Assembly (NCBI GenBank): GCA_003223515.1
Contig: QHVI01000014.1
Location: 62,001 to 126,000, forward strand
Origin: Candidatus Angelobacter sp. Gp1-AA117
Lineage (GTDB): Bacteria; Acidobacteriota; Terriglobia; Terriglobales; Acidobacteriaceae
DNA: 64,000 bases
Direction: 5' to 3'
In this document: piece by piece, positions 1-64,000 of the stretch
Layout of the letters: every line of letters begins with the position of its first letter
Position numbering within the stretch: position 1 is the first letter of the stretch
Notes under the pieces: model-generated
Seen by the model: the letters and a program-made list of their open reading frames with translations, nothing else
The model's database searches: none
What the model was told of the DNA's origin: nothing
Program-made: the position numbers and the translations under genes

Positions 1-3000
1 GCTTCATCCGCAGCAAAGGGCCGCTGGTAAGATCAAACGGAGTTTCCAGTTCATCGCGCAGGGCCACACCGATATGCTGCCGCTTGGCAGCATCATTCAG
101 CCCTGTCAAGTCTTCCAGCAGCAGCGGTACCGCCATATCTGGCAGAATGACCTGCACCGGCTCACCCTCAACTTTGATGAAACGGGTCCGCAGAGTTTCA
201 TGCCGCTCGACCATCGCAGCCACTGCGCGTTCCAGCATCTTCGCATCAAGTTTGCCCCGCAGGCGGAAGGCCATGGGCAGGTTGTATTCCGTGCTGGATT
301 TCTGCAACTGATCAATAAACCAAAGGCGCTGCTGCGCAAATGACAACGGCAGGCGCTCAGGCCGCTGCTGGCGCTCCAGAGGATGAACGGTCTTCTTTGC
401 CTGATGCAGATGCGGGGCCAGATCAGCAACCGCAGGATTCTCGAACAGGGTGCGCAGTGGAATTTCAACCCCGGCAACCGCTCGTATGCGACTGACCAGG
501 CGCGTGGCAGCCAGCGAATGTCCGCCCAGCGCGAAGAAGTTGCTCTCGATGCCGACGCGCTCCATGCCCAGCACTCCGGCAAAGAGTTCGCACAGCAGCT
601 CTTCCATCGGTGTGCGTGGCGCGCGGTAGCTCGTCTCATTACCGGTACGCGCAGGCCGGGGCAGCGCCGCGCGATCTAATTTGCCATTGGCCGTCAGCGG
701 CAGGTGCTCAAGCAGCATGAAATCGGAGGGCACCATGTAATCCGGCAGGCGCTGGCTCATGATCTCCTGCAGTTGTGTCACACTCAGGGCCGTACCTGGC
801 TCAGGAACTACATAAGCTACAAGATACTTCTCGCCGTGCTGCTGGTATGCGAGCACGGCGCATTGCCCGATTCCTTCAATATCACGCAGCGCGCCTTCAA
901 TTTCGCCGGGCTCGACCCGAAAGCCGCGGATTTTTACCTGCTGGTCGGTGCGTCCCTGGAATTCGAGTGCGCCCTGTGCATTGCGACGCACCAGGTCGCC
1001 GGTACGGTACATGCGCGCACCCGGACGCCCGTGAGGATCGGCAACGAAACGTTCTGCGGTGAAAGCTGCGCGATTCAGATACCCACGCGCCAGCCCCGCT
1101 CCTGCTACATAAAGTTCTCCGGTCACTCCCTGCGGTACTGGCTCAAGCCATTCATCAAGCACATAGGCGCGGGAATTGGAGATGGGATAACCAATGGGCA
1201 CACTCTGCTGCAACCCTGCTTTCGGCGGCACTCTGTAACAGCAACTGAACGTAGTATTCTCCGTCGGGCCATAGCCGTTGATCACTTCGCAGTGCGGATA
1301 AGCATGCAACATACGCTGCACATGATCCACAGAGAGCACGTCTCCACCGGCAATCAGGTACTTCAGGCCGGAAAGAGCAGCCAGCCCCGCGGGACTATCT
1401 ACCAGGGCATGAAAAAGACCGGCCGTAAGCCATGCCGTGTTAATTTGAAAATGCGAGATGGTGCCGGCAATCTCCTCCACCGATGCCGGCCCGGCAGGCA
1501 TTACCACCAGCGTACCGCCATTCAGCAACGCTCCCCAGATTTCGAAAGTTGCCGCGTCAAAGTTCAGGGGCGCAAATTGCAACAGGCGCGACGACCTGTC
1601 AAGATCAACATAATTGGGCTCGCGTACCAGCCGGATAACGCTGGCATGGGAAACCAGAATGGCCTTGGGCTCACCGGTAGAGCCCGAAGTGAAGTTCACA
1701 TAAGCCGCTGCGGTCTGCGGAATGATAAGAGAAGGATTCTCATCTAAACCTGCTTCATCATCTGCCTGCACCAGGATGCAGTGCTCCACAACTCCAGCAT
1801 AGATTGCGTGATTCTCGCGATGAGTGATCAGGTATCGCAATCCCGCTGCTTCAATTAAATTCTTACGCCGCGACTCGGGAATATCCTCAGCAATGGGCAC
1901 ATAGGCTGCGCCCGCCTTCAGAACCGCCAGCAGCGCGACGATCATCTCCGGCGCGCGCTCCAGGGATATGCCGACCAAAGTCTCCAGACCTGCCCCAAGT
2001 TTTCTTAAGTTGTGTGCTATGCGGTTGGCACGGCGATTCAGTTCGGCATAAGAGAGCGATTGCTCTCCGCAGATAATCGCAGTGGCTTCCGCGGTGCGCT
2101 TGCAGTGAGCCTCGAAGAGCGCTGCAATTGTTATATCTGGAATATCACGGACTGTTGCATTGCTCTCTTCGAGAACTATGTGCCGTTCTTCGGCGCTGAG
2201 CATCTTCACCCGGAACAACGGCAGATCAGCATCCTTGAGCAGAACTTCCAGCAATTTTCCATAGTGGCGGGCCATCTGCTCCATCCGCCATGGATCAAAC
2301 AGGTCACGATCATAGAGCCAATCGAAAACAACTCTGCCCGGATGCTCAGTAGCATGCACCTCCAGATCAAAGCGAATGCGCAGTTCATCGCTGACCAGTG
2401 GCTCCACTTCCATTCCCGGCAGCCGCTCCAGCTTTGCTGCAGCGTTCTGGAGGGCAAACACCACCTGAAAGACCGGGGTGGTATTCAAGCTGCGCTCGGG
2501 CGACAACTCTTCCACCAGCCGCTCAAAAGGAAGATCCTGGTGCTGGTATGCCTCAAGCGCAGTAGCGCGCACCCGCGCCAGCAGCTCCCTGAAGCTTTCC
2601 TGCTGCCGCACGCGCACCCGCATCACCAGGGTATTGGCGAAAAAGCCGATTAACTGTTCCAGTTGAGTTTCACGGCGATTGGCGATAGGTGAGCCGGCCA
2701 CAATGTCATCATGCCCGCTGTAGCGCTGCAACAACACTGCAAACCCAGCCAGCAGGGTCATATATAAAGTAGTCTGGCGGGCATGAGTAAGATCATTCAA
2801 GGCCGCGAGTTGCTCTGCCGGAAGAACAAAGGTGTGACAATTCGCCGCAAATCTTCTTTGCGACGGACGCGGGCGGTCCCTGGGCAGATCAAGTTCGGCC
2901 GGTGCCCCTGCCAACTGCGCTCTCCAGTATTCCAGCTCAGAAAGAATGGCAGCCTCATTGAGCCAGCTTCGCTGCCATAAAACGAAATCTGCATACTGCA

Positions 3001-3676
3001 CTGGAAGCGGAGGGAGAGGACTTTCCTGTCCGGCACAAAAAGCCTGGTAGAGAGCCAGCAACTCCCGCAGAAACACACTTTGGGACCATGCGTCAAAGAC
3101 GATGTGATGCACCGTCCACAGCAGCACATGCTCCTGCTGCGCCAGCTTCAATAGCCTGACTCGCAGCAGCGGCCCATGGATCAGATCAAAAGGCTTTGCG
3201 TGCTCTTCACGGATGGCAGCCAGCACCGCTTGTTTACACGCCTCATCATCGCGGCCGCTGAGATCGTTCACCGGAAAATCAATGAGCAATCGAGGCGCAA
3301 TGACCTGCACCGGTTCTCCATCTATCTCGCTGAAAGTCGTGCGCAGTATTTCGTGCCGCTCGACGATGTGCGCTATGGCTCGCTGAAGAGCAGCCCCAAC
3401 CAACTCTCCCCGCAACCGGAACGCTGCGGGCATGTTGTATTCAGGAGTGTTTTTTTGAAGCTGATTAATAAACCACAGCCGCTGCTGGGTATAAGACAAG
3501 AGAAGACGCTGGGGCCGCGGCTGCGGCGCCAGAGGGAGAGGTTCGCCAGAAACTTGTCGATCGCCATTCTGCTGCTCAGGATGGGTGTACGACCATCCGA
3601 GCCCGTCCCACCAGACGGAGCGCCCCGTATCTGTATCGAAAGCCTCTTCGCCAATGAAAGGCGTCTTCTCAGACAT
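1..3676 (-). CDS. ORF-F: nonribosomal peptide synthetase, partial (C-A-PCP-C..., continues past the left window edge)
   Basis: Own reading, not in the ORF track (no stop within the window). ATG at 3676 (MSEKTPFIGEEAFDTDTGRS...), 10 nt downstream of the ORF-E stop. C domain with HHIVFDAWSQSVF; A domain with YVNFTSGSTGEPKAILVSH and FDAATFEIWGALLNGG / INTAWLTAGLF / LKYLIAGGDVLS / INGYGPTENTTFSC, giving code DAFWIGGTF(K), Val; [21 protein letters not shown]; second C domain begins [24 protein letters not shown]. Confidence 0.9.
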   Translation of the reverse strand, partial: MSEKTPFIGEEAFDTDTGRSVWWDGLGWSYTHPEQQNGDRQVSGEPLPLAPQPRPQRLLLSYTQQRLWFINQLQKNTPEYNMPAAFRLRGELVGAALQRAIAHIVERHEILRTTFSEIDGEPVQVIAPRLLIDFPVNDLSGRDDEACKQAVLAAIREEHAKPFDLIHGPLLRVRLLKLAQQEHVLLWTVHHIVFDAWSQSVFLRELLALYQAFCAGQESPLPPLPVQYADFVLWQRSWLNEAAILSELEYWRAQLAGAPAELDLPRDRPRPSQRRFAANCHTFVLPAEQLAALNDLTHARQTTLYMTLLAGFAVLLQRYSGHDDIVAGSPIANRRETQLEQLIGFFANTLVMRVRVRQQESFRELLARVRATALEAYQHQDLPFERLVEELSPERSLNTTPVFQVVFALQNAAAKLERLPGMEVEPLVSDELRIRFDLEVHATEHPGRVVFDWLYDRDLFDPWRMEQMARHYGKLLEVLLKDADLPLFRVKMLSAEERHIVLEESNATVRDIPDITIAALFEAHCKRTAEATAIICGEQSLSYAELNRRANRIAHNLRKLGAGLETLVGISLERAPEMIVALLAVLKAGAAYVPIAEDIPESRRKNLIEAAGLRYLITHRENHAIYAGVVEHCILVQADDEAGLDENPSLIIPQTAAAYVNFTSGSTGEPKAILVSHASVIRLVREPNYVDLDRSSRLLQFAPLNFDAATFEIWGALLNGGTLVVMPAGPASVEEIAGTISHFQINTAWLTAGLFHALVDSPAGLAALSGLKYLIAGGDVLSVDHVQRMLHAYPHCEVINGYGPTENTTFSCCYRVPPKAGLQQSVPIGYPISNSRAYVLDEWLEPVPQGVTGELYVAGAGLARGYLNRAAFTAERFVADPHGRPGARMYRTGDLVRRNAQGALEFQGRTDQQVKIRGFRVEPGEIEGALRDIEGIGQCAVLAYQQHGEKYLVAYVVPEPGTALSVTQLQEIMSQRLPDYMVPSDFMLLEHLPLTANGKLDRAALPRPARTGNETSYRAPRTPMEELLCELFAGVLGMERVGIESNFFALGGHSLAATRLVSRIRAVAGVEIPLRTLFENPAVADLAPHLHQAKKTVHPLERQQRPERLPLSFAQQRLWFIDQLQKSSTEYNLPMAFRLRGKLDAKMLERAVAAMVERHETLRTRFIKVEGEPVQVILPDMAVPLLLEDLTGLNDAAKRQHIGVALRDELETPFDLTSGPLLRMK

Positions 3677-3686
3677 CAACTGCTCT

Positions 3687-6600
3687 TCACTTTCTTTGTA
3701 TTGCCGATGGATTGGCGTATTTTGCAGCAGGCGCAGTCAGTGGTTTCTCAAATGCGCTGTGCGCCGCCAGTTGCACCACTGTAGGAGCTTCAAAGATCAC
3801 GCGCACAGGAATCCTTATCTGCATGCGCGACCAGATCCTGCTCACAAGGCTGGTGGCCATGAGCGAATGTCCGCCCATGACAAAGAAATTGTCGTCAAGG
3901 CCGATCTGCTTCACGCCCAGCACCTCGGCAAACAGTTCGCACAATAATTTTTCCTGCTCCGTCTGGGGCTCGCGCCGGACCCGCGCTACCGGCTTGGGAT
4001 CGGGCAGCCGTTTACGGTCGATCTTGCCGCTGGGCAATAATGGCAGCGACTCCAAAACCACGAATATGTTCGGGACCATGTGCTCCGGCAGCCGCATAGA
4101 CAGCTCGCGACGCACAGAGGTGAGATCGGGTGTACTTCCATCAGCAGCGACCACGTAGCCGACCAGTTGCCCGCCGCTGTCGCCCTGCTGGCGAACTGCA
4201 ACCACCGCTTGGCTGATATTCCGGCAATCGCGCAGGGCGGATTCAACTTCACCCAACTCCATGCGGTAGCCGCGCACCTTCACCTGCTGGTCGGCGCGAC
4301 CCATGTATTCCAAAAGGCCATTCGCACTCCAGCGCGCCAGGTCTCCAGTGCGATACATGCGCACCCCCGCAGTTCCAAACGGGCTGGCTACAAATCTTTC
4401 CGCAGTAATTGCGGGCCGATTCAGGTAGCCGCGTCCCAATCCGGCGCCGGCAATGTAGAGTTCACCAGCCGCTCCGGTGGGAACCGGCTCAAGCATGCGG
4501 TTGAGAATGTAGACCTGCGTGTTGGCAATGGGCCGTCCGATTTGCACCGGCTCCCCCGGTAACTTTGCGCTGACGTCTGACCACGTGGAATCGGCCGCCA
4601 ATTCTGAAGAGCCGTAGAAGTTCAGCAGTCGCGCCTGCGGCATTGCCTTCACCGACTGATCCGCCAAATCTGCGCTGAGCGCCTCGCCGCTGGTCACCAC
4701 CATCTTCAGGTGGCTCAGTCGCGTGCTGAGTTCCAGATCTGAAGTGCCTATCTGGCGCAGCAGCGAGGGCACCAGAACCAGGCGGCTGATCTTATGCGCT
4801 TCCAGGGCGGCAACCAATCTGCTCATGTCCTTCACGTCATCGGAGCTGATGAGCACCAGGGGCAAGCCTTTCGAGAGCGGGCCAAAGATTTCTGCCGCCG
4901 AATCCAGGAAGCTCAGTGAGGTCTTCTGGCACAGGACTTCATGCTCCGCATAGGGGAAGGTCCTCCACATCCAGGCCAGCCGGTTCAGCATTGCCATGTG
5001 GGTGCCTATCACTCCTTTGGGTTTTCCCGTCGAGCCCGATGTATAGATCACATAAGCAGGATGCTGAGGAAGCAGCAGTGCCCTGCGCTCAATATTGCCC
5101 GGATTCTGCATGGAGCCGCGGTCCATAAGCGCTATCATCTCCGGACTATCCAGCGCCAACAATTCAACTCCCGAGAGCAGATTGCTTCCAGGGCCTGGCG
5201 TGCTGAGCACAACCTTGGCCCCTGAATCCTCAAGCATGTAAGCCAGGCGCTCCTGCGGGTATTCGGGATCCATGGGCAGGTACGCGGCTCCGGCCTTCAA
5301 CACCGCCAATACGGAGATCACCATTTCCGCCGAGCGTCGCAGGCAGATGCCCACCACGCTTTCCAGCCCTACACCCAGGCTTATGAGATGGTGTGCCAGC
5401 GCGTTGGCCCTGGAGTTCAATTCTGCATACGAGATACGCCTCTCACCATCCACAAGCGCCCTATTCCCGGGAGTTTGCTGCGCCTGCGCTTCAAACAACT
5501 CATGCAGACATTTATCTTGCGGAAATTCACCATGAGTCTGGTTCCATTCTTCGAGCAGTTGCGCCCACTCCATGTCGCTCAGCATCGGCAGCTTTGCAAT
5601 CTGCGTCTCAGGCGAGGCGGCAACCAGTTCCAGCAGCCGCGCGTAATGGCGTACCATCTGCTCGATGCGCCAGCGGTCAAAAAGATCACGGTTGTACACC
5701 CAGAAGAAGTCAATCTTGCCTTCATTCTCGGAAGCGTGTACCTCCAGGTCGAAGCGCACGCGCAGCCCTTCGCCTCCGAGCGGCTCGATTTTCACGTCTT
5801 TCAGTTGCTGCTGGCCACCGGGTGCATTCTGCAATGCAAACATCACCTGATAGATCGGCGGAACATTCAGGTTGCGGCGCGGGGACAGAGCATCCACCAG
5901 GTATTCAAACGGTAAATCCTGGTGCAGGTAGGCATCGAGAGCCGTGCTGCGCACCGCGCTCAGCAATTCGTTAAAAGTCTGATCATCCCGGAGCCGCACA
6001 CGCATCACCAGCGAATTAATGAAGATGCCGATCAACTGCTCCAGTTGCGCTTCCTGGCGATTGGCGATGGGCGAACCGACGACTACATCCGGTTGGCCGG
6101 TGTAGCGCTCCAGCAACACCGTAAAGGCTGACCACAGCACCATATATAAGGTGGCCTGTCTCGAATGCGCCAACTCTTTCAAGGTTGCAAGCTGCGCCGC
6201 AGGCACGCTGAAGGCGCACATGTCACCCGAAAACGTTTGCGACGGGGGTCTCGGGCGGTCCTGCGGCAATTCAAGGAATTGCGGTGCGCCCTCCAGGTGC
6301 TGTTTCCAGTAATCGAGTTCCTGTTCCAGCGTCTCTTTGTTCAACCATTCGCGCTGCCATAAGGTGAAATCCGCGTACTGCACCGGTAATGGCGGCAACG
6401 GATTTTCCTGCCCCTGCCGGAACGCCTCATACAACGCGCTGAACTCGCGGTTGAATACGCCCTGCGACCAGCCATCGAAAACAATGTGATGGGCAGTGCG
6501 CAGCAGAATATGATCTTCTTCGCCCAGCTTCAGCAGCTTCATGCGCAGCATCGGTCCCTGCGAGAGATCGAAGGGATGCTCCCGCTCATGATTGGCTGCG

Positions 6601-9600
6601 GCCAACGCTGCTGAACGTTTCTCTGCATCGTTCAGGCCGCTCAGGTCTTCCAGTGGTAAAGATACAGGCAGGGTAGGCGCGATGATCTGCACCGGACCAT
6701 CATCACCGGCAGCAAAGCATGTCCTCAGGCTTTCATGCCGCTGCACAATCGCATTGACAGCGCATTCCATCGCTTCGCGATTCAGCCGGCCACGCAATCT
6801 CCACACTTCAGAGATGTTGTATGCGCTGCTGCTCTCTTCCAGTTGATCGATAAACCACAGGCGCTGCTGCGCATAAGAGAGCGGCAGGCGCTCAGGACGC
6901 GGGTAACGAACCAGCGGAACGCGCGTTCTCTTCGAGGGACTCAGGCGCGGAGCAAGCCCAGCCACCGTCGGTGTCTCAAACAGCGTGCGCAAATGCACAT
7001 CAACACCCAGAGTTGCCGAGATCCTGCTGATCAGCCTGGTGGCCATCAGTGAATGTCCACCGAGGGCAAAGAAGCTGTCGTCGACGCCCAGACGCTCTAG
7101 CCCCAATACCTGGGCAAAAATTTCGCACAGAATTTCTTCCTGCGGTGTGCGTGGCGCTCTGTAGCCCTCCGCCAATGGTTTCGGTGAAGGTAGCCGTTTA
7201 CGGTCGAGTTTCCCGCTCGGCAATAAGGGCAGTTCGCTCAGGAACACAAAGGCCGCCGGGACCATATATAAAGGTAGGCGTTCCTGAAGCACCTGCCGCA
7301 GCGCACCCACATCAGGAGTGGCCCCATCGGGTAGCACATAGGCCACCAGTTGGCCGTTCCGGGCGATCACGACTGCATTGCGGACTCCCTTGCCATCCTT
7401 GAGTGCGGCTTCAATCTCGCCCAACTCAATGCGGAAACCCTTGATCTTTACCTGCTGATCCACACGCCCCAGAAATTCCAGAGACCCATCTGGATGCCGC
7501 CGCACCAGATCACCGGTGCGATAGACGCGCGCGCCCGCTGCATTGCCATGTGGATCAGCAACAAAGCGCTCCGCGGTGAGTTCCGGACGTTGCCAATACC
7601 CTCGCGCCAGAGCGGGGCCGCCAATGTAGAGTTCCCCGGCTACACCTGCTGGAACAGGTTCCAGGCTGGCATCGAGCACCAGCATGCGGTAATTCACAAG
7701 TGGCGTGCCGATACTCACAATCGTGCCGGCATCCTGGGCGATATCTGATTCCCTCACAGCATGAGAGCTGGCCCAGATGGTCGCTTCCGTGGGACCGTAG
7801 AGGTTGTAGATTTCCCTTGCTCCGGCTTTGAGAAGTCGCGCCGCCAGTTCACGGGACAGTGCTTCACCACCGCAGAAGACCCGCAAGGCAGTCACACACG
7901 AGGCGTCTGCCTGCAACAGCAGATCCCAGTGGGTCGGCGTGGCCTGCATGGAGCTCGCATTGCTGCTACGAATCAGGGCTGCTAATCTTCCGGCATCGCG
8001 CACATCAGCGTTCGCGGCGAGCACTACAGTTGCTCCATGACACAGAGGCAGGAACAACTCGAGAATGGAAATATCAAAGCCAATGGTGGTAATCGCAACG
8101 TGCCTGTTGCCGGGGACAAAGATCCCATGACCATTCATGGCATGCAGGAAAGCCTGGAGAGCGCCATGCTCCACCATCACTCCTTTAGGCTTGCCGGTTG
8201 AGCCTGAGGTATAGATGACGTAAGCCGGATGAGATGCGGCAAGCGACAGCTTCGGATTCTCTGTGGAGTATCGTTGCAGCTTTTGCTGGAACTCAGAACC
8301 ATCGAGAGCCACGGTTGATATGCCAGCGACTTGCCCGGCCAGCGCTGCTGTGCTCAGCACAATCACCGGTTTGGCGTCAGACAGCATGTCAGCAATGCGG
8401 GCTGCCGGATGCTCGATGTCAATCGGCAGATATGCGCCACCTGCCTTAAGAACCGCAAGCAGCGCTGCCACCATCTCCGGGGAGCGCTCCATGTAAAGGC
8501 CCACTAAGCTCCCGGGAGCAACACCAGTCTGAATCAAATAATGCGCGAGACGGTTGGCGCACCGGTTCAACTCTGAGTAGGTCAACGACTCGCCATCAAA
8601 GATCACTGCCGCACGGCCTGCAGAAATCTCCGCCTGCCGTTCAAACAACTCTGGCAGCAGTTCCTTCGGAACAGGCTGCAAAGCAGGCTGCACTCCTTCC
8701 AGCAGCCACCGGCGCTCTGCTGCATCGAGAATTCCCAACTGATGCAGTGGCGCTTCTGGCATTGAGACTGCATGTTGCAGCAGGCGCACCAGCCGGGTTG
8801 CAATGGTCTCAGCCGTGGAACGTTCGAATATGTCGGCGTTGTATTCGAGTCCGCCAAGCAGGCCGCGAACTTCGCCCTGTGCATCAACCTGCTCCAGCAA
8901 TGTAAGGGTAAGATCAAACTTGGCAACCGAACCCTCCAGCGGTTCAAGTTTTATATGCAATCCGGGCAGTGACAACTCCGGCGCGGGCGCATTCTGCAGG
9001 ACCAGCATTACCTGGAACAGCGGCTGGCGTGCCAGAGATCGAACCGGTTGCAGATCCTCGACCAGCCGCTCAAACGGCAAATCCTGATTGCCATACGCTT
9101 CCAGATCGAAGCTCCTCGCGCGCTTTACCAGCTCTGCAAATGTTGGATCGCCGGCAACATTGGTCCGCAACACCAGCGTGTTCACAAACAGGCCCACCAT
9201 CTCTTCTACAGACCGCTCGCCGCGTCCGGCCACCGCCGTTCCAATGGGAATGTCTTCTCCCGCTCCCATGCGCGCCAGCAGGGCAGCCAGCCCGGCTTGC
9301 AAAACCATGAACAAGCTGGCGCCGTGGGCCCGCGCCAGTTCCAGCAGATGGCGATGCAGCGCGGCTTCCATTGTCACCGGCACAACTCCACCGCGATAGC
9401 TGGGCATGGCCGGACGACTACGGTCCGCAGGCAGGCTGATCTCTTCCGGCAGTCCTGCCAACACCACGCGCCAGAATGACAATTGCTTTCCTTGCAGGCT
9501 CTCTGGCTCGCCCGGCTCGCCGAGCACCTCACGCTGCCACAAGGAGTAATCCGCATATTGAACTGGCAGTCCTGTGAATCGCGGAGCTGCGTCGCGGCTG

Positions 9601-12600
9601 CGTGCCAGGTAAGCCTGTGACAAATCTCTCGCCAATGGCCCCAGCGACCAGCCGTCACCGGCAATATGGTGCAAGACCATCAGCAACACATGGTCTTGTG
9701 CCGATAACCGGAAGAGCCACACGCGCAATGGAACCTCACGCGTAAGATCTATGGCAAGCGCGGCAGCACGCGCCACGCGCTGCTTCAGCTCGCTCTCAGC
9801 TACTTCTTCAACCGGCAATAATGAAGGTGCTTCTTCTGCTGTAAGTATTTTCTGGAATGGAGTTCCATCCTGCTCAGGAAAGATGGTGCGCAGGCTCTCA
9901 TGGCGCTCTATTACATCAGCCCAGGCTGCTTCCATAGCCGCGACATTCAATTCTCCCTGGAAGCGAAGAGCCATCGAGATGTTGTAAGTGGCGCTGGGCC
10001 CTTCCAGCCGGTATAAAAACCACAGCCGTTCCTGGGCATAGGACAACGGCACCCGCTCCGGCCGAACCATGCGTGTGAGCGGCGCCCGCGCCTGGCCGCT
10101 TCGACGCAGGCGAGCGGCAAGTTGCGCTGGAGTGGGAGCCTCAAAGAGTGCGCGCACATCCAACTCTACTTTCAGCATCTCGCGCACCCGGCTGATCACG
10201 CTCATTACGATCAGCGAATGTCCCCCGAGGACAAAAAAATTGTCATTACGGCCTACGCGCCCGACCGACAGCACCTCAGCAAAAATATTGCAGAGGACTT
10301 CCTCTTCCGGCGTCTGTGCAGAAAGATACGCTTCGCCCTGATGATCGGGAGCGGGCAGAGCACGCCGGTTCACCTTACCGTTGGGAGTAAGCGGCAGCTC
10401 CTGCAAAGAAACAAAGATCGAAGGCACCATGTACTCAGGCACCCTCTCCGCCATCTTGCAACGCAGATCAGATGGAGAAGGAAGCGCCTCGTCTGCGGGA
10501 ACAAGATAGGCAACCAGTTGCCGTCCTCCTGCTCCAAGTTCATGTGCGGCAACCACCGCCTGTTTGACTCCGGCTATCTCCTTGAGCGCAGCCTCGATCT
10601 CTCCCACTTCCACGCGCTGTCCGCGAATCTTCACCTGCTGGTCAGCGCGGCCCATGTACTCCAGCGTGCCGTCATTGCGCCAGCGCCCCAGATCGCCAAT
10701 GCGATACATCCTTGAACCCGGAGCGCCGAATGGATTCGCGACAAAACGCTCGGCCGTCAGAGCCGGCCGCTTGAAATATCCTCGCGCCAGTCCTGCACCA
10801 GCCACATAAACCTCACCCACCGCTCCCATCGGAGTCAGGGCCAGATTTCTATCGAGAATGTAGACCTGGGCATAATCAACGGGTTTGCCCACCGGCATGG
10901 GTTCTGAAACTTTCTGGGTGTCGATCTCCGCCCAGCTTGCGTCTGAAGCCACTTCGGAAGAGCCGTAAAAATTCACCAACCTGGCATGAGGCATCGCCTT
11001 GGCGAATAACACTGCCAGGTCGGAAGGCAGTGCCTCGCCGCTGTTGATCACGGTATGAACGCCGGCCAGAAGTCTGCTGAGTTCCGGTTCGGTATGGATG
11101 ATATGGCGCAGCAGAAACGGCACCAGGATGATGCGGCCAACTTTGTATCGTTCCAGCGCGTTCACCAGCCTGGTCGAATCTTTCGCCAGGTCTTCAGGAA
11201 AGATGACCAGCAAATGACCGCGCAGCAGCGGGCCAAAGATTTCAGGCACCGAATCAATAAAACATATAGAAGTTTTCTGGCAGCAGACCTCACCGGGTGC
11301 AAAAGGAAGCGCGCGCCAGCCCCAGTGCAACCGGTCAATAAGGGCCTGGTGAGTTCCCATTACACCTTTGGGCTTGCCGGTGGAACCGGAAGTGTAGATC
11401 ACATACGCAGGATGCAGAGGCCGCAGAGATGCAACCCGCTCGGCATCTGTCAGGTTATGACTGGGTTGCTTCTCCAGGGTGGCTTGTGTTTCCGATTCAT
11501 CCAGCGCAATGACTCTGATTTGCTGCGGCAGCCGCTCTCGCAGACGCCGCGAACTAAGCACTACACGCGGAGCGGCATCCTCCACCATGTATCCAATCCG
11601 CGCCTGCGGATACTCCGGATCAAGAGGAAGGTAAGCGCCCCCGGCTTTCACCACCGCAAGCATGGCCACCACCATGGGAATAGAACGGTCCATGCATATG
11701 CCCACCACACTTTCCGGTCCGACGCTCAAACCGATGAGCATACGCGCCAATGCATTGGCCCGCGCATTCAGGCCGGCATAAGTAACGGATTCTTCACCGC
11801 AAACCAGCGCAACCGCATTCGGTGTGCGCTCCACCGGCTGCTCGAACAACTGCGGCAGCATGCCTTCGTGAGTGGAATAGTCTTTTCTGTTGAAATCTTC
11901 CAGCAGTGTTTGGCGTTCACCGTGGTCAAGAATCTCAAACCTGTGCAGAGGGGTGCGTGCATCAGCGGCCGCCTGTTCCAAAAGCCGGATCAGTCGCTTG
12001 CCCAGGGTTTGCACAGTAGCGCCATCCAGCAAATCAATGCGGTACTCGAAGAAGATGTGAACGTTCTTAACGTGATGGATCTTCAGGGTGAGTGGATAGT
12101 GAGTAAAGTCGCAGCCCTCGGCGTGGCTGATGCGCATGCGGGCAATCGGCTGCGCAAACTCCCGCCGGTCCAGAGGATAATTTTCAAAGACCACCAGCGT
12201 ATCGAAGAGTTCACCCAGCCCGGCTACCCGCTGTATTTCTGCCAGTGAGAGATACTCATGCGCTCTGAGTCTCGATTGCTGGTCCTGCAAGCGCGTGAGC
12301 ACGTCCAGCAATACGTCGCCGGGGCGCAACTGTACGCGGATCGGCACAGTGTTGATGAACAATCCCACCATGGTCTCGATGCCGGGTATTTCAGGCGGAC
12401 GTCCGGAAACTGTGCCGCCGAATACCACGTCTTCCTGGTTGGTGAGTCTGCCGAGCAGAATCGCCCATGTTCCCTGCACCAGGGTATTCAGAGTGAGATT
12501 GTGTTTGCGAACCAATGAGATCAGGGCGTGGCTCAAATCATCCGCAAGATCGAATCTCACTTCCTGCGGAATGTCCTTGGCATGTCCGGGAACTGCTGCA

Positions 12601-15600
12601 ACCATGCGCGTGGGCTCCTGCAGACCCTCCAGCGCTTCACGCCATACGACGCGCGAGACTTCCCGGTCCGTCAAGCGGAGCCATGCAAGATAATCACGAT
12701 AAGGTGTAACCCGCAGAAGCCCGCTGGTGTCTCCATTGCGCTCATATACAGTCAGCATTTCACGCATGAATACCGGTGAAGACCAGCCATCCATCAGGAT
12801 GTGGTGATAGGTAAGCGCAAACCTGTGCTGCTGGTGCCCCGTACGCACCAGCGTGAACCGGAACAGGGGCGGAAATGCCAGATTGAATCGCGACTTTTCA
12901 TCTTCATGCATCAACGCCGCGAGCTGTTGTTTCTGCTCCGCTTCACTGATGGCCGAAAGATCGATCCTGCGCCACGGAAGCGTAAATTCCGCTGGAATAA
13001 ACTGCGCGGGATGACTCACGCCCTCATGTTCAAAACCCGCGCGCAGATTGGCATGTCGCCGCAGCACTGTGCGAATCGCCGATTGCAGCGCCTCTTCATC
13101 CACATCGCCCTCCAGAGTCAGCACCAACTGGACGTTGTAGATATCAAGCGCGTTGGCCTCATATGTCGCATAGACGGAGTGGAACAGCAGTCCTTCCTGC
13201 ACGGTGGAGAGCGGCAAAATATCATCCAGTTTGCCGTGTTTGTTTTGCAGGCGATTGATCTCCATCTGGGAAAGCTGCACCAGCGGCACATCAGCAGGCG
13301 TAAGCCCGCGCGTTCCCCGCTGGTCTGCGCTGGCCACCAGCACTTCGAGCGCCTGGAACCACTCCCGTGCCAACTCCTGCACCGCATCTTGTTGCAGCAA
13401 CGCTGGAGCCCATGACCACGTGGCTTTCAACTCCGGACCGCTGGAGCGGTCAAGAGTAAGGGCATTCAGTTCGAGTCCATGCGCCAGGCCAAGATCAGGA
13501 TTGGCCCCTGCGCCCAGCACCACCGAAGCGCTCCAGTCGCTTTCCTCAGAAGTGGCAAAACGGCCAAGATAGTTGAAGAGAAGTTCCGGCTTTGGAAGAG
13601 CGGCCAGAGCGGGAGCAGTTTCCGGATTCAGATAGCGCAGCAGGCCATAACCCAATCCGTTGTCGGGCACAGCGCGCAGTTGCTCCCGGACAAGATTGAT
13701 CATCTGCGCAGGCGCATCGCCGCCGCGCCCTACCTCTTCCAGATTGACCGCATTCAATTCGAGGCGCACTGGAAACAGGGTGGTGAACCATCCCACGGTG
13801 CGCGATAGATCAACATCAGGAAAGATTTCTTCGCGGCCATGTTTTTCGAGATCAAGCAGCAGAACCTTGCCATGCTGCTGTCCACGGCGCTGCCGCCATT
13901 TGAGAACGGCGAGCGCCAGTGCCGCCACCAGCACCTCGTTGATTCTTGCCCCAAAAGCCGCAGGCACAGAGTTCAGCAGAGGCATGGTGATCCTGGCCGG
14001 AAGAGTCAAGGTGAGATGGCGGACGATAGCAACGGTATCGCGTTGCGGATCGAATGGCTTTTCAAAGAAGCTAGTTTCAGTACGCGCCAGAGTTGCTTTC
14101 CAGAATTCCAGTTCCGGAAACCGGTCAGGATTCCGCGCTTCAATGGCGAGCCGTTCAGCCCATTGCCGGAATGAAGTGCCGCAGGGCGCCAGCACCGGCG
14201 TCCGCGCAGCGGTGATCGCCTGCCATGCCGCTGCCAAGTCAGGCAGCAGAATTTGCCATGAGACAGCATCCACCGCCAGGTGGTGAATCATGAGCAGCAA
14301 TCGCCCTGCATGTTCTAGTCCATTGTCAAACCAGACTGCCTGCACTGCACTTCCGGTCTGGGGTGAGAGCCGCAGTTCTGCTGCGCGCGCCTCTTCCAGC
14401 ATCAGCGCATTCCGTGCCTCTTCATTCAAGCCTTCCACGCTGCAACGCCGGAAACAACCTTCTGCTCGCACCGACCCTGCTGGACCAATTTCTAATTTGC
14501 GGCCTGCATCTTCCAGCCACAGTCTCAGGCGCAGCGCATCATGATGATCAAGAACAGCCTGCAATGCAGCCGTCAGAGTAGCTTCATTCAGACCACCAGG
14601 AACCCGCAACAGCATTGACTGGCTGAACCTCTGAATAGAACCGCCTCGTTCCATGAGCCAGTGCATGATCGGAGTCAGCGGCAGGGCTCCTATACCTGTA
14701 TCGCGAGCCGTCAAAAGATGCTGGTTCAATGGCCGCGCCACCGCCGCCAGAGCCTCCATGGTCTGCTGCTGGAAAACATCGCGCGAGGTAATCACCAGCC
14801 CGGCGCGTCGCATGCGGCTCACTAACTGGATGGAGAGGATGCTGTCTCCCCCCAGGTTGAAAAAGTTGTCGCCCAGACCTATCTCAGGAATGCCCAGAAT
14901 CTCGATCAACAGCGCACCCAGAATCTTTTCTTCGTGTGTGCGTGGCGGCCTCCGCACCGGGGCGGCGCTGAAGTCGGGCGCGGGCAGCGCTTTGCGGTCC
15001 AGCTTTCCGCTGGAAGTTATAGGAAGAGCATCCAGCACCATCAATGCCGGGGGCACCATGTAATCAGGAAGGCTTTGCGCCAGCCGGTCGCGCAATGCTG
15101 CCGTATTGAGCTTTGTCTCGGGACTCGCCACCACGTATCCCGCCAGCCGCCTGTCTCCCGGACGGTCTTCGCGAACCACCACCACAGCAAGCGCCACGCC
15201 CTCACACCGTCTGAGCGCGGCTTCAATCTCTCCCAGTTCCACGCGATATCCGCGCAGCTTGATCTGCTGGTCCGTGCGTCCAAAGAATTCCAGCGTCCCA
15301 TCGGGCAGATAGCGCACAGTATCGCCGGTGCGATACATCCGTTCTCCGGCCGCGCTGCTGAATGGATTTGGCAGAAACCGCTCGGCGGTGAGGTCACTAC
15401 GATTCAGGTAACCACGCGCCAGCCCTTCACCCGCGAGATAAAGCTCACCTATGGCTCCCAGGGGCGCCGGCTTCATCCATTCATTCAGGATGTAGACCTG
15501 AGTGTTGGCGAGAGGACGCCCGATCGGCACGCTCCACCTCGTCGCATCGCGCTCCAGGAATGCCCACGTTGAATAGGTGGTGTCCTCAGTTGGCCCATAA

Positions 15601-17996
15601 AGGTTGAACACTCTGCGCACTTGAGTGCTTTCATAGAGGTCACGGACCAAATCTGCAGGTAAAGCCTCTCCTGCCAGGTTCACCACGTGCACCGAATCAG
15701 GCACGCTTCGGGTGCGCACCAACTCTCTCATGCTCGATGGAACGGTATTGATGAGCTTGACCTGGTCCCGGTTGGGCATTTCTCCTAAAGCTAAAGCGTT
15801 CTCGGCCACCAGCACCGCGCCGCCGCAACTTAGAGGCACGAAAATTTCAAAGATGGAGAGATCGAAACAGATCGAAGTTGAGGCGAGCACCCCGGCTAGT
15901 TCTTCCTGTGAGAATACGTCCTGCGCCCAATTCACCAATATTGCCGGGCTCCGATGGCGAATCATCGCGCCTTTGGGTTTGCCGGTAGAGCCTGAGGTGT
16001 AAATCACGTAAGCCAGATTGTCTGCCGTGACCTGTGAATATGGATTCTCCGTGCTCTCCCGGGCAATTTCATTCCACTGGCTGTCTATCTTTACAACTCT
16101 GCCGGTGAAAGACGGCAGTTGCTCCAGTAAATGCTCCTGCGCCAGCAGCACCTGTGCCTCGGAATCGTTCAGCATCAGCGCAACCCGCTCGGCAGGATAA
16201 TTGGGATCCAGAGGAACATAAGCTCCTCCAGCTTTCAGCACTGCCATCACGGCAACCACCATATCCAGGCCACGCGTAATGCAGATCGCTACCCGCACTT
16301 CGGGACCGATGCCCAGCTTGGTCAAATGATGGGCCAACTGGTTCGAGCGCTGGTTGAGTTCCTGATAACTCAATGACTGCTGGCCATAAATGATGGCCAG
16401 CGCTTCAGGGCTGCGCTGCGCCTGCAACTCAAAAAACTCGTGCAGGCAGTTGCCGGGAATCGCCGCGCCGGTCTGGTTCCACTGCACCAGAAGCTGTCGG
16501 CGCTCCTCTGTAGTGAGCAGGTTTAAATCAGAAAGATGCCTGTTCGGGTCAGCCACCACTTCTCTGAGCACCAGATCAAAGCGGTCCATCATGCGCTCGA
16601 TGCTGGAATGGAAGAACAGCTCCGGGATGTAATCGAAAAACACCGCCGCCAGAGTATCGATGTCATTGACGGCAAAATTCAGGTCCAGCCATGCCGAGCG
16701 GTAGTGGGCCTTCAACCGCTCCACTTTCAGGGGCACCCCTTGCAGATCAATCGCTCCAGAGTCATTTGCAAATGCGAATGAAGTTTCTACCAGCGGTGCG
16801 CGGCTGGGATCGCGGGCAATGTGCAGCTTGTTCAGTATGGTCTCAAACGGCACATCGGCATTGGCCATGGCCTCCAGCATGGTTGACCGGGTGCGCCGCA
16901 GCAGTTCGCTGAAAGACGGATTGCCGGAGAGATCGAGGCGTACCACAACCGTATTCAGGAAATAGCCGACCAGAAGCTGCGTTTCCTGGTGTTTTCTGTT
17001 GCTGATGGGGACGGCAATAGCAATATCGCTTTTTCCCGTCTGCTGCCAGAGAAGCACGGCATAAGCGGCGATAAATGCCGTGAACCGCGTCACATTGGCG
17101 GCGAAGCTAAGCTGCTTGAACGGTTCCCATACCGGATCAGGAATAAACCGGTAGACGCGCTCGCCCCTGAAGCTGCGAAACTGAGGACGTGGGAGGTCGG
17201 TCGGAAGATCCAGCAGCGCGACGTCGGCAAGCTGCTTCATCCAGTATTCCGTCTGCCGCTCAGAAGCGCCGGAGTTCATCCATTCATGCAGCCATAAGGC
17301 GAAGTCGCCATATTGGACCGGCGGCTCCGGCAAGGGCGAGGGCAATCCGCGCGAGAATGCCGCATAGATTGCGAAGATCTCTTTTTCCAGAAGACTGTAA
17401 GAGACAAAATCGGTGACCAGGTGATGAACAATAATGATGATTGCGTGCTCATCTTCGCTGGCGCGATACACCTTGCTCCGCAGCAGCGGCCCTTGAAGAA
17501 GATCAAACGGACGTGAAATCTCCGCATTCACCAGCGCCAGGATGTGTTCCTGTCGTTTCTCTTCCGGAACCTCCGAAATATCTTCCAGTTCCAGCGGAAG
17601 GCGCAGTTCAGGAAGGACTTCGGCTTGCGGTCGGCCTTCAACCTCCGGAAAATACGTGCGCAGGTTCTCATTGCGGCGGACCAGTTCATCCAGCGCCCTT
17701 TGCATGGCCGCGATATCTAAATGTCCGCGCAGCAGGAATGCATGAGAGTGATTGAAATAATAGGTTCCCGGATCAACCTGCTGCACCAGCCACATATGTT
17801 CCTGCTCGGGAGTGATCGGGTATTCAAGCCCGGGCCGTCTCCGCAAGCCAGGCTCCGCCTGTACCGCGGTTGCTCCGCTCTTCATCCGTTGCGCCAGCTT
17901 TTCCCGCTGGGCCGGAGTGAGCTTTGCGATTCGCGCCTTCAGCGCCTCGCTCAACAACTCCGTTTTGTTCTGGACATCGCTGCTCATGTAATCCAA
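3687..17996 (-). CDS. ORF-E: four-module nonribosomal peptide synthetase, C-A(Ala)-PCP-E / C-A(beta-Ala-like)-PCP / C-A(Gly)-PCP / C-A(beta-Ala-like)-PCP
   Basis: 4769 aa intact ORF. Four [15 protein letters not shown]3 cores; carrier motifs [41 protein letters not shown] domain ([36 protein letters not shown]) after module 1, followed by a DCL-like C domain ([15 protein letters not shown]). Codes read by hand: DLFNNALTY (Ala), IDPIISFSD, DILQFGLIW (Gly), LDAVVSFAD. Confidence 0.96.
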
Positions 17997-17997
17997 T

Positions 17998-18116
17998 ACA
18001 TATCAACTACTTTTGTTACTTTTGTTACTTTTGCGTCCTCTGCGTCCTCTGCGGTTAAAGGTTTTGGTTCTGGCTTCGCGACGCTGCGGTAAAGGGTTTT
18101 GGTTGTGGCGCTATCC
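17998..18116. repeat. Short interspersed intergenic repeat (GCAGAGGACGCAGAGGACGCAAAAGTAAC type)
   Basis: Plus strand ACTTTTGTTACTTTTGTTACTTTTGCGTCCTCTGCGTCCTCTGCGGTTAAAGGTTTTGG; contains tandem TTTTGTTAC and GCGTCCTCT units; a related GCGTCCTTTGCGGTTAA occurs at 55233-55252. Confidence 0.55.
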
Positions 18117-18119
18117 TCT

Positions 18120-21100
18120 TCATGAAATCCCGGTCTCGTTCATGCCTTCAATCATGGTGACCAGTGCATCCTCGATGACCAGCGCCAACTCGGCTGGGGT
18201 GGATGCTGTCATCAGCGCCTGTATTGGAAATTCGATCTGGAACGCCGCGCGCAACTCCGCTGCTACGCGGATTGCCAGCAAAGAGTTACCACCCAGGCGC
18301 AGAAAATTATCGTGAATGCCAATGGGACTGGTGCCCAACAGGGTTTCCCAGATGCTTACAATCTTTTGTTCCATCTCATTGGTAGGCGCAGCATACGCTA
18401 CACCCATATCAGGGCGAGAATACAGGCTGGTTTCATCCACTGCTCCAGCCGCCCCAACCTCTGCGGCTGCACTCACGGCCAGTGCACGAACAACTTCTTC
18501 CTCTTCCTCTTCCTGCGCCTGTTGCTGCATGACTGGCATGCGTGTCTCCAGCCAGTACCTTTTTCGTTCAAACGGATACGTGGGCAGTGGCACGCGGCCT
18601 CGCCGTTCCTGCGCATGAACGGCAACCCAATCCGGCTCCATGCCGCTCATCCATAACTGCCCCAGGCTCTGCAAGATGAATGGGCGATCAGGCTTGTGAT
18701 CCGGCTCATGCGGCAATGACGGCACGATGAGGCGCTCACGGGCGTCCATGCCGCCCAGATACTGCTCCGCAAGTGAACTCAGCATCTGCCCCGGCCCCAC
18801 TTCAAGCAATACCGGAAGAGATCTGGAGCAGAGTTCGCGCAGGCCTTCAGCAAAGCGTACCGGCTGGCACAGATGCTGTGCCCAATAAGCAGGATCCGTG
18901 GCCTGCTCTGGTATCATCCACGTGCCGGTCACATTGGAGATATAAGGTATCTGTGGAGGCTGAAGCTGCATCGAGCGTGCCTGCTCCGTAAGCGCCGCAG
19001 CTACAGGCTCCATCAACGGCGAGTGGAATGCGTGCGCTGTCTTCAGGCGACGGCAGGCGACTTCGCCTTTTTCGACGATGCTGCGCTCCAGTGCCGCAAT
19101 CGCCTCTGCGGGACCGGCAACTACACAGAGTGATGGACCATTGCTTCCTGCTATCGTGATCTCTGCCGGCAACAAAACGCGTGCAGCCTCTTCACCGGCA
19201 GCGATGGCCAGCATGCCGCCCGCAGGCAGTGCTTCAATCCTTCGCGCACGACCAGCCAGCAGGCGCAAACTGTCTTCAATGGAAATCACACCTGCCAGCG
19301 TCGCCGCTACATATTCGCCGATGCTGTAGCCCATCATGGATTCCGGCACAATGCCCCAGCTCATCCACAACCTGGCCAGCGCATACTCCACCACAAATAA
19401 TGCCGGTTGCGCCCAAACCGTGCGCTGCAGTGGGTTTTCCCCGGAACCGTTTTCACGGGCAGACAACACCATCTTGCGGAAATCCAGCCGCTGGTTCGCT
19501 GCTGCACCGTCCTGCTCTCTCACCGGCTTGATCGGATACATCACCCTGCGCAGATCGAAATCCAGAAGCGGGCGGAGGACTTCACAGCAGAAATCCACCT
19601 GTTTCCTGAACTCCGGCTCGTTCTCGTACAGCCCGCGCCCCATATCCACATAGTGATTGCCCAGTCCCGGCAGCAGGAATGAAACTGCGCGGGGGCTGAA
19701 AGAAGACGAGGCCGGTCTGCTGACCAATGGTTCACGCGACTGAAGCAGCTCTACTGCGTGGCGGGCATCGCGGCAGACAACCGCGCGGCGATGCTCGAAG
19801 GCCTTGCGCCCTGATTGCAGAGTAAAGGCAACGTCGGCAAAATTCTGTTCAGGATTGTCGCGCACATGCTGCGCCAATCGTTCAGTCGCTTTCTCCAATG
19901 CTGCTGGAGTGCGCGCAGAAAGCGCCAGCAACTGCCAGGGTTTGGCCGGATCATGAGCGACCGCCGCAGGCGCCTGCTCCACAATCAAGTGTACGTTGGT
20001 TCCACCCACGCCGAAGGAGCTCACCCCGGCGCGGCGCGGCCGGTTGCGCAACGGCCACGGAGAAAGCACATTGTTCACACGAAAAGGTCCGCGCTCGAAA
20101 GGAATTTGGGGATTGGGAACATCGAAGTGCAGAGATGGCGGTATCTGGCCATGTTGTATGGCCAGCACTGTCTTGAGCAATCCTGCGATCCCGGCTGCCG
20201 GCCCCAGGTGGCCGATGTTCGATTTCACTGATCCAATAGCAATACTGCTGCGCTCCAAGCCGCTTTGCGCATATACCTGGTTCAGAGCAGAAACCTCGAT
20301 CGGATCTCCTACTTTGGTGCCGCTGCCATGCGCTTCGATGTAGGCAATGCTCTGCTTTTCCACCTCGGCAACAGCCAGCGCCATCGAGATTGCTTCAGCC
20401 TGTCCTTGGACCGCCGGGGCCGTGTACCCGACTTTGCGGCGGCCATCATTATTCACTGCCGATCCTCTGATCACAGCCTGGATCGTGTCTCCGCCTTTGA
20501 GCGCATCTTCCAGCCTCTTGAGCACAACCACACCCACACCTTCGCCTGCCATGGAGCCATTCGAACGGGCGTCAAAGCTGCGGCAGTGTCCATCAGAAGA
20601 AAAAATGCTGCCCTGCTCGTAAAAATATCCGGAGCGCTGCGGCACACTGATCGACACGCCGCCCGCCAGCGCCATATCGCATTCAAACGTAATCAAGGCG
20701 CGGGAGGCGAGATGCACGGCTGCCAGCGCCGTAGAGCAGGCGGTCTGGATATTGAAACTCGGTCCGTGCAGGTTCAGTTTGTACGAAACCCAGGTGGAGA
20801 GATAGTCCTTGTCGGAACCAAGAAGCGCGCGAAAAGAATCGAAATTTTTCGCGCCTGCGCTCGCAGCCAATACGCTCAGCATGTAAGAACTGAATGACAT
20901 GCCTGCATAAACGCCGATAAGCCCGGAGAAGTTATCCGGATTGTAAGCGGCGTTTTCCAGCGCCTCCCATGCGCACTCCATGAACACTCGAATTTGCGGA
21001 TCGGTGAGTTCGGCTTCTCGCGGTGAAAAGTCAAAGAAAGAAGCGTCAAACAGGTCGGCGCCTTCAAGAACGGCTTTGGCCTTCACGTAATTCGGGTTGC

Positions 21101-21269
21101 GCCGCACCGCCTCAGGAATTCCCGCAGCCTGCAACTCCGCATCTGAAAAGAACGACACTGCCTCCACGCCTTCCTGGAGGTTGCGCCAGAACTGATTCAG
21201 ATCGGGCGCCTGCGGAAAACGTCCCGTCATTCCGACAATGGCAATTCCGTCTACGAGTTCTTTGCTCAT
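18120..21269 (-). CDS. Type I polyketide synthase module, KS-AT-ACP (no KR/DH/ER)
   Basis: 1049 aa. KS: DGIAIVGMTGRFPQAPDLNQFW, FNIQTACSTALAAVHLA, EAHGSGTKVGDPIE, GSVKSNIGHLGPAAG. AT: GYSIGEYVAATLAGV and HAFHS (malonyl-type). ACP: NFLRLGGNSLLAIRVAAEL. Start overlaps the ORF-D stop (ATGA). Confidence 0.95.
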   Translation of the reverse strand: MSKELVDGIAIVGMTGRFPQAPDLNQFWRNLQEGVEAVSFFSDAELQAAGIPEAVRRNPNYVKAKAVLEGADLFDASFFDFSPREAELTDPQIRVFMECAWEALENAAYNPDNFSGLIGVYAGMSFSSYMLSVLAASAGAKNFDSFRALLGSDKDYLSTWVSYKLNLHGPSFNIQTACSTALAAVHLASRALITFECDMALAGGVSISVPQRSGYFYEQGSIFSSDGHCRSFDARSNGSMAGEGVGVVVLKRLEDALKGGDTIQAVIRGSAVNNDGRRKVGYTAPAVQGQAEAISMALAVAEVEKQSIAYIEAHGSGTKVGDPIEVSALNQVYAQSGLERSSIAIGSVKSNIGHLGPAAGIAGLLKTVLAIQHGQIPPSLHFDVPNPQIPFERGPFRVNNVLSPWPLRNRPRRAGVSSFGVGGTNVHLIVEQAPAAVAHDPAKPWQLLALSARTPAALEKATERLAQHVRDNPEQNFADVAFTLQSGRKAFEHRRAVVCRDARHAVELLQSREPLVSRPASSSFSPRAVSFLLPGLGNHYVDMGRGLYENEPEFRKQVDFCCEVLRPLLDFDLRRVMYPIKPVREQDGAAANQRLDFRKMVLSARENGSGENPLQRTVWAQPALFVVEYALARLWMSWGIVPESMMGYSIGEYVAATLAGVISIEDSLRLLAGRARRIEALPAGGMLAIAAGEEAARVLLPAEITIAGSNGPSLCVVAGPAEAIAALERSIVEKGEVACRRLKTAHAFHSPLMEPVAAALTEQARSMQLQPPQIPYISNVTGTWMIPEQATDPAYWAQHLCQPVRFAEGLRELCSRSLPVLLEVGPGQMLSSLAEQYLGGMDARERLIVPSLPHEPDHKPDRPFILQSLGQLWMSGMEPDWVAVHAQERRGRVPLPTYPFERKRYWLETRMPVMQQQAQEEEEEEVVRALAVSAAAEVGAAGAVDETSLYSRPDMGVAYAAPTNEMEQKIVSIWETLLGTSPIGIHDNFLRLGGNSLLAIRVAAELRAAFQIEFPIQALMTASTPAELALVIEDALVTMIEGMNETGIS

Positions 21270-24200
21270 ATGCCGCGCGCCCTTCTTAACTTTTCAACGG
21301 CTTGCTTCTGTTGTGCTGCGCGTTGTGTTTCTCCGCGCGACTCTTCCGCGGAAAGGTGCTGGCCTTCCAGAAAACGTGCAAGCGAAGCTATGGTTGGAAA
21401 CTGGAATAAATATACCAGTTCAATCTCCTCTCCCAATGCGGTATATAACTTGGCCTGCAAAAGCTTGGCCAGGATGGAATGCCCGCCGATATCAAAAAAG
21501 TTGTCGTGTACACTGACATTTTCTATCTCCAGCACTTCCTTCCATGCTTGAGCAATGGTCTGCTCCAGCTTGGTGTGTGGAGGTTCGTGCTTGCGCTTTT
21601 CTGTCTGCGCATCCGGGGCAGGTAAAGCTTTTCTGTCCAGCTTGCCATTTGCTGTCTGTGGGAATGCTGCCAGCAGTACCATAGCTGTGGGCACCATGAA
21701 GTCCGGCAATGTTTGCTGCAGGTAATGGCGCACAGTATTTACATCAACTGTCTGGCCGGATGCAGGAACAATGTAGGCCACCAGGCGCTTGTCTCCCGGC
21801 CGGTCCTCGCGCACCATCACCGCAGCTTCACTTACTCCCGGATACTGCGCCAGAGCATTCTCAATTTCACCCAGTTCTATGCGGAAGCCCCGCAGCTTCA
21901 CCTGATGATCGGCGCGCCCCAGAAACTCCAACTTTCCATCACGCAAGTGGCGCACCAGGTCCCCCGTACGGTACATGCGTTCTCCCGCCGGTGTGCTGAA
22001 TGGGTTGGGAAGGAACCGCTCCGCCGTAAGTTCAGGACGGTTCAAATACCCGCGGGCCAGGCCGCCGCCCGCAAGATGCAGCTCGCCAACCACGCCCACC
22101 GGGACTGGCTTCATCCATTCATCCAGCACGTAGGCCTGGGTATTGGCGACTAGACTGCCGATAGGGACCATGTGTCTCGTCGTGTCCTGTCGCAGCAACG
22201 CGAATGTTGAGTAGGTCGTGTCTTCCGAAGGCCCATAAAGGTTGAACACTTTTTGCGCTCGTGTTGTCTCATAAATCTGGTGCACCAGTTCTGCGGGCAG
22301 GACCTCCCCGGCCAGGTTAATGGTTCGTACTGATGGCGGTACCGAATGCGTTCGCACCAGTTCTCTCATGGCCGAAGGAACTGTATTAATCAACGTGATC
22401 TGGGCTGCTCCTGTCTTCTCTCCCAGGTGCAGGACGTTATCCACAAAACAGACAGAACCGCCACAGCTAAGCGGTACAAAAATCTCGAAAATGGAGAGAT
22501 CAAAACAGATAGACGTAGATGCAAGCACACAGCCTAGATCTTCCGGCAAGAAAACTTGCGTTGCCCACTCCATCAGGATTGCGGCGCTGCTATGGCGAAT
22601 TGCAACGCCCTTCGGCGTCCCCGTGGAACCCGAAGTATAGATCACGTACGCAGGATTCTCAGGCATCACTGATGTGCGCAGATTCTCAGGATGCTCGCGG
22701 CTGATCTCTTCTGCGCTGTCCAGGAGCACCATCCTGCCTTGATAGAAGGCCAGCTTGGGCTCCAACGTCTTTTGCGTTACCAGCAACGGCGCTGCTGAAT
22801 CCTTCAGCATGAACTCCACGCGTTCTGCTGGATAACCAGGATCAAGCGCCACGTATGCCGCCCCGCTCTTCAGAATGCCGAGCAGGCCCACAAGCATGTC
22901 CAGATTGCGCGTTATGCAGATTCCTACCCGTAGTTCCGGACCGGCTCCCAGCTTTTGCAGATAATGAGCTAACTGGTTGGCCTGCTCATTCAAGGCTCGA
23001 TAAGAGATTGTCTCCTTTCCGCAGATTGCAGCCATTGCATCCGGGGTCTTTTCCACCTGGCGTTCAAAAGACGCGTGCAGCGTTCCTTGCGTAATCTCAA
23101 GCTCCGTCTGGTTCCACTCCAACAGGAGTTGCCGCCGCTCTTCATCGTTGAGGAAATCGATTTGCCATAGAGGACATCCGCCCTGTTCGCTGACCAGTTG
23201 CAGCAACCGTTCATAATGGCCGGCCATCTGCTCAATTCGCCAGGGCTCAAACAGATCGGAGTTATAGACCCAGTGAAACTCCAACCCTTCGCCGGATTCC
23301 CGCGCATGCAACTCCACATCCAGGCGGACTCGCATCTCTTTTGACTCAATCGGTTCTATCTCAAGTCCTTTGATCCGTTGCGCCGTCATGGGTGCGTTTT
23401 GCAGTGCAAACATCACCTGAAAAATGGGCGGGGTATTCAAACTGCGCCGTGTCGCCAGCTCTTCTACCAGCCGTTCAAATGGGAGGTCCTGATGCTGGTA
23501 GGCCGCCAGCGCCACCTCTCTCACTCGCGCCAGCAGTTGCGGGAACGTTTGTTCTTCTTCGACAGGAACACGCATGACCAGCGAGTTCACGAAGAATCCG
23601 ATCAGCTTCTCCAGTTGCGCCTCCTGCCGGTTGGCAATCGGCGAGCCTATGACAATATCTTTCTGCCCGCTATACCGTTCCAGCAGCACCGCCAGCGCTG
23701 AAAGCAGCGCCATATATAAGGTTGCATTGCCGGAGTGCGCCAGCCGCTTCAAAGCTGTTGCCTGCGTACTCGTTAACGCGTGGCTGTGAACCCCGGCCGC
23801 AAATGTCTGCCGTGCCTGCCTCGGACGATCCTGAGGCAGCACAAGCTGTTCAGGAATGCCGGCCAGTTGCCGCTTCCAGTACTCCAGTTCACGCGCCATC
23901 TCTGCCTGATCGAGCCATGCTCTCTGCCATAGGGCAAAGTCCGGATACTGCACCGGCAAAGGCTCAAGCAGCTTCTGCCCATTCTGCGCGCCCGGCTGAA
24001 ATGCTTCATAGAACGCGATGAATTCCTGGTTGAAAATACCCAGCGACCAGCCATCGGCAATGATGTGATGGAATGTGAGCAGCAGGACGTGCTCTTCTTC
24101 GCCCAGCTTCAGCAGTTTCACCCGCAGCAGCGGCCCTTGGGCAAGATCAAACGCTTCTTCCCTCTCGCGCCGCAATGCCGCTTCAATCCTCTGCTGGCGA

Positions 24201-27200
24201 ATGCGGCTGTCCAGCCCGCCCAGGTCGCTGAGCGGCATTTCGATTTGCAGTTCCGGAGCGATGACCTGCGCCGCCTGGCCTTCGACTTCAATGAATGTGG
24301 TCCGCAGGCTTTCATGCCGCTGCACCACCGCGTGGATCGCCCCACAAAGTGCCGCGTGATCCAGCTTGCCGCGCAACCGCAAGGCTGCGGGAATGTGGTA
24401 CTGCACGCTGCTTTTTTCAAGCTGGTCAATGAACCACAATCTCTGTTGAGCATAAGAAAGAGGCAGGCGCTCAGGACGCGCTTGCGGGGCCAGTGGAATC
24501 CTCGCCGCGGACGCCTGCGGCAAATGTGCAGCCAGCGATTCCACTGTAGGAAATTCAAAGATCGTCCGCATCGGCAGATCGACTGCCAGCGTGGTCCGGA
24601 TGCGGCTCACCAGTCGCGTGGCGAGCAGCGAGTGTCCACCCGCTTCAAAGAAATTGTCGCCGATGCTGATCCGTTCCGCCGCCAGAACTTCAGCGAACAT
24701 TTCACACAGCATCTCTTCCACCGGGGTGCGGGGAGCGCGATAGGAATGCAACGAACTTTTACGCTCTGGCTTCGGCAGGGCTGCGCGATCCAGCTTGCCG
24801 TTGACCGTCAATGGTAAGGCCTCGAGGAACACAAGATCCGAGGGCGACATGTGCGCCGGAAGCCGTTCTTTCAGCCCACGGCTTACATTTTCTGGGTTCA
24901 GCGTAATTCCCGCTGCCGGCACCACGTAGGCCGCCAGCCGTTTGCCCTCCGTGTTATCCTGCCAGGCCAGCACCGCACACTGGCTTACTCCTTCCATCTG
25001 GCTGAGAACGGCCTCGATCTCCTGCGGCTCCACGCGAAAACCGCGCACTTTCACCTGCCGGTCGGCACGGCCCAGAAATTCCAGCGCTCCGTCACGGTTG
25101 CACCGTACCAGGTCTCCGGTCCGGTACATGCGCGTTCCGGAATTGCCGTATGGGTCAGCAATAAAACGTTCAGCGGTGAAGGCTGGCTCATTCAGGTATC
25201 CGCGTGCCAGGCCAACTCCGGCTACATACAGCTCTCCGGTCACTCCCAGAGGAACAGGCTGGAGCCTCGCATCCAGAACGTAGGCCCGCGTCTGCCGGAT
25301 GGGAAACCCAATAGGGACTCCAAAGCTCAGGCTGTCTTCTTTTCTGACTGGATAGGAGCAGGAGAATGTCGTGTTCTCCGTAGGCCCGTATCCATTGATC
25401 ACCTGGCAATCGGGATGAGCTTGCACGACTCGTCTCACGTGATCAGCCGAGAGAACGTCGCCGCCCGCGAGCAGTTGTCTTATTCCTGATAAGACATTCA
25501 CGTCGCTTTCGACAACCTCATGGAACAATCCGGCGGTGAGCCACAATGTATTCACCCGTTCTTGAGCAAGAACATTCCCCAGCTCGTGCGCTGATACCGG
25601 TCCCGCGGGCATGACCACCACGCACCCGCCATTCAAGAGCGCGCCCCATATCTCAAAGGTCGCCGCGTCAAAGCTCAGTGGGGCCAGTTGCAGGATTCGT
25701 GAGTCGCCATCCAGCTTCACATAATTGGGCTCGCAGACGAGACGGACGATGCTGGCGTGCGTCACCAGCACTCCCTTCGGACGGCCTGTGGAGCCGGAAG
25801 TGTAGTTCACATAGGCGGCCATCTCTGGCGAAGAAACCGGCAGCAGATCGGGCTTATGAATTTCTGTTGCTGTCAGCTCCACCGCAATTACGTGCTCAAC
25901 CATCTCTTGGTATTCACTTCGGCTGGCATTCAGCGTGATGACGTGCCGCAATCCGGCATCCGCAATCATTTCTTTCTTTCGCGCCGCCGGATATTCAGGA
26001 GCAATCGGAACATAAGCGCCACCGGCCTTGAGGATTGCAAGCAGCGCGACGATCATCTCTGCCGAGCGTTCCAGCGCCACACCCACCAGTGTTTCAGCCG
26101 TCACATTCAGTTGCCGTAACCAGTGAGCAACGGTGTCTGCCCGCGCATTCAGCTCGCCATACGTAAGCCTCTGCTCCCCGCAAATGACTGCCTCTGCATC
26201 TGGCCGGCGCGACACCTGTTGCTCGAACAGCATGACCACGCTTGCCTCCGGCAGACCTCCCTCGGTGGCATCTAGCTGCTCGAACAAGAGTTGCCGCTCT
26301 TCCCCATCAAGCATCTCCAGGCCGTGCAGCGGCACATCCGGAGCATCGAGAATCGCCTCCATCAAATGCGCGAAATGGCGGACCATCTGCTCCATGCGCC
26401 AGCCGTCGAACAAATCACGGTTGTAAAGCCAGAAGATCTCCAGTTGGCCTTCATGTTCCCGCGCATGAATCTCAAGATCATGACGCACGCGCAGTTCATC
26501 ACTGTTCAGCGGCGTGACCTTGAGTCCCGGCAACTGCAATGCGTGCTCGGGAGCATTCTGCAGCGCAAACACAACTTGAAAGATCGGCGTTATGTTCAGG
26601 GTGCGGTGTGGCGCGAGTTCTTCGACCAGCCTTTCGAAGGGCACGTCCTGGTGCTTGTAGGCCTCGAGCACTGTCGCGCGCACCGCACTCAGCAACTTCA
26701 CAAAGCTGCTTTCTTCATTCACGCGCACGCGCATGGCCAGCGAATTCACGAAAAAGCCGATGGCATCTTCAAGCTGCCGCTCCTGGCGGTTGGCGATGGG
26801 AGATCCGGTCACCACATCAGGCTGGCCGCTGTAACGTTCGAGCAGCACAGCCAGCGCAGAAAGCAAGCCTATATATAAAGTTGCGCTGCTGGCATGAATC
26901 AGTCGCTTGAACCGGCCCAGTTGCTCGCCCGGAATCGTGATCCGGCACAGGTCAGCCGCGAATGTCTGCTGTGGCCCGCGTGGCCTGTCCAGAGGCAGTC
27001 CCAGCTCTGCCGGAGCACCCGCAAGATGTTCCTTCCAGAAATCCAGTTGTTCCACCAGCGTTCCCGCCTCCAGCCATGAGCGCTGCCATAATGTGAAATC
27101 CGCATATTGAATTGCCGGCGGCTGCAGCGCGTCCTCCCGTTGCCCATTCTGAAACGCATCGTAAAGCGCCATGAACTCGCGGTTGAAGACGCCGCCAGAC

Positions 27201-30200
27201 CAGCCATCGCAGATAATGTGATGGGTGCTGAGCAGCAGAACGTGCTCCTCCGCTCCCAGCCTTATCACCCTTGGACGCAGCAATGGCCCCTGCGCCAGGT
27301 CGAATTTCTCATTCCATTCCTGCCGCAGTCGTTCAGCCATCCTGTTCTTCTGGCTTTCATCATCCAGTGCGGACAGGTCTTCTACAGCAAGAGAAATCTG
27401 CAACTCCGGCAGGATGACCTGCTCTGGCTCTCCATCATGGCCATGGCGGAAGCAGGTGCGCAGAATTTCGTGCCGCTCCACAATGGTGTTGATCGCCCAC
27501 TGGAGTGCTTCGTGATCGAACTTCCCGCTCAGGCGCAAAGCCTCAGTGAGGTTGTATTGAATGCTCGATCCTTCCAGTTGATCAATAAACCACAGCCGCT
27601 GCTGTGCATAGGAAAGCGGCAGGTGCGCCGGGCGCTCTTGCGGCTTGAGCACCGGACGCAGCTTGTCAGCCTCCACCATTCTCTGGGCGAGCTCGGCAAC
27701 CGTGGAGGCATTGAACACTTCGGCCAGGCGCAACTCTTTCCCCAGCACCGACCGCACTCGTCCTGCCAGGCGCATTGCCGCCAGCGAGTGTCCGCCTAGG
27801 TCAAAGAAATTATCTTCCGGGCTCACCTGCTCCAGCCCCAAGACTTCCGCAAACACTTCACACAGGGCTTCCTCTTCGGGCGTGCGTGGTGCGTAGCGTG
27901 CGCCATTGTTGCGCTCCGGGACCGGCAATGCATGGCGATCCAGCTTCCCGCCGGAGGTCACCGGTAATGACGGCAGCACCACCAATGCGCTGGGCCACAT
28001 GTATTTAGGCAGGCTCTGCTGCACGTAACTCCGCAGTTCTGGAACCACAATTTTCGTCTGTACCTTCGGCGCAACATATGCCGCCAGATACTTCCCGCCT
28101 GCTCCATCGTTGCGCGCTACCACTGCCGCCTGTTCCACCTGCGGATAGCTGCGTAATGCGGCCTCTATTTCCCCCAACTCGATGCGGTTGCCACGTATCT
28201 TGACCTGATGGTCGGTGCGTCCTACGAACTCCAGGTTCCCATCCGCGCGCCAACGCACGCGATCGCCGCTTCGGTATAGACGCGCCCCGGCAGTCTGTGA
28301 AAATGGGTCAGGCATGAATCTTTCCGCCGTCAACTCCGGATGATTCTGATACCCGCGTGCAACACCTGATCCGCCAATGAACAACTCCCCTGCAATTCCC
28401 GCCGGGAGCGGTTGCAGGTTTGCGTCCAGAACGTAAACGCGTGTATTCGCAATCGGCTTTCCTATGCACACATCTTCCGGAAAAACTCTCTCCGCTAAGA
28501 CTGAGTTGGCCGTCGCCTCAGTCGGTCCGTAGATATTGGAAATCTTCAGTTCCGGCAGGATCTTGAGAGACTGTTCAACCAGCTCAGGGGTGCAACTTTC
28601 TCCTCCCAGCCACAGTTGCGCCAGGTTTCGCGGAACAATTTCCTTGCGTCTCGTGAATTCCTCGAGCATCTGTTGCCACAGCGAAGGCACACAGTTGAGC
28701 GCCATCCGGCCAAGCCCGGACATTCGCGCAAATATCTTTTCCGGATCGGCCACAAGATCGGCAAAAACACAGACAGTGCGGCCCGTCAGCAGAGGTCCCA
28801 GGATCTGCTTCAGCGATGCGTCGAAACCCAGGCTGCTGATTGCAGGCAGAGAATCGACGTCTTTCAATAAAAATTCTTTTACCCACAGCAGGTAGTTGAG
28901 CAGGCTGCCGTATTCAACCACCACTCCCTTGGGTGTACCCGTAGAGCCGGAGGTATAGATAACATAGGCGGCATTCCCCGGCTCTGCAATCACGGCGGGA
29001 TTGCTTTCGTGATCCCCCCGAGTCAGCGCAGCATCATCGTCCAGATAAATGATCTTCCCGATAGTCTCCGGCAGTATGTGCCCCAGAGCTCGCTCGCTCA
29101 GCAGTGCTGCAAGCTGGCTGTCGTTCACGATATGGCGCAAGCGCCTTGACGGATCATCGGGACTCAATGGAACGTAAGCTCCGCCTGCTTTGAGAACCGC
29201 CAGAACAGCCGTAACCATCCTCGCGGAGCGCCGCACACAGATGCCAACGCGAACCTCGGGACCAATACCAAGTCGTCTCAGAGAATGCGCAAGCTGGTTC
29301 GCCTGCCGGTTCAGCTCCGCGTAGGTCAGGCGTTCAGCATCATCTGCCACAGCCATTGCGCCCGGTGTTCGCTCTGCCTGCTGCTCCAATAGAGTCTGTA
29401 AAGTTGCAGCCGGATAACTTCGCTCTGTCCTGTTCCACTCATAGAGGATCTGCTGCCGCTCTTCCCTGCCCAGCAATGATAATTCACAGACTTGCTGCAG
29501 AGGATTCTCAGCCATAGCGGCGAGCAGTTGCTGCACCTGCTTCAGGATGGTTCGGATGGCACGTGGGCTGAAGCGTCGCCGGTCATAGATGATGCGCAGC
29601 AGGAATTCTTCCTCGGGTTCAACCCGCAACACCAGCGGATACGTAGCGCCGCCGAAAGCGCGGTTCGAAATAAACCGGATGTTTCCATGCTGTTCCTGCG
29701 CTTCCGTTGCGACGGGATGGTTTTCATACACCAGGAAACTTTCAAACAGCGGCAGCGCGCCCGGCACCTCGCTCCAACTCTTGATCTCTACCAGCGAGCT
29801 GTATTCATAGCTGCCCATCTCCATCTGGTGGTTCTGGATCGTCCTGAGCCACTCCATCAACTGCTGCTCGCCGCCAACCGGCACTCTCAGGGGCAAGGTA
29901 TTGGCCAGCATGCCTGCCATGGATTCCACGCCAGGCAATGAAACTGGCCGTCCCGAGACTGTCACGCCAAAAACTACATCGCTGCTGGCGCCGTAGAATC
30001 CTATAAGCCGTGCCCATGCGGCTTCAAAAAATGTGCTCAGGGTGATCCGGTGCCGCCGGGCAATGGTTTGCAGTTCAGTCGCTATCTCGCGCTCCAGCAC
30101 CGCGGAGAGTTCAGGATATTCCAGCGCACTATCAGACGCACTGAGCTTCAGATCCTCAACTCCGAGAACCGTGGGAGAGGTGAACCCTTTTAAGGTCTTC

Positions 30201-30793
30201 CGCCAGAATGCTTCGGCGTCAGCTTTGTTCTGCTGCTGGATCCATGCGATAAACTCCCGGTAGGGCCGCGAATTCGGCAGATCTAATTCCCGCCCGTCGC
30301 AAAATGCTTTGTAATAGGCTGAGAGTTCTCCCAGGATAATATTGGCCGACCAGCCATCCAGCAAAAGGTGGGAATAATTCCAGATGAATTGAATGCGTCC
30401 GGCGCTCAGGCGCATCAATCCTATGCGCATCAGTGGCGCCTGCGCCGGATCGAAACCCCGCCGGTGTTCTTCCCGCAGATATTCCTGCAGCCGGGATTCC
30501 TGCTCTTGCTCGCTGAAGCCGCTCCAGCCTCGTTCATCCCATGTTAGAGTGACCTGCTGCCGGACCACTTGCAGAGGCTTGGGAACTTTTTGCCAGACAA
30601 ATGAGGTGCGTAGAACTGTGTGCCGTTCCAGCAGCTTCTGCCACGCTCGCTTGAACGCGCTGGAATCAAAATGTCCCTCGATGATGAAATTGAGATGCAC
30701 AACATACGCACCGCTCCCGGTCTCCAGCAGGATGTGAAACAGCATTCCTTCCTGCAAAGGTGAAAGCGGGTAAATGTCTTGAACGTTTCTCAT
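21266..30793 (-). CDS. ORF-D: three-module nonribosomal peptide synthetase, C(DCL-like)-A(unassigned)-PCP / C-A(Val)-PCP / C-A(Ala)-PCP
   Basis: 3175 aa. N-terminal C domain YPLSPLQEGMLFH with YSHLLLDGWS; A codes DAKNWGIAN (unassigned), DAFWLGGTF (Val), DLFNNALTY (Ala); PCPs NFFDLGGHSL, NFFEAGGHSL, NFFDIGGHSI; tail QRAAQQKQAVEKLRRARGI, as often seen upstream of PKS modules. Confidence 0.96.
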   Translation of the reverse strand: MRNVQDIYPLSPLQEGMLFHILLETGSGAYVVHLNFIIEGHFDSSAFKRAWQKLLERHTVLRTSFVWQKVPKPLQVVRQQVTLTWDERGWSGFSEQEQESRLQEYLREEHRRGFDPAQAPLMRIGLMRLSAGRIQFIWNYSHLLLDGWSANIILGELSAYYKAFCDGRELDLPNSRPYREFIAWIQQQNKADAEAFWRKTLKGFTSPTVLGVEDLKLSASDSALEYPELSAVLEREIATELQTIARRHRITLSTFFEAAWARLIGFYGASSDVVFGVTVSGRPVSLPGVESMAGMLANTLPLRVPVGGEQQLMEWLRTIQNHQMEMGSYEYSSLVEIKSWSEVPGALPLFESFLVYENHPVATEAQEQHGNIRFISNRAFGGATYPLVLRVEPEEEFLLRIIYDRRRFSPRAIRTILKQVQQLLAAMAENPLQQVCELSLLGREERQQILYEWNRTERSYPAATLQTLLEQQAERTPGAMAVADDAERLTYAELNRQANQLAHSLRRLGIGPEVRVGICVRRSARMVTAVLAVLKAGGAYVPLSPDDPSRRLRHIVNDSQLAALLSERALGHILPETIGKIIYLDDDAALTRGDHESNPAVIAEPGNAAYVIYTSGSTGTPKGVVVEYGSLLNYLLWVKEFLLKDVDSLPAISSLGFDASLKQILGPLLTGRTVCVFADLVADPEKIFARMSGLGRMALNCVPSLWQQMLEEFTRRKEIVPRNLAQLWLGGESCTPELVEQSLKILPELKISNIYGPTEATANSVLAERVFPEDVCIGKPIANTRVYVLDANLQPLPAGIAGELFIGGSGVARGYQNHPELTAERFMPDPFSQTAGARLYRSGDRVRWRADGNLEFVGRTDHQVKIRGNRIELGEIEAALRSYPQVEQAAVVARNDGAGGKYLAAYVAPKVQTKIVVPELRSYVQQSLPKYMWPSALVVLPSLPVTSGGKLDRHALPVPERNNGARYAPRTPEEEALCEVFAEVLGLEQVSPEDNFFDLGGHSLAAMRLAGRVRSVLGKELRLAEVFNASTVAELAQRMVEADKLRPVLKPQERPAHLPLSYAQQRLWFIDQLEGSSIQYNLTEALRLSGKFDHEALQWAINTIVERHEILRTCFRHGHDGEPEQVILPELQISLAVEDLSALDDESQKNRMAERLRQEWNEKFDLAQGPLLRPRVIRLGAEEHVLLLSTHHIICDGWSGGVFNREFMALYDAFQNGQREDALQPPAIQYADFTLWQRSWLEAGTLVEQLDFWKEHLAGAPAELGLPLDRPRGPQQTFAADLCRITIPGEQLGRFKRLIHASSATLYIGLLSALAVLLERYSGQPDVVTGSPIANRQERQLEDAIGFFVNSLAMRVRVNEESSFVKLLSAVRATVLEAYKHQDVPFERLVEELAPHRTLNITPIFQVVFALQNAPEHALQLPGLKVTPLNSDELRVRHDLEIHAREHEGQLEIFWLYNRDLFDGWRMEQMVRHFAHLMEAILDAPDVPLHGLEMLDGEERQLLFEQLDATEGGLPEASVVMLFEQQVSRRPDAEAVICGEQRLTYGELNARADTVAHWLRQLNVTAETLVGVALERSAEMIVALLAILKAGGAYVPIAPEYPAARKKEMIADAGLRHVITLNASRSEYQEMVEHVIAVELTATEIHKPDLLPVSSPEMAAYVNYTSGSTGRPKGVLVTHASIVRLVCEPNYVKLDGDSRILQLAPLSFDAATFEIWGALLNGGCVVVMPAGPVSAHELGNVLAQERVNTLWLTAGLFHEVVESDVNVLSGIRQLLAGGDVLSADHVRRVVQAHPDCQVINGYGPTENTTFSCSYPVRKEDSLSFGVPIGFPIRQTRAYVLDARLQPVPLGVTGELYVAGVGLARGYLNEPAFTAERFIADPYGNSGTRMYRTGDLVRCNRDGALEFLGRADRQVKVRGFRVEPQEIEAVLSQMEGVSQCAVLAWQDNTEGKRLAAYVVPAAGITLNPENVSRGLKERLPAHMSPSDLVFLEALPLTVNGKLDRAALPKPERKSSLHSYRAPRTPVEEMLCEMFAEVLAAERISIGDNFFEAGGHSLLATRLVSRIRTTLAVDLPMRTIFEFPTVESLAAHLPQASAARIPLAPQARPERLPLSYAQQRLWFIDQLEKSSVQYHIPAALRLRGKLDHAALCGAIHAVVQRHESLRTTFIEVEGQAAQVIAPELQIEMPLSDLGGLDSRIRQQRIEAALRREREEAFDLAQGPLLRVKLLKLGEEEHVLLLTFHHIIADGWSLGIFNQEFIAFYEAFQPGAQNGQKLLEPLPVQYPDFALWQRAWLDQAEMARELEYWKRQLAGIPEQLVLPQDRPRQARQTFAAGVHSHALTSTQATALKRLAHSGNATLYMALLSALAVLLERYSGQKDIVIGSPIANRQEAQLEKLIGFFVNSLVMRVPVEEEQTFPQLLARVREVALAAYQHQDLPFERLVEELATRRSLNTPPIFQVMFALQNAPMTAQRIKGLEIEPIESKEMRVRLDVELHARESGEGLEFHWVYNSDLFEPWRIEQMAGHYERLLQLVSEQGGCPLWQIDFLNDEERRQLLLEWNQTELEITQGTLHASFERQVEKTPDAMAAICGKETISYRALNEQANQLAHYLQKLGAGPELRVGICITRNLDMLVGLLGILKSGAAYVALDPGYPAERVEFMLKDSAAPLLVTQKTLEPKLAFYQGRMVLLDSAEEISREHPENLRTSVMPENPAYVIYTSGSTGTPKGVAIRHSSAAILMEWATQVFLPEDLGCVLASTSICFDLSIFEIFVPLSCGGSVCFVDNVLHLGEKTGAAQITLINTVPSAMRELVRTHSVPPSVRTINLAGEVLPAELVHQIYETTRAQKVFNLYGPSEDTTYSTFALLRQDTTRHMVPIGSLVANTQAYVLDEWMKPVPVGVVGELHLAGGGLARGYLNRPELTAERFLPNPFSTPAGERMYRTGDLVRHLRDGKLEFLGRADHQVKLRGFRIELGEIENALAQYPGVSEAAVMVREDRPGDKRLVAYIVPASGQTVDVNTVRHYLQQTLPDFMVPTAMVLLAAFPQTANGKLDRKALPAPDAQTEKRKHEPPHTKLEQTIAQAWKEVLEIENVSVHDNFFDIGGHSILAKLLQAKLYTALGEEIELVYLFQFPTIASLARFLEGQHLSAEESRGETQRAAQQKQAVEKLRRARGI

Positions 30794-30891
30794 TGTGCAT
30801 TCTTACGGGTCACATGCGTGGGCCTGGACACAAGGCGAATGGCGGCGAGTCAGACCAGAGCAGGAACCAGGCTTAGAAGGATTAAAGTCCT

Positions 30892-30920
30892 ATTATATTC
30901 AAACCTCTGCGGAATCCGGC
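30892..30920 (-). promoter_or_regulatory. Candidate promoter for ORF-D and the leftward NRPS/PKS operon
   Basis: Perfect TATAAT on the minus strand (ATTATA at 30892-30897), about 100 nt upstream of the ORF-D ATG; no good -35. Confidence 0.28.
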
Positions 30921-31075
30921 GGGTAAACATGGTTGGGTTCGATGAAAAGTTTGGATAGCATCCGCACATGTACAACGAAAGTGCAGGTGTGTCACTTTTC
31001 TGGTGCAAAACTACTGTCAGTATGACTTAAGCATTCTTAGCACTGCTCGGACAAATGGATTTTTACGAGCGCCAC

Positions 31076-31106
31076 TGGATAGCTTATGGATGCTTTCGAC
31101 TATAAT
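31076..31106 (+). promoter_or_regulatory. Candidate promoter for the plus-strand island
   Basis: Perfect TATAAT at 31101-31106 in the AT-rich divergent spacer (30794-31221); only weak -35 candidates upstream. Confidence 0.3.
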
Positions 31107-31221
31107 TCGCAAAGGTAATGCTCCTGCTCAAATGAGTTGTTTTTAATTTTTTAGAGTGCTTCCGGTTTGCCGGTCGCAACATATTCATCCTGATTAGTCT
31201 TTCTCCATAAGGTTCTTGTGA

Positions 31222-32826
31222 ATGCTATCCAGCGGTAGTTGCTCTTTCCAGGATCACATACTCGGCCTGTTTTCGAATTCTGCGGAAGCTGAAGCGAATT
31301 ACGCTGCTGCCCGCCAGCGCCTTCTCGCCGCTTTGGCGAACTGGCGAAACCAAACTGCCAATAGTTTGTCACCAGACCCCGATTCTTCATCTCCTACGAA
31401 TTTGCTGGATTACTTCGAACAGCTTGAACGAACAGTCATTCGCAACTCCGCTGACCTGGCATCGCCATTATGTATGGGGCATATGAGCGGCATTTATCCG
31501 CGCTTCATGGCCCTGATAGGCGAATTGATTCTGTCTCTGAACCAAAACCTTGTGAAACGGGAAGCCTCGCCGGTGCTGACTCAGGTTGAACTTGAAACTC
31601 TGGCGGCGCTGCATCGGCTGATTTACAACCAGACCAGTGGCTTTTATCTCCGTCATGTTCAGGATCACGCCAGTACTCTGGGACTGGTCACCTCTGGCGG
31701 TACTCTCGGCAATCTCACTGCGCTTTGGATTGCTCGCAATCTCAGCTTCATGCCCCGCCATGATTTTCCCGGAATCGAAGCCGCCGGTATGACGCGTGCT
31801 CTTGAGCATTACGGTTATGAAAGCGCTGTGATTGTCGGCTCAAGATTGATGCATTACTCCATGGAGAAGGCCGCGGCCTTGCTTGGCCTGGGCACTCAGA
31901 ATGTTTTGCTGCTGCCCGTGGATCGTGACAATCGGCTTGAAACATCTGCGCTCCAGGATTGCATCTCCGATTGCGCCACGCATCGCAAACGAATCATTGC
32001 GGTGCTTGGCATTGCCGGGACCACCGAGTGCGGCAGCATCGATCCATTGCAAACAATTGCCGAAATCGCCCGAGCCGGCAACATCTTCTTTCACGTGGAT
32101 GCCGCCTGGGGTGGTCCGCTTTTGTTTTCTCAGCAACACCGCCGCTTATTGTCTGGGATTGAGCAGGCTGACTCCGTAGTTTTAGATGGTCACAAGCAGA
32201 TGTACCTCCCTGTGGCCGCCAGCGCGCTTCTTCTACGTGATCCCACTGCGGCACGCGCCATTGAAAAGCACAGTCATTACATGCTTCAGGAAGGCTCCGG
32301 TGACCTGGGCCGCCGTTCATTGGAAGGCTCACGCAATGGAGCCGCTTTGTTTTTTCATGCTGCCTTGCGCCTGATCGGTGAACAGGGATATGGGTTTCTC
32401 ATGGAAGAGAATCTGCGCAAATCCCGCATCATGGCTGAACTCGTTCGAATGCGGCCCGAATTTGAGCTGCTGTCCGAATCGCAGACCAATATTCTTCTCT
32501 ATCGTGGACTGCCCCTGGCTCTTCGCGGCCGCCGTATGTCTCCCTTTTCCAGTGAAGAGCATGCCGTGATCAATGCCTTCAATGAACGCCTGCAGAAGCA
32601 GCAATCACAGGCAGGCCGTACCTTTGTGTCGCGCACTACCATCGCTCTCGGAAATGCCTCCCCGGCGGCTCCTCTGGTGGCCTTGCGTGCAGTCATCACC
32701 AATCCGCTGCTCCAGCAACACCACATGCAGAGCGTGCTCGAAGATCAGGTTTCCATCATGGCAGAACTTGAGAATCAGGCTGATCGTGAAACCTCAGGCT
32801 GCTTCGCCGTCCACCCTGTCCGTTGA
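31222..32826 (+). CDS. panP: Group II PLP-dependent decarboxylase, PanP-like (aspartate 1-decarboxylase, beta-alanine forming)
   Basis: 534 aa. PLP-lysine motif ADSVVLDGHKQMYLPVAASALLLRDP; HVDAAWGGPLLFS; LVTSGGTLGNLTALWIARN; QEGSGDLGRRSLEGSRNGAALFFHAALRLIG, matching from memory the PanP pattern GSKDLGSHTLEGSR. Substrate not proven by sequence alone. Confidence 0.8.
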   Translation: MLSSGSCSFQDHILGLFSNSAEAEANYAAARQRLLAALANWRNQTANSLSPDPDSSSPTNLLDYFEQLERTVIRNSADLASPLCMGHMSGIYPRFMALIGELILSLNQNLVKREASPVLTQVELETLAALHRLIYNQTSGFYLRHVQDHASTLGLVTSGGTLGNLTALWIARNLSFMPRHDFPGIEAAGMTRALEHYGYESAVIVGSRLMHYSMEKAAALLGLGTQNVLLLPVDRDNRLETSALQDCISDCATHRKRIIAVLGIAGTTECGSIDPLQTIAEIARAGNIFFHVDAAWGGPLLFSQQHRRLLSGIEQADSVVLDGHKQMYLPVAASALLLRDPTAARAIEKHSHYMLQEGSGDLGRRSLEGSRNGAALFFHAALRLIGEQGYGFLMEENLRKSRIMAELVRMRPEFELLSESQTNILLYRGLPLALRGRRMSPFSSEEHAVINAFNERLQKQQSQAGRTFVSRTTIALGNASPAAPLVALRAVITNPLLQQHHMQSVLEDQVSIMAELENQADRETSGCFAVHPVR

Positions 32827-32949
32827 GTCCACTTCATCCACATTCCGTGAATCGCCGGACCTTGCGGGAGATGGCCTGCCTGGAGCGCACATTCGCCTCC
32901 TGGTTGGTTTTTCAGTGCAACTTGCCAGAATTCAGCCCCAGATTCCCTC

Positions 32950-32980
32950 TTGACATAGTACTATTTCTAATATGTTTAAT
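32950..32980 (+). promoter_or_regulatory. Candidate promoter upstream of the C-A-PCP-TE gene
   Basis: Perfect TTGACA at 32950-32955, 19 nt spacer, TTTAAT at 32975-32980, in the 341 nt gap after the decarboxylase gene. Confidence 0.35.
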
Positions 32981-33167
32981 CTGTTATGGAACAGGTTGAC
33001 CGCCGGAAGCCGGTGAATGTTTTGTCGCATTTATCCCCTCATCCTGGACATCACTCAAGTTTGGTCGCGGAGAACTGTTGCGCAGTGGAACCATCAAACC
33101 CTGTTCCAGTCGCTCATCACGCTGCCTTCGGGATGGCAACAAACGTTGGGGTATCGTGGGATAATCA

Positions 33168-36100
33168 ATGCAGTTAACCATGGCGGATTCTCACCATACA
33201 GGAGTTGGAAGCCCCGATAAAGCGCGGCGCGTTTTGGCTCTGCTTGAGAAAAAGAGAGAAGCTGGCGCGGAGCAGAAGGAAACCATCTCAAAACGTCCGG
33301 TTTATTCTCCCTGCCCTGCATCGTTTGCCCAGCAGCGCCTGTGGTTTGTGGAGCAGATGTCACCCGGCAGCGCGAACAACCTGCAAACCATCTTGCCGGT
33401 GAGGGTGCACCTGGACCTGCATGCTCTTAACGCTGCGTGGCTGGAAATAGTCAGGAGACATGAGGCCCTGCGGACCACGTTCGGACTCATAGATGGCCAG
33501 GTGATGCAGTTTATTTCTCCGGAATCGAAATCTTCGTTGTCCATGGAAGACCTGAGGGAGAGCAGTCCCTCAGACCGCCATGCCCGGCTTCGCGATCTGC
33601 TTCAGAAGGAAGGAGAGCACGATTTTGATCTCTCCACAGGCCCGCTGGCACGCGCTGTTCTTATCAGACTTGGCGAGGAAGAATACAGGCTGTCCTTTAC
33701 CATGCACCACATCATTACCGATGGATGGTCACTGGGCGTGCTGATCCGGGAACTCACGGCAGTATACGAGGCTTTCAGCGAAGGGCGTCCAAATCCTCTT
33801 GCTCCACTCCCAATCCAATATGCTGATTTTGCGTGGTGGCAACGGCAGCACCTGACCGGCGATGTTCTGGAAAAGCAAATGAGCTACTGGCGCAGCCAGC
33901 TCAACCATAGCCCCATCCTGGAATTGCCGCCGGACCATCCCCGCACCCAAAAAGCCAAACTTCGCGGGGCCTCCCGCCATTTTCAAATTCCCGCGGAGCT
34001 GGCTGAGCGTCTCCGCGAACTTGGACGTCAGAACCAGGCGAGCTTGTTCATGGTCCTGCTTGCAGTCTGGAAGGTGCTCCTTTACCGCTATAGTGGCCAG
34101 ACTGACGTTGTGGTGGGCGCACCCATTGCAAACCGCACCCGGGTGGAAATTGAGCCTCTCATCGGGTTCTTTGTAAACACGCTGGTGCTGCGGACCGACC
34201 TGAGCGGAGACTCGAGTTTCTCAGAAGTGCTGGCGCGGGTGCGCACTACAACTCTGGACGCTTATGAGCACCAGGACGTGCCTTACGAGAAGCTGGTTGC
34301 AGAACTCCATCCGGAACGTACTGCCAGCCAATCGCCCTTTTTCGCAACCATGCTGAACTGGGTCAATACCCCCGGGCTGGAATTCGCGGGAACACATCTG
34401 GATCCGGCCCCGCTGGAGAATCTTACCGCCAGGTTTGACCTTGCACTGCACATCATGGAAGCCAATGGTGCTTTGCCTGCCAGCTTCGAATACAACGCAG
34501 ATCTATATGAATCCGCCACCATCGCCCAACTGGCTGAGCATTTCCAGAACCTGCTGGCAGCGATTGCGACAGACGCAGACCAGCCAATTTCTAAACTGGA
34601 CCTGTTAAGCCAGGAGGAGCATAACCACGTCATCTGCGAATGGAGCCAGGCAGCGCTTCTCTGTCCCACCGGTGAGACTCTATTGGAGTTGCTGCACTCT
34701 CAGGCACAGAAAACACCGGAACACCAGGCCATCATGTGTGGAGGAGAAGCGTGGAGCTATCGTGAACTGCATCGGCGCGCAAACCAGCTCGCGCATTTTC
34801 TGAGAAAGCTGGGAGCAGGCCCGGAGATTCCGGTTGGCGTCTGTATGGAGCGCAACCCGCAACTTGTCATAGCGCTGGTGGGCGCTCTCAAGGCCGGGGC
34901 AGCTTATGTGCCGCTGGATCCGAATTATCCGGCAGAACGGCTGAAATATATGCTGGAAGATTCCGGAGCCAGGGTGTTGCTGACTCAGGAAAAATTTTTG
35001 CCTTTATTGAATTTCTATCCCGGCAAGGTGGTCAACCTGGATACGTTATGGGGAGAGATCGGCAATGAAAGCCCGGAAAATCCCGAGGCCATTATCTTCC
35101 CGGAAAACCTAGCTTATGTAATTTACACCTCGGGCTCAACCGGCAGGCCCAAGGCCGTAGCCATTCGCCACAGCAGCGCAGCCGTGATGCTGCGCTGGGC
35201 CCACCATGTATTTTCGGCACAGGAACTCTCCTGTGTCCTGGCTTCTACTTCCATTTGTTTCGACATGTCGGTATTTGAAATCTTTGCCCCGCTGAGTTGC
35301 GGCGGCACAGTGTTGCTGACGGCCAATCTTTTGGAACTGCCAAAGATTTCTGACGCCGGGGTAACGCTGATCAACACGGTACCTTCCGTGATGAGAGAAC
35401 TGATCAGGAACGGGGCCCTGCCCGGATCAGTGCAAACCGTCAATCTGGGTGGCGAAAGCCTGCCTGCGGACCTGGTGCGTGATGTTTATGCAAACAGCAA
35501 AGTCCAGAGGGTGTGTAATCTTTATGGCCCTTCAGAAGACACAACCTATTCGACGTATGCCTTTATCGAGCGTGAGGCGGACACCATACCCATTGGGCAG
35601 CCGATTGCCAACACTCAGGCTTACGTTTTAGACCAGTGGATGCACCTTGCGCCTGCACGAGTGGAAGGTGAACTTTACCTGGGAGGCGCGGGATTGGCGC
35701 GCGGCTATTTGAACCGTCCCCAAGTGACAGCAGAACGCTTCTTACCCGATCCCTTCAGTGGACAGCCAGGTGAACGCCTCTACAAGACCGGCGACCGGGT
35801 CCGCTGGCGGCGTGATGGAACGCTTGAATTTCTGGGCAGGACTGATCAGCAGGTAAAAATTCGTGGCTTCCGTATTGAGCCCGGCGAGATCGAGTCTGTA
35901 TTAGAAGCACACCCGGGAATTCGCCAGGCCGCGGTCATTGTGCGGGACGACCATGCTGCGGGAAAGCAAATCGTGGCCTTTGTGGCGTCCAGTCAAGATC
36001 ATTCGCCCACGATCCAGGAACTGCGCCGGCATGTAAAGAGTCTCTTACCTGCCTATATGGCGCCTGGATCTTATGTCTTTGTTGACCAATTGCCGCTGAA

Positions 36101-37238
36101 TGCAAATGGCAAGATTGACCGGCGGTCACTGGCCTTGATGCCGCTGCCTGAGACAACTCCAAGGGACGTTCTGCCTGTTACTCCGGCTGAAAAGGCGCTT
36201 TGCCGAATCTGGGCTGAGGTCCTCAAATGCGAAACCGTGGGGGTCGAAGATGATTTTTTTGCATTGGGCGGCCATTCTTTTCTTGCTGTCAATTTGGTCT
36301 CACAGATCGCGCAGCAGTTTGGATGCCGCGTGACTTTCAACGATCTCTTTAAGCACCCCACGCCACGAGAGCTGGCATCTCTGATCGGCCAGACGCAAAA
36401 AGACACCGCAGCTTCGGAACTGGTTTGCATGAACAAAGGTTCCGCGGATGTAGCGCTGCTTTATTTAGTGCATCCGGTTGGAGGGAACGTCTTGTGCTAT
36501 TCCGATCTGGCCCGCTCCATCGATCAAAAGCAGGCGTTCTATGCGATCCAGGCGCTGCCCCAGGACAAATTGAGAGATAGCACGATCGAAGAGATTGCCT
36601 CGTCCTATTTGCGTTTGATCGGCAAACGGGACCGCCACGGGCGCTATGCCTTAGGAGGCTGGTCTTTTGGCGCTCTGGTTGCGTTGGAAATGGCGCAGCA
36701 GGCAAGCGCTAAGGGGGATCAGCCTGCGATGCTTTACCTTTTTGATCCACCTGCCCCGCAGGAATTGCAGGGGAACACCTGGACCGACGATCAATTGGTC
36801 ACAAATTTTGTGCTTACACTGGTAGCAGATTTGAATGGTGGCAAGCTGCCGGACTTGGAAAAACTGAAGATAGAACTTGGTCCGGAAGATCGTTCACTCA
36901 AGGCCCAGCTTAGGAAAGCCGCCGAGTTTGGACTGCTGCCGGAGAGCACGGCGATGGATGCGCATGCCCGCTACTTTGAGATTTTTAGACGCAATATGCA
37001 TGCAGCCAGAATTTATCAGCCGCAGAAATATCCCGGCAGGAGTGTGCTGGTCCTGCCGGAAATGCGCCAATCAGAAATGTGGGAGGCCTGGCTTCCGGCG
37101 GACACTAAGATCGTGCACGTAGCGGGAAACCACTTCACCATGATCCGTGGTTCGAACGCAGCCGGGGTTGCGAAGTTGCTTGAGCGTAGTGGAGCCACAA
37201 CCAAAAACCTTACCGCTGATGAAACCGATGAACGCTGA
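33168..37238 (+). CDS. Nonribosomal peptide synthetase, C-A-PCP-TE (candidate termination protein)
   Basis: 1356 aa. C domain HHIITDGWSLGVLIREL; A domain [19 protein letters not shown], code DMFNNGLTY (Ala-like clade); [17 protein letters not shown]-terminal thioesterase with YALGGWSFGALVALEMA (GxSxG) and GNHFTM. Alternative start MADSHH at 33180. Confidence 0.94.
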   Translation: MQLTMADSHHTGVGSPDKARRVLALLEKKREAGAEQKETISKRPVYSPCPASFAQQRLWFVEQMSPGSANNLQTILPVRVHLDLHALNAAWLEIVRRHEALRTTFGLIDGQVMQFISPESKSSLSMEDLRESSPSDRHARLRDLLQKEGEHDFDLSTGPLARAVLIRLGEEEYRLSFTMHHIITDGWSLGVLIRELTAVYEAFSEGRPNPLAPLPIQYADFAWWQRQHLTGDVLEKQMSYWRSQLNHSPILELPPDHPRTQKAKLRGASRHFQIPAELAERLRELGRQNQASLFMVLLAVWKVLLYRYSGQTDVVVGAPIANRTRVEIEPLIGFFVNTLVLRTDLSGDSSFSEVLARVRTTTLDAYEHQDVPYEKLVAELHPERTASQSPFFATMLNWVNTPGLEFAGTHLDPAPLENLTARFDLALHIMEANGALPASFEYNADLYESATIAQLAEHFQNLLAAIATDADQPISKLDLLSQEEHNHVICEWSQAALLCPTGETLLELLHSQAQKTPEHQAIMCGGEAWSYRELHRRANQLAHFLRKLGAGPEIPVGVCMERNPQLVIALVGALKAGAAYVPLDPNYPAERLKYMLEDSGARVLLTQEKFLPLLNFYPGKVVNLDTLWGEIGNESPENPEAIIFPENLAYVIYTSGSTGRPKAVAIRHSSAAVMLRWAHHVFSAQELSCVLASTSICFDMSVFEIFAPLSCGGTVLLTANLLELPKISDAGVTLINTVPSVMRELIRNGALPGSVQTVNLGGESLPADLVRDVYANSKVQRVCNLYGPSEDTTYSTYAFIEREADTIPIGQPIANTQAYVLDQWMHLAPARVEGELYLGGAGLARGYLNRPQVTAERFLPDPFSGQPGERLYKTGDRVRWRRDGTLEFLGRTDQQVKIRGFRIEPGEIESVLEAHPGIRQAAVIVRDDHAAGKQIVAFVASSQDHSPTIQELRRHVKSLLPAYMAPGSYVFVDQLPLNANGKIDRRSLALMPLPETTPRDVLPVTPAEKALCRIWAEVLKCETVGVEDDFFALGGHSFLAVNLVSQIAQQFGCRVTFNDLFKHPTPRELASLIGQTQKDTAASELVCMNKGSADVALLYLVHPVGGNVLCYSDLARSIDQKQAFYAIQALPQDKLRDSTIEEIASSYLRLIGKRDRHGRYALGGWSFGALVALEMAQQASAKGDQPAMLYLFDPPAPQELQGNTWTDDQLVTNFVLTLVADLNGGKLPDLEKLKIELGPEDRSLKAQLRKAAEFGLLPESTAMDAHARYFEIFRRNMHAARIYQPQKYPGRSVLVLPEMRQSEMWEAWLPADTKIVHVAGNHFTMIRGSNAAGVAKLLERSGATTKNLTADETDER

Positions 37239-37315
37239 TTTTTATCAGGGCTGCTCGGCACGACTGGAAGTTCCTTCGCTCAGCTCAGGACAGGCCCAGC
37301 CCTGATACACGTCTC

Positions 37316-39148
37316 GTGGTTTCCAATGTTTTTTTCGCTATGCCTGAAGTAACGAAACCCGCCACGCCGCGATGCCTTCATGGCTTGTTCCAGGAGCAGG
37401 CTGAACGCACTCCGGACGCCCGCGCTGTGGTGGCGCAGGATGGCGAGTTCAGTTATGCGGAGCTTGACCGCCGCACAAATCAGCTTGCCAATTACCTGCA
37501 ATCCCTTGGTATTGGCCCGGAGAGACGGGCAGGAATTGCGCTTCCACGCTCGGCGGAAATGATTGTGGCCGCGCTTGCGATATTGAAGGCCGGCGGAACT
37601 TATGTCCCCATCGATCCTGCATATCCGCTTCAGCGATTCAAGTATCTGGCGGAAAATTCCGGAGTGTCTGTCCTTCTGACCCATCGGGCCGTACCGGAAG
37701 GAGTGAACACTCAGCAAATTAAGGTTGTTCCGCTGGAGAGCCACTGGAGCAAAGCGGCGACAATGCCTCAACACGCTCCCCCATCCCGTGTTGAGGATGC
37801 TAGCCTCGCATACATCATCTATACATCCGGTTCAACTGGGAAACCCAAGGGCGTAATGGTCAGCCACGAAAATGTGGTGCGCTCGACTGAGGCGCGCAGA
37901 AGCTATTACACCATCTGGCCCGAGCGGTTCCTGGTGCTCTCATCATTCTCCTTTGACAGCTCTGTAGCGAGTATTTTCTGGACGCTTGCAGCCGGAGGAG
38001 AATTATGGCTTCCGCCGGAAGGCACCCAGCAGAACATCGCCAGGATCAGGGAATTTGTTCGCCGTGGCCGGATTACTCACCTGCTCGCGCTGCCTTCCTT
38101 ATATAGGGCAGTGCTGCTGCACGCAGGAAGCAACGGACTTGAATCACTCCGAACGGTGATTGTCGCCGGTGAAGCTTGTGCTGTTGACCTGCCCGCGGAG
38201 CACTTTCGCCATCTACCTGAAACTTTGCTGTTCAATGAGTACGGCCCGACTGAGGCAAGCGTGTGGTGTACGGTGTACCGGACCACTCCCGTAGCTCAAT
38301 CCAGGTCTGTCCCGATTGGCAAGCCAATCTCAAGCACCGGGATACACATTCTCGACGGTCAGATGCAATCCGTGTCTCCCATGGAGGCAGGAGAGATTTA
38401 CATCGGCGGCCCACAGGTGGCCCGCGGATATCTGGGCCGTCCGGATATCACGGCAGAGCGATTCGTGCCCAATGTGTTTTCCGAAATGCCCGGGGCACGG
38501 CTGTACCGGACAGGGGACATTGGCAGGCACACTGCGGATGGCAACATCGAATTTCTTGGACGCGCGGACCAGCAGGTAAAAATCCGCGGATATCGTATCG
38601 AACTGGCTGAGATTGAAGCCGCATTGCTTGAGCACCCCGGAATTCGAGAGGCGGCAGTGATCAGCAGGAAAGAGCGGCTCGTCGCCTATGTTGTAGCCAA
38701 ACCCGGACCAGAGATTGATGCTGCCGATTTGCGCCGCTTCCTCCGCCAGCACCTGCCGGAATACATGACGCCCGCAACCTACATTACGCTTGACTCTCTG
38801 CCGTTGAATGCCAATGGCAAATTGGATCGCCAGGCGCTTCCCGATCCCAGGCCGGAAGAATCACAAAATACTTATGCTGCTCCCCGAAACGCTATTGAAC
38901 ACCGCCTTGCACAAATCTGGGCAGAGCTGCTGGGGGTCAAGCAAGTGGGAATCCATGATAATTTTTTCGATCTGGGGGGCGACTCAATCCTCGGCCTGCA
39001 GATGGTGGCCCGTACTAATCAGGCAGGCATCCGCCTCAATTTGACCCAGATGATTGACCAGCCAACCATCGCCGAAATTGCTGCCTCGTTTCACGCAGCC
39101 GGCTTTGGCAATGCGGAAATTGCATCTGATACGAGCTCTACGCCATAG
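37316..39148 (+). CDS. Stand-alone adenylation-carrier didomain (A-PCP)
   Basis: 610 aa. No C domain; A domain [64 protein letters not shown], giving code DSALIAEVW; PCP NFFDLGGDSILGLQMVAR. Confidence 0.92.
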   Translation: MVSNVFFAMPEVTKPATPRCLHGLFQEQAERTPDARAVVAQDGEFSYAELDRRTNQLANYLQSLGIGPERRAGIALPRSAEMIVAALAILKAGGTYVPIDPAYPLQRFKYLAENSGVSVLLTHRAVPEGVNTQQIKVVPLESHWSKAATMPQHAPPSRVEDASLAYIIYTSGSTGKPKGVMVSHENVVRSTEARRSYYTIWPERFLVLSSFSFDSSVASIFWTLAAGGELWLPPEGTQQNIARIREFVRRGRITHLLALPSLYRAVLLHAGSNGLESLRTVIVAGEACAVDLPAEHFRHLPETLLFNEYGPTEASVWCTVYRTTPVAQSRSVPIGKPISSTGIHILDGQMQSVSPMEAGEIYIGGPQVARGYLGRPDITAERFVPNVFSEMPGARLYRTGDIGRHTADGNIEFLGRADQQVKIRGYRIELAEIEAALLEHPGIREAAVISRKERLVAYVVAKPGPEIDAADLRRFLRQHLPEYMTPATYITLDSLPLNANGKLDRQALPDPRPEESQNTYAAPRNAIEHRLAQIWAELLGVKQVGIHDNFFDLGGDSILGLQMVARTNQAGIRLNLTQMIDQPTIAEIAASFHAAGFGNAEIASDTSSTP

Positions 39149-39160
39149 AATGTACTCAGC

Positions 39161-39508
39161 ATGTCTGACCAGCTAAACACCATTGACTTCTCTGTCTTTC
39201 AGCAACTCGATGTCCGTGTAGGCCGCATCACCGCGGTGGAAATTGCCGAAGGATGCCGTGTCGCGGCCTACAAACTGGAGTTGGATTTCGGTCCTGAAAT
39301 CGGGACCCGCCGCAGCGTCGCGCAAGCCACCAACTATCCTCCGGAAGTCTTGGTTGGCCGCCAGGTGCTTGCGGTTGTCAACTTCAAGCCACGCCAGATT
39401 GGAAAGCATACTTCCGAAGTACTGGTACTGGGGGTGCCCACCAAAGAGCGCGGCACTGCGCTGGTTGTTCCGGAGATGGAGGCAGTCCTCGGCGGCAAGC
39501 TTTTTTAA
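39161..39508 (+). CDS. csaA: CsaA-type tRNA-binding domain protein
   Basis: 115 aa small protein with FQQLDVRVGRITAVE...RRSVAQATNYPPEVLVGRQVLAVVNFKPRQIGKHTSEVLVLGVP, the conserved CsaA / EMAP-II-like OB fold pattern. Confidence 0.93.
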   Translation: MSDQLNTIDFSVFQQLDVRVGRITAVEIAEGCRVAAYKLELDFGPEIGTRRSVAQATNYPPEVLVGRQVLAVVNFKPRQIGKHTSEVLVLGVPTKERGTALVVPEMEAVLGGKLF

Positions 39509-39514
39509 GCCATT

Positions 39515-41116
39515 TCAATCACCGGCTGCGGCATCTCCTTCAGCGGGTTCCATCCAGGAAAGGCCGTTGGATGATGAAATAAGGCCACCATCGAATACGG
39601 GCGCTTCGCGCCTGTGTGTCCCGGTCTGGGCCTGGCGGATCAGGCCTACAATGCCTCTCCTGAAATCGCGAATAAAGTCTTTGGGGTTAAATTTCGCAAT
39701 GTCAAATTTACTGATATCGAAGTTTCTGTCATCAATGGGATTTGCCGCTTCCTCGTAGGCAGTCCGGAACAAGTCTCCTACTCCCACATGGGCCTGGAAG
39801 AATTCGGCTGCATTTGAGAACAGAGGCTCGCCGGTGAAAGAGGTCCCGGAGACCAGGCGAATGAAAGCATCATTGGCTCGTTCTTCTGTATTCAGCACCT
39901 TGCGGGCGCTCCAGAAATACGAGTCCATGTCTTTGTCCATGTCATAGAAAGCAACCAGAAACTGATAGAAGTTGCTGAACTCGCGGCGGTAGCGCTCCTC
40001 GAATTCGTTGAATGAACGTTCTTCCCCAATTTCGCCTCGCAGGCAGCTATTCACTGAGCGTGCTGCAAGCAAAGCAGAATAGGTAGCCAGATGGACGCCG
40101 GAAGAAAACACGGGATCGACAAAGCACGCGGCATCGCCAATCAGCAGTGCCCCCGGCGCCCAAAAACGCGTGTTGCAATACGAATAGTCCTTGCGGATGC
40201 GGTACTGCCCGTAAGGCCCTTCAATAATCCGGGTTGCAGAGCTCAGGAAATCCTTCACCATAACGGTGGAGTTGAGGAAGTGCTGCATGGCGGCTTCAGG
40301 CCCGGCCTTCAGCCTGTCGGCGTGCTCGCGTGCAACCACCGCGCCCACGCTGGTAAGTTCGCTGCTGAGAGGAATGTACCAGCACCAGCCTTCGCTGAAT
40401 GCTTCAGAGAGGATATTGCCGGAGTATGGGGGAGGCAGCCGCTTGCCATCTTTGAAATAGCAAAAAAGGGCCACGTTCTGAAAAAATTTGGAATAGATGC
40501 GTTCCCCGACTGTGCGGGACAGAGTAGTGGTGTTTCCGGAAGCATCAATCACGTAGCGAGCTTTTGCAGTCTTCTTTTGTCCCTGGTCATCATTGAAGCT
40601 GACGCCCACCACCCGGCCCCCTTCTTCCAGAACTTCCGTGACCGTATGCTGCTCGCGGACATCAACGCCCTTCCTGCGGGCGTTGTTCAGAAGAATGTGA
40701 TCGAACTTCATCCGCTCTACCTGATAAGCGAACGCTTGGCTGCCGGGAATCATGGAAGAAGGTCCAAAGGTAAAGCTCCAGGGTTCAGGATGCCTTCCCC
40801 AACGGTAGGTGCCGCCCAGTTTGTAGGTGAAATTGGCTTTGGCAAGCTCTTCGCTCACTCCCAGCATGACGCAGATGCCATTAATAGTCGCTGGGAGAAG
40901 AGATTCGCCTATCTGGTGCCGAGGAAATTTTTCCCGCTCCAGCAGGAGCACCTTGTTTCCTTCCATGGCAATGAAGCTGGCCACGGTTGATCCGGCGGGA
41001 CCGCCACCTGTAACGATTACATCGAAATTTTCCGTACTATTTTTGCCGTTGTTCATGGGACACCTGTATAGATGAATCGAACGATTTAGAGCAGTTTCAT
41101 AGTTGGTGTAGACCAA
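39515..41116 (-). CDS. Flavin-dependent halogenase (CndH/CmlS-like group)
   Basis: 533 aa. FAD motif VIVTGGGPAGSTVASF; halogenase signature WxWxIP (GWCWYIPL); FxxPxxSxG (FVDPVFSSG); conserved Lys context YKLGGTYRWG; GDAACFVDP. Likely true start is the internal ATG at 41056 (MNNGKNSTENFD). Confidence 0.88.
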   Translation of the reverse strand: MVYTNYETALNRSIHLYRCPMNNGKNSTENFDVIVTGGGPAGSTVASFIAMEGNKVLLLEREKFPRHQIGESLLPATINGICVMLGVSEELAKANFTYKLGGTYRWGRHPEPWSFTFGPSSMIPGSQAFAYQVERMKFDHILLNNARRKGVDVREQHTVTEVLEEGGRVVGVSFNDDQGQKKTAKARYVIDASGNTTTLSRTVGERIYSKFFQNVALFCYFKDGKRLPPPYSGNILSEAFSEGWCWYIPLSSELTSVGAVVAREHADRLKAGPEAAMQHFLNSTVMVKDFLSSATRIIEGPYGQYRIRKDYSYCNTRFWAPGALLIGDAACFVDPVFSSGVHLATYSALLAARSVNSCLRGEIGEERSFNEFEERYRREFSNFYQFLVAFYDMDKDMDSYFWSARKVLNTEERANDAFIRLVSGTSFTGEPLFSNAAEFFQAHVGVGDLFRTAYEEAANPIDDRNFDISKFDIAKFNPKDFIRDFRRGIVGLIRQAQTGTHRREAPVFDGGLISSSNGLSWMEPAEGDAAAGD

Positions 41117-41234
41117 CCACAGCCAGATAAGTACCAGGCATGAATTTCAGTCGTGCCCGATAAGTCCTTAATAGAATCCTGGGCTTCAGCCCCTGCATTT
41201 TTTGTCGTGCTGCTGGAGTTGGTCTACACCATCT
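41101..41234. repeat. REP/MITE-like intergenic element with terminal inverted repeats and internal hairpins
   Basis: TGGTGTAGACCAAC at 41104-41117 is the exact reverse complement of GTTGGTCTACACCA at 41218-41231; near-perfect match extends further at the outer side. Inside: perfect hairpin GGGCTTCAGCCC and near-palindrome GGCATGAATTTCAGTCGTGCC. Confidence 0.65.
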
Positions 41235-41241
41235 CTGGCAA

Positions 41242-41985
41242 TCAGGCGATGGCGATTGAGTGTTCCGTCACCGCGGACATGGCGTGATAAAGTCCCTGCC
41301 AGAAGTTATGAATAAGCTGAAGGTGGCGATGATAGCCGTCGGTCATCCTCGCCAGACTTTCTTCGCTTGTGGCATAACGCTTTACGGCTTTCAGCGACTC
41401 TTCCTTGTGCTCTTTTTCGGTGGCCCCGATGTGAGCATAGAAATACTCGCAGGCCTCATGAAATTCGTCGGGATCGTTCCACAGGGGAAGATAATTGCGC
41501 GCGCCGTCATAAAGCTTGCGCAGCATGGTATAGGCCTGCCATTCGAGCGCAAGCTGGGCCCCGAAGGACATCTGCCGGTCACGATAAAGGTACTGCTCCC
41601 CTTCGATCAGTTCGCGGGTGGCGGGCAGCAGTTCAACCGTGTTTTGCAGGCGCTCCCAATTCAGCTCGCCTTCATGGCCCATTTTTCGCGCCAGCTCTTT
41701 GAAGAAATCATTGAGCAGCACAGAGTGGACTTTCACCGGATTGCCATATCCCATTTCCGAATAGAGCGTTTTTACGTACTCGGTTTTAGCATCGATATCA
41801 TCGGTGGTGACCAGCAGAATAGAGAGCGCGTCCGGAAAGGACTTTACCCATTCGCCGTAATTTCTGGCAAAGATTGCCAGCTCATCGATGGTGAGCTCTC
41901 TTGTCATCCATTCGCGGTAAAACTCATTATTCAAAGCGGAATGGTTCGTTATGTCCGTCAGCAAAACTTCGAGATTTCTAGTCAT
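41242..41985 (-). CDS. Heme-oxygenase-like / TenA-PqqC-superfamily protein, putative non-heme metal oxygenase (HDO-like)
   Basis: 247 aa all-helical protein. FARNYGEWVKSFPDALSILL, FGAQLALEWQAYTMLRKLYDGA, and C-terminal FYAHIGATEKEHKEESLKAV (E-x2-H) resemble CADD/BesC-type proteins. Metal ligands not verified. Confidence 0.7.
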   Translation of the reverse strand: MTRNLEVLLTDITNHSALNNEFYREWMTRELTIDELAIFARNYGEWVKSFPDALSILLVTTDDIDAKTEYVKTLYSEMGYGNPVKVHSVLLNDFFKELARKMGHEGELNWERLQNTVELLPATRELIEGEQYLYRDRQMSFGAQLALEWQAYTMLRKLYDGARNYLPLWNDPDEFHEACEYFYAHIGATEKEHKEESLKAVKRYATSEESLARMTDGYHRHLQLIHNFWQGLYHAMSAVTEHSIAIA

Positions 41986-41996
41986 AACTACAATGT

Positions 41997-42001
41997 CCTC
42001 C
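41997..42001 (-). promoter_or_regulatory. Shine-Dalgarno sequence for the HDO-like gene
   Basis: Minus strand reads ACGGAGGACATTGTAGTTATG; GGAGG lies 11 nt upstream of the ATG at 41985. Confidence 0.6.
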
Positions 42002-42055
42002 GTAAAGTTTCGTCAAAAGAATTTGGAACACGTTTCTGGTTCGGGTTCTTCCAAT

Positions 42056-45000
42056 TCATTCCTGAATCAGTGAATCATCCTCGTCTGAAGCCAGGGCGAG
42101 TTCGAGCAGCAATTTGGCATTGCGCAGGAGCCGCCCGGGGTCGTTTTCGTTTTCCAGCATCGCGCGCGCCAGGCCGTCAATGGCAGGGCTTTCAAAGATC
42201 CTGCGCACCGGCAGCTCTACATGAAGCGCTTCACGGATACGGGAGGAAATCTGGGTGGCCAGCAGAGAATGGCCGCCCAGTTCAAAGAAGTCGTCGAAAA
42301 TGCCAATACGCTCCACCCGCAGTACCTCGGAGAAGATAATGGCCAGCACCTCCTCCAGCTCTGTTCGCGGAGCGACATAGCCCCGGCTCGACTCCGGCTT
42401 GCCGGGTTCAGGTAAGCTGCGGCGGTCAATTTTTCCGGAGGGCGTGAGCGGGAACGCGTCCAGGGGCACAAACACGGCAGGCACCATGTGGTCCGGAAGC
42501 CTTTCATGGAGGGAGTCGCGCAGTTCTTTACTGCTGACCGTCTGGCCCGGATGGAATACAACATAGGCAATCAAACGGCCTTCCTGGCCATCCTTGTGCA
42601 GGACCACGGCCACGTCACGAACGCCGGGATGATGTTTGAGTTCTACTTCAATCTCGCCCAACTCAACGCGCATGCCGCGAATCTTCACTTGCAGGTCATT
42701 GCGGCCGAGGAATTCCAGGTTTCCGTCTGCCTGATAGCTAACCAGATCTCCGGTTTTGTACATTCGCGATCCCGGTTTATTGCTGAAGGGGTCAGGCAGG
42801 AACCTCTCCGCAGTAAGGTCAGTCCGCTTCAAATATCCGTGGGCAAGACAGAGGCCACTGATGTACAGCTCTCCGGGCACGCCGATAGGCACAGGCTGGA
42901 GGTAACTATCGAGCACATAAGTCTTAGTGTTGCTGATGGGACGTCCGAGCGGAGGAAGCGCAGGCCAATCTTCCACCTGCTCAGGCAGCGGGAATGAGGT
43001 CATGACATGCGTTTCTGATGGGCCATAGTGGTTGTATAGGCGACAGTCTTTGAGCTGGCGGAAAAGCCTGGTCATTGCCGGCGTGATCTGGAGTTGCTCG
43101 CCGCCAGCCATAAATTCGCGCATCGAAGCAAATATTTCAGGCTGATCACAGAATTCCTCCGCCAGTTTTTGCAGGACGACGGGCGGCAGATGAAATCTCT
43201 CCACACCATGTTGCTTCACAAAGTGTCCTAAAGCCGGAAGCTCGAGACGAAGCGCCTCAGATGGAAGCACCAGCACTCCGCCTGACATGAAGGTGGAAAA
43301 GATCTCCTGAAAACTGATGTCGAAATTCAAGGAAGCAAACTGGAGAGTACGCTGGGACTGGCGCAATGAATTCTGGTGCCATGTAACCAGATTCACCACC
43401 ACGCGATGAGGCACTACCACACCTTTGGGCCGGCCGGTTGAGCCTGAAGTATAGATGACATACATCCAGTCCTCCGGGGTAACGGCGACTTGTGGAGCGT
43501 CTTCCGGTTCTTTGCTGATCGTCTGCCATTCCGAATCCAGGCAAACCAGCCGCATGCCGGAAGCCGGGAGCATAGCTGCCTGGGCCTCCTGAGAGACAAC
43601 AACAGGTGCTCCGCTGTCTTCAAGCATGAAGGCGAGACGCTCCTTTGGATAGGCCGGATCAAGAGGAATGCAGGCTGCGCCACATTTCAAAATGCCCAGC
43701 ACAGCGACGATCATTTCCGGGGACCGATCCATGAAGATGCCGACGAACTCACCTGGCCGCGCGCCCAATGATGAGAGATAATGCGCCAGTTGATTGGCGC
43801 GGGCGTTCAACTGGGCATACGTGAGTTCCTGGTTCTCAAAGACGAGCGCAGTTGCATTCGGAGCATGCCGTACCTGGGCCTCAAAGAGCTGGTGCGCAGG
43901 AAGCTGCGGAGAGTCTGCTTCGGTTGCGTTCCACTCTTCCAGCATCTGGTAACGTTCGTGGCGGGTGAGCAATGGCAAGCCGGAGATGAGCTGGTCGGGA
44001 TTGGCCACAATGGCAGAGAGCAGAGTGAGCAAATGCCCAGACATGCGCTCGACGGTTTCGCGGGTAAAAAGGTCAACGTTATATTCCAGGGTGCCTAATA
44101 TCTCGGGGCCGTGGTCCCTGGCAAACAGAGTCAAGTCGAACTTTGCCGACTTGTTATCGCAGTCCAGCAAAGTTGCAGATAAGCCAGGCATCTCGTCCGT
44201 CGGCGGAATCGTAGGCTCAAAATTGAAGATGACCTGCACTAAGGGGCTGTGACTGAGGCTGCGCTCCGGATGAAATTGTTCAACCAGATATTCGAACGGA
44301 AGGTCCTGGTGAGCATAGGCTCCGAGCGCCGCTTCCTTTACCAGCGCGAGAACTTCGCGGAAGGAGAGCTCGCCAGAGACACTTGTCCGCATGGGAAGAG
44401 TATTCGCAAAAAATCCAATCAGCCCTTCCAGCTCTTTGCGGTTGCGGTTGGCAATGGGCGATCCCACGATGATCTCCTGCTGGCCGGTATAGCGATGGAG
44501 CAGGACGTTGAAGGCGGCCAGCAGCACCATGAACATGGTGGCCTGCTGGGTGCGGCAAAATGCTTTCAGCGACTGCGAAAGGGCAGGTGAAAACGGAAAG
44601 GTGAAATTAGCGCCGCCATAAGTCTGCACGGCAGGACGGGGAAAGTCCGTGGGCAGTTCCAGCACAGCGGGTTTCGCGCCAAGATGCTGTTTCCAATAGG
44701 CAAGCTGTTGCTCCAGCACTTCGCCCTGCAACCACTTCCGCTGCCACGCCGCAAAATCCGCGTACTGGATGGGAAGGGGCGGGAGATCAGGCGCGCGTCC
44801 GCCGGCGTACAGCGCAACTGCCTCACGCACGAGAACATTCATGGACCATCCATCGGTCACGATGTGGTGCATTGCCAGAAGCAAAACATGTTCCTCAGCC
44901 GCCATGCGAACCAGGGTGATGCGCAATAGCGGCCCCTTTTTCAAATCGAAGGGCCGGCATATCTCATCACTAAATAAAGCGTGGAACTGCTCCTGCCGCT

Positions 45001-45394
45001 CTGGCTGCCCCAGATGCGCAAGGTCGATCCGGCGAATAGGGATTGAATGCTGCTGGCCAATGATCTGCACCGGCTGGCCTTCACTAAGTTCAAAGGTGGT
45101 GCGCAAGGCCTCATGGCGCCAAACCAGGTGATTGAACGCTTCCTGTAAGGCAGAGACATTCAGGTTGCCGCGCAGGGAAACCGGCGTGAGCAGGTTGTAG
45201 ACAAAACTGGCAGGCTCAAACTGATCAAAGAACCACAGCCGCTGTTGTGAAAATGATAATGGCGCAGGGCCACTTTCCTGGCGGCGTGGAATTTTGTCCT
45301 CCGCGGATGCCATGCCTTCTTTGCTTAGCAGGGCATCCAGAATCGCCTTCTTCCTGGGCGAAAGCTGGAATTTGTTGTGGATAGTACTGCTCAT
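42056..45394 (-). CDS. ORF-C: single-module nonribosomal peptide synthetase, C-A(Pro-like clade)-PCP
   Basis: 1112 aa. C domain HHIVTDGWSMNVLVREA; A domain [72 protein letters not shown], giving code DIQHMGHVM; PCP DFFELGGHSLLATQISSRI. Confidence 0.95.
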   Translation of the reverse strand: MSSTIHNKFQLSPRKKAILDALLSKEGMASAEDKIPRRQESGPAPLSFSQQRLWFFDQFEPASFVYNLLTPVSLRGNLNVSALQEAFNHLVWRHEALRTTFELSEGQPVQIIGQQHSIPIRRIDLAHLGQPERQEQFHALFSDEICRPFDLKKGPLLRITLVRMAAEEHVLLLAMHHIVTDGWSMNVLVREAVALYAGGRAPDLPPLPIQYADFAAWQRKWLQGEVLEQQLAYWKQHLGAKPAVLELPTDFPRPAVQTYGGANFTFPFSPALSQSLKAFCRTQQATMFMVLLAAFNVLLHRYTGQQEIIVGSPIANRNRKELEGLIGFFANTLPMRTSVSGELSFREVLALVKEAALGAYAHQDLPFEYLVEQFHPERSLSHSPLVQVIFNFEPTIPPTDEMPGLSATLLDCDNKSAKFDLTLFARDHGPEILGTLEYNVDLFTRETVERMSGHLLTLLSAIVANPDQLISGLPLLTRHERYQMLEEWNATEADSPQLPAHQLFEAQVRHAPNATALVFENQELTYAQLNARANQLAHYLSSLGARPGEFVGIFMDRSPEMIVAVLGILKCGAACIPLDPAYPKERLAFMLEDSGAPVVVSQEAQAAMLPASGMRLVCLDSEWQTISKEPEDAPQVAVTPEDWMYVIYTSGSTGRPKGVVVPHRVVVNLVTWHQNSLRQSQRTLQFASLNFDISFQEIFSTFMSGGVLVLPSEALRLELPALGHFVKQHGVERFHLPPVVLQKLAEEFCDQPEIFASMREFMAGGEQLQITPAMTRLFRQLKDCRLYNHYGPSETHVMTSFPLPEQVEDWPALPPLGRPISNTKTYVLDSYLQPVPIGVPGELYISGLCLAHGYLKRTDLTAERFLPDPFSNKPGSRMYKTGDLVSYQADGNLEFLGRNDLQVKIRGMRVELGEIEVELKHHPGVRDVAVVLHKDGQEGRLIAYVVFHPGQTVSSKELRDSLHERLPDHMVPAVFVPLDAFPLTPSGKIDRRSLPEPGKPESSRGYVAPRTELEEVLAIIFSEVLRVERIGIFDDFFELGGHSLLATQISSRIREALHVELPVRRIFESPAIDGLARAMLENENDPGRLLRNAKLLLELALASDEDDSLIQE

Positions 45395-48300
45395 GACACC
45401 TGCTCCTTTGCTTCATGCCCCAATGGCTTGGCTACCATGCTCTCCGCCTGATCATCAGAGACACTGACCAGCTTCACCATAAGCTCCGCCCTGCGCTGGA
45501 CGCGGGGACGCTCGTCTTCATCTTCCAGCAAGGCTTCGGCGATTCCAGCCACCGTGGGGCCTTCAAAAATCCTTCTGAGCGAGACTTCAACCTGGAAGGT
45601 CTCACGCAAATGACTGGCGAGCTGGACAGCCAACAGGGAGTGACCGCCGCACTCAAAGAAATGATCGAAAATTCCCACCTGCTCTCTCTGCAACAGCTCC
45701 GCAAAGATGGCAGCTACGATTTCTTCCACCGGGGTGCGGGGCGCAAAGTATTCCTGTTCCGAACCGGGATTTTCGTTTGTCGGAATAGGCAAAGCTTTGC
45801 GATCGAGCTTGCCGCTGGAGGTAAGCGGAAGAGAGTTGAGCACCATGAACCAGGAAGGAAGCATGTAATCCGGCAGACGTTCTTTGAGATAATTGCGAAC
45901 TTGCCGCAAGGTGGCTGGCTGGCCGGGCTTGAGCGTTGCATAGGCGGCCAGGCGCTTATCACCCACTCCATTCCCATGGACTATGACTGCCGTATCCTGT
46001 ATTGCCGGATGCTGCAGCAGAGCGCGCTCAATCTCTTCCAATTCCACGCGGTGGCCGCGGATTTTGATCTGGTGGTCAATGCGGCCTAGGAATTCGATTT
46101 CACCATTGCCTGAGAACTGTCCTAAATCTCCAGTCTTATACAACCTTGCGCCGCAAGCCGCGCTGAATGGATCAGGAATAAACTTTTCGGCAGTCAGCGC
46201 GGCCTGGTTCAGGTAGCCGCGGGCCAGAGCAACGCCCCCTAGATGAATCTCTCCCGGCACGCCGGGCGGAACGGGGCCCATCTCCTCATTGAGGATGTAA
46301 ATGGAGATATTTTGAAGAGGGCGTCCGATGGGCACGCGAGTACGGTGCTCAAGCGAAGGTCCCGAAATATCGTGACGCCAGGCAGTGGCTGTAATGGTGG
46401 CTTCGGTTGGGCCATACATATTACGGAACGCCACGCGACCGCCGGTTATTCTGCTCCATTGTGCGAGACTTTCGAGCGAGGGACTCTCGCCACCGACTGA
46501 GAGCATTCGCAGATGCGCCGGAACAGCCAGCTTGCCACTGGAAAGCTCGCCTGTCATGTGATGCCACAGGACCACCGGCAAATGTGCGGTAGTGATTTCA
46601 TGCTGTTCGCAAAATACCAGCAACTCTTGCGGAGCATAGGCAAACGAATCTGCCGGGCAAACCAGGGTGGCGCCGCTTAGAAATACCGGGAAAATATCTT
46701 CCGCAGAAGCATCGAAGCTCAATGGAAAGAACTGCAACATGCGGCGGCCAGGCTGAAGATCGTAGAGTTCCACCATCTGCAGGGCATGGTTCACCAGCGC
46801 GCGATGTGAAACCATGCTCCCCTTTGGATTTCCAGTGGAACCGGAAGTGTAGATCACATAAGCGAGACATTCAGGGCTGAGCGGAACTTGCAGATTGGCA
46901 GTGTCATCATCCGCAGCTTTTGCAGGTGCATCAACCGCAATCGTCTTAACGTTAGCAGCAGGCAGCATGGCCTGTAGATGCTGCTGGGTGAGCAGCACTG
47001 TGGGCGTAGCATCGGAGAGCAGGAACCTGGTTCTCTCAGCCGGATGCTGGGGGTTCAGCGGCACATAAGCAGCGCCGGCTTTCAATACAGCCAAGACAGC
47101 GATAAACATTTCCGCTGAGCGCTCCATGAAGATGGCTACGCGAGATTCCACTCCAATTCCCTGCTTCTGCAACTCGCGCGCAAGCTGGTTAGCCCGGCGG
47201 TTCAGATCACGATAGGTGAGGCGGCCGTGAACGGTGACGATGGCAAGAACATCAGGGGTGCGTCCGGCCTGCTGCTCGAACAACTGATGAATGGCTGCTT
47301 CAGGCAAAGGACGGTTGCCGGAGCGGCTGAATTCCGAGAGCACCTGATGCAGCGCAGCATGATCCAAGGCTTCTTCGAGCGCGTGCAGATGCAGGGCTGG
47401 CTGGGCGATCATCTGCTGCAAAATAGCCTGATAATCCTGGACCATGCGGGCGATGGTTTGCTCCTCAAAAAGTGCGGTATTGTATTCAAAGTTGCAACTC
47501 ATCGTGTCTTTGTCTTCAGACACAAGCAGGGCGAGTTCGAATTTGGCGCTGCCGCTGTCTATGGGGAAAGAAGAAATCTGGAGACTGCCTAGCCGCAGTT
47601 CAGGCAGGGGCGCATTCTCCAATACGAACATCACCTGGACGATGGGTGCGCGCACCGAATCACGCCGGGGCTGCAGTTGCTCAACCAGTTTTTCAAAAGG
47701 CAGGTCCTGATGCGCATAGGCTGCCAGGCAGGTCTCGCGAACGCGATGCAGCAGATCACGAAGGCTGGGATTGCCCGATAGGTCTGTGCGCAATGGCAGC
47801 GTGTTGACGAAGAAACCAATGAGCGGCTCAATCTCGCTATGGTTGCGCCCGGCAATCGCGGTTCCGATGACTAAGTCAGACTGCCTGGCGCGCTGAGCAA
47901 GCAATATCTTCCAGGCCGCCAGCAGCGCCATAAAGAGTGTGACGCCTTCATTTGCGGCCAACGCCTTAATGTCCTTGGTAATAGCAGGCGAAAGAGTGAT
48001 GGTGAGTTTTCTGCCCTGGTACGTCTGCCGTCCGGGATACGGGTGGTACACAGGCAACCCCAGTTCTGGTGGCGCTCCGGCAAGGCGGTCTTTCCAGTAG
48101 TCAAGCTGTGAGTCCAATACGTCACCGCTCAACCATTCACGCTGCCATACTGCATAATCTGCGTATTGAATTTGCAGCGGAGGCAGCGGCGATGCTTGGC
48201 CGGCGGAGAAAGCCGCGTACAATTCTGTGAGTTCGTGGACGAAAATCCCGAGCGACCATCCGTCGGAAACAATGTGGTGCATCACTGCGAGCAGCAGGTG

Positions 48301-51300
48301 GTCTTCAGGAGAGAGCCGGAAAACATTGAGCCGCAACAGCGGCGGTTTTTCGAGATCGAAGGCGCGCTGCACATCCTGATGGACCAGCAGGCTGATTTGT
48401 TGTTCCTGCTCTGCCTGTGACAGGTGAGTGAGATCGGTAATAGTCAGGGGAGCGGTCAATCTATCGACAATGATCTGCGCCGGTTCCCTGTCAATCTGCA
48501 CGAAGCTGGTGCGCAAAATTTCGTGCCGCTGGACGATTTCGTTGACACACTTTTCCAGAACAGCCGTGTCCAGCTCACCCTTGAGGTGAACAGCCACAGG
48601 GATGTTATAAAAGGGCGAGCCCGATTCCAGGCGGTCAATGAACCATAACCTCTGCTGGGCGAAAGAGAGAGGCAGAGGACCGCTGCGGGCGGTCCGCAGC
48701 AATGGAGGCGCTTGCAGTTTGCTGTCCTTGAGTTTCCCTGTGACGATTCCCGCGAGACCGGCAATGGTAGGGGAAGCAAAGAGGTCATGCACGTGCAATT
48801 CGATGTGGAAGACGTTGCGCGCACGCGAGATGACCTGCGTGGCGTTGAGAGAGTGCCCTCCCGACTCAAAAAAGTTGTCATGGATGCCGGCCTTCTCTAA
48901 CTTGAGCACCTGCCTCCAGATGCCGGCCAGCAACTCCTGGATAAAGGTGTGCGGCGCGACGAAATGCTTCTCCGGAAGCCTGAGGGCGGCAGGCGCAGGC
49001 AAAGCTTTGCGGTCTACTTTGCCGTTGCTGGTCATAGGCATCTGCTCAATCAGCAGGATTGCCGAGGGCGCCATCCAGTCAGGCACTTTGGTTTTCAGGT
49101 AAGCACGCAGATCGCTGCTGGTAGGATGGCTTTCTTCTTTGGGCACGACATAGGCGACCAGTTGCTTTTCCCCGGCCACGTCTTCACGCAGCACCACGGC
49201 ATTGGTCTTGACTCCGGGATACGCGCCCAGCACCGATTCAATTTCGCCAAGTTCGATGCGGTATCCGCGAATTTTGAGCTGATGATCGATACGCCCAAGG
49301 CACTCCATTCTTGCATCGGGGCGATAGCGGACCAGATCGCCGGTGCGGTACATGCGCACGCCAGGCTCGCTGCTGAATGGATCAGGTATGAACCGCTCTG
49401 CCGTGAGTTCGGGCCGGTTCACATAGCCGCGCGCAAGTCCTTCTCCGCTTACGTGCAATTCGCCGGTAACTCCCCGGGGCACAGGCTGAAGCTGCTGGTT
49501 GAGCACATAGAGCTGGCGATTGGCGATTGGGCGGCCAATGGTCACAGGAGTGTTGCTGCCTTTCTCCATTAAGGCGGCGGTGGTGTAGCTGGTGTCTTCG
49601 GAGAGTCCGTAGAGGTTCCAGACTTTTTCAATGCTGGTCAGCTCAAAAATCTGGTTCACGATTTTTTCCGGCAGCACCTCACCCGCAAGCAATACGGCCC
49701 TGGTGGTTTCAGGCACCCATCCCAGACGTGAAAGCTCAGCGATGGCAGAAGGCACGGTGCTGATGAACGTGACTTTATTTTTGGCGGCCAGCGTATGTAG
49801 CTGGAGGACATTTTCTGCCATGATGACTGCCCCGCCCCAACTCAGCGGGACATAAATCTCAAACACGGACATGTCGAAGCAGATGGAAGAAGCGGCCAGA
49901 ACTCCAGCCAGTGTTTCTCTTCCAAATTCAAGCTGGGCCCAATGCATGAGTCCCAGAGTGCTGTGGTGCTCGATGGCTGCTCCCTTGGGTTTGCCGGTGG
50001 AACCGGAGGTATAGACGAGATAGGCAACATTGCTGGAGATCAATCCGCTATGCACGTTGGCGGTGCTTGCGTGGCTGATGGTGGGCCAGTCGGTGTCGAG
50101 ACAGACCGTGTTTTCCACGCGTTGCGGCAGGATTTCTTTCAAATCACTCTGGGTGACCAGTACCCTGATCTGAGTATCTTCAAGCATGAACTTCAGGCGC
50201 TCGGCAGGATATTGAGGATCAAGCGGAACATAAGCCCCGCCTGATTTGAGGATCCCCAGAAGTCCAACCGTCATCTGATTGGTGCGCTGCATGCAGATTC
50301 CCACCAGAGTTTCCGGACCCACGCCCAGGGAGCGCAGATGATGTCCTAGCTGGTTGGCGCGTTCATTCAATTCACGGTAAGTAAGCTGCTCTTCGCCATA
50401 GATGGCCGCGGGAGCATGAGGAACAAGCTCCGCCTGTTTTTCAAACAGGGCCAGGAAACTTTGCTCCTTCGGGTAATCCATAAAGGTATGGTTCCACTGC
50501 GCCAATAACTGGTACTGCTCGGCTTGCGAAAGGAAACAAATAGCTTCATGGCTGGCAAAAGGAGCGTCAGCCATCGCAGAAAGCACGCGCGAATAGTATC
50601 CGGCCGCTTTTTCAACATCTTCAGGAGAGATGGACAGCTCGCGGTAATCGAGGGCAAGGGTGATCCTGGATAATGCTTCATCGAGATTGAACTGGGCGGT
50701 CAGCGCGTAATAGGTTTGTTCGGTGCCGGACAAAGATGCGCCTTCGATTTCACCCGTCTTGAGCAGCCGCTGATAAACGTGAAAGTGGGTGAAATTGAAA
50801 GCTGTATCAAACAGGTTCTCCGCACCGTAAAGATGCTGGAGGCGCTGAATCGGGTAGCGGCGGTGAGGAAGCAACCGGCGTTCTTCTTCAGCCACCCGGC
50901 GCGCCAGTTCAGACCAGTTCTCAGCTTCCAGACTCAGCTTGAACGGCAGAATGTTGAGAAACATGCCGATCAGCTTTTCACCATCTTCAATTTCGGGGCG
51001 GCCATTCATGAAGAGGCCGGTAAACACGCCGGACTGCCCGCTCAATACGCTGATGACTTTGCAATGAGCGGCCAGGAGGATGCTCTTGATAGACAGACCT
51101 TCGGCTGCGGCTAATTCATGCAGTACGTTGGAAGTTTGGTGGGAAATAGGCACATCAATGCGGCCTACTCTCGGGGAGCCGCTCTGCTGACGCAGGAGTG
51201 AAGTACCGGTGATCCTGCTGCCATTGGCATCACTGAATTTTTCAGACCAGTAGCGCCGGCTTTCTTCCGAAGCGATGGTCTGCTGTTCGAGAGCCACAAA

Positions 51301-54300
51301 ATCAGCGTAAGAGGCGCGCAGAGGGGCAGGTGGGATTGACTCCTCTCTGATCAACCTGGAGTAATTCTCGAAAATCTCGGTGACCAGCGAAGCGACGCTC
51401 CAGCCGTCAAGAAATGGCTCGCTGAGGCTGAATTGGAAGCTATCTTCACCGCGCCGGTGCAAATGAACGCGAAGCAGCGGGACCGAGTTCCATTCAAAGC
51501 TCCGGTGTTTTTCAGCTTCCATCCACCTGGCGATTTCGGCCTCCTGCTCTTCAGCAGTGAGATGGCGCAGGTCTTCTACCTCGATAAGAATGGTTGCACC
51601 GGGATGAACGAACTGCAGTGGTCCGCTGAAATCAGTCAAGTCAAAAGAGGTGCGCAGCATGGGATGGCGGCGCGTCACGTAATCAATGGCCATTCGCAGG
51701 CCGGGGAGATCAAAGCGGCCACGAAGATGAAAAGTGGTGATGTAGATGAGGTAATCGGCGCTGTACTCGCTGTGAAAAACCATTCCCGATTGAAGGCTTG
51801 AGAGCGGGTAAGCATCTTCCAGACCTGCGGGAAGTTTCTGACGGTCTTCTTCTGATAAAAGGCTGAAAGGCTGCACGCGATTGGGGGCCGCAGCCGCGCC
51901 AGCGCCGTTTAATTGCTGCGCGAGCTCACGGATGGTCTGGTATTGGAAGAGTTGCTGGATGGAAAGATCCAGCCCTCTGGCATGAGCATGGGCACGCACT
52001 TCAATACTGCGGATGGAATCTCCGCCCAGGGTGAAGTAATTATCTTCTACTCCGACGCGTTCCAGATGCAGCACCTGCGACCAGATTTCAGCCAGCGTCT
52101 TTTCCAGGTCAGTGGCAGGGGGCACATAGCTTTCCTCAAGCTCCGGCCTGCTGTGTTCAGGAACAGGCAACCCGCGACGGTCAATCTTGCCATGCGCGGT
52201 GAGCGGCAGTGCCTCCAAATACATCACAGACGCGGGAAGCATGTAGTCCGGCAGCGTGCTGCCGGCAAAGTGCCGCAGATCGCTGGAGGAAGGCAAGTGA
52301 TTATTTTTTGCGGCTACGTACAGGACCAGACGCTTTTCACCGCTGCTTTCCTGATGGAGAGCAGCGACACAATCCTGCACCTGCGGGTGCTGCCGGAAGA
52401 CATTTTCAATTTCGCCTAACTCGATGCGGAATCCGCGAATCTTCACCTGCTGATCAACTCTGCCCAGATATTCCAGATCCGCGCCCCTGTACCTTCCCAG
52501 ATCGCCAGTCTTGTACAGGCGGTCTCCGGGCACGGTGGCAAAGGGGTTCGGCACAAAGCGCTCTGCGGTGAGTTCCGGGCGCCGCAGATATCCGCGCGCT
52601 ACACCCGCACCTCCCACAAATATTTCCCCGGCCACTGCGGGCGGCACAGGCAGCATGTGCCGGTCGAGTATGTAGATTTCGAGATCAGGAATCGCGACTC
52701 CGATCCGGCTCTCTTTGGGCGGGGCTGTCTCTTGTTTGGAGACAGGACGCCAGGTGACATGCACCGTGGTTTCCGTGATCCCGTACATGTTTACGAGGCG
52801 AGGACAGTCCGGATGTCTTTCAAGCCATGGTTTCAACATGACAAAATCCAGGGCTTCGCCGCCAAAAATGACTTCGCGCAAGGCGAGTTGTGGCCGGTAC
52901 GGGAGCGCGCCTTCAGCCTCAATAAGCTGGCGAAAGGCTGAAGGGGTCTGGTTGAGAATCGTGACTTTCTCTTTTATTAATAGATCAAGAAATACGTCAG
53001 GCGAGCGGGTCACCCAATAAGGAACGATTACCAGGCGTCCGCCATAGAGCAGCGCTCCCCAGAGTTCCCAGACAGAAAAATCAAAGGCGCAGGAGTGGAA
53101 GAGTGTCCATACATCATCAGCACGGAAGTTGAACCATTCTTGTGTTGCCTGAAAGAGCCGCACCACGTTCGCATGCGAAACAACTACTCCTTTAGGTTGT
53201 CCGGTCGAGCCTGATGTATAGATCACATAAGCGGCCTGTCCGGGAATGATGGCCTGTGCAGGATTGGCGCGGTCTTCACGCGCGATGGTTTCCCGCTCAT
53301 CTTCCAGGCAGATTGTCTTTACTTCCGCCGATGCAAGGCGGTCGCGCAGGTCCTTTTGCACCAGCACCGCCGCTGCGCCGCTGTCATGCAGCATGAAATC
53401 CAGGCGCTCCGGCGGATAAGCAGGATCGAGCGGCAGATAAGCAGCACCGGTCTTGAGAATTCCCAGAATCGAGATCACCAGGTCAAGAGTGCGCTCGGCG
53501 AGAATGCCAACCAGCATCTCAGGCCCGATGCCCTCCGCCAACAGGTAATGAGCTAATTGATTTGCCCGCTCATTGATATCTTTATAGGTAAGCCATTGTT
53601 CGCCGAAACCTGCCGCCCGAGCTTCAGGATGAAGCTTTACACCGGCCTCAAACAATTCGACCAGGCTCGTGCTCACCGTGTATTCGCTCCTGCGCCTGCA
53701 AGTCTTGACCAGTTGCGCTTTCTCCGCATTGCCAAGCAGCGGAATTTCAGAGATGCGCCCCTTCGGATTTTCAACCATTCCCCGCAAGAGATTGTGGAAA
53801 TGATCAAGCAGGCGGCTAGCGGTGGAGCGGCTGAACAGGTCAGTGTTGTATTCGAGCGTACAGGATAGACCGGCGCTACTTTCCTGGGCAATCAAGGTGA
53901 GATCGAATTTCGATGTCCCGGTATCTATGTCCACCGGGGTTATGGCCAAATTGGGCAGCGTGTAGCCGGAGGACGGCAGGTTCTGCAGGGCAAACACCGC
54001 CTGAAATACAGGCTGGCGGCTGGGATCGCGCGGAGGCTGCAAATCCTCCAGCAATTTCTCAAATGGGATGTCCTGGTGAGCATAGGCGCCCAGCGCAGTT
54101 TCGCGGACACGAGCCAGCAGTTCTTCCACTGTGGGGTCGCCGCTTAAATCGCTGCGCAATGCCAAAGTGTTGGCGAAGTATCCGATCAGCTCTTCAATTT
54201 CCGGACGCGTGCGGTTAGCGATAGGAGAACCTGCAACAATATCTTCCTGTCCGCTGTAGCGATGCAGGAGAAGTTTGTAACCGGCCAGCAGAAACATAAA

Positions 54301-55182
54301 TAACGTAATGTCATTGCTTCTGGCGAGCGCTGTTACTTGTTCGATGAATCCCCTGGTCAACTCCAGATGAGATTGAGCGCCGCGATACTTCTGCAAAGCG
54401 GGGCGCGGGTAATCGGCTGGAAGCTGAAGCGGCGCAATAGTACCGCCAAGCTGATGCCGCCAGTATTGAAGCTCCTGCTCCAGAAAATCTCCTTCAAGCT
54501 GTTCCCGCTGCCAGATGGCATAGTCGGCATACTGGATAGGAAGAGGCTGAAGGGCGGGAGAACCTCCGGCGAGCAAGGCTTCATAAAACGCACCAGTCTC
54601 TCTGATGAAGATATCCAGCGACCATCCATCAGAGATGATGTGGTGCATGGTGAGCAGCAGGAGGTGGTCTTCCGGGCCCAGCCGCAGAAGATGGGCGCGC
54701 AACAGCGGCCCGCGCTGCAGATCAAATGGGCGGCGCGCCTCTTCACTGGCGAGCTGATGCGCCTGGTGTTCTTGCTCCAACTCTGGCAGATGAGTCAGCT
54801 CAGTAACAGTGATGTGTAAGCCGGCGCCTTCGGCAATCCGCTGCACCGGCTTGCCATTTTCTTCATGGAAGGTGGTGCGCAGTGTCTCGTGCCGCTGGGC
54901 AACGTGATTCAGGCTGGCTTCGAGTACGGCTGCATCGAGTTTTCCCTTGAGCCGCACCGGATGAGGAAGGTTGTAAAAAGGCGAGCCCGGCTCCAGTTGA
55001 TCAAGAAACCAGAGTCGCTGCTGCGCGAAAGAGAGCGGCAACTGGGAATAGTTCTTCCTCTTCTCAGGCGTGATTGCCTGCGACGTTGGACGGATGCCTT
55101 CCTGCTCCAGCCACTGCTCAAGCAGCTTACGCTTCTCGTGAGCGAGCTGGTCTGGGGTAAGGAGATTGCCTATATCAGCCAT
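45391..55182 (-). CDS. ORF-B: three-module nonribosomal peptide synthetase, C-A(Thr)-PCP / atypical C-A-PCP / C-A-PCP
   Basis: 3263 aa. A1: FDFSVWELWG / VTILNQTPSAF / LREVIFGGEAL / VNMYGITETTVHVT, code DFWNIGMVH (Thr). A2 code DMFSLALSY. A3 code DAEHSGMIT. PCPs NYFTLGGDSI, NFFESGGHSL, HFFECGGHSL. Second C domain has SEPFLDGWS in place of HHxxxDG. Confidence 0.95.
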   Translation of the reverse strand: MADIGNLLTPDQLAHEKRKLLEQWLEQEGIRPTSQAITPEKRKNYSQLPLSFAQQRLWFLDQLEPGSPFYNLPHPVRLKGKLDAAVLEASLNHVAQRHETLRTTFHEENGKPVQRIAEGAGLHITVTELTHLPELEQEHQAHQLASEEARRPFDLQRGPLLRAHLLRLGPEDHLLLLTMHHIISDGWSLDIFIRETGAFYEALLAGGSPALQPLPIQYADYAIWQREQLEGDFLEQELQYWRHQLGGTIAPLQLPADYPRPALQKYRGAQSHLELTRGFIEQVTALARSNDITLFMFLLAGYKLLLHRYSGQEDIVAGSPIANRTRPEIEELIGYFANTLALRSDLSGDPTVEELLARVRETALGAYAHQDIPFEKLLEDLQPPRDPSRQPVFQAVFALQNLPSSGYTLPNLAITPVDIDTGTSKFDLTLIAQESSAGLSCTLEYNTDLFSRSTASRLLDHFHNLLRGMVENPKGRISEIPLLGNAEKAQLVKTCRRRSEYTVSTSLVELFEAGVKLHPEARAAGFGEQWLTYKDINERANQLAHYLLAEGIGPEMLVGILAERTLDLVISILGILKTGAAYLPLDPAYPPERLDFMLHDSGAAAVLVQKDLRDRLASAEVKTICLEDERETIAREDRANPAQAIIPGQAAYVIYTSGSTGQPKGVVVSHANVVRLFQATQEWFNFRADDVWTLFHSCAFDFSVWELWGALLYGGRLVIVPYWVTRSPDVFLDLLIKEKVTILNQTPSAFRQLIEAEGALPYRPQLALREVIFGGEALDFVMLKPWLERHPDCPRLVNMYGITETTVHVTWRPVSKQETAPPKESRIGVAIPDLEIYILDRHMLPVPPAVAGEIFVGGAGVARGYLRRPELTAERFVPNPFATVPGDRLYKTGDLGRYRGADLEYLGRVDQQVKIRGFRIELGEIENVFRQHPQVQDCVAALHQESSGEKRLVLYVAAKNNHLPSSSDLRHFAGSTLPDYMLPASVMYLEALPLTAHGKIDRRGLPVPEHSRPELEESYVPPATDLEKTLAEIWSQVLHLERVGVEDNYFTLGGDSIRSIEVRAHAHARGLDLSIQQLFQYQTIRELAQQLNGAGAAAAPNRVQPFSLLSEEDRQKLPAGLEDAYPLSSLQSGMVFHSEYSADYLIYITTFHLRGRFDLPGLRMAIDYVTRRHPMLRTSFDLTDFSGPLQFVHPGATILIEVEDLRHLTAEEQEAEIARWMEAEKHRSFEWNSVPLLRVHLHRRGEDSFQFSLSEPFLDGWSVASLVTEIFENYSRLIREESIPPAPLRASYADFVALEQQTIASEESRRYWSEKFSDANGSRITGTSLLRQQSGSPRVGRIDVPISHQTSNVLHELAAAEGLSIKSILLAAHCKVISVLSGQSGVFTGLFMNGRPEIEDGEKLIGMFLNILPFKLSLEAENWSELARRVAEEERRLLPHRRYPIQRLQHLYGAENLFDTAFNFTHFHVYQRLLKTGEIEGASLSGTEQTYYALTAQFNLDEALSRITLALDYRELSISPEDVEKAAGYYSRVLSAMADAPFASHEAICFLSQAEQYQLLAQWNHTFMDYPKEQSFLALFEKQAELVPHAPAAIYGEEQLTYRELNERANQLGHHLRSLGVGPETLVGICMQRTNQMTVGLLGILKSGGAYVPLDPQYPAERLKFMLEDTQIRVLVTQSDLKEILPQRVENTVCLDTDWPTISHASTANVHSGLISSNVAYLVYTSGSTGKPKGAAIEHHSTLGLMHWAQLEFGRETLAGVLAASSICFDMSVFEIYVPLSWGGAVIMAENVLQLHTLAAKNKVTFISTVPSAIAELSRLGWVPETTRAVLLAGEVLPEKIVNQIFELTSIEKVWNLYGLSEDTSYTTAALMEKGSNTPVTIGRPIANRQLYVLNQQLQPVPRGVTGELHVSGEGLARGYVNRPELTAERFIPDPFSSEPGVRMYRTGDLVRYRPDARMECLGRIDHQLKIRGYRIELGEIESVLGAYPGVKTNAVVLREDVAGEKQLVAYVVPKEESHPTSSDLRAYLKTKVPDWMAPSAILLIEQMPMTSNGKVDRKALPAPAALRLPEKHFVAPHTFIQELLAGIWRQVLKLEKAGIHDNFFESGGHSLNATQVISRARNVFHIELHVHDLFASPTIAGLAGIVTGKLKDSKLQAPPLLRTARSGPLPLSFAQQRLWFIDRLESGSPFYNIPVAVHLKGELDTAVLEKCVNEIVQRHEILRTSFVQIDREPAQIIVDRLTAPLTITDLTHLSQAEQEQQISLLVHQDVQRAFDLEKPPLLRLNVFRLSPEDHLLLAVMHHIVSDGWSLGIFVHELTELYAAFSAGQASPLPPLQIQYADYAVWQREWLSGDVLDSQLDYWKDRLAGAPPELGLPVYHPYPGRQTYQGRKLTITLSPAITKDIKALAANEGVTLFMALLAAWKILLAQRARQSDLVIGTAIAGRNHSEIEPLIGFFVNTLPLRTDLSGNPSLRDLLHRVRETCLAAYAHQDLPFEKLVEQLQPRRDSVRAPIVQVMFVLENAPLPELRLGSLQISSFPIDSGSAKFELALLVSEDKDTMSCNFEYNTALFEEQTIARMVQDYQAILQQMIAQPALHLHALEEALDHAALHQVLSEFSRSGNRPLPEAAIHQLFEQQAGRTPDVLAIVTVHGRLTYRDLNRRANQLARELQKQGIGVESRVAIFMERSAEMFIAVLAVLKAGAAYVPLNPQHPAERTRFLLSDATPTVLLTQQHLQAMLPAANVKTIAVDAPAKAADDDTANLQVPLSPECLAYVIYTSGSTGNPKGSMVSHRALVNHALQMVELYDLQPGRRMLQFFPLSFDASAEDIFPVFLSGATLVCPADSFAYAPQELLVFCEQHEITTAHLPVVLWHHMTGELSSGKLAVPAHLRMLSVGGESPSLESLAQWSRITGGRVAFRNMYGPTEATITATAWRHDISGPSLEHRTRVPIGRPLQNISIYILNEEMGPVPPGVPGEIHLGGVALARGYLNQAALTAEKFIPDPFSAACGARLYKTGDLGQFSGNGEIEFLGRIDHQIKIRGHRVELEEIERALLQHPAIQDTAVIVHGNGVGDKRLAAYATLKPGQPATLRQVRNYLKERLPDYMLPSWFMVLNSLPLTSSGKLDRKALPIPTNENPGSEQEYFAPRTPVEEIVAAIFAELLQREQVGIFDHFFECGGHSLLAVQLASHLRETFQVEVSLRRIFEGPTVAGIAEALLEDEDERPRVQRRAELMVKLVSVSDDQAESMVAKPLGHEAKEQVS

Positions 55183-55185
55183 GAG

Positions 55186-55256
55186 TACCCGTTTATCTGT
55201 GTCATCTGTGTTGATCTGTAGTGAATATCTTCTTTGCGTCCTTTGCGGTTAATCGT
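55186..55256. repeat. Short interspersed intergenic repeat (ATCTGTGTCATCTGTG / GCGTCCTTTGCGGTTAA)
   Basis: Sequence TTTATCTGTGTCATCTGTGTTGATCTGTAGTGAATATCTTCTTTGCGTCCTTTGCGGTTAA between ORF-B and the PLP enzyme gene; shares its core with the 18.0 kb element. Confidence 0.5.
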
Positions 55257-56493
55257 CTCTTATGGTTTTCTCCAAAACGTCACACAAAATATCTACATGC
55301 TCGAAATCTATGAAGCATGGAAAGGCGACCCGGAGCCAGGGCGACTGGGGATCAATGTTCATGACCAGCGCATGAACGGAATTGCTCTGCAAATAGGCAG
55401 AAAGTTCCGTGGCTGAAAACTTCCAGCGCCTTCCCGGAGAAGGGCAGATGGCGAGCAGCAGCGTGATATCCACACCGCTGTCTTCACCCACCACCGTAAA
55501 TAGGGCTTGAATGCGGTCTACAAATCTGCGGCGCAATCTTCTTGAGTGCTCCCAGAGCTTTTCCATGCCAAGCTTTTTCAGGAAACGCAAGCTGCTTACC
55601 AGACCGGCAAGCATGTGAACGTTTACAGTTGTGGCGGGAAGAGTGCTGTTCCAGGCATCGTAAGGGACCAGTTGGTCCGGTGGCGGATTATAGGAGACGA
55701 TGACCCCGCAGGGTTCCGGCGCCAGCAGCCATTTATGCGCGCTGAATACGTAAGACGCGCATTTCGCAATGCCTCTGGGATTCTGGTTATTGCCGGCAGC
55801 GTGCGCTCCATCGAGAATAATTTTCAGCGCCAATGGGCTGGTGAATTGGTAAATACGGTCTATGATCCGCTCAACGGGAATGACTGCGCCGGTTGCATAA
55901 TTCACCTCGCTCAGAACCAGGGCCGCCGTTTTGGTATCTGCAACGGCTTCCGCAATCTGGCTGATGAGATCATCTTCCTGCTCCTGCCAACATCGAAAGA
56001 AGTGCTGCGGCGCGCAATGAAGCTGCCACAGTTCGGCCCCGGAGATGGAGACGAACCATTTTGCTACCTCGATCACTGAAGGATGTTCAAAGGGAGAGAT
56101 AATAATTCTGCGCGGCTGGCCAGTGCGCGCCAGGGCAACCTCCACCGCCCGGCTGGTGCCTCCCACAAATTCAATGCGGCAACCGCCCGCCTCAGCAGGA
56201 TCGAGCAGCAATTCCTTGATGAGTGTGCGGGCCTCTTCCGCCAACTCCAGCAGAAGGCCGGTGGCCCGCGCGCTGCCGGGGACGTACTCCTGATAGAGAT
56301 TGACAAGCTGATTGGTTGCATTCCGAATCCAGCGGATCTCAGGCGCTACAGCAAGGCCGTAAAAATTCAGCTTGTCGCCATTGGTGACGGGAGCAAATAC
56401 GTGCAGAGCTCCAGGTTCCCTGTAGTCAGCCAACAGCACATCTTCTGCGGGAAGTCGGGTCATAAAGCTGCTCCTACGATTTTGAAACTGCAT
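55249..56493 (-). CDS. Class V aminotransferase-fold PLP enzyme (isopenicillin-N-epimerase / cysteine-desulfurase-like)
   Basis: 414 aa. PLP-lysine region DGAHAAGNNQNPRGIAKCASYVFSAHKWLLAPEPCGVIV; LSEVNYATGAVIPV; FEHPSVIEVAKWF. Start overlaps the ORF-A 3' end; alternative start MTRLPAED at 56463 removes the overlap. Confidence 0.85.
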   Translation of the reverse strand: MQFQNRRSSFMTRLPAEDVLLADYREPGALHVFAPVTNGDKLNFYGLAVAPEIRWIRNATNQLVNLYQEYVPGSARATGLLLELAEEARTLIKELLLDPAEAGGCRIEFVGGTSRAVEVALARTGQPRRIIISPFEHPSVIEVAKWFVSISGAELWQLHCAPQHFFRCWQEQEDDLISQIAEAVADTKTAALVLSEVNYATGAVIPVERIIDRIYQFTSPLALKIILDGAHAAGNNQNPRGIAKCASYVFSAHKWLLAPEPCGVIVSYNPPPDQLVPYDAWNSTLPATTVNVHMLAGLVSSLRFLKKLGMEKLWEHSRRLRRRFVDRIQALFTVVGEDSGVDITLLLAICPSPGRRWKFSATELSAYLQSNSVHALVMNIDPQSPWLRVAFPCFIDFEHVDILCDVLEKTIRDD

Positions 56494-59400
56494 TTTGAGC
56501 TGCTTCAGTTGCCATTGTTTTGTTCCGGAGAGTCATGACTTCTTCGGGAGACATGGCATTTAATTGCTGAAGAAACTTGGCGATCTTTTCTGTCTGGCCG
56601 GGGCGCGGCTCATATTGCACCGTGAGAGCGGCCAGCCCGGCTACGGTTGGCGTTTCAAAAAAGCCCCTGAGCGGCACCGCTTCAGCCTGGAAGGTCTCGC
56701 GTATCCAGGTGAGCAGGCGCATTGCCAGTAAGGAATGTCCGCCCAGATCGAAAAAATTATCGTGGATGCCGATGCGCTGAATGCGAAGCAGATCACAACA
56801 GGCCTGCGCAATCTGCTCTTCAATCGCGTTCCGAGGCACGACGTAAGAATGCGCAGCGAAAGAGGCGTCCGGCAAAGCCGCAGGCAGCGCATTGTAATCA
56901 ATTTTTCCATTCACCGTGAATGGAATTTGGTCTATCAGGACAATGGAAGGAATCATGTACTCGGGCAGTTTTGATTTCAGGTATTCGCGGATTGCATCTG
57001 TACTTTGGTGCGATACCACATAAGCGGTCAGGCGTTTTTCTCCTGCGCCGTTGTCTTTGAGGGCCGCGATTGCCTGCAAGATTTCTGGATGTTGTGCTAA
57101 CACAGCTTCAATTTCACCCAACTCAATGCGATAGCCGCGCAGCTTAATCTGCCTGTCAAGACGGCCCAGATATTCGAGGTTGCCATCAGCGCGCCACCTC
57201 ACCAGGTCTCCAGTGCGATACAGGCGCGCTCCCGGCATGTGGCTGAAAGGATCCGGCAAGAAACGCTGGGCGGTGAGCGCAGACTGGCCTACGTAACCTC
57301 GCGCCAGTCCGGCTCCTCCTATAAAAAGTTCACCCGGCACGCCGGGCGGAGCTAATTCACCCCACTGATCGAGCACATAAACCTGTGTATTAACGATTGG
57401 GCGGCCCAGGAAGGCTGTAGCGATGGGAGAGGATGCCACACATTCGTTAAAAGTGGCATCTATGGTCGCCTCAGTCGGGCCATAAAGGTTATATAACTCC
57501 ACCCACGGCAGCCGCTGGTAGAAGTGGTTGACTAACTCCTGGCTGAGCGCCTCTCCGCCGCAGAACACGCGCTTGAGCGTTTGGCAATGCGAAATCAGCG
57601 GTTGCTCCAGCAGCATGCGCAATTGCATAGGCGTCAATTGCAGTACAGTGATCCCACATTCCTGAACGCACTGTGCCAGGTATTCCGGATCCTGCTGGCC
57701 TCCGGGACGCGCCATAAGCAGGGCCGCACCGGCCATCAGCGGCGCCCAGAACTCCCACACCGATGCATCAAAGCCGAATGCGGTTTTTTGAAGCACACGA
57801 TCGTCGCTGCCGAGCGGGAATTGCTGATGCATCCATATCATGTGATTGTGCAGCCCGCGATGGGTGATGACCACTCCTTTCGGAACACCGGTTGATCCAG
57901 AGGTATAAAGGATGTAAGCGGCATTGTCTTCCGTCACGCTGCTTTGTATCGAGCTGGAAGCCCCAACGGCGGCACTCCAGGAGATTTGATCTATGCACTC
58001 AATCTCTGCTGATTCCGGAAGGCGGGTTCGCAGAAACTCCTGGGCCAGAATCAGACGCGATTGGGAATCCTGCACGATTGTGGCGAGCCGGTTGGAGGGC
58101 AAGGTGGAATCCAGAGGAACATAGGCAGCCCCGGCTTTCATAATTCCGAGCAGCGCAATTACCAATAGTTCGCTTCGCTCCACGCAGACGCCAACTGCGA
58201 CCTCCGGACCAACTCCACGCGCTTTCAAAAAATGCGCCAGTTGATTGGCACGCTGGTGCAGTTCGCGGTAGTTCAACTTTCTTCCTTCAAACATCACGGC
58301 CAGATTTTCCGGGGTTTCTTTTGCCTGCTGTTCCAGTAACTCCAGCACCGTCTTTTCCGCGGTATAGTCGCGTTTCGTCTGGTTCCAGTCGAGCAGTATT
58401 TGCCGGCGCTCTTCATCACTCAACAATGGAATTTCTGAGATGGGCTGCACCGGGTGGACAAGAATCTCGCGCAGCAACTGCTGGAAATGCCGCATCATGC
58501 GTTCTATGGTGGCTGTCTCGAACAGATCAGTGTTGTACCGGAAAGAGACATGCAGGCCATCAGGACTTTCCCTGATGGCAAGCGTCAAATCAAACTGCGC
58601 GCTCTGCGTTTCAAGCTCAAGGGGAGAGATTTCTAATCCCGGCAATACAACTTCCTGGATGAGCGTGTCTTCCAGGGCAAACATCACCTGGAAGAATGGT
58701 GTGCGGCCCCGCTCCATCTGCGAAGGCAACTCTTCAACCAGTTTTTCGAAAGGCAGGTCCTGGTGGGCATAAGCGCCGAGGCTGGCTTCGCGCACCTGAT
58801 GCAAAAATTCTCTGAAGGCCGGCTGGCCAGTCACTGTGGTGCGCAACACCAGCGTGTTCACAAAGAACCCGATGAGAGACTCGAGTTCCTGCCGGCTGCG
58901 TCCGGCAACCGGCGTTCCTACCGTGAGGTCTGCCTGGTTTGTGTACCGGAACATCAAGACTTTGAGGACCGCCAGCAGCAACATGAACACCGTGGAGTTC
59001 TCTTTATGAGCCAGCTCTGCCACGGATTCCAGAAGCTGCGTCGGGATGAGAATTGATCTCCTTGCGCCACGGAAGGTCTGTACTTTGGGAGGCGGAAAAT
59101 CGGTTGGCAGCTCTGCCGGCGAAAGATCGGACAACTGCTGCCGCCACCAGGAAAGCTCGGGTTGCAGGCGTTCTTCGCAGAGCCACTCACGCTGCCAAAG
59201 AGCGTAATCAGCATACTGCATGGGAAGAGGAGGCAAGGGGGAAGAGCGGCGGTTGAGAAATGCCTCATAAAGGAGCCTTAACTCCTGCATGAAGACGCCG
59301 AGTGACCATCCATCTATGATGATGTGGTGCATGATCAGAAGCAGAGCATGGTCGTCTTCCGCAAAACGCACTACATGGAGCCGCAACAATGGACCGCAAG

Positions 59401-62400
59401 AGAGATCGAACGGCTGCTGCGCTTCTCTGGAGAGCAACTCTCCGCCAGTGGGTTCTGCGTCGTTCAGCGGCAGATGCGCGAGATCAACAACCGTCAGAGG
59501 CTGACAGGCGGCCTCATGAATCTGCTGCACCGGAACACCCTGCCTGATGGGGAAGGTAGTGCGCAGCACCTCGTGACGGCGCACAATTTCATTGAAGCAA
59601 TCACCCAGGATTCCGGCATTCAGCGGGCCGCGAACGCGGAAGGCAACCGGAACATTGTAGAAATCGCTTGCAGGTTCAAGCTGATGCAGGAACCAGAGCC
59701 GCTGCTGGGAGAAAGAGAGTGGCAAATCATGAGGACGAGCAGCGGGGCAAATTGGGTCAAGAGCCACCACCTGCCCGCTGCTGAGCAGTTTCTCGACGGC
59801 CCGCGCCTGGTCCGCAATGGTGGGTCCTTCAAAAACGCTGCGCAGCGGCAGAGCGACACCCATAACAGTCCGCACGCGGGAGACAATTTGCAGGGCGAGT
59901 AAGGAATGTCCGCCGAGAGCAAAGAAGTTGTCATGAATGCTGAGCTTCTCTCTTCCGAACACCTGCTTCCATATTCCAGCGATTCCCTGTTCAACAGGAG
60001 TGCGCGGCAAGACCAGGCCACCGGGGGTTTCAGAGATTTCGGGCTTTGGCAGCGCTTTATAGTCAACTTTGCCATTCGGAGTTAATGGCAGCTTCTCCAG
60101 AAAAACAAAAGCGGCAGGACTCATGTAATCTGGCACCCGGGTTTTCAGATAGCTGCGCAAATCCGGAATTGCAGGGTCCTCATTTGCCTCCACGACCACG
60201 TAGGCAATCAATGATTTTTCGCGGTCCGCAGTTTCCTGTACTGCTACTACAACATCACGCACAGACAGGTGCTGCCTTAGCGCGAATTCAATCTCTGCTG
60301 GTTCCACGCGGTAGCCGCGCACCTTTACCTGACGGTCTTTTCTGCCGATGAACTCCAGCGTGCCATCGGCCCGGTAGCGCACCTGATCTCCACTGCGGTA
60401 GAGCCGTTCACCCGCCTGCCCGTATGGATGCGGCACAAACTTTTCGGAGGTAAGCGCGGCATCACCTTCATAGCCGCGCGCTAATCCTGCTCCTGCGATA
60501 TAGAGTTCCCCGGCAGCGCCCACTGGAACCGGTTGCATGTCCTGATTGAGCACAAACACCTGCGTATTCCTGATAGGCCGGCCAATGGGCACCGTTTCTT
60601 CTACCGTGTTTCCTTTTCTCAATCTTTGGCAGCAGGTAAAGGTGGTGTTCTCGGTGGGGCCATAGCCGTTGATCAGCACGCCGTCTGGCCGCATGGCTTC
60701 CAGGTAGCGGCTGACATGATTGACGGAGAGGACGTCTCCTCCGGCAAGCAACTGCCGGACCTGCGCCAGCTTCTCTAATTGCTCATCCACCATCAGGTGG
60801 AACAGGCCGGCTGTGAGCCACAGCGTAGTTACTCTGTATTCAACCAGAGTGTGCACGATTTCCTCGGCTGAACGTGGTCCTGGCGGCATAATCACCAGCC
60901 GCCCGCCATTCAACAGGCTGCCCCAGATTTCCAGGGTTGAGAGGTCGAACGCCAGCGGCGCAAACTGCAAGATCACTTCGTCTGTTTCCAGGCGCGCATA
61001 ATCATTGTTTTTCACCAGGCGCACCACTCCCCGGTGCGGCACGCTCACGCCTTTGGGCTTTCCTGTGGAACCGGAGGTATAGCTGACATAGGCCAAGTGC
61101 TCGCCGGAAGTGGTCACGCGCGGATTTTCTCGGCTCTCGGCTGCGATGCTCTCCCATTCTTCATCCAAATCCAAAGATATGATCTGCGTTTGGGGGTTCT
61201 GTGAAAGACGTTCGCGCAGATTCTGCTGAGTGGCAATTACTGTAAGGCGGCTCTCGGCGAGCATCACTTGCAACCGCTGTTCAGGCAATGTTGGCTCTAA
61301 GGCAACGTAAACGCCTCCTGCCTTCAGAATGCCCAGCAGAGCTATGATCGTCTCCAGAGAGCGTTCCATGCACACGCCTACGCGGGCTTCCGGGAGCACA
61401 CCGCATCGGACCAGATGATGGGCCACCTGATTGGCCTGAGCGTTCAACGCCTCATAGCTCAGCTTCCGATCCTTAAAAACGACTGCAACAGCCTGAGGAG
61501 CGCGAGCTACCTGCTCTTCAAATAACTGTTGGATCGTTATATCGCGTGGGTAGTCAGTTGCAGTGTGGTTCCACTCAACCAGCAACTGCTGGCGCTCTGC
61601 CTCGCTAAGCATTTGCAGATCGCTCACCCGCTGCGTTGAGTCCGTTGCCATATTTGCCAGCAGGTTATTCAGATGGGTCAGCAATCGGGTAATCGCGTGA
61701 GAGTCGAGTCGTCCCGAATCGTATGCCAGTTGCAGCGCCAATTCCTCGCCGGGTTTAACGATGAAGGTCAGTGGATAATTGGTGCTGGCGCGGGATCGGA
61801 TGTTGCTGAACCGCAGCTCACCCTTCGCTTCCCGCAAAGAAGCATCTACAGGATAGTTTTCGAAGACAACCAAGGTTTCAAACAATGGCAGGCCCGGAGA
61901 GATTTCGCTCCACTCCTGAATCCTGGAAAGCGGCGTGTAAGCATATTCATCCAGCCGCAACTGCTGTTCCTGCAATTCTTTCAAAACGGAGATGACGGTT
62001 GCATTCGATGCAACACTGGCTCGCACGGGCAGAGTGTTGATGAAGACGCCGACCATGCGCTCAACTCCCGCCAACTCTACCGGACGTCCGGAAACAGTAA
62101 CGCCGAACAGCAAATCTTCCTCACCGGAGTAATGCCGGAGCAGGAACGCCCAGGCCGCCTGAATCAGCACATTGAGCGTGACCTGGTGCTGTTGCGCGAA
62201 AGTTTGTAGACGGGCCGTGGATTCGCTCGAAACCGTCAGTTGCTGTTCCGGGTTTCCATCTACGGGGCCAGACTGCGCTGTGGATTCACTGGGCAGAGGC
62301 GTTGCAGTGGAGAAATTCTGAAGCAGCGTTCTCCAATAGGCTTCGGCTTTGGCCAGGTCTTGTTTGCGAATCCAGGCAATGTAATCGCGGTAGGGTGGAT

Positions 62401-64000
62401 GGAAGGCCGGATGAAATGACGTTCCCCGGCACATGGCTGAATATCTCTCCAGCACTTCCTGAAGGACAAGCGCCATGCTCCAGCCATCAAGAAGGAGATG
62501 ATGGGAAGTCCAGATGAACTCAAAGCGTCCCGGGCCAAGTTGAACCAGCGTGAAGCGCATGAGCAGGGGGCTACCCAAATCGAATCCCTGCTGCACATCA
62601 GCACGGCTCAATTCTTCGAGGCGTTGTTGCTGACCGGCGAACGAGGGCCTCCAATCGTGAATGATGAATGGCGCGCTGGCAGATGCATGGACGATCTGCA
62701 GCGGCTCCTCGAATCCTTCCCAGACAAAACCAGTGCGCAGGGCAGGATGATAGTTAATGGTCTGCTGCCAGGCCTGCTGAAAAATTTCGCCACTGACCCT
62801 GCCCCATAAAGTGCAGCTTATTTGCTCAACGTATGTGCCTGACCTGGAGCCATCGTAGAGCGTATGGAAGAGCAGGCCCTGCTGGACTGGCGAGAGAGGG
62901 TAAACATCAGAAATCCAATGGTTGCTGACCAGCAGATCAATCGTGTGCTGGTCCAGGCGTGCCAGCGGAAAATCTGATGGAGTGAAGCCACCTGCGCCGG
63001 GAGCAGCGCAGTGCTGGATGATCTCCGCCACTTCTGCGACGAAATGATTGGCCAGTAGTTCTATGGTTGTCCGGCGGTGTATCTCCTGGCTGTAAATCCA
63101 CTGTACCTGCAGACGGCCCTGGTGGACCCTGGCTTCTACTTCCAGCAGGTGACTGCGCTGATTGTTTGCTCCCCGGCTGCTTTCCTCCAGCGGCCTTGCT
63201 GACCTGAATAATCCCTGTTGCGACAAGACTGCATCGAGCTGTCCCAGGTAGTTGAAGCTGATCTCCGCGCCCGCTTGCCGCTGCAATTGGCGGGTGCTCT
63301 CCGCATCTTTATTTATATAGCGCAGAACCCCGTATCCGATGCCCTGCCCCGGAACCTGCCGCAACTGCTCCTTGATCCTCTTGAGTCTTTGGCCAATGTC
63401 ATCGCTTTTTCCTGCAGCCAGCCTCACCGGATAAACAACGGTGAACCAGCCAATGGTGCGCGAGAGATCTATACCCGGTATTACCGATTCGCGGCCATGG
63501 CCTTCCAGGTCAATCAGTAATCTGTGTTTCCCTGACCATCTCTGCCACGCGCCCATCATGGCGGCCAGCAGCACGTCATTGATTTGAGTGTGGTAGATAC
63601 CCGGCACATCTTGCAGCAGTTGCCGCGTCTGCTGCTCATCTAATTCGACCTTCACGCAGCCCCGGTCTGCTTCACGGTTGCTGCCTCTGCCGGTATCTCT
63701 TGGCATGTCATCGAAGGTTTGCCGTTCGTCTCCGAGCCAGTACTCCAGTTCTCTTTCGTATCTCCGGGTTTCTGCTGTATCGATCAGCTCCTCCGCCCAC
63801 TTCTGATAGGAAGTAGTTTTGGCAGAGAGTCTAATTTCCTTCCCCTCGCGTAGCTGCCGGTATGCAGTCTCCAGATCTTCAAGCAGAATGCGCCATGACA
63901 CACCATCTACTGCCAGATGATGAACCACCACGGCGAGCAAGTTTGGTTTTATATAGGCAACGCGCAGCAACGGTCCATGCTCCAGATCAAGAGCCTTCTG
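56474..64000 (-). CDS. ORF-A: nonribosomal peptide synthetase, 5'-partial at the right edge (...E-C(DCL)-A(Val-like)-PCP-C-A(Gln)-PCP)
   Basis: Reading frame is open to the window edge (QKALDLEHGPLLRVAY...), so the listed Met at 63970 is not the true start. E domain: HHLAVDGVSWRILL, EGHGRE, IGWFTVVYPVRL. DCL-like C: YPLSPVQQGLLFH, SHHLLLDGWS. A codes DLLWLGGTF and DAWQFGLID (Gln). PCPs [10 protein letters not shown] and NFFDLGGHSL. Confidence 0.95.
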   Translation of the reverse strand, partial: QKALDLEHGPLLRVAYIKPNLLAVVVHHLAVDGVSWRILLEDLETAYRQLREGKEIRLSAKTTSYQKWAEELIDTAETRRYERELEYWLGDERQTFDDMPRDTGRGSNREADRGCVKVELDEQQTRQLLQDVPGIYHTQINDVLLAAMMGAWQRWSGKHRLLIDLEGHGRESVIPGIDLSRTIGWFTVVYPVRLAAGKSDDIGQRLKRIKEQLRQVPGQGIGYGVLRYINKDAESTRQLQRQAGAEISFNYLGQLDAVLSQQGLFRSARPLEESSRGANNQRSHLLEVEARVHQGRLQVQWIYSQEIHRRTTIELLANHFVAEVAEIIQHCAAPGAGGFTPSDFPLARLDQHTIDLLVSNHWISDVYPLSPVQQGLLFHTLYDGSRSGTYVEQISCTLWGRVSGEIFQQAWQQTINYHPALRTGFVWEGFEEPLQIVHASASAPFIIHDWRPSFAGQQQRLEELSRADVQQGFDLGSPLLMRFTLVQLGPGRFEFIWTSHHLLLDGWSMALVLQEVLERYSAMCRGTSFHPAFHPPYRDYIAWIRKQDLAKAEAYWRTLLQNFSTATPLPSESTAQSGPVDGNPEQQLTVSSESTARLQTFAQQHQVTLNVLIQAAWAFLLRHYSGEEDLLFGVTVSGRPVELAGVERMVGVFINTLPVRASVASNATVISVLKELQEQQLRLDEYAYTPLSRIQEWSEISPGLPLFETLVVFENYPVDASLREAKGELRFSNIRSRASTNYPLTFIVKPGEELALQLAYDSGRLDSHAITRLLTHLNNLLANMATDSTQRVSDLQMLSEAERQQLLVEWNHTATDYPRDITIQQLFEEQVARAPQAVAVVFKDRKLSYEALNAQANQVAHHLVRCGVLPEARVGVCMERSLETIIALLGILKAGGVYVALEPTLPEQRLQVMLAESRLTVIATQQNLRERLSQNPQTQIISLDLDEEWESIAAESRENPRVTTSGEHLAYVSYTSGSTGKPKGVSVPHRGVVRLVKNNDYARLETDEVILQFAPLAFDLSTLEIWGSLLNGGRLVIMPPGPRSAEEIVHTLVEYRVTTLWLTAGLFHLMVDEQLEKLAQVRQLLAGGDVLSVNHVSRYLEAMRPDGVLINGYGPTENTTFTCCQRLRKGNTVEETVPIGRPIRNTQVFVLNQDMQPVPVGAAGELYIAGAGLARGYEGDAALTSEKFVPHPYGQAGERLYRSGDQVRYRADGTLEFIGRKDRQVKVRGYRVEPAEIEFALRQHLSVRDVVVAVQETADREKSLIAYVVVEANEDPAIPDLRSYLKTRVPDYMSPAAFVFLEKLPLTPNGKVDYKALPKPEISETPGGLVLPRTPVEQGIAGIWKQVFGREKLSIHDNFFALGGHSLLALQIVSRVRTVMGVALPLRSVFEGPTIADQARAVEKLLSSGQVVALDPICPAARPHDLPLSFSQQRLWFLHQLEPASDFYNVPVAFRVRGPLNAGILGDCFNEIVRRHEVLRTTFPIRQGVPVQQIHEAACQPLTVVDLAHLPLNDAEPTGGELLSREAQQPFDLSCGPLLRLHVVRFAEDDHALLLIMHHIIIDGWSLGVFMQELRLLYEAFLNRRSSPLPPLPMQYADYALWQREWLCEERLQPELSWWRQQLSDLSPAELPTDFPPPKVQTFRGARRSILIPTQLLESVAELAHKENSTVFMLLLAVLKVLMFRYTNQADLTVGTPVAGRSRQELESLIGFFVNTLVLRTTVTGQPAFREFLHQVREASLGAYAHQDLPFEKLVEELPSQMERGRTPFFQVMFALEDTLIQEVVLPGLEISPLELETQSAQFDLTLAIRESPDGLHVSFRYNTDLFETATIERMMRHFQQLLREILVHPVQPISEIPLLSDEERRQILLDWNQTKRDYTAEKTVLELLEQQAKETPENLAVMFEGRKLNYRELHQRANQLAHFLKARGVGPEVAVGVCVERSELLVIALLGIMKAGAAYVPLDSTLPSNRLATIVQDSQSRLILAQEFLRTRLPESAEIECIDQISWSAAVGASSSIQSSVTEDNAAYILYTSGSTGVPKGVVITHRGLHNHMIWMHQQFPLGSDDRVLQKTAFGFDASVWEFWAPLMAGAALLMARPGGQQDPEYLAQCVQECGITVLQLTPMQLRMLLEQPLISHCQTLKRVFCGGEALSQELVNHFYQRLPWVELYNLYGPTEATIDATFNECVASSPIATAFLGRPIVNTQVYVLDQWGELAPPGVPGELFIGGAGLARGYVGQSALTAQRFLPDPFSHMPGARLYRTGDLVRWRADGNLEYLGRLDRQIKLRGYRIELGEIEAVLAQHPEILQAIAALKDNGAGEKRLTAYVVSHQSTDAIREYLKSKLPEYMIPSIVLIDQIPFTVNGKIDYNALPAALPDASFAAHSYVVPRNAIEEQIAQACCDLLRIQRIGIHDNFFDLGGHSLLAMRLLTWIRETFQAEAVPLRGFFETPTVAGLAALTVQYEPRPGQTEKIAKFLQQLNAMSPEEVMTLRNKTMATEAAQNAVSKS

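Follow-up and report, generated by a model that had tools for sequence, protein, structure and literature searches.

A CndH-type flavin halogenase and a variant heme-oxygenase-like oxidase encoded side by side in an acidobacterial NRPS cluster

We analysed a 64,000-nucleotide stretch of a draft acidobacterial genome (the window; positions 62001-126000 on a contig of 150.9 kb, genome 6.48 Mb), in which a CndH-type flavin-dependent halogenase is encoded beside a member of a variant branch of the heme-oxygenase-like di-iron oxidases (HDOs). A sequence-only reading had taken the two neighbours as a pair that acts together on one chlorinated and oxidised residue. The enzyme identities and the NRPS setting that it proposed were borne out; the functional pairing was not. 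We tentatively favour two independent tailoring enzymes, a halogenase that would act on an electron-rich ring and an HDO that would make or modify a proline-type residue for the NRPS module upstream of it, a reading to which we give a little less than an even chance.

The gene neighbourhood and the halogenase

The genes discussed below are arranged as follows:

37316..39148, plus strand: stand-alone A-PCP didomain, A-domain code DSA(L/A)IAEVWK for histidine (profile matches and code extraction; His per PMC12283262)
39161..39508, plus strand: CsaA-like protein with a tRNA-binding domain; its gene separates those of the A-PCP and the halogenase
39515..41056, minus strand: FAD-dependent halogenase, CndH/SgcC3-type, 513 aa (PF04820, 232 bits)
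41057..41241, no strand: HDO-halogenase spacer, 185 bp, with a 13 bp perfect inverted repeat
41242..41985, minus strand: HDO, 247 aa, of the H-x4-E-x2-H clade
42056..45394, minus strand: C-A-PCP module of an NRPS, immediately 5' of the HDO gene; A-domain code DIQHMGHVMK, of proline type with a changed pocket

The region is a single large lipopeptide-type NRPS cluster of roughly 82 kb, and both genes lie within it, as had been proposed. Rightward of the window there is an NRPS opening with a fatty-acyl-AMP-ligase-like domain and then a glycosyltransferase; leftward there are further NRPS genes, an MbtH-like protein, a MacB-type permease and a radical SAM protein. The cluster also encodes a PLP decarboxylase (31222-32826, plus strand) that resembles the aspartate 1-decarboxylase PanP (478 bits, under the NCBIfam cut-off) and is perhaps a supplier of beta-alanine, and, between NRPS genes, a class V aminotransferase-like protein (55249-56493, minus strand) with weak similarity to cysteine desulfurases and PvdN. 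Two A domains of the NRPS at 3687-17996 (minus strand) have the shifted codes IDPIISFSDK and LDAVVSFADK, in which Asp235 is absent, suggesting non-amino-acid substrates. Other contigs of the same genome (L001, L002, L021 and L022) encode two tryptophan-type halogenases and two more HDO-like proteins with the usual ligand spacing.

The halogenase gene was correctly placed directly downstream of the HDO gene by the sequence-only reading: it is the next gene on the same strand, 185 bp past the HDO stop codon. The arms of the inverted repeat in this spacer, TGGTGTAGACCAA at 41104-41116 and its complement at 41219-41231, are separated by 102 bp; an operator or the remnant of an element is possible. 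For the start of the halogenase (stop at 39515) we preferred the ATG at 41056 over a TTG at 41116; an AGGTG Shine-Dalgarno-like stretch is found just 5' of the ATG.

Among solved structures, the best match to the halogenase was CndH (3e1t; phmmer E = 4.6e-190, alignment nearly full length), a match far past chance level, as is that of the HDO to PF14518. By BLAST, the identity to CndH is 56% over 510 residues, including the C-terminal region. It is 51% over 501 residues to the C-1027 plasmid halogenase (L043, which we call SgcC3 from its position in the C-1027 locus, not from annotation), 52% to an acidobacterial halogenase of genome G348 and 36% to CmlS; the two tryptophan halogenases of the same genome gave partial matches only, at about 22-28%. 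The FAD-binding motif GxGxxG is present near the N-terminus as GGGPAG. Three further features were located by alignment:

40820..40822, minus strand: catalytic lysine K79 (aligned Lys in CndH, CmlS, SgcC3, 8zop and the tryptophan halogenases of the same genome)
40370..40387, minus strand: WxWxIP motif, as WCWYIP, residues 224-229
40097..40123, minus strand: FxxPxxSxG motif, as FVDPVFSSG, residues 312-320

The two signatures from which a flavin halogenase had been proposed are thus present together with K79. By its sequence the enzyme is a CndH-type (variant B) flavin-dependent halogenase, and as such an ordinary further member of a known family. Grouping with non-halogenating monooxygenases would have spoken against this. 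The pairwise identities to CndH and SgcC3 stand clear of the others (56% and 51%, against 36% or less), but the CndH group was not a well-supported branch in the trees, which suffered from partial sequences and long branches and had no close non-halogenating outgroup. The group assignment was therefore made from pairwise identities and motifs.

CndH and SgcC3 have been described as acting on carrier-bound tyrosine-type substrates, and SgcC3 as chlorinating a beta-tyrosyl carrier protein (PMC8407142, PMC6165268); by analogy with these relatives, a carrier-bound substrate is plausible here. It is possible, if on balance improbable, that a tyrosine-type residue, the known substrate of the clade, is chlorinated after loading by an A domain without a tyrosine-looking code, with the HDO unrelated. 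The kinship of the halogenase with both CndH and SgcC3 argues for this, but none of the 20 A-domain codes of the window and flanks is tyrosine-like when set against known tyrosine codes. One of the 20 carries a histidine code, that of the A-PCP, and no other looks aromatic when compared with known codes. This code was DSAAIAEVWK by pairwise extraction (gapped) and DSALIAEVWK by joint alignment, the differing position hinging on the placement of one gap; codes of the DSALIAEVWK type are listed as His (PMC12283262). The 'free-standing PCP' of the sequence-only reading does exist, in the form of the C-terminal part of this didomain.

With two independent enzymes, as we prefer, the ring chlorinated by the halogenase would be electron-rich and probably carrier-bound, and the nearest candidate carrier would be the histidine-loading A-PCP; 0.4 kb separates the end of its gene from that of the halogenase. 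Chlorination of carrier-bound histidine would, if true, be notable.

The company of the HDO and the question of a pair

Ten other genomes, four acidobacterial and six proteobacterial, encode homologues of the HDO with 46-72% identity, and a homologue with 38% identity is encoded on a Streptomyces plasmid. At the four other acidobacterial loci (L027, L028, L029 and L030) the HDO comes after NRPS genes and is followed in each case by a class I/II PLP enzyme (HisC/CobD/GntC-like), with a CsaA-like gene in between at L027. The latter (L027:10893-11237), beside the HDO there, is the counterpart of the CsaA-like gene of the window (78% identity). A search of the window genome for the PLP enzyme at E<=1e-10 came up empty, so a different pathway may operate here.

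The clusters of the window, L027 and L028 each have a histidine-type A domain (DSALIAEVWK) and a D[VI]QHMGHVxK domain (DIQHMGHVMK, DVQHMGHVVK and DVQHMGHVIK, respectively), and an A-domain fragment at L030 has the same H..VV end. At L027 and L028 the histidine and D[VI]QHMGHVxK modules are consecutive, with one more module between them and the HDO. In the window, the HDO is immediately preceded by the D[VI]QHMGHVxK module, and the separate A-PCP on the opposite strand supplies the histidine domain. The exact codes DIQHMGHV and DVQHMGHV were not found in a literature search. Of 71 proline domains, 59 have both Val236 and Gln239 (PMC12283262), and DVQFIAHV is among the codes known for proline (PMC2866473). 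Outside the HDO clusters, the closest such domain that we found belongs to genome G021; it is 57% identical to the L027 domain and reads DVQFIAHVVK. No HDO of the H-x4-E-x2-H clade was found in G021. Compared with this domain, from the one HDO-less genome used, and with the known Pro code, the HDO-linked A domains look like proline domains with three pocket positions changed, although proline-type codes are weak predictors after pocket residues change.

Proline also figures at the proteobacterial loci. A proline-3-hydroxylase-like oxygenase accompanies the HDO at three of them (L031, L032 and L033, the last by resemblance to L031), and a Xaa-Pro-dipeptidase-like amidohydrolase and an aromatic-acid-type MFS transporter do so at two (L034 and L035); the proline-linked NCBIfam matches of these neighbours are all under curated cut-offs. 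NRPS genes were absent at the proteobacterial loci examined, so the HDO substrate there is probably either a free amino acid or a small peptide. A further protein encoded beside the HDO and the hydroxylase (L031:11686-12855) has histidine boxes as in membrane di-iron desaturases and matched no Pfam family.

From the A-domain codes and the proteobacterial neighbours we tie the HDO, with moderate confidence, to a proline-like substrate or product; its link seems to be with a proline-like building block, not with chlorination. Using O2, the HDO would form a proline-type amino acid or modify one, either free or tethered, and the DIQHMGHVMK module directly upstream of the HDO would incorporate the product into the peptide.

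No halogenase of this type was found beside the HDO homologues at any locus, in flanks of up to 10 kb. Nine of the ten HDO-homologue genomes had no halogenase match at E<=1e-30, and in the tenth the match had 35% identity and was elsewhere in the genome. Conversely, neither an HDO nor an NRPS was found in 20 kb around the G348 halogenase, the nearest acidobacterial relative, where there were also no matches to other window proteins, and the annotation around the C-1027 halogenase lists no HDO. With the partner absent at the HDO loci and at those of the halogenase relatives, the adjacency in the window is not a conserved pair, and functional pairing as a conserved trait was rejected. The proposed joint action on one chlorinated, oxidised residue found no support at these loci. 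The partners that recur with the HDO are a histidine A domain and a proline-type A domain with altered pocket.

Because a histidine domain co-occurs with the HDO too, histidine could be the HDO substrate. This permits a version of the pair with the residue named, in which both enzymes would act on the histidine held by the A-PCP and yield a chlorinated, oxidised histidine; we regard it as distinctly unlikely. In its favour are the histidine code of the A-PCP, the presence of that code at L027 and L028 along with the HDO, the short distance to the halogenase gene and the want, judged by known codes, of any other aromatic-looking domain among the 20 of the cluster. However, the halogenase is missing from every HDO homologue locus and, as a close match, from those genomes; CndH and SgcC3 act on tyrosine-type rings (PMC8407142); and the proteobacterial HDO loci examined are without NRPS.

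Fold, metal site and clade of the HDO

The heme-oxygenase-like assignment held. The sole Pfam family of the protein was PF14518 (61.4 bits, against a gathering score of 28.9). Only the CADD and BesC models of NCBIfam were matched, at 45.8 bits against a cut-off of 200 and at 34.2 bits against 500, respectively; these are the closest characterised proteins by sequence, and with both scores far under the curated cut-offs, orthology to either was rejected. The sequence matches also included HrmI; TenA and PqqC were not among them. An AlphaFold model of the 247 aa protein, the check that the sequence-only reading had suggested, reached a pLDDT of 90.7 and a pTM of 0.89 (input: ten homologues). Its best match by Foldseek was BesC (TM 0.74/0.82), followed by CADD and HrmI, with PolF, PqqC, UndA and TenA lower.

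41755..41757, minus strand: metal ligand E77 of the HDO
41725..41727, minus strand: metal ligand H87 of the HDO
41542..41544, minus strand: metal ligand E148 of the HDO
41407..41433, minus strand: H185-IGAT-E190-KE-H193, the last three HDO ligands, with one residue extra

Missing metal ligands had been named as the sign of a TenA/PqqC-like enzyme. By alignment, all six are present, three histidines and three carboxylates (E77, H87, E148, H185, E190 and H193), and they are invariant in 12 of 12 homologues. The last three are spaced H-x4-E-x2-H, not H-x3-[DE]-x2-H as is usual. Loss of the acidic ligand (H-IGA-T-EKE) was considered and rejected, since H, E and H all line up once a single residue is inserted, and in the profile alignment with BesC the gap falls at that point, after the histidine and before the acidic ligand. 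The AlphaFold model shows a helix break at residues 190-191, where its confidence is lower (pLDDT 76-77). Active HDOs do not all space their ligands alike: the residues are H172, D176 and H181 in MboA, which is atypical (PMC13185094), and H172, E176 and H179 in AetD (PMC10654658). We therefore take the extra residue as a clade marker and not as a sign of inactivity. In our reading the protein probably works as a di-iron oxidase. That it is a cofactor-free TenA/PqqC-like enzyme, or metal-dead from the one-residue shift, is very improbable: the unusual spacing and the appearance of PqqC and TenA structures lower in the fold list are offset by six ligands invariant over three phyla, by sequence matches to BesC, CADD and HrmI and not to TenA or PqqC, and by the deviant spacing of the active MboA.

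The H-x4-E-x2-H spacing is fixed in 12 homologues from the Acidobacteriota, the Pseudomonadota and a Streptomyces plasmid, and a branch supported at 98/99 sets these twelve proteins apart from the rest. The 15 other HDO-like proteins collected have H-x3-[DE]-x2-H, and one of them, L014, fits both patterns. The clade is thus a variant branch, uncharacterised, within a known kind of enzyme. Only about a dozen HDOs have been characterised (PMC13108848). They carry out unusual oxidation chemistry, and this clade differs from the others in the metal-binding helix itself. Moreover, the altered pocket of its companion A domain may report the HDO product, which would make the function directly testable. 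A bolder proposal, which we think unlikely, is that the clade is an unrecognised HDO subfamily, with a metal-site geometry of its own, whose product is a new proline-like amino acid (formed e.g. by PolF-like ring closure or ring oxidation), and that acidobacterial NRPS lines recruited it along with a proline A domain remodelled in its pocket (F278H, I299M and A301G) to take up that product.

Relation to characterised enzymes

The halogenase shares with CndH, the chondrochloren halogenase (PDB 3e1t), 56% identity over 510 residues, the catalytic lysine and the WxWxIP and FxxPxxSxG motifs; it differs in its cluster and presumed substrate, the window cluster being without a tyrosine-like A-domain code. 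With SgcC3, the C-1027 halogenase that acts on a beta-tyrosyl carrier protein, it has 51% identity over 501 residues and the motifs in common, but SgcC3 belongs to an enediyne locus in which an HDO is not annotated.

MboA (mangotoxin acetylenase) and PolF (azetidine-forming HDO) are, like the window HDO, enzymes of natural-product pathways, acting on amino acids or peptides (PMC13185094, PMC12614342), and the last ligands of MboA are likewise atypically spaced; PolF, however, is far lower than BesC in the fold search, and MboA is not among the fold matches listed. CADD, the self-sacrificing p-aminobenzoate synthase, has the HDO fold and aligns over the N-terminal half, yet its NCBIfam score is 46 against 200 and its ligand spacing is unlike that of the window HDO. 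BesC, the HDO that fragments 4-chloro-lysine (PDB 7twa), has 22% identity in the fold alignment, a last ligand helix that is one residue shorter and an NCBIfam score of 34 against 500, but it is the best match both by fold and by sequence in the PDB, and its six ligands are alike in type.
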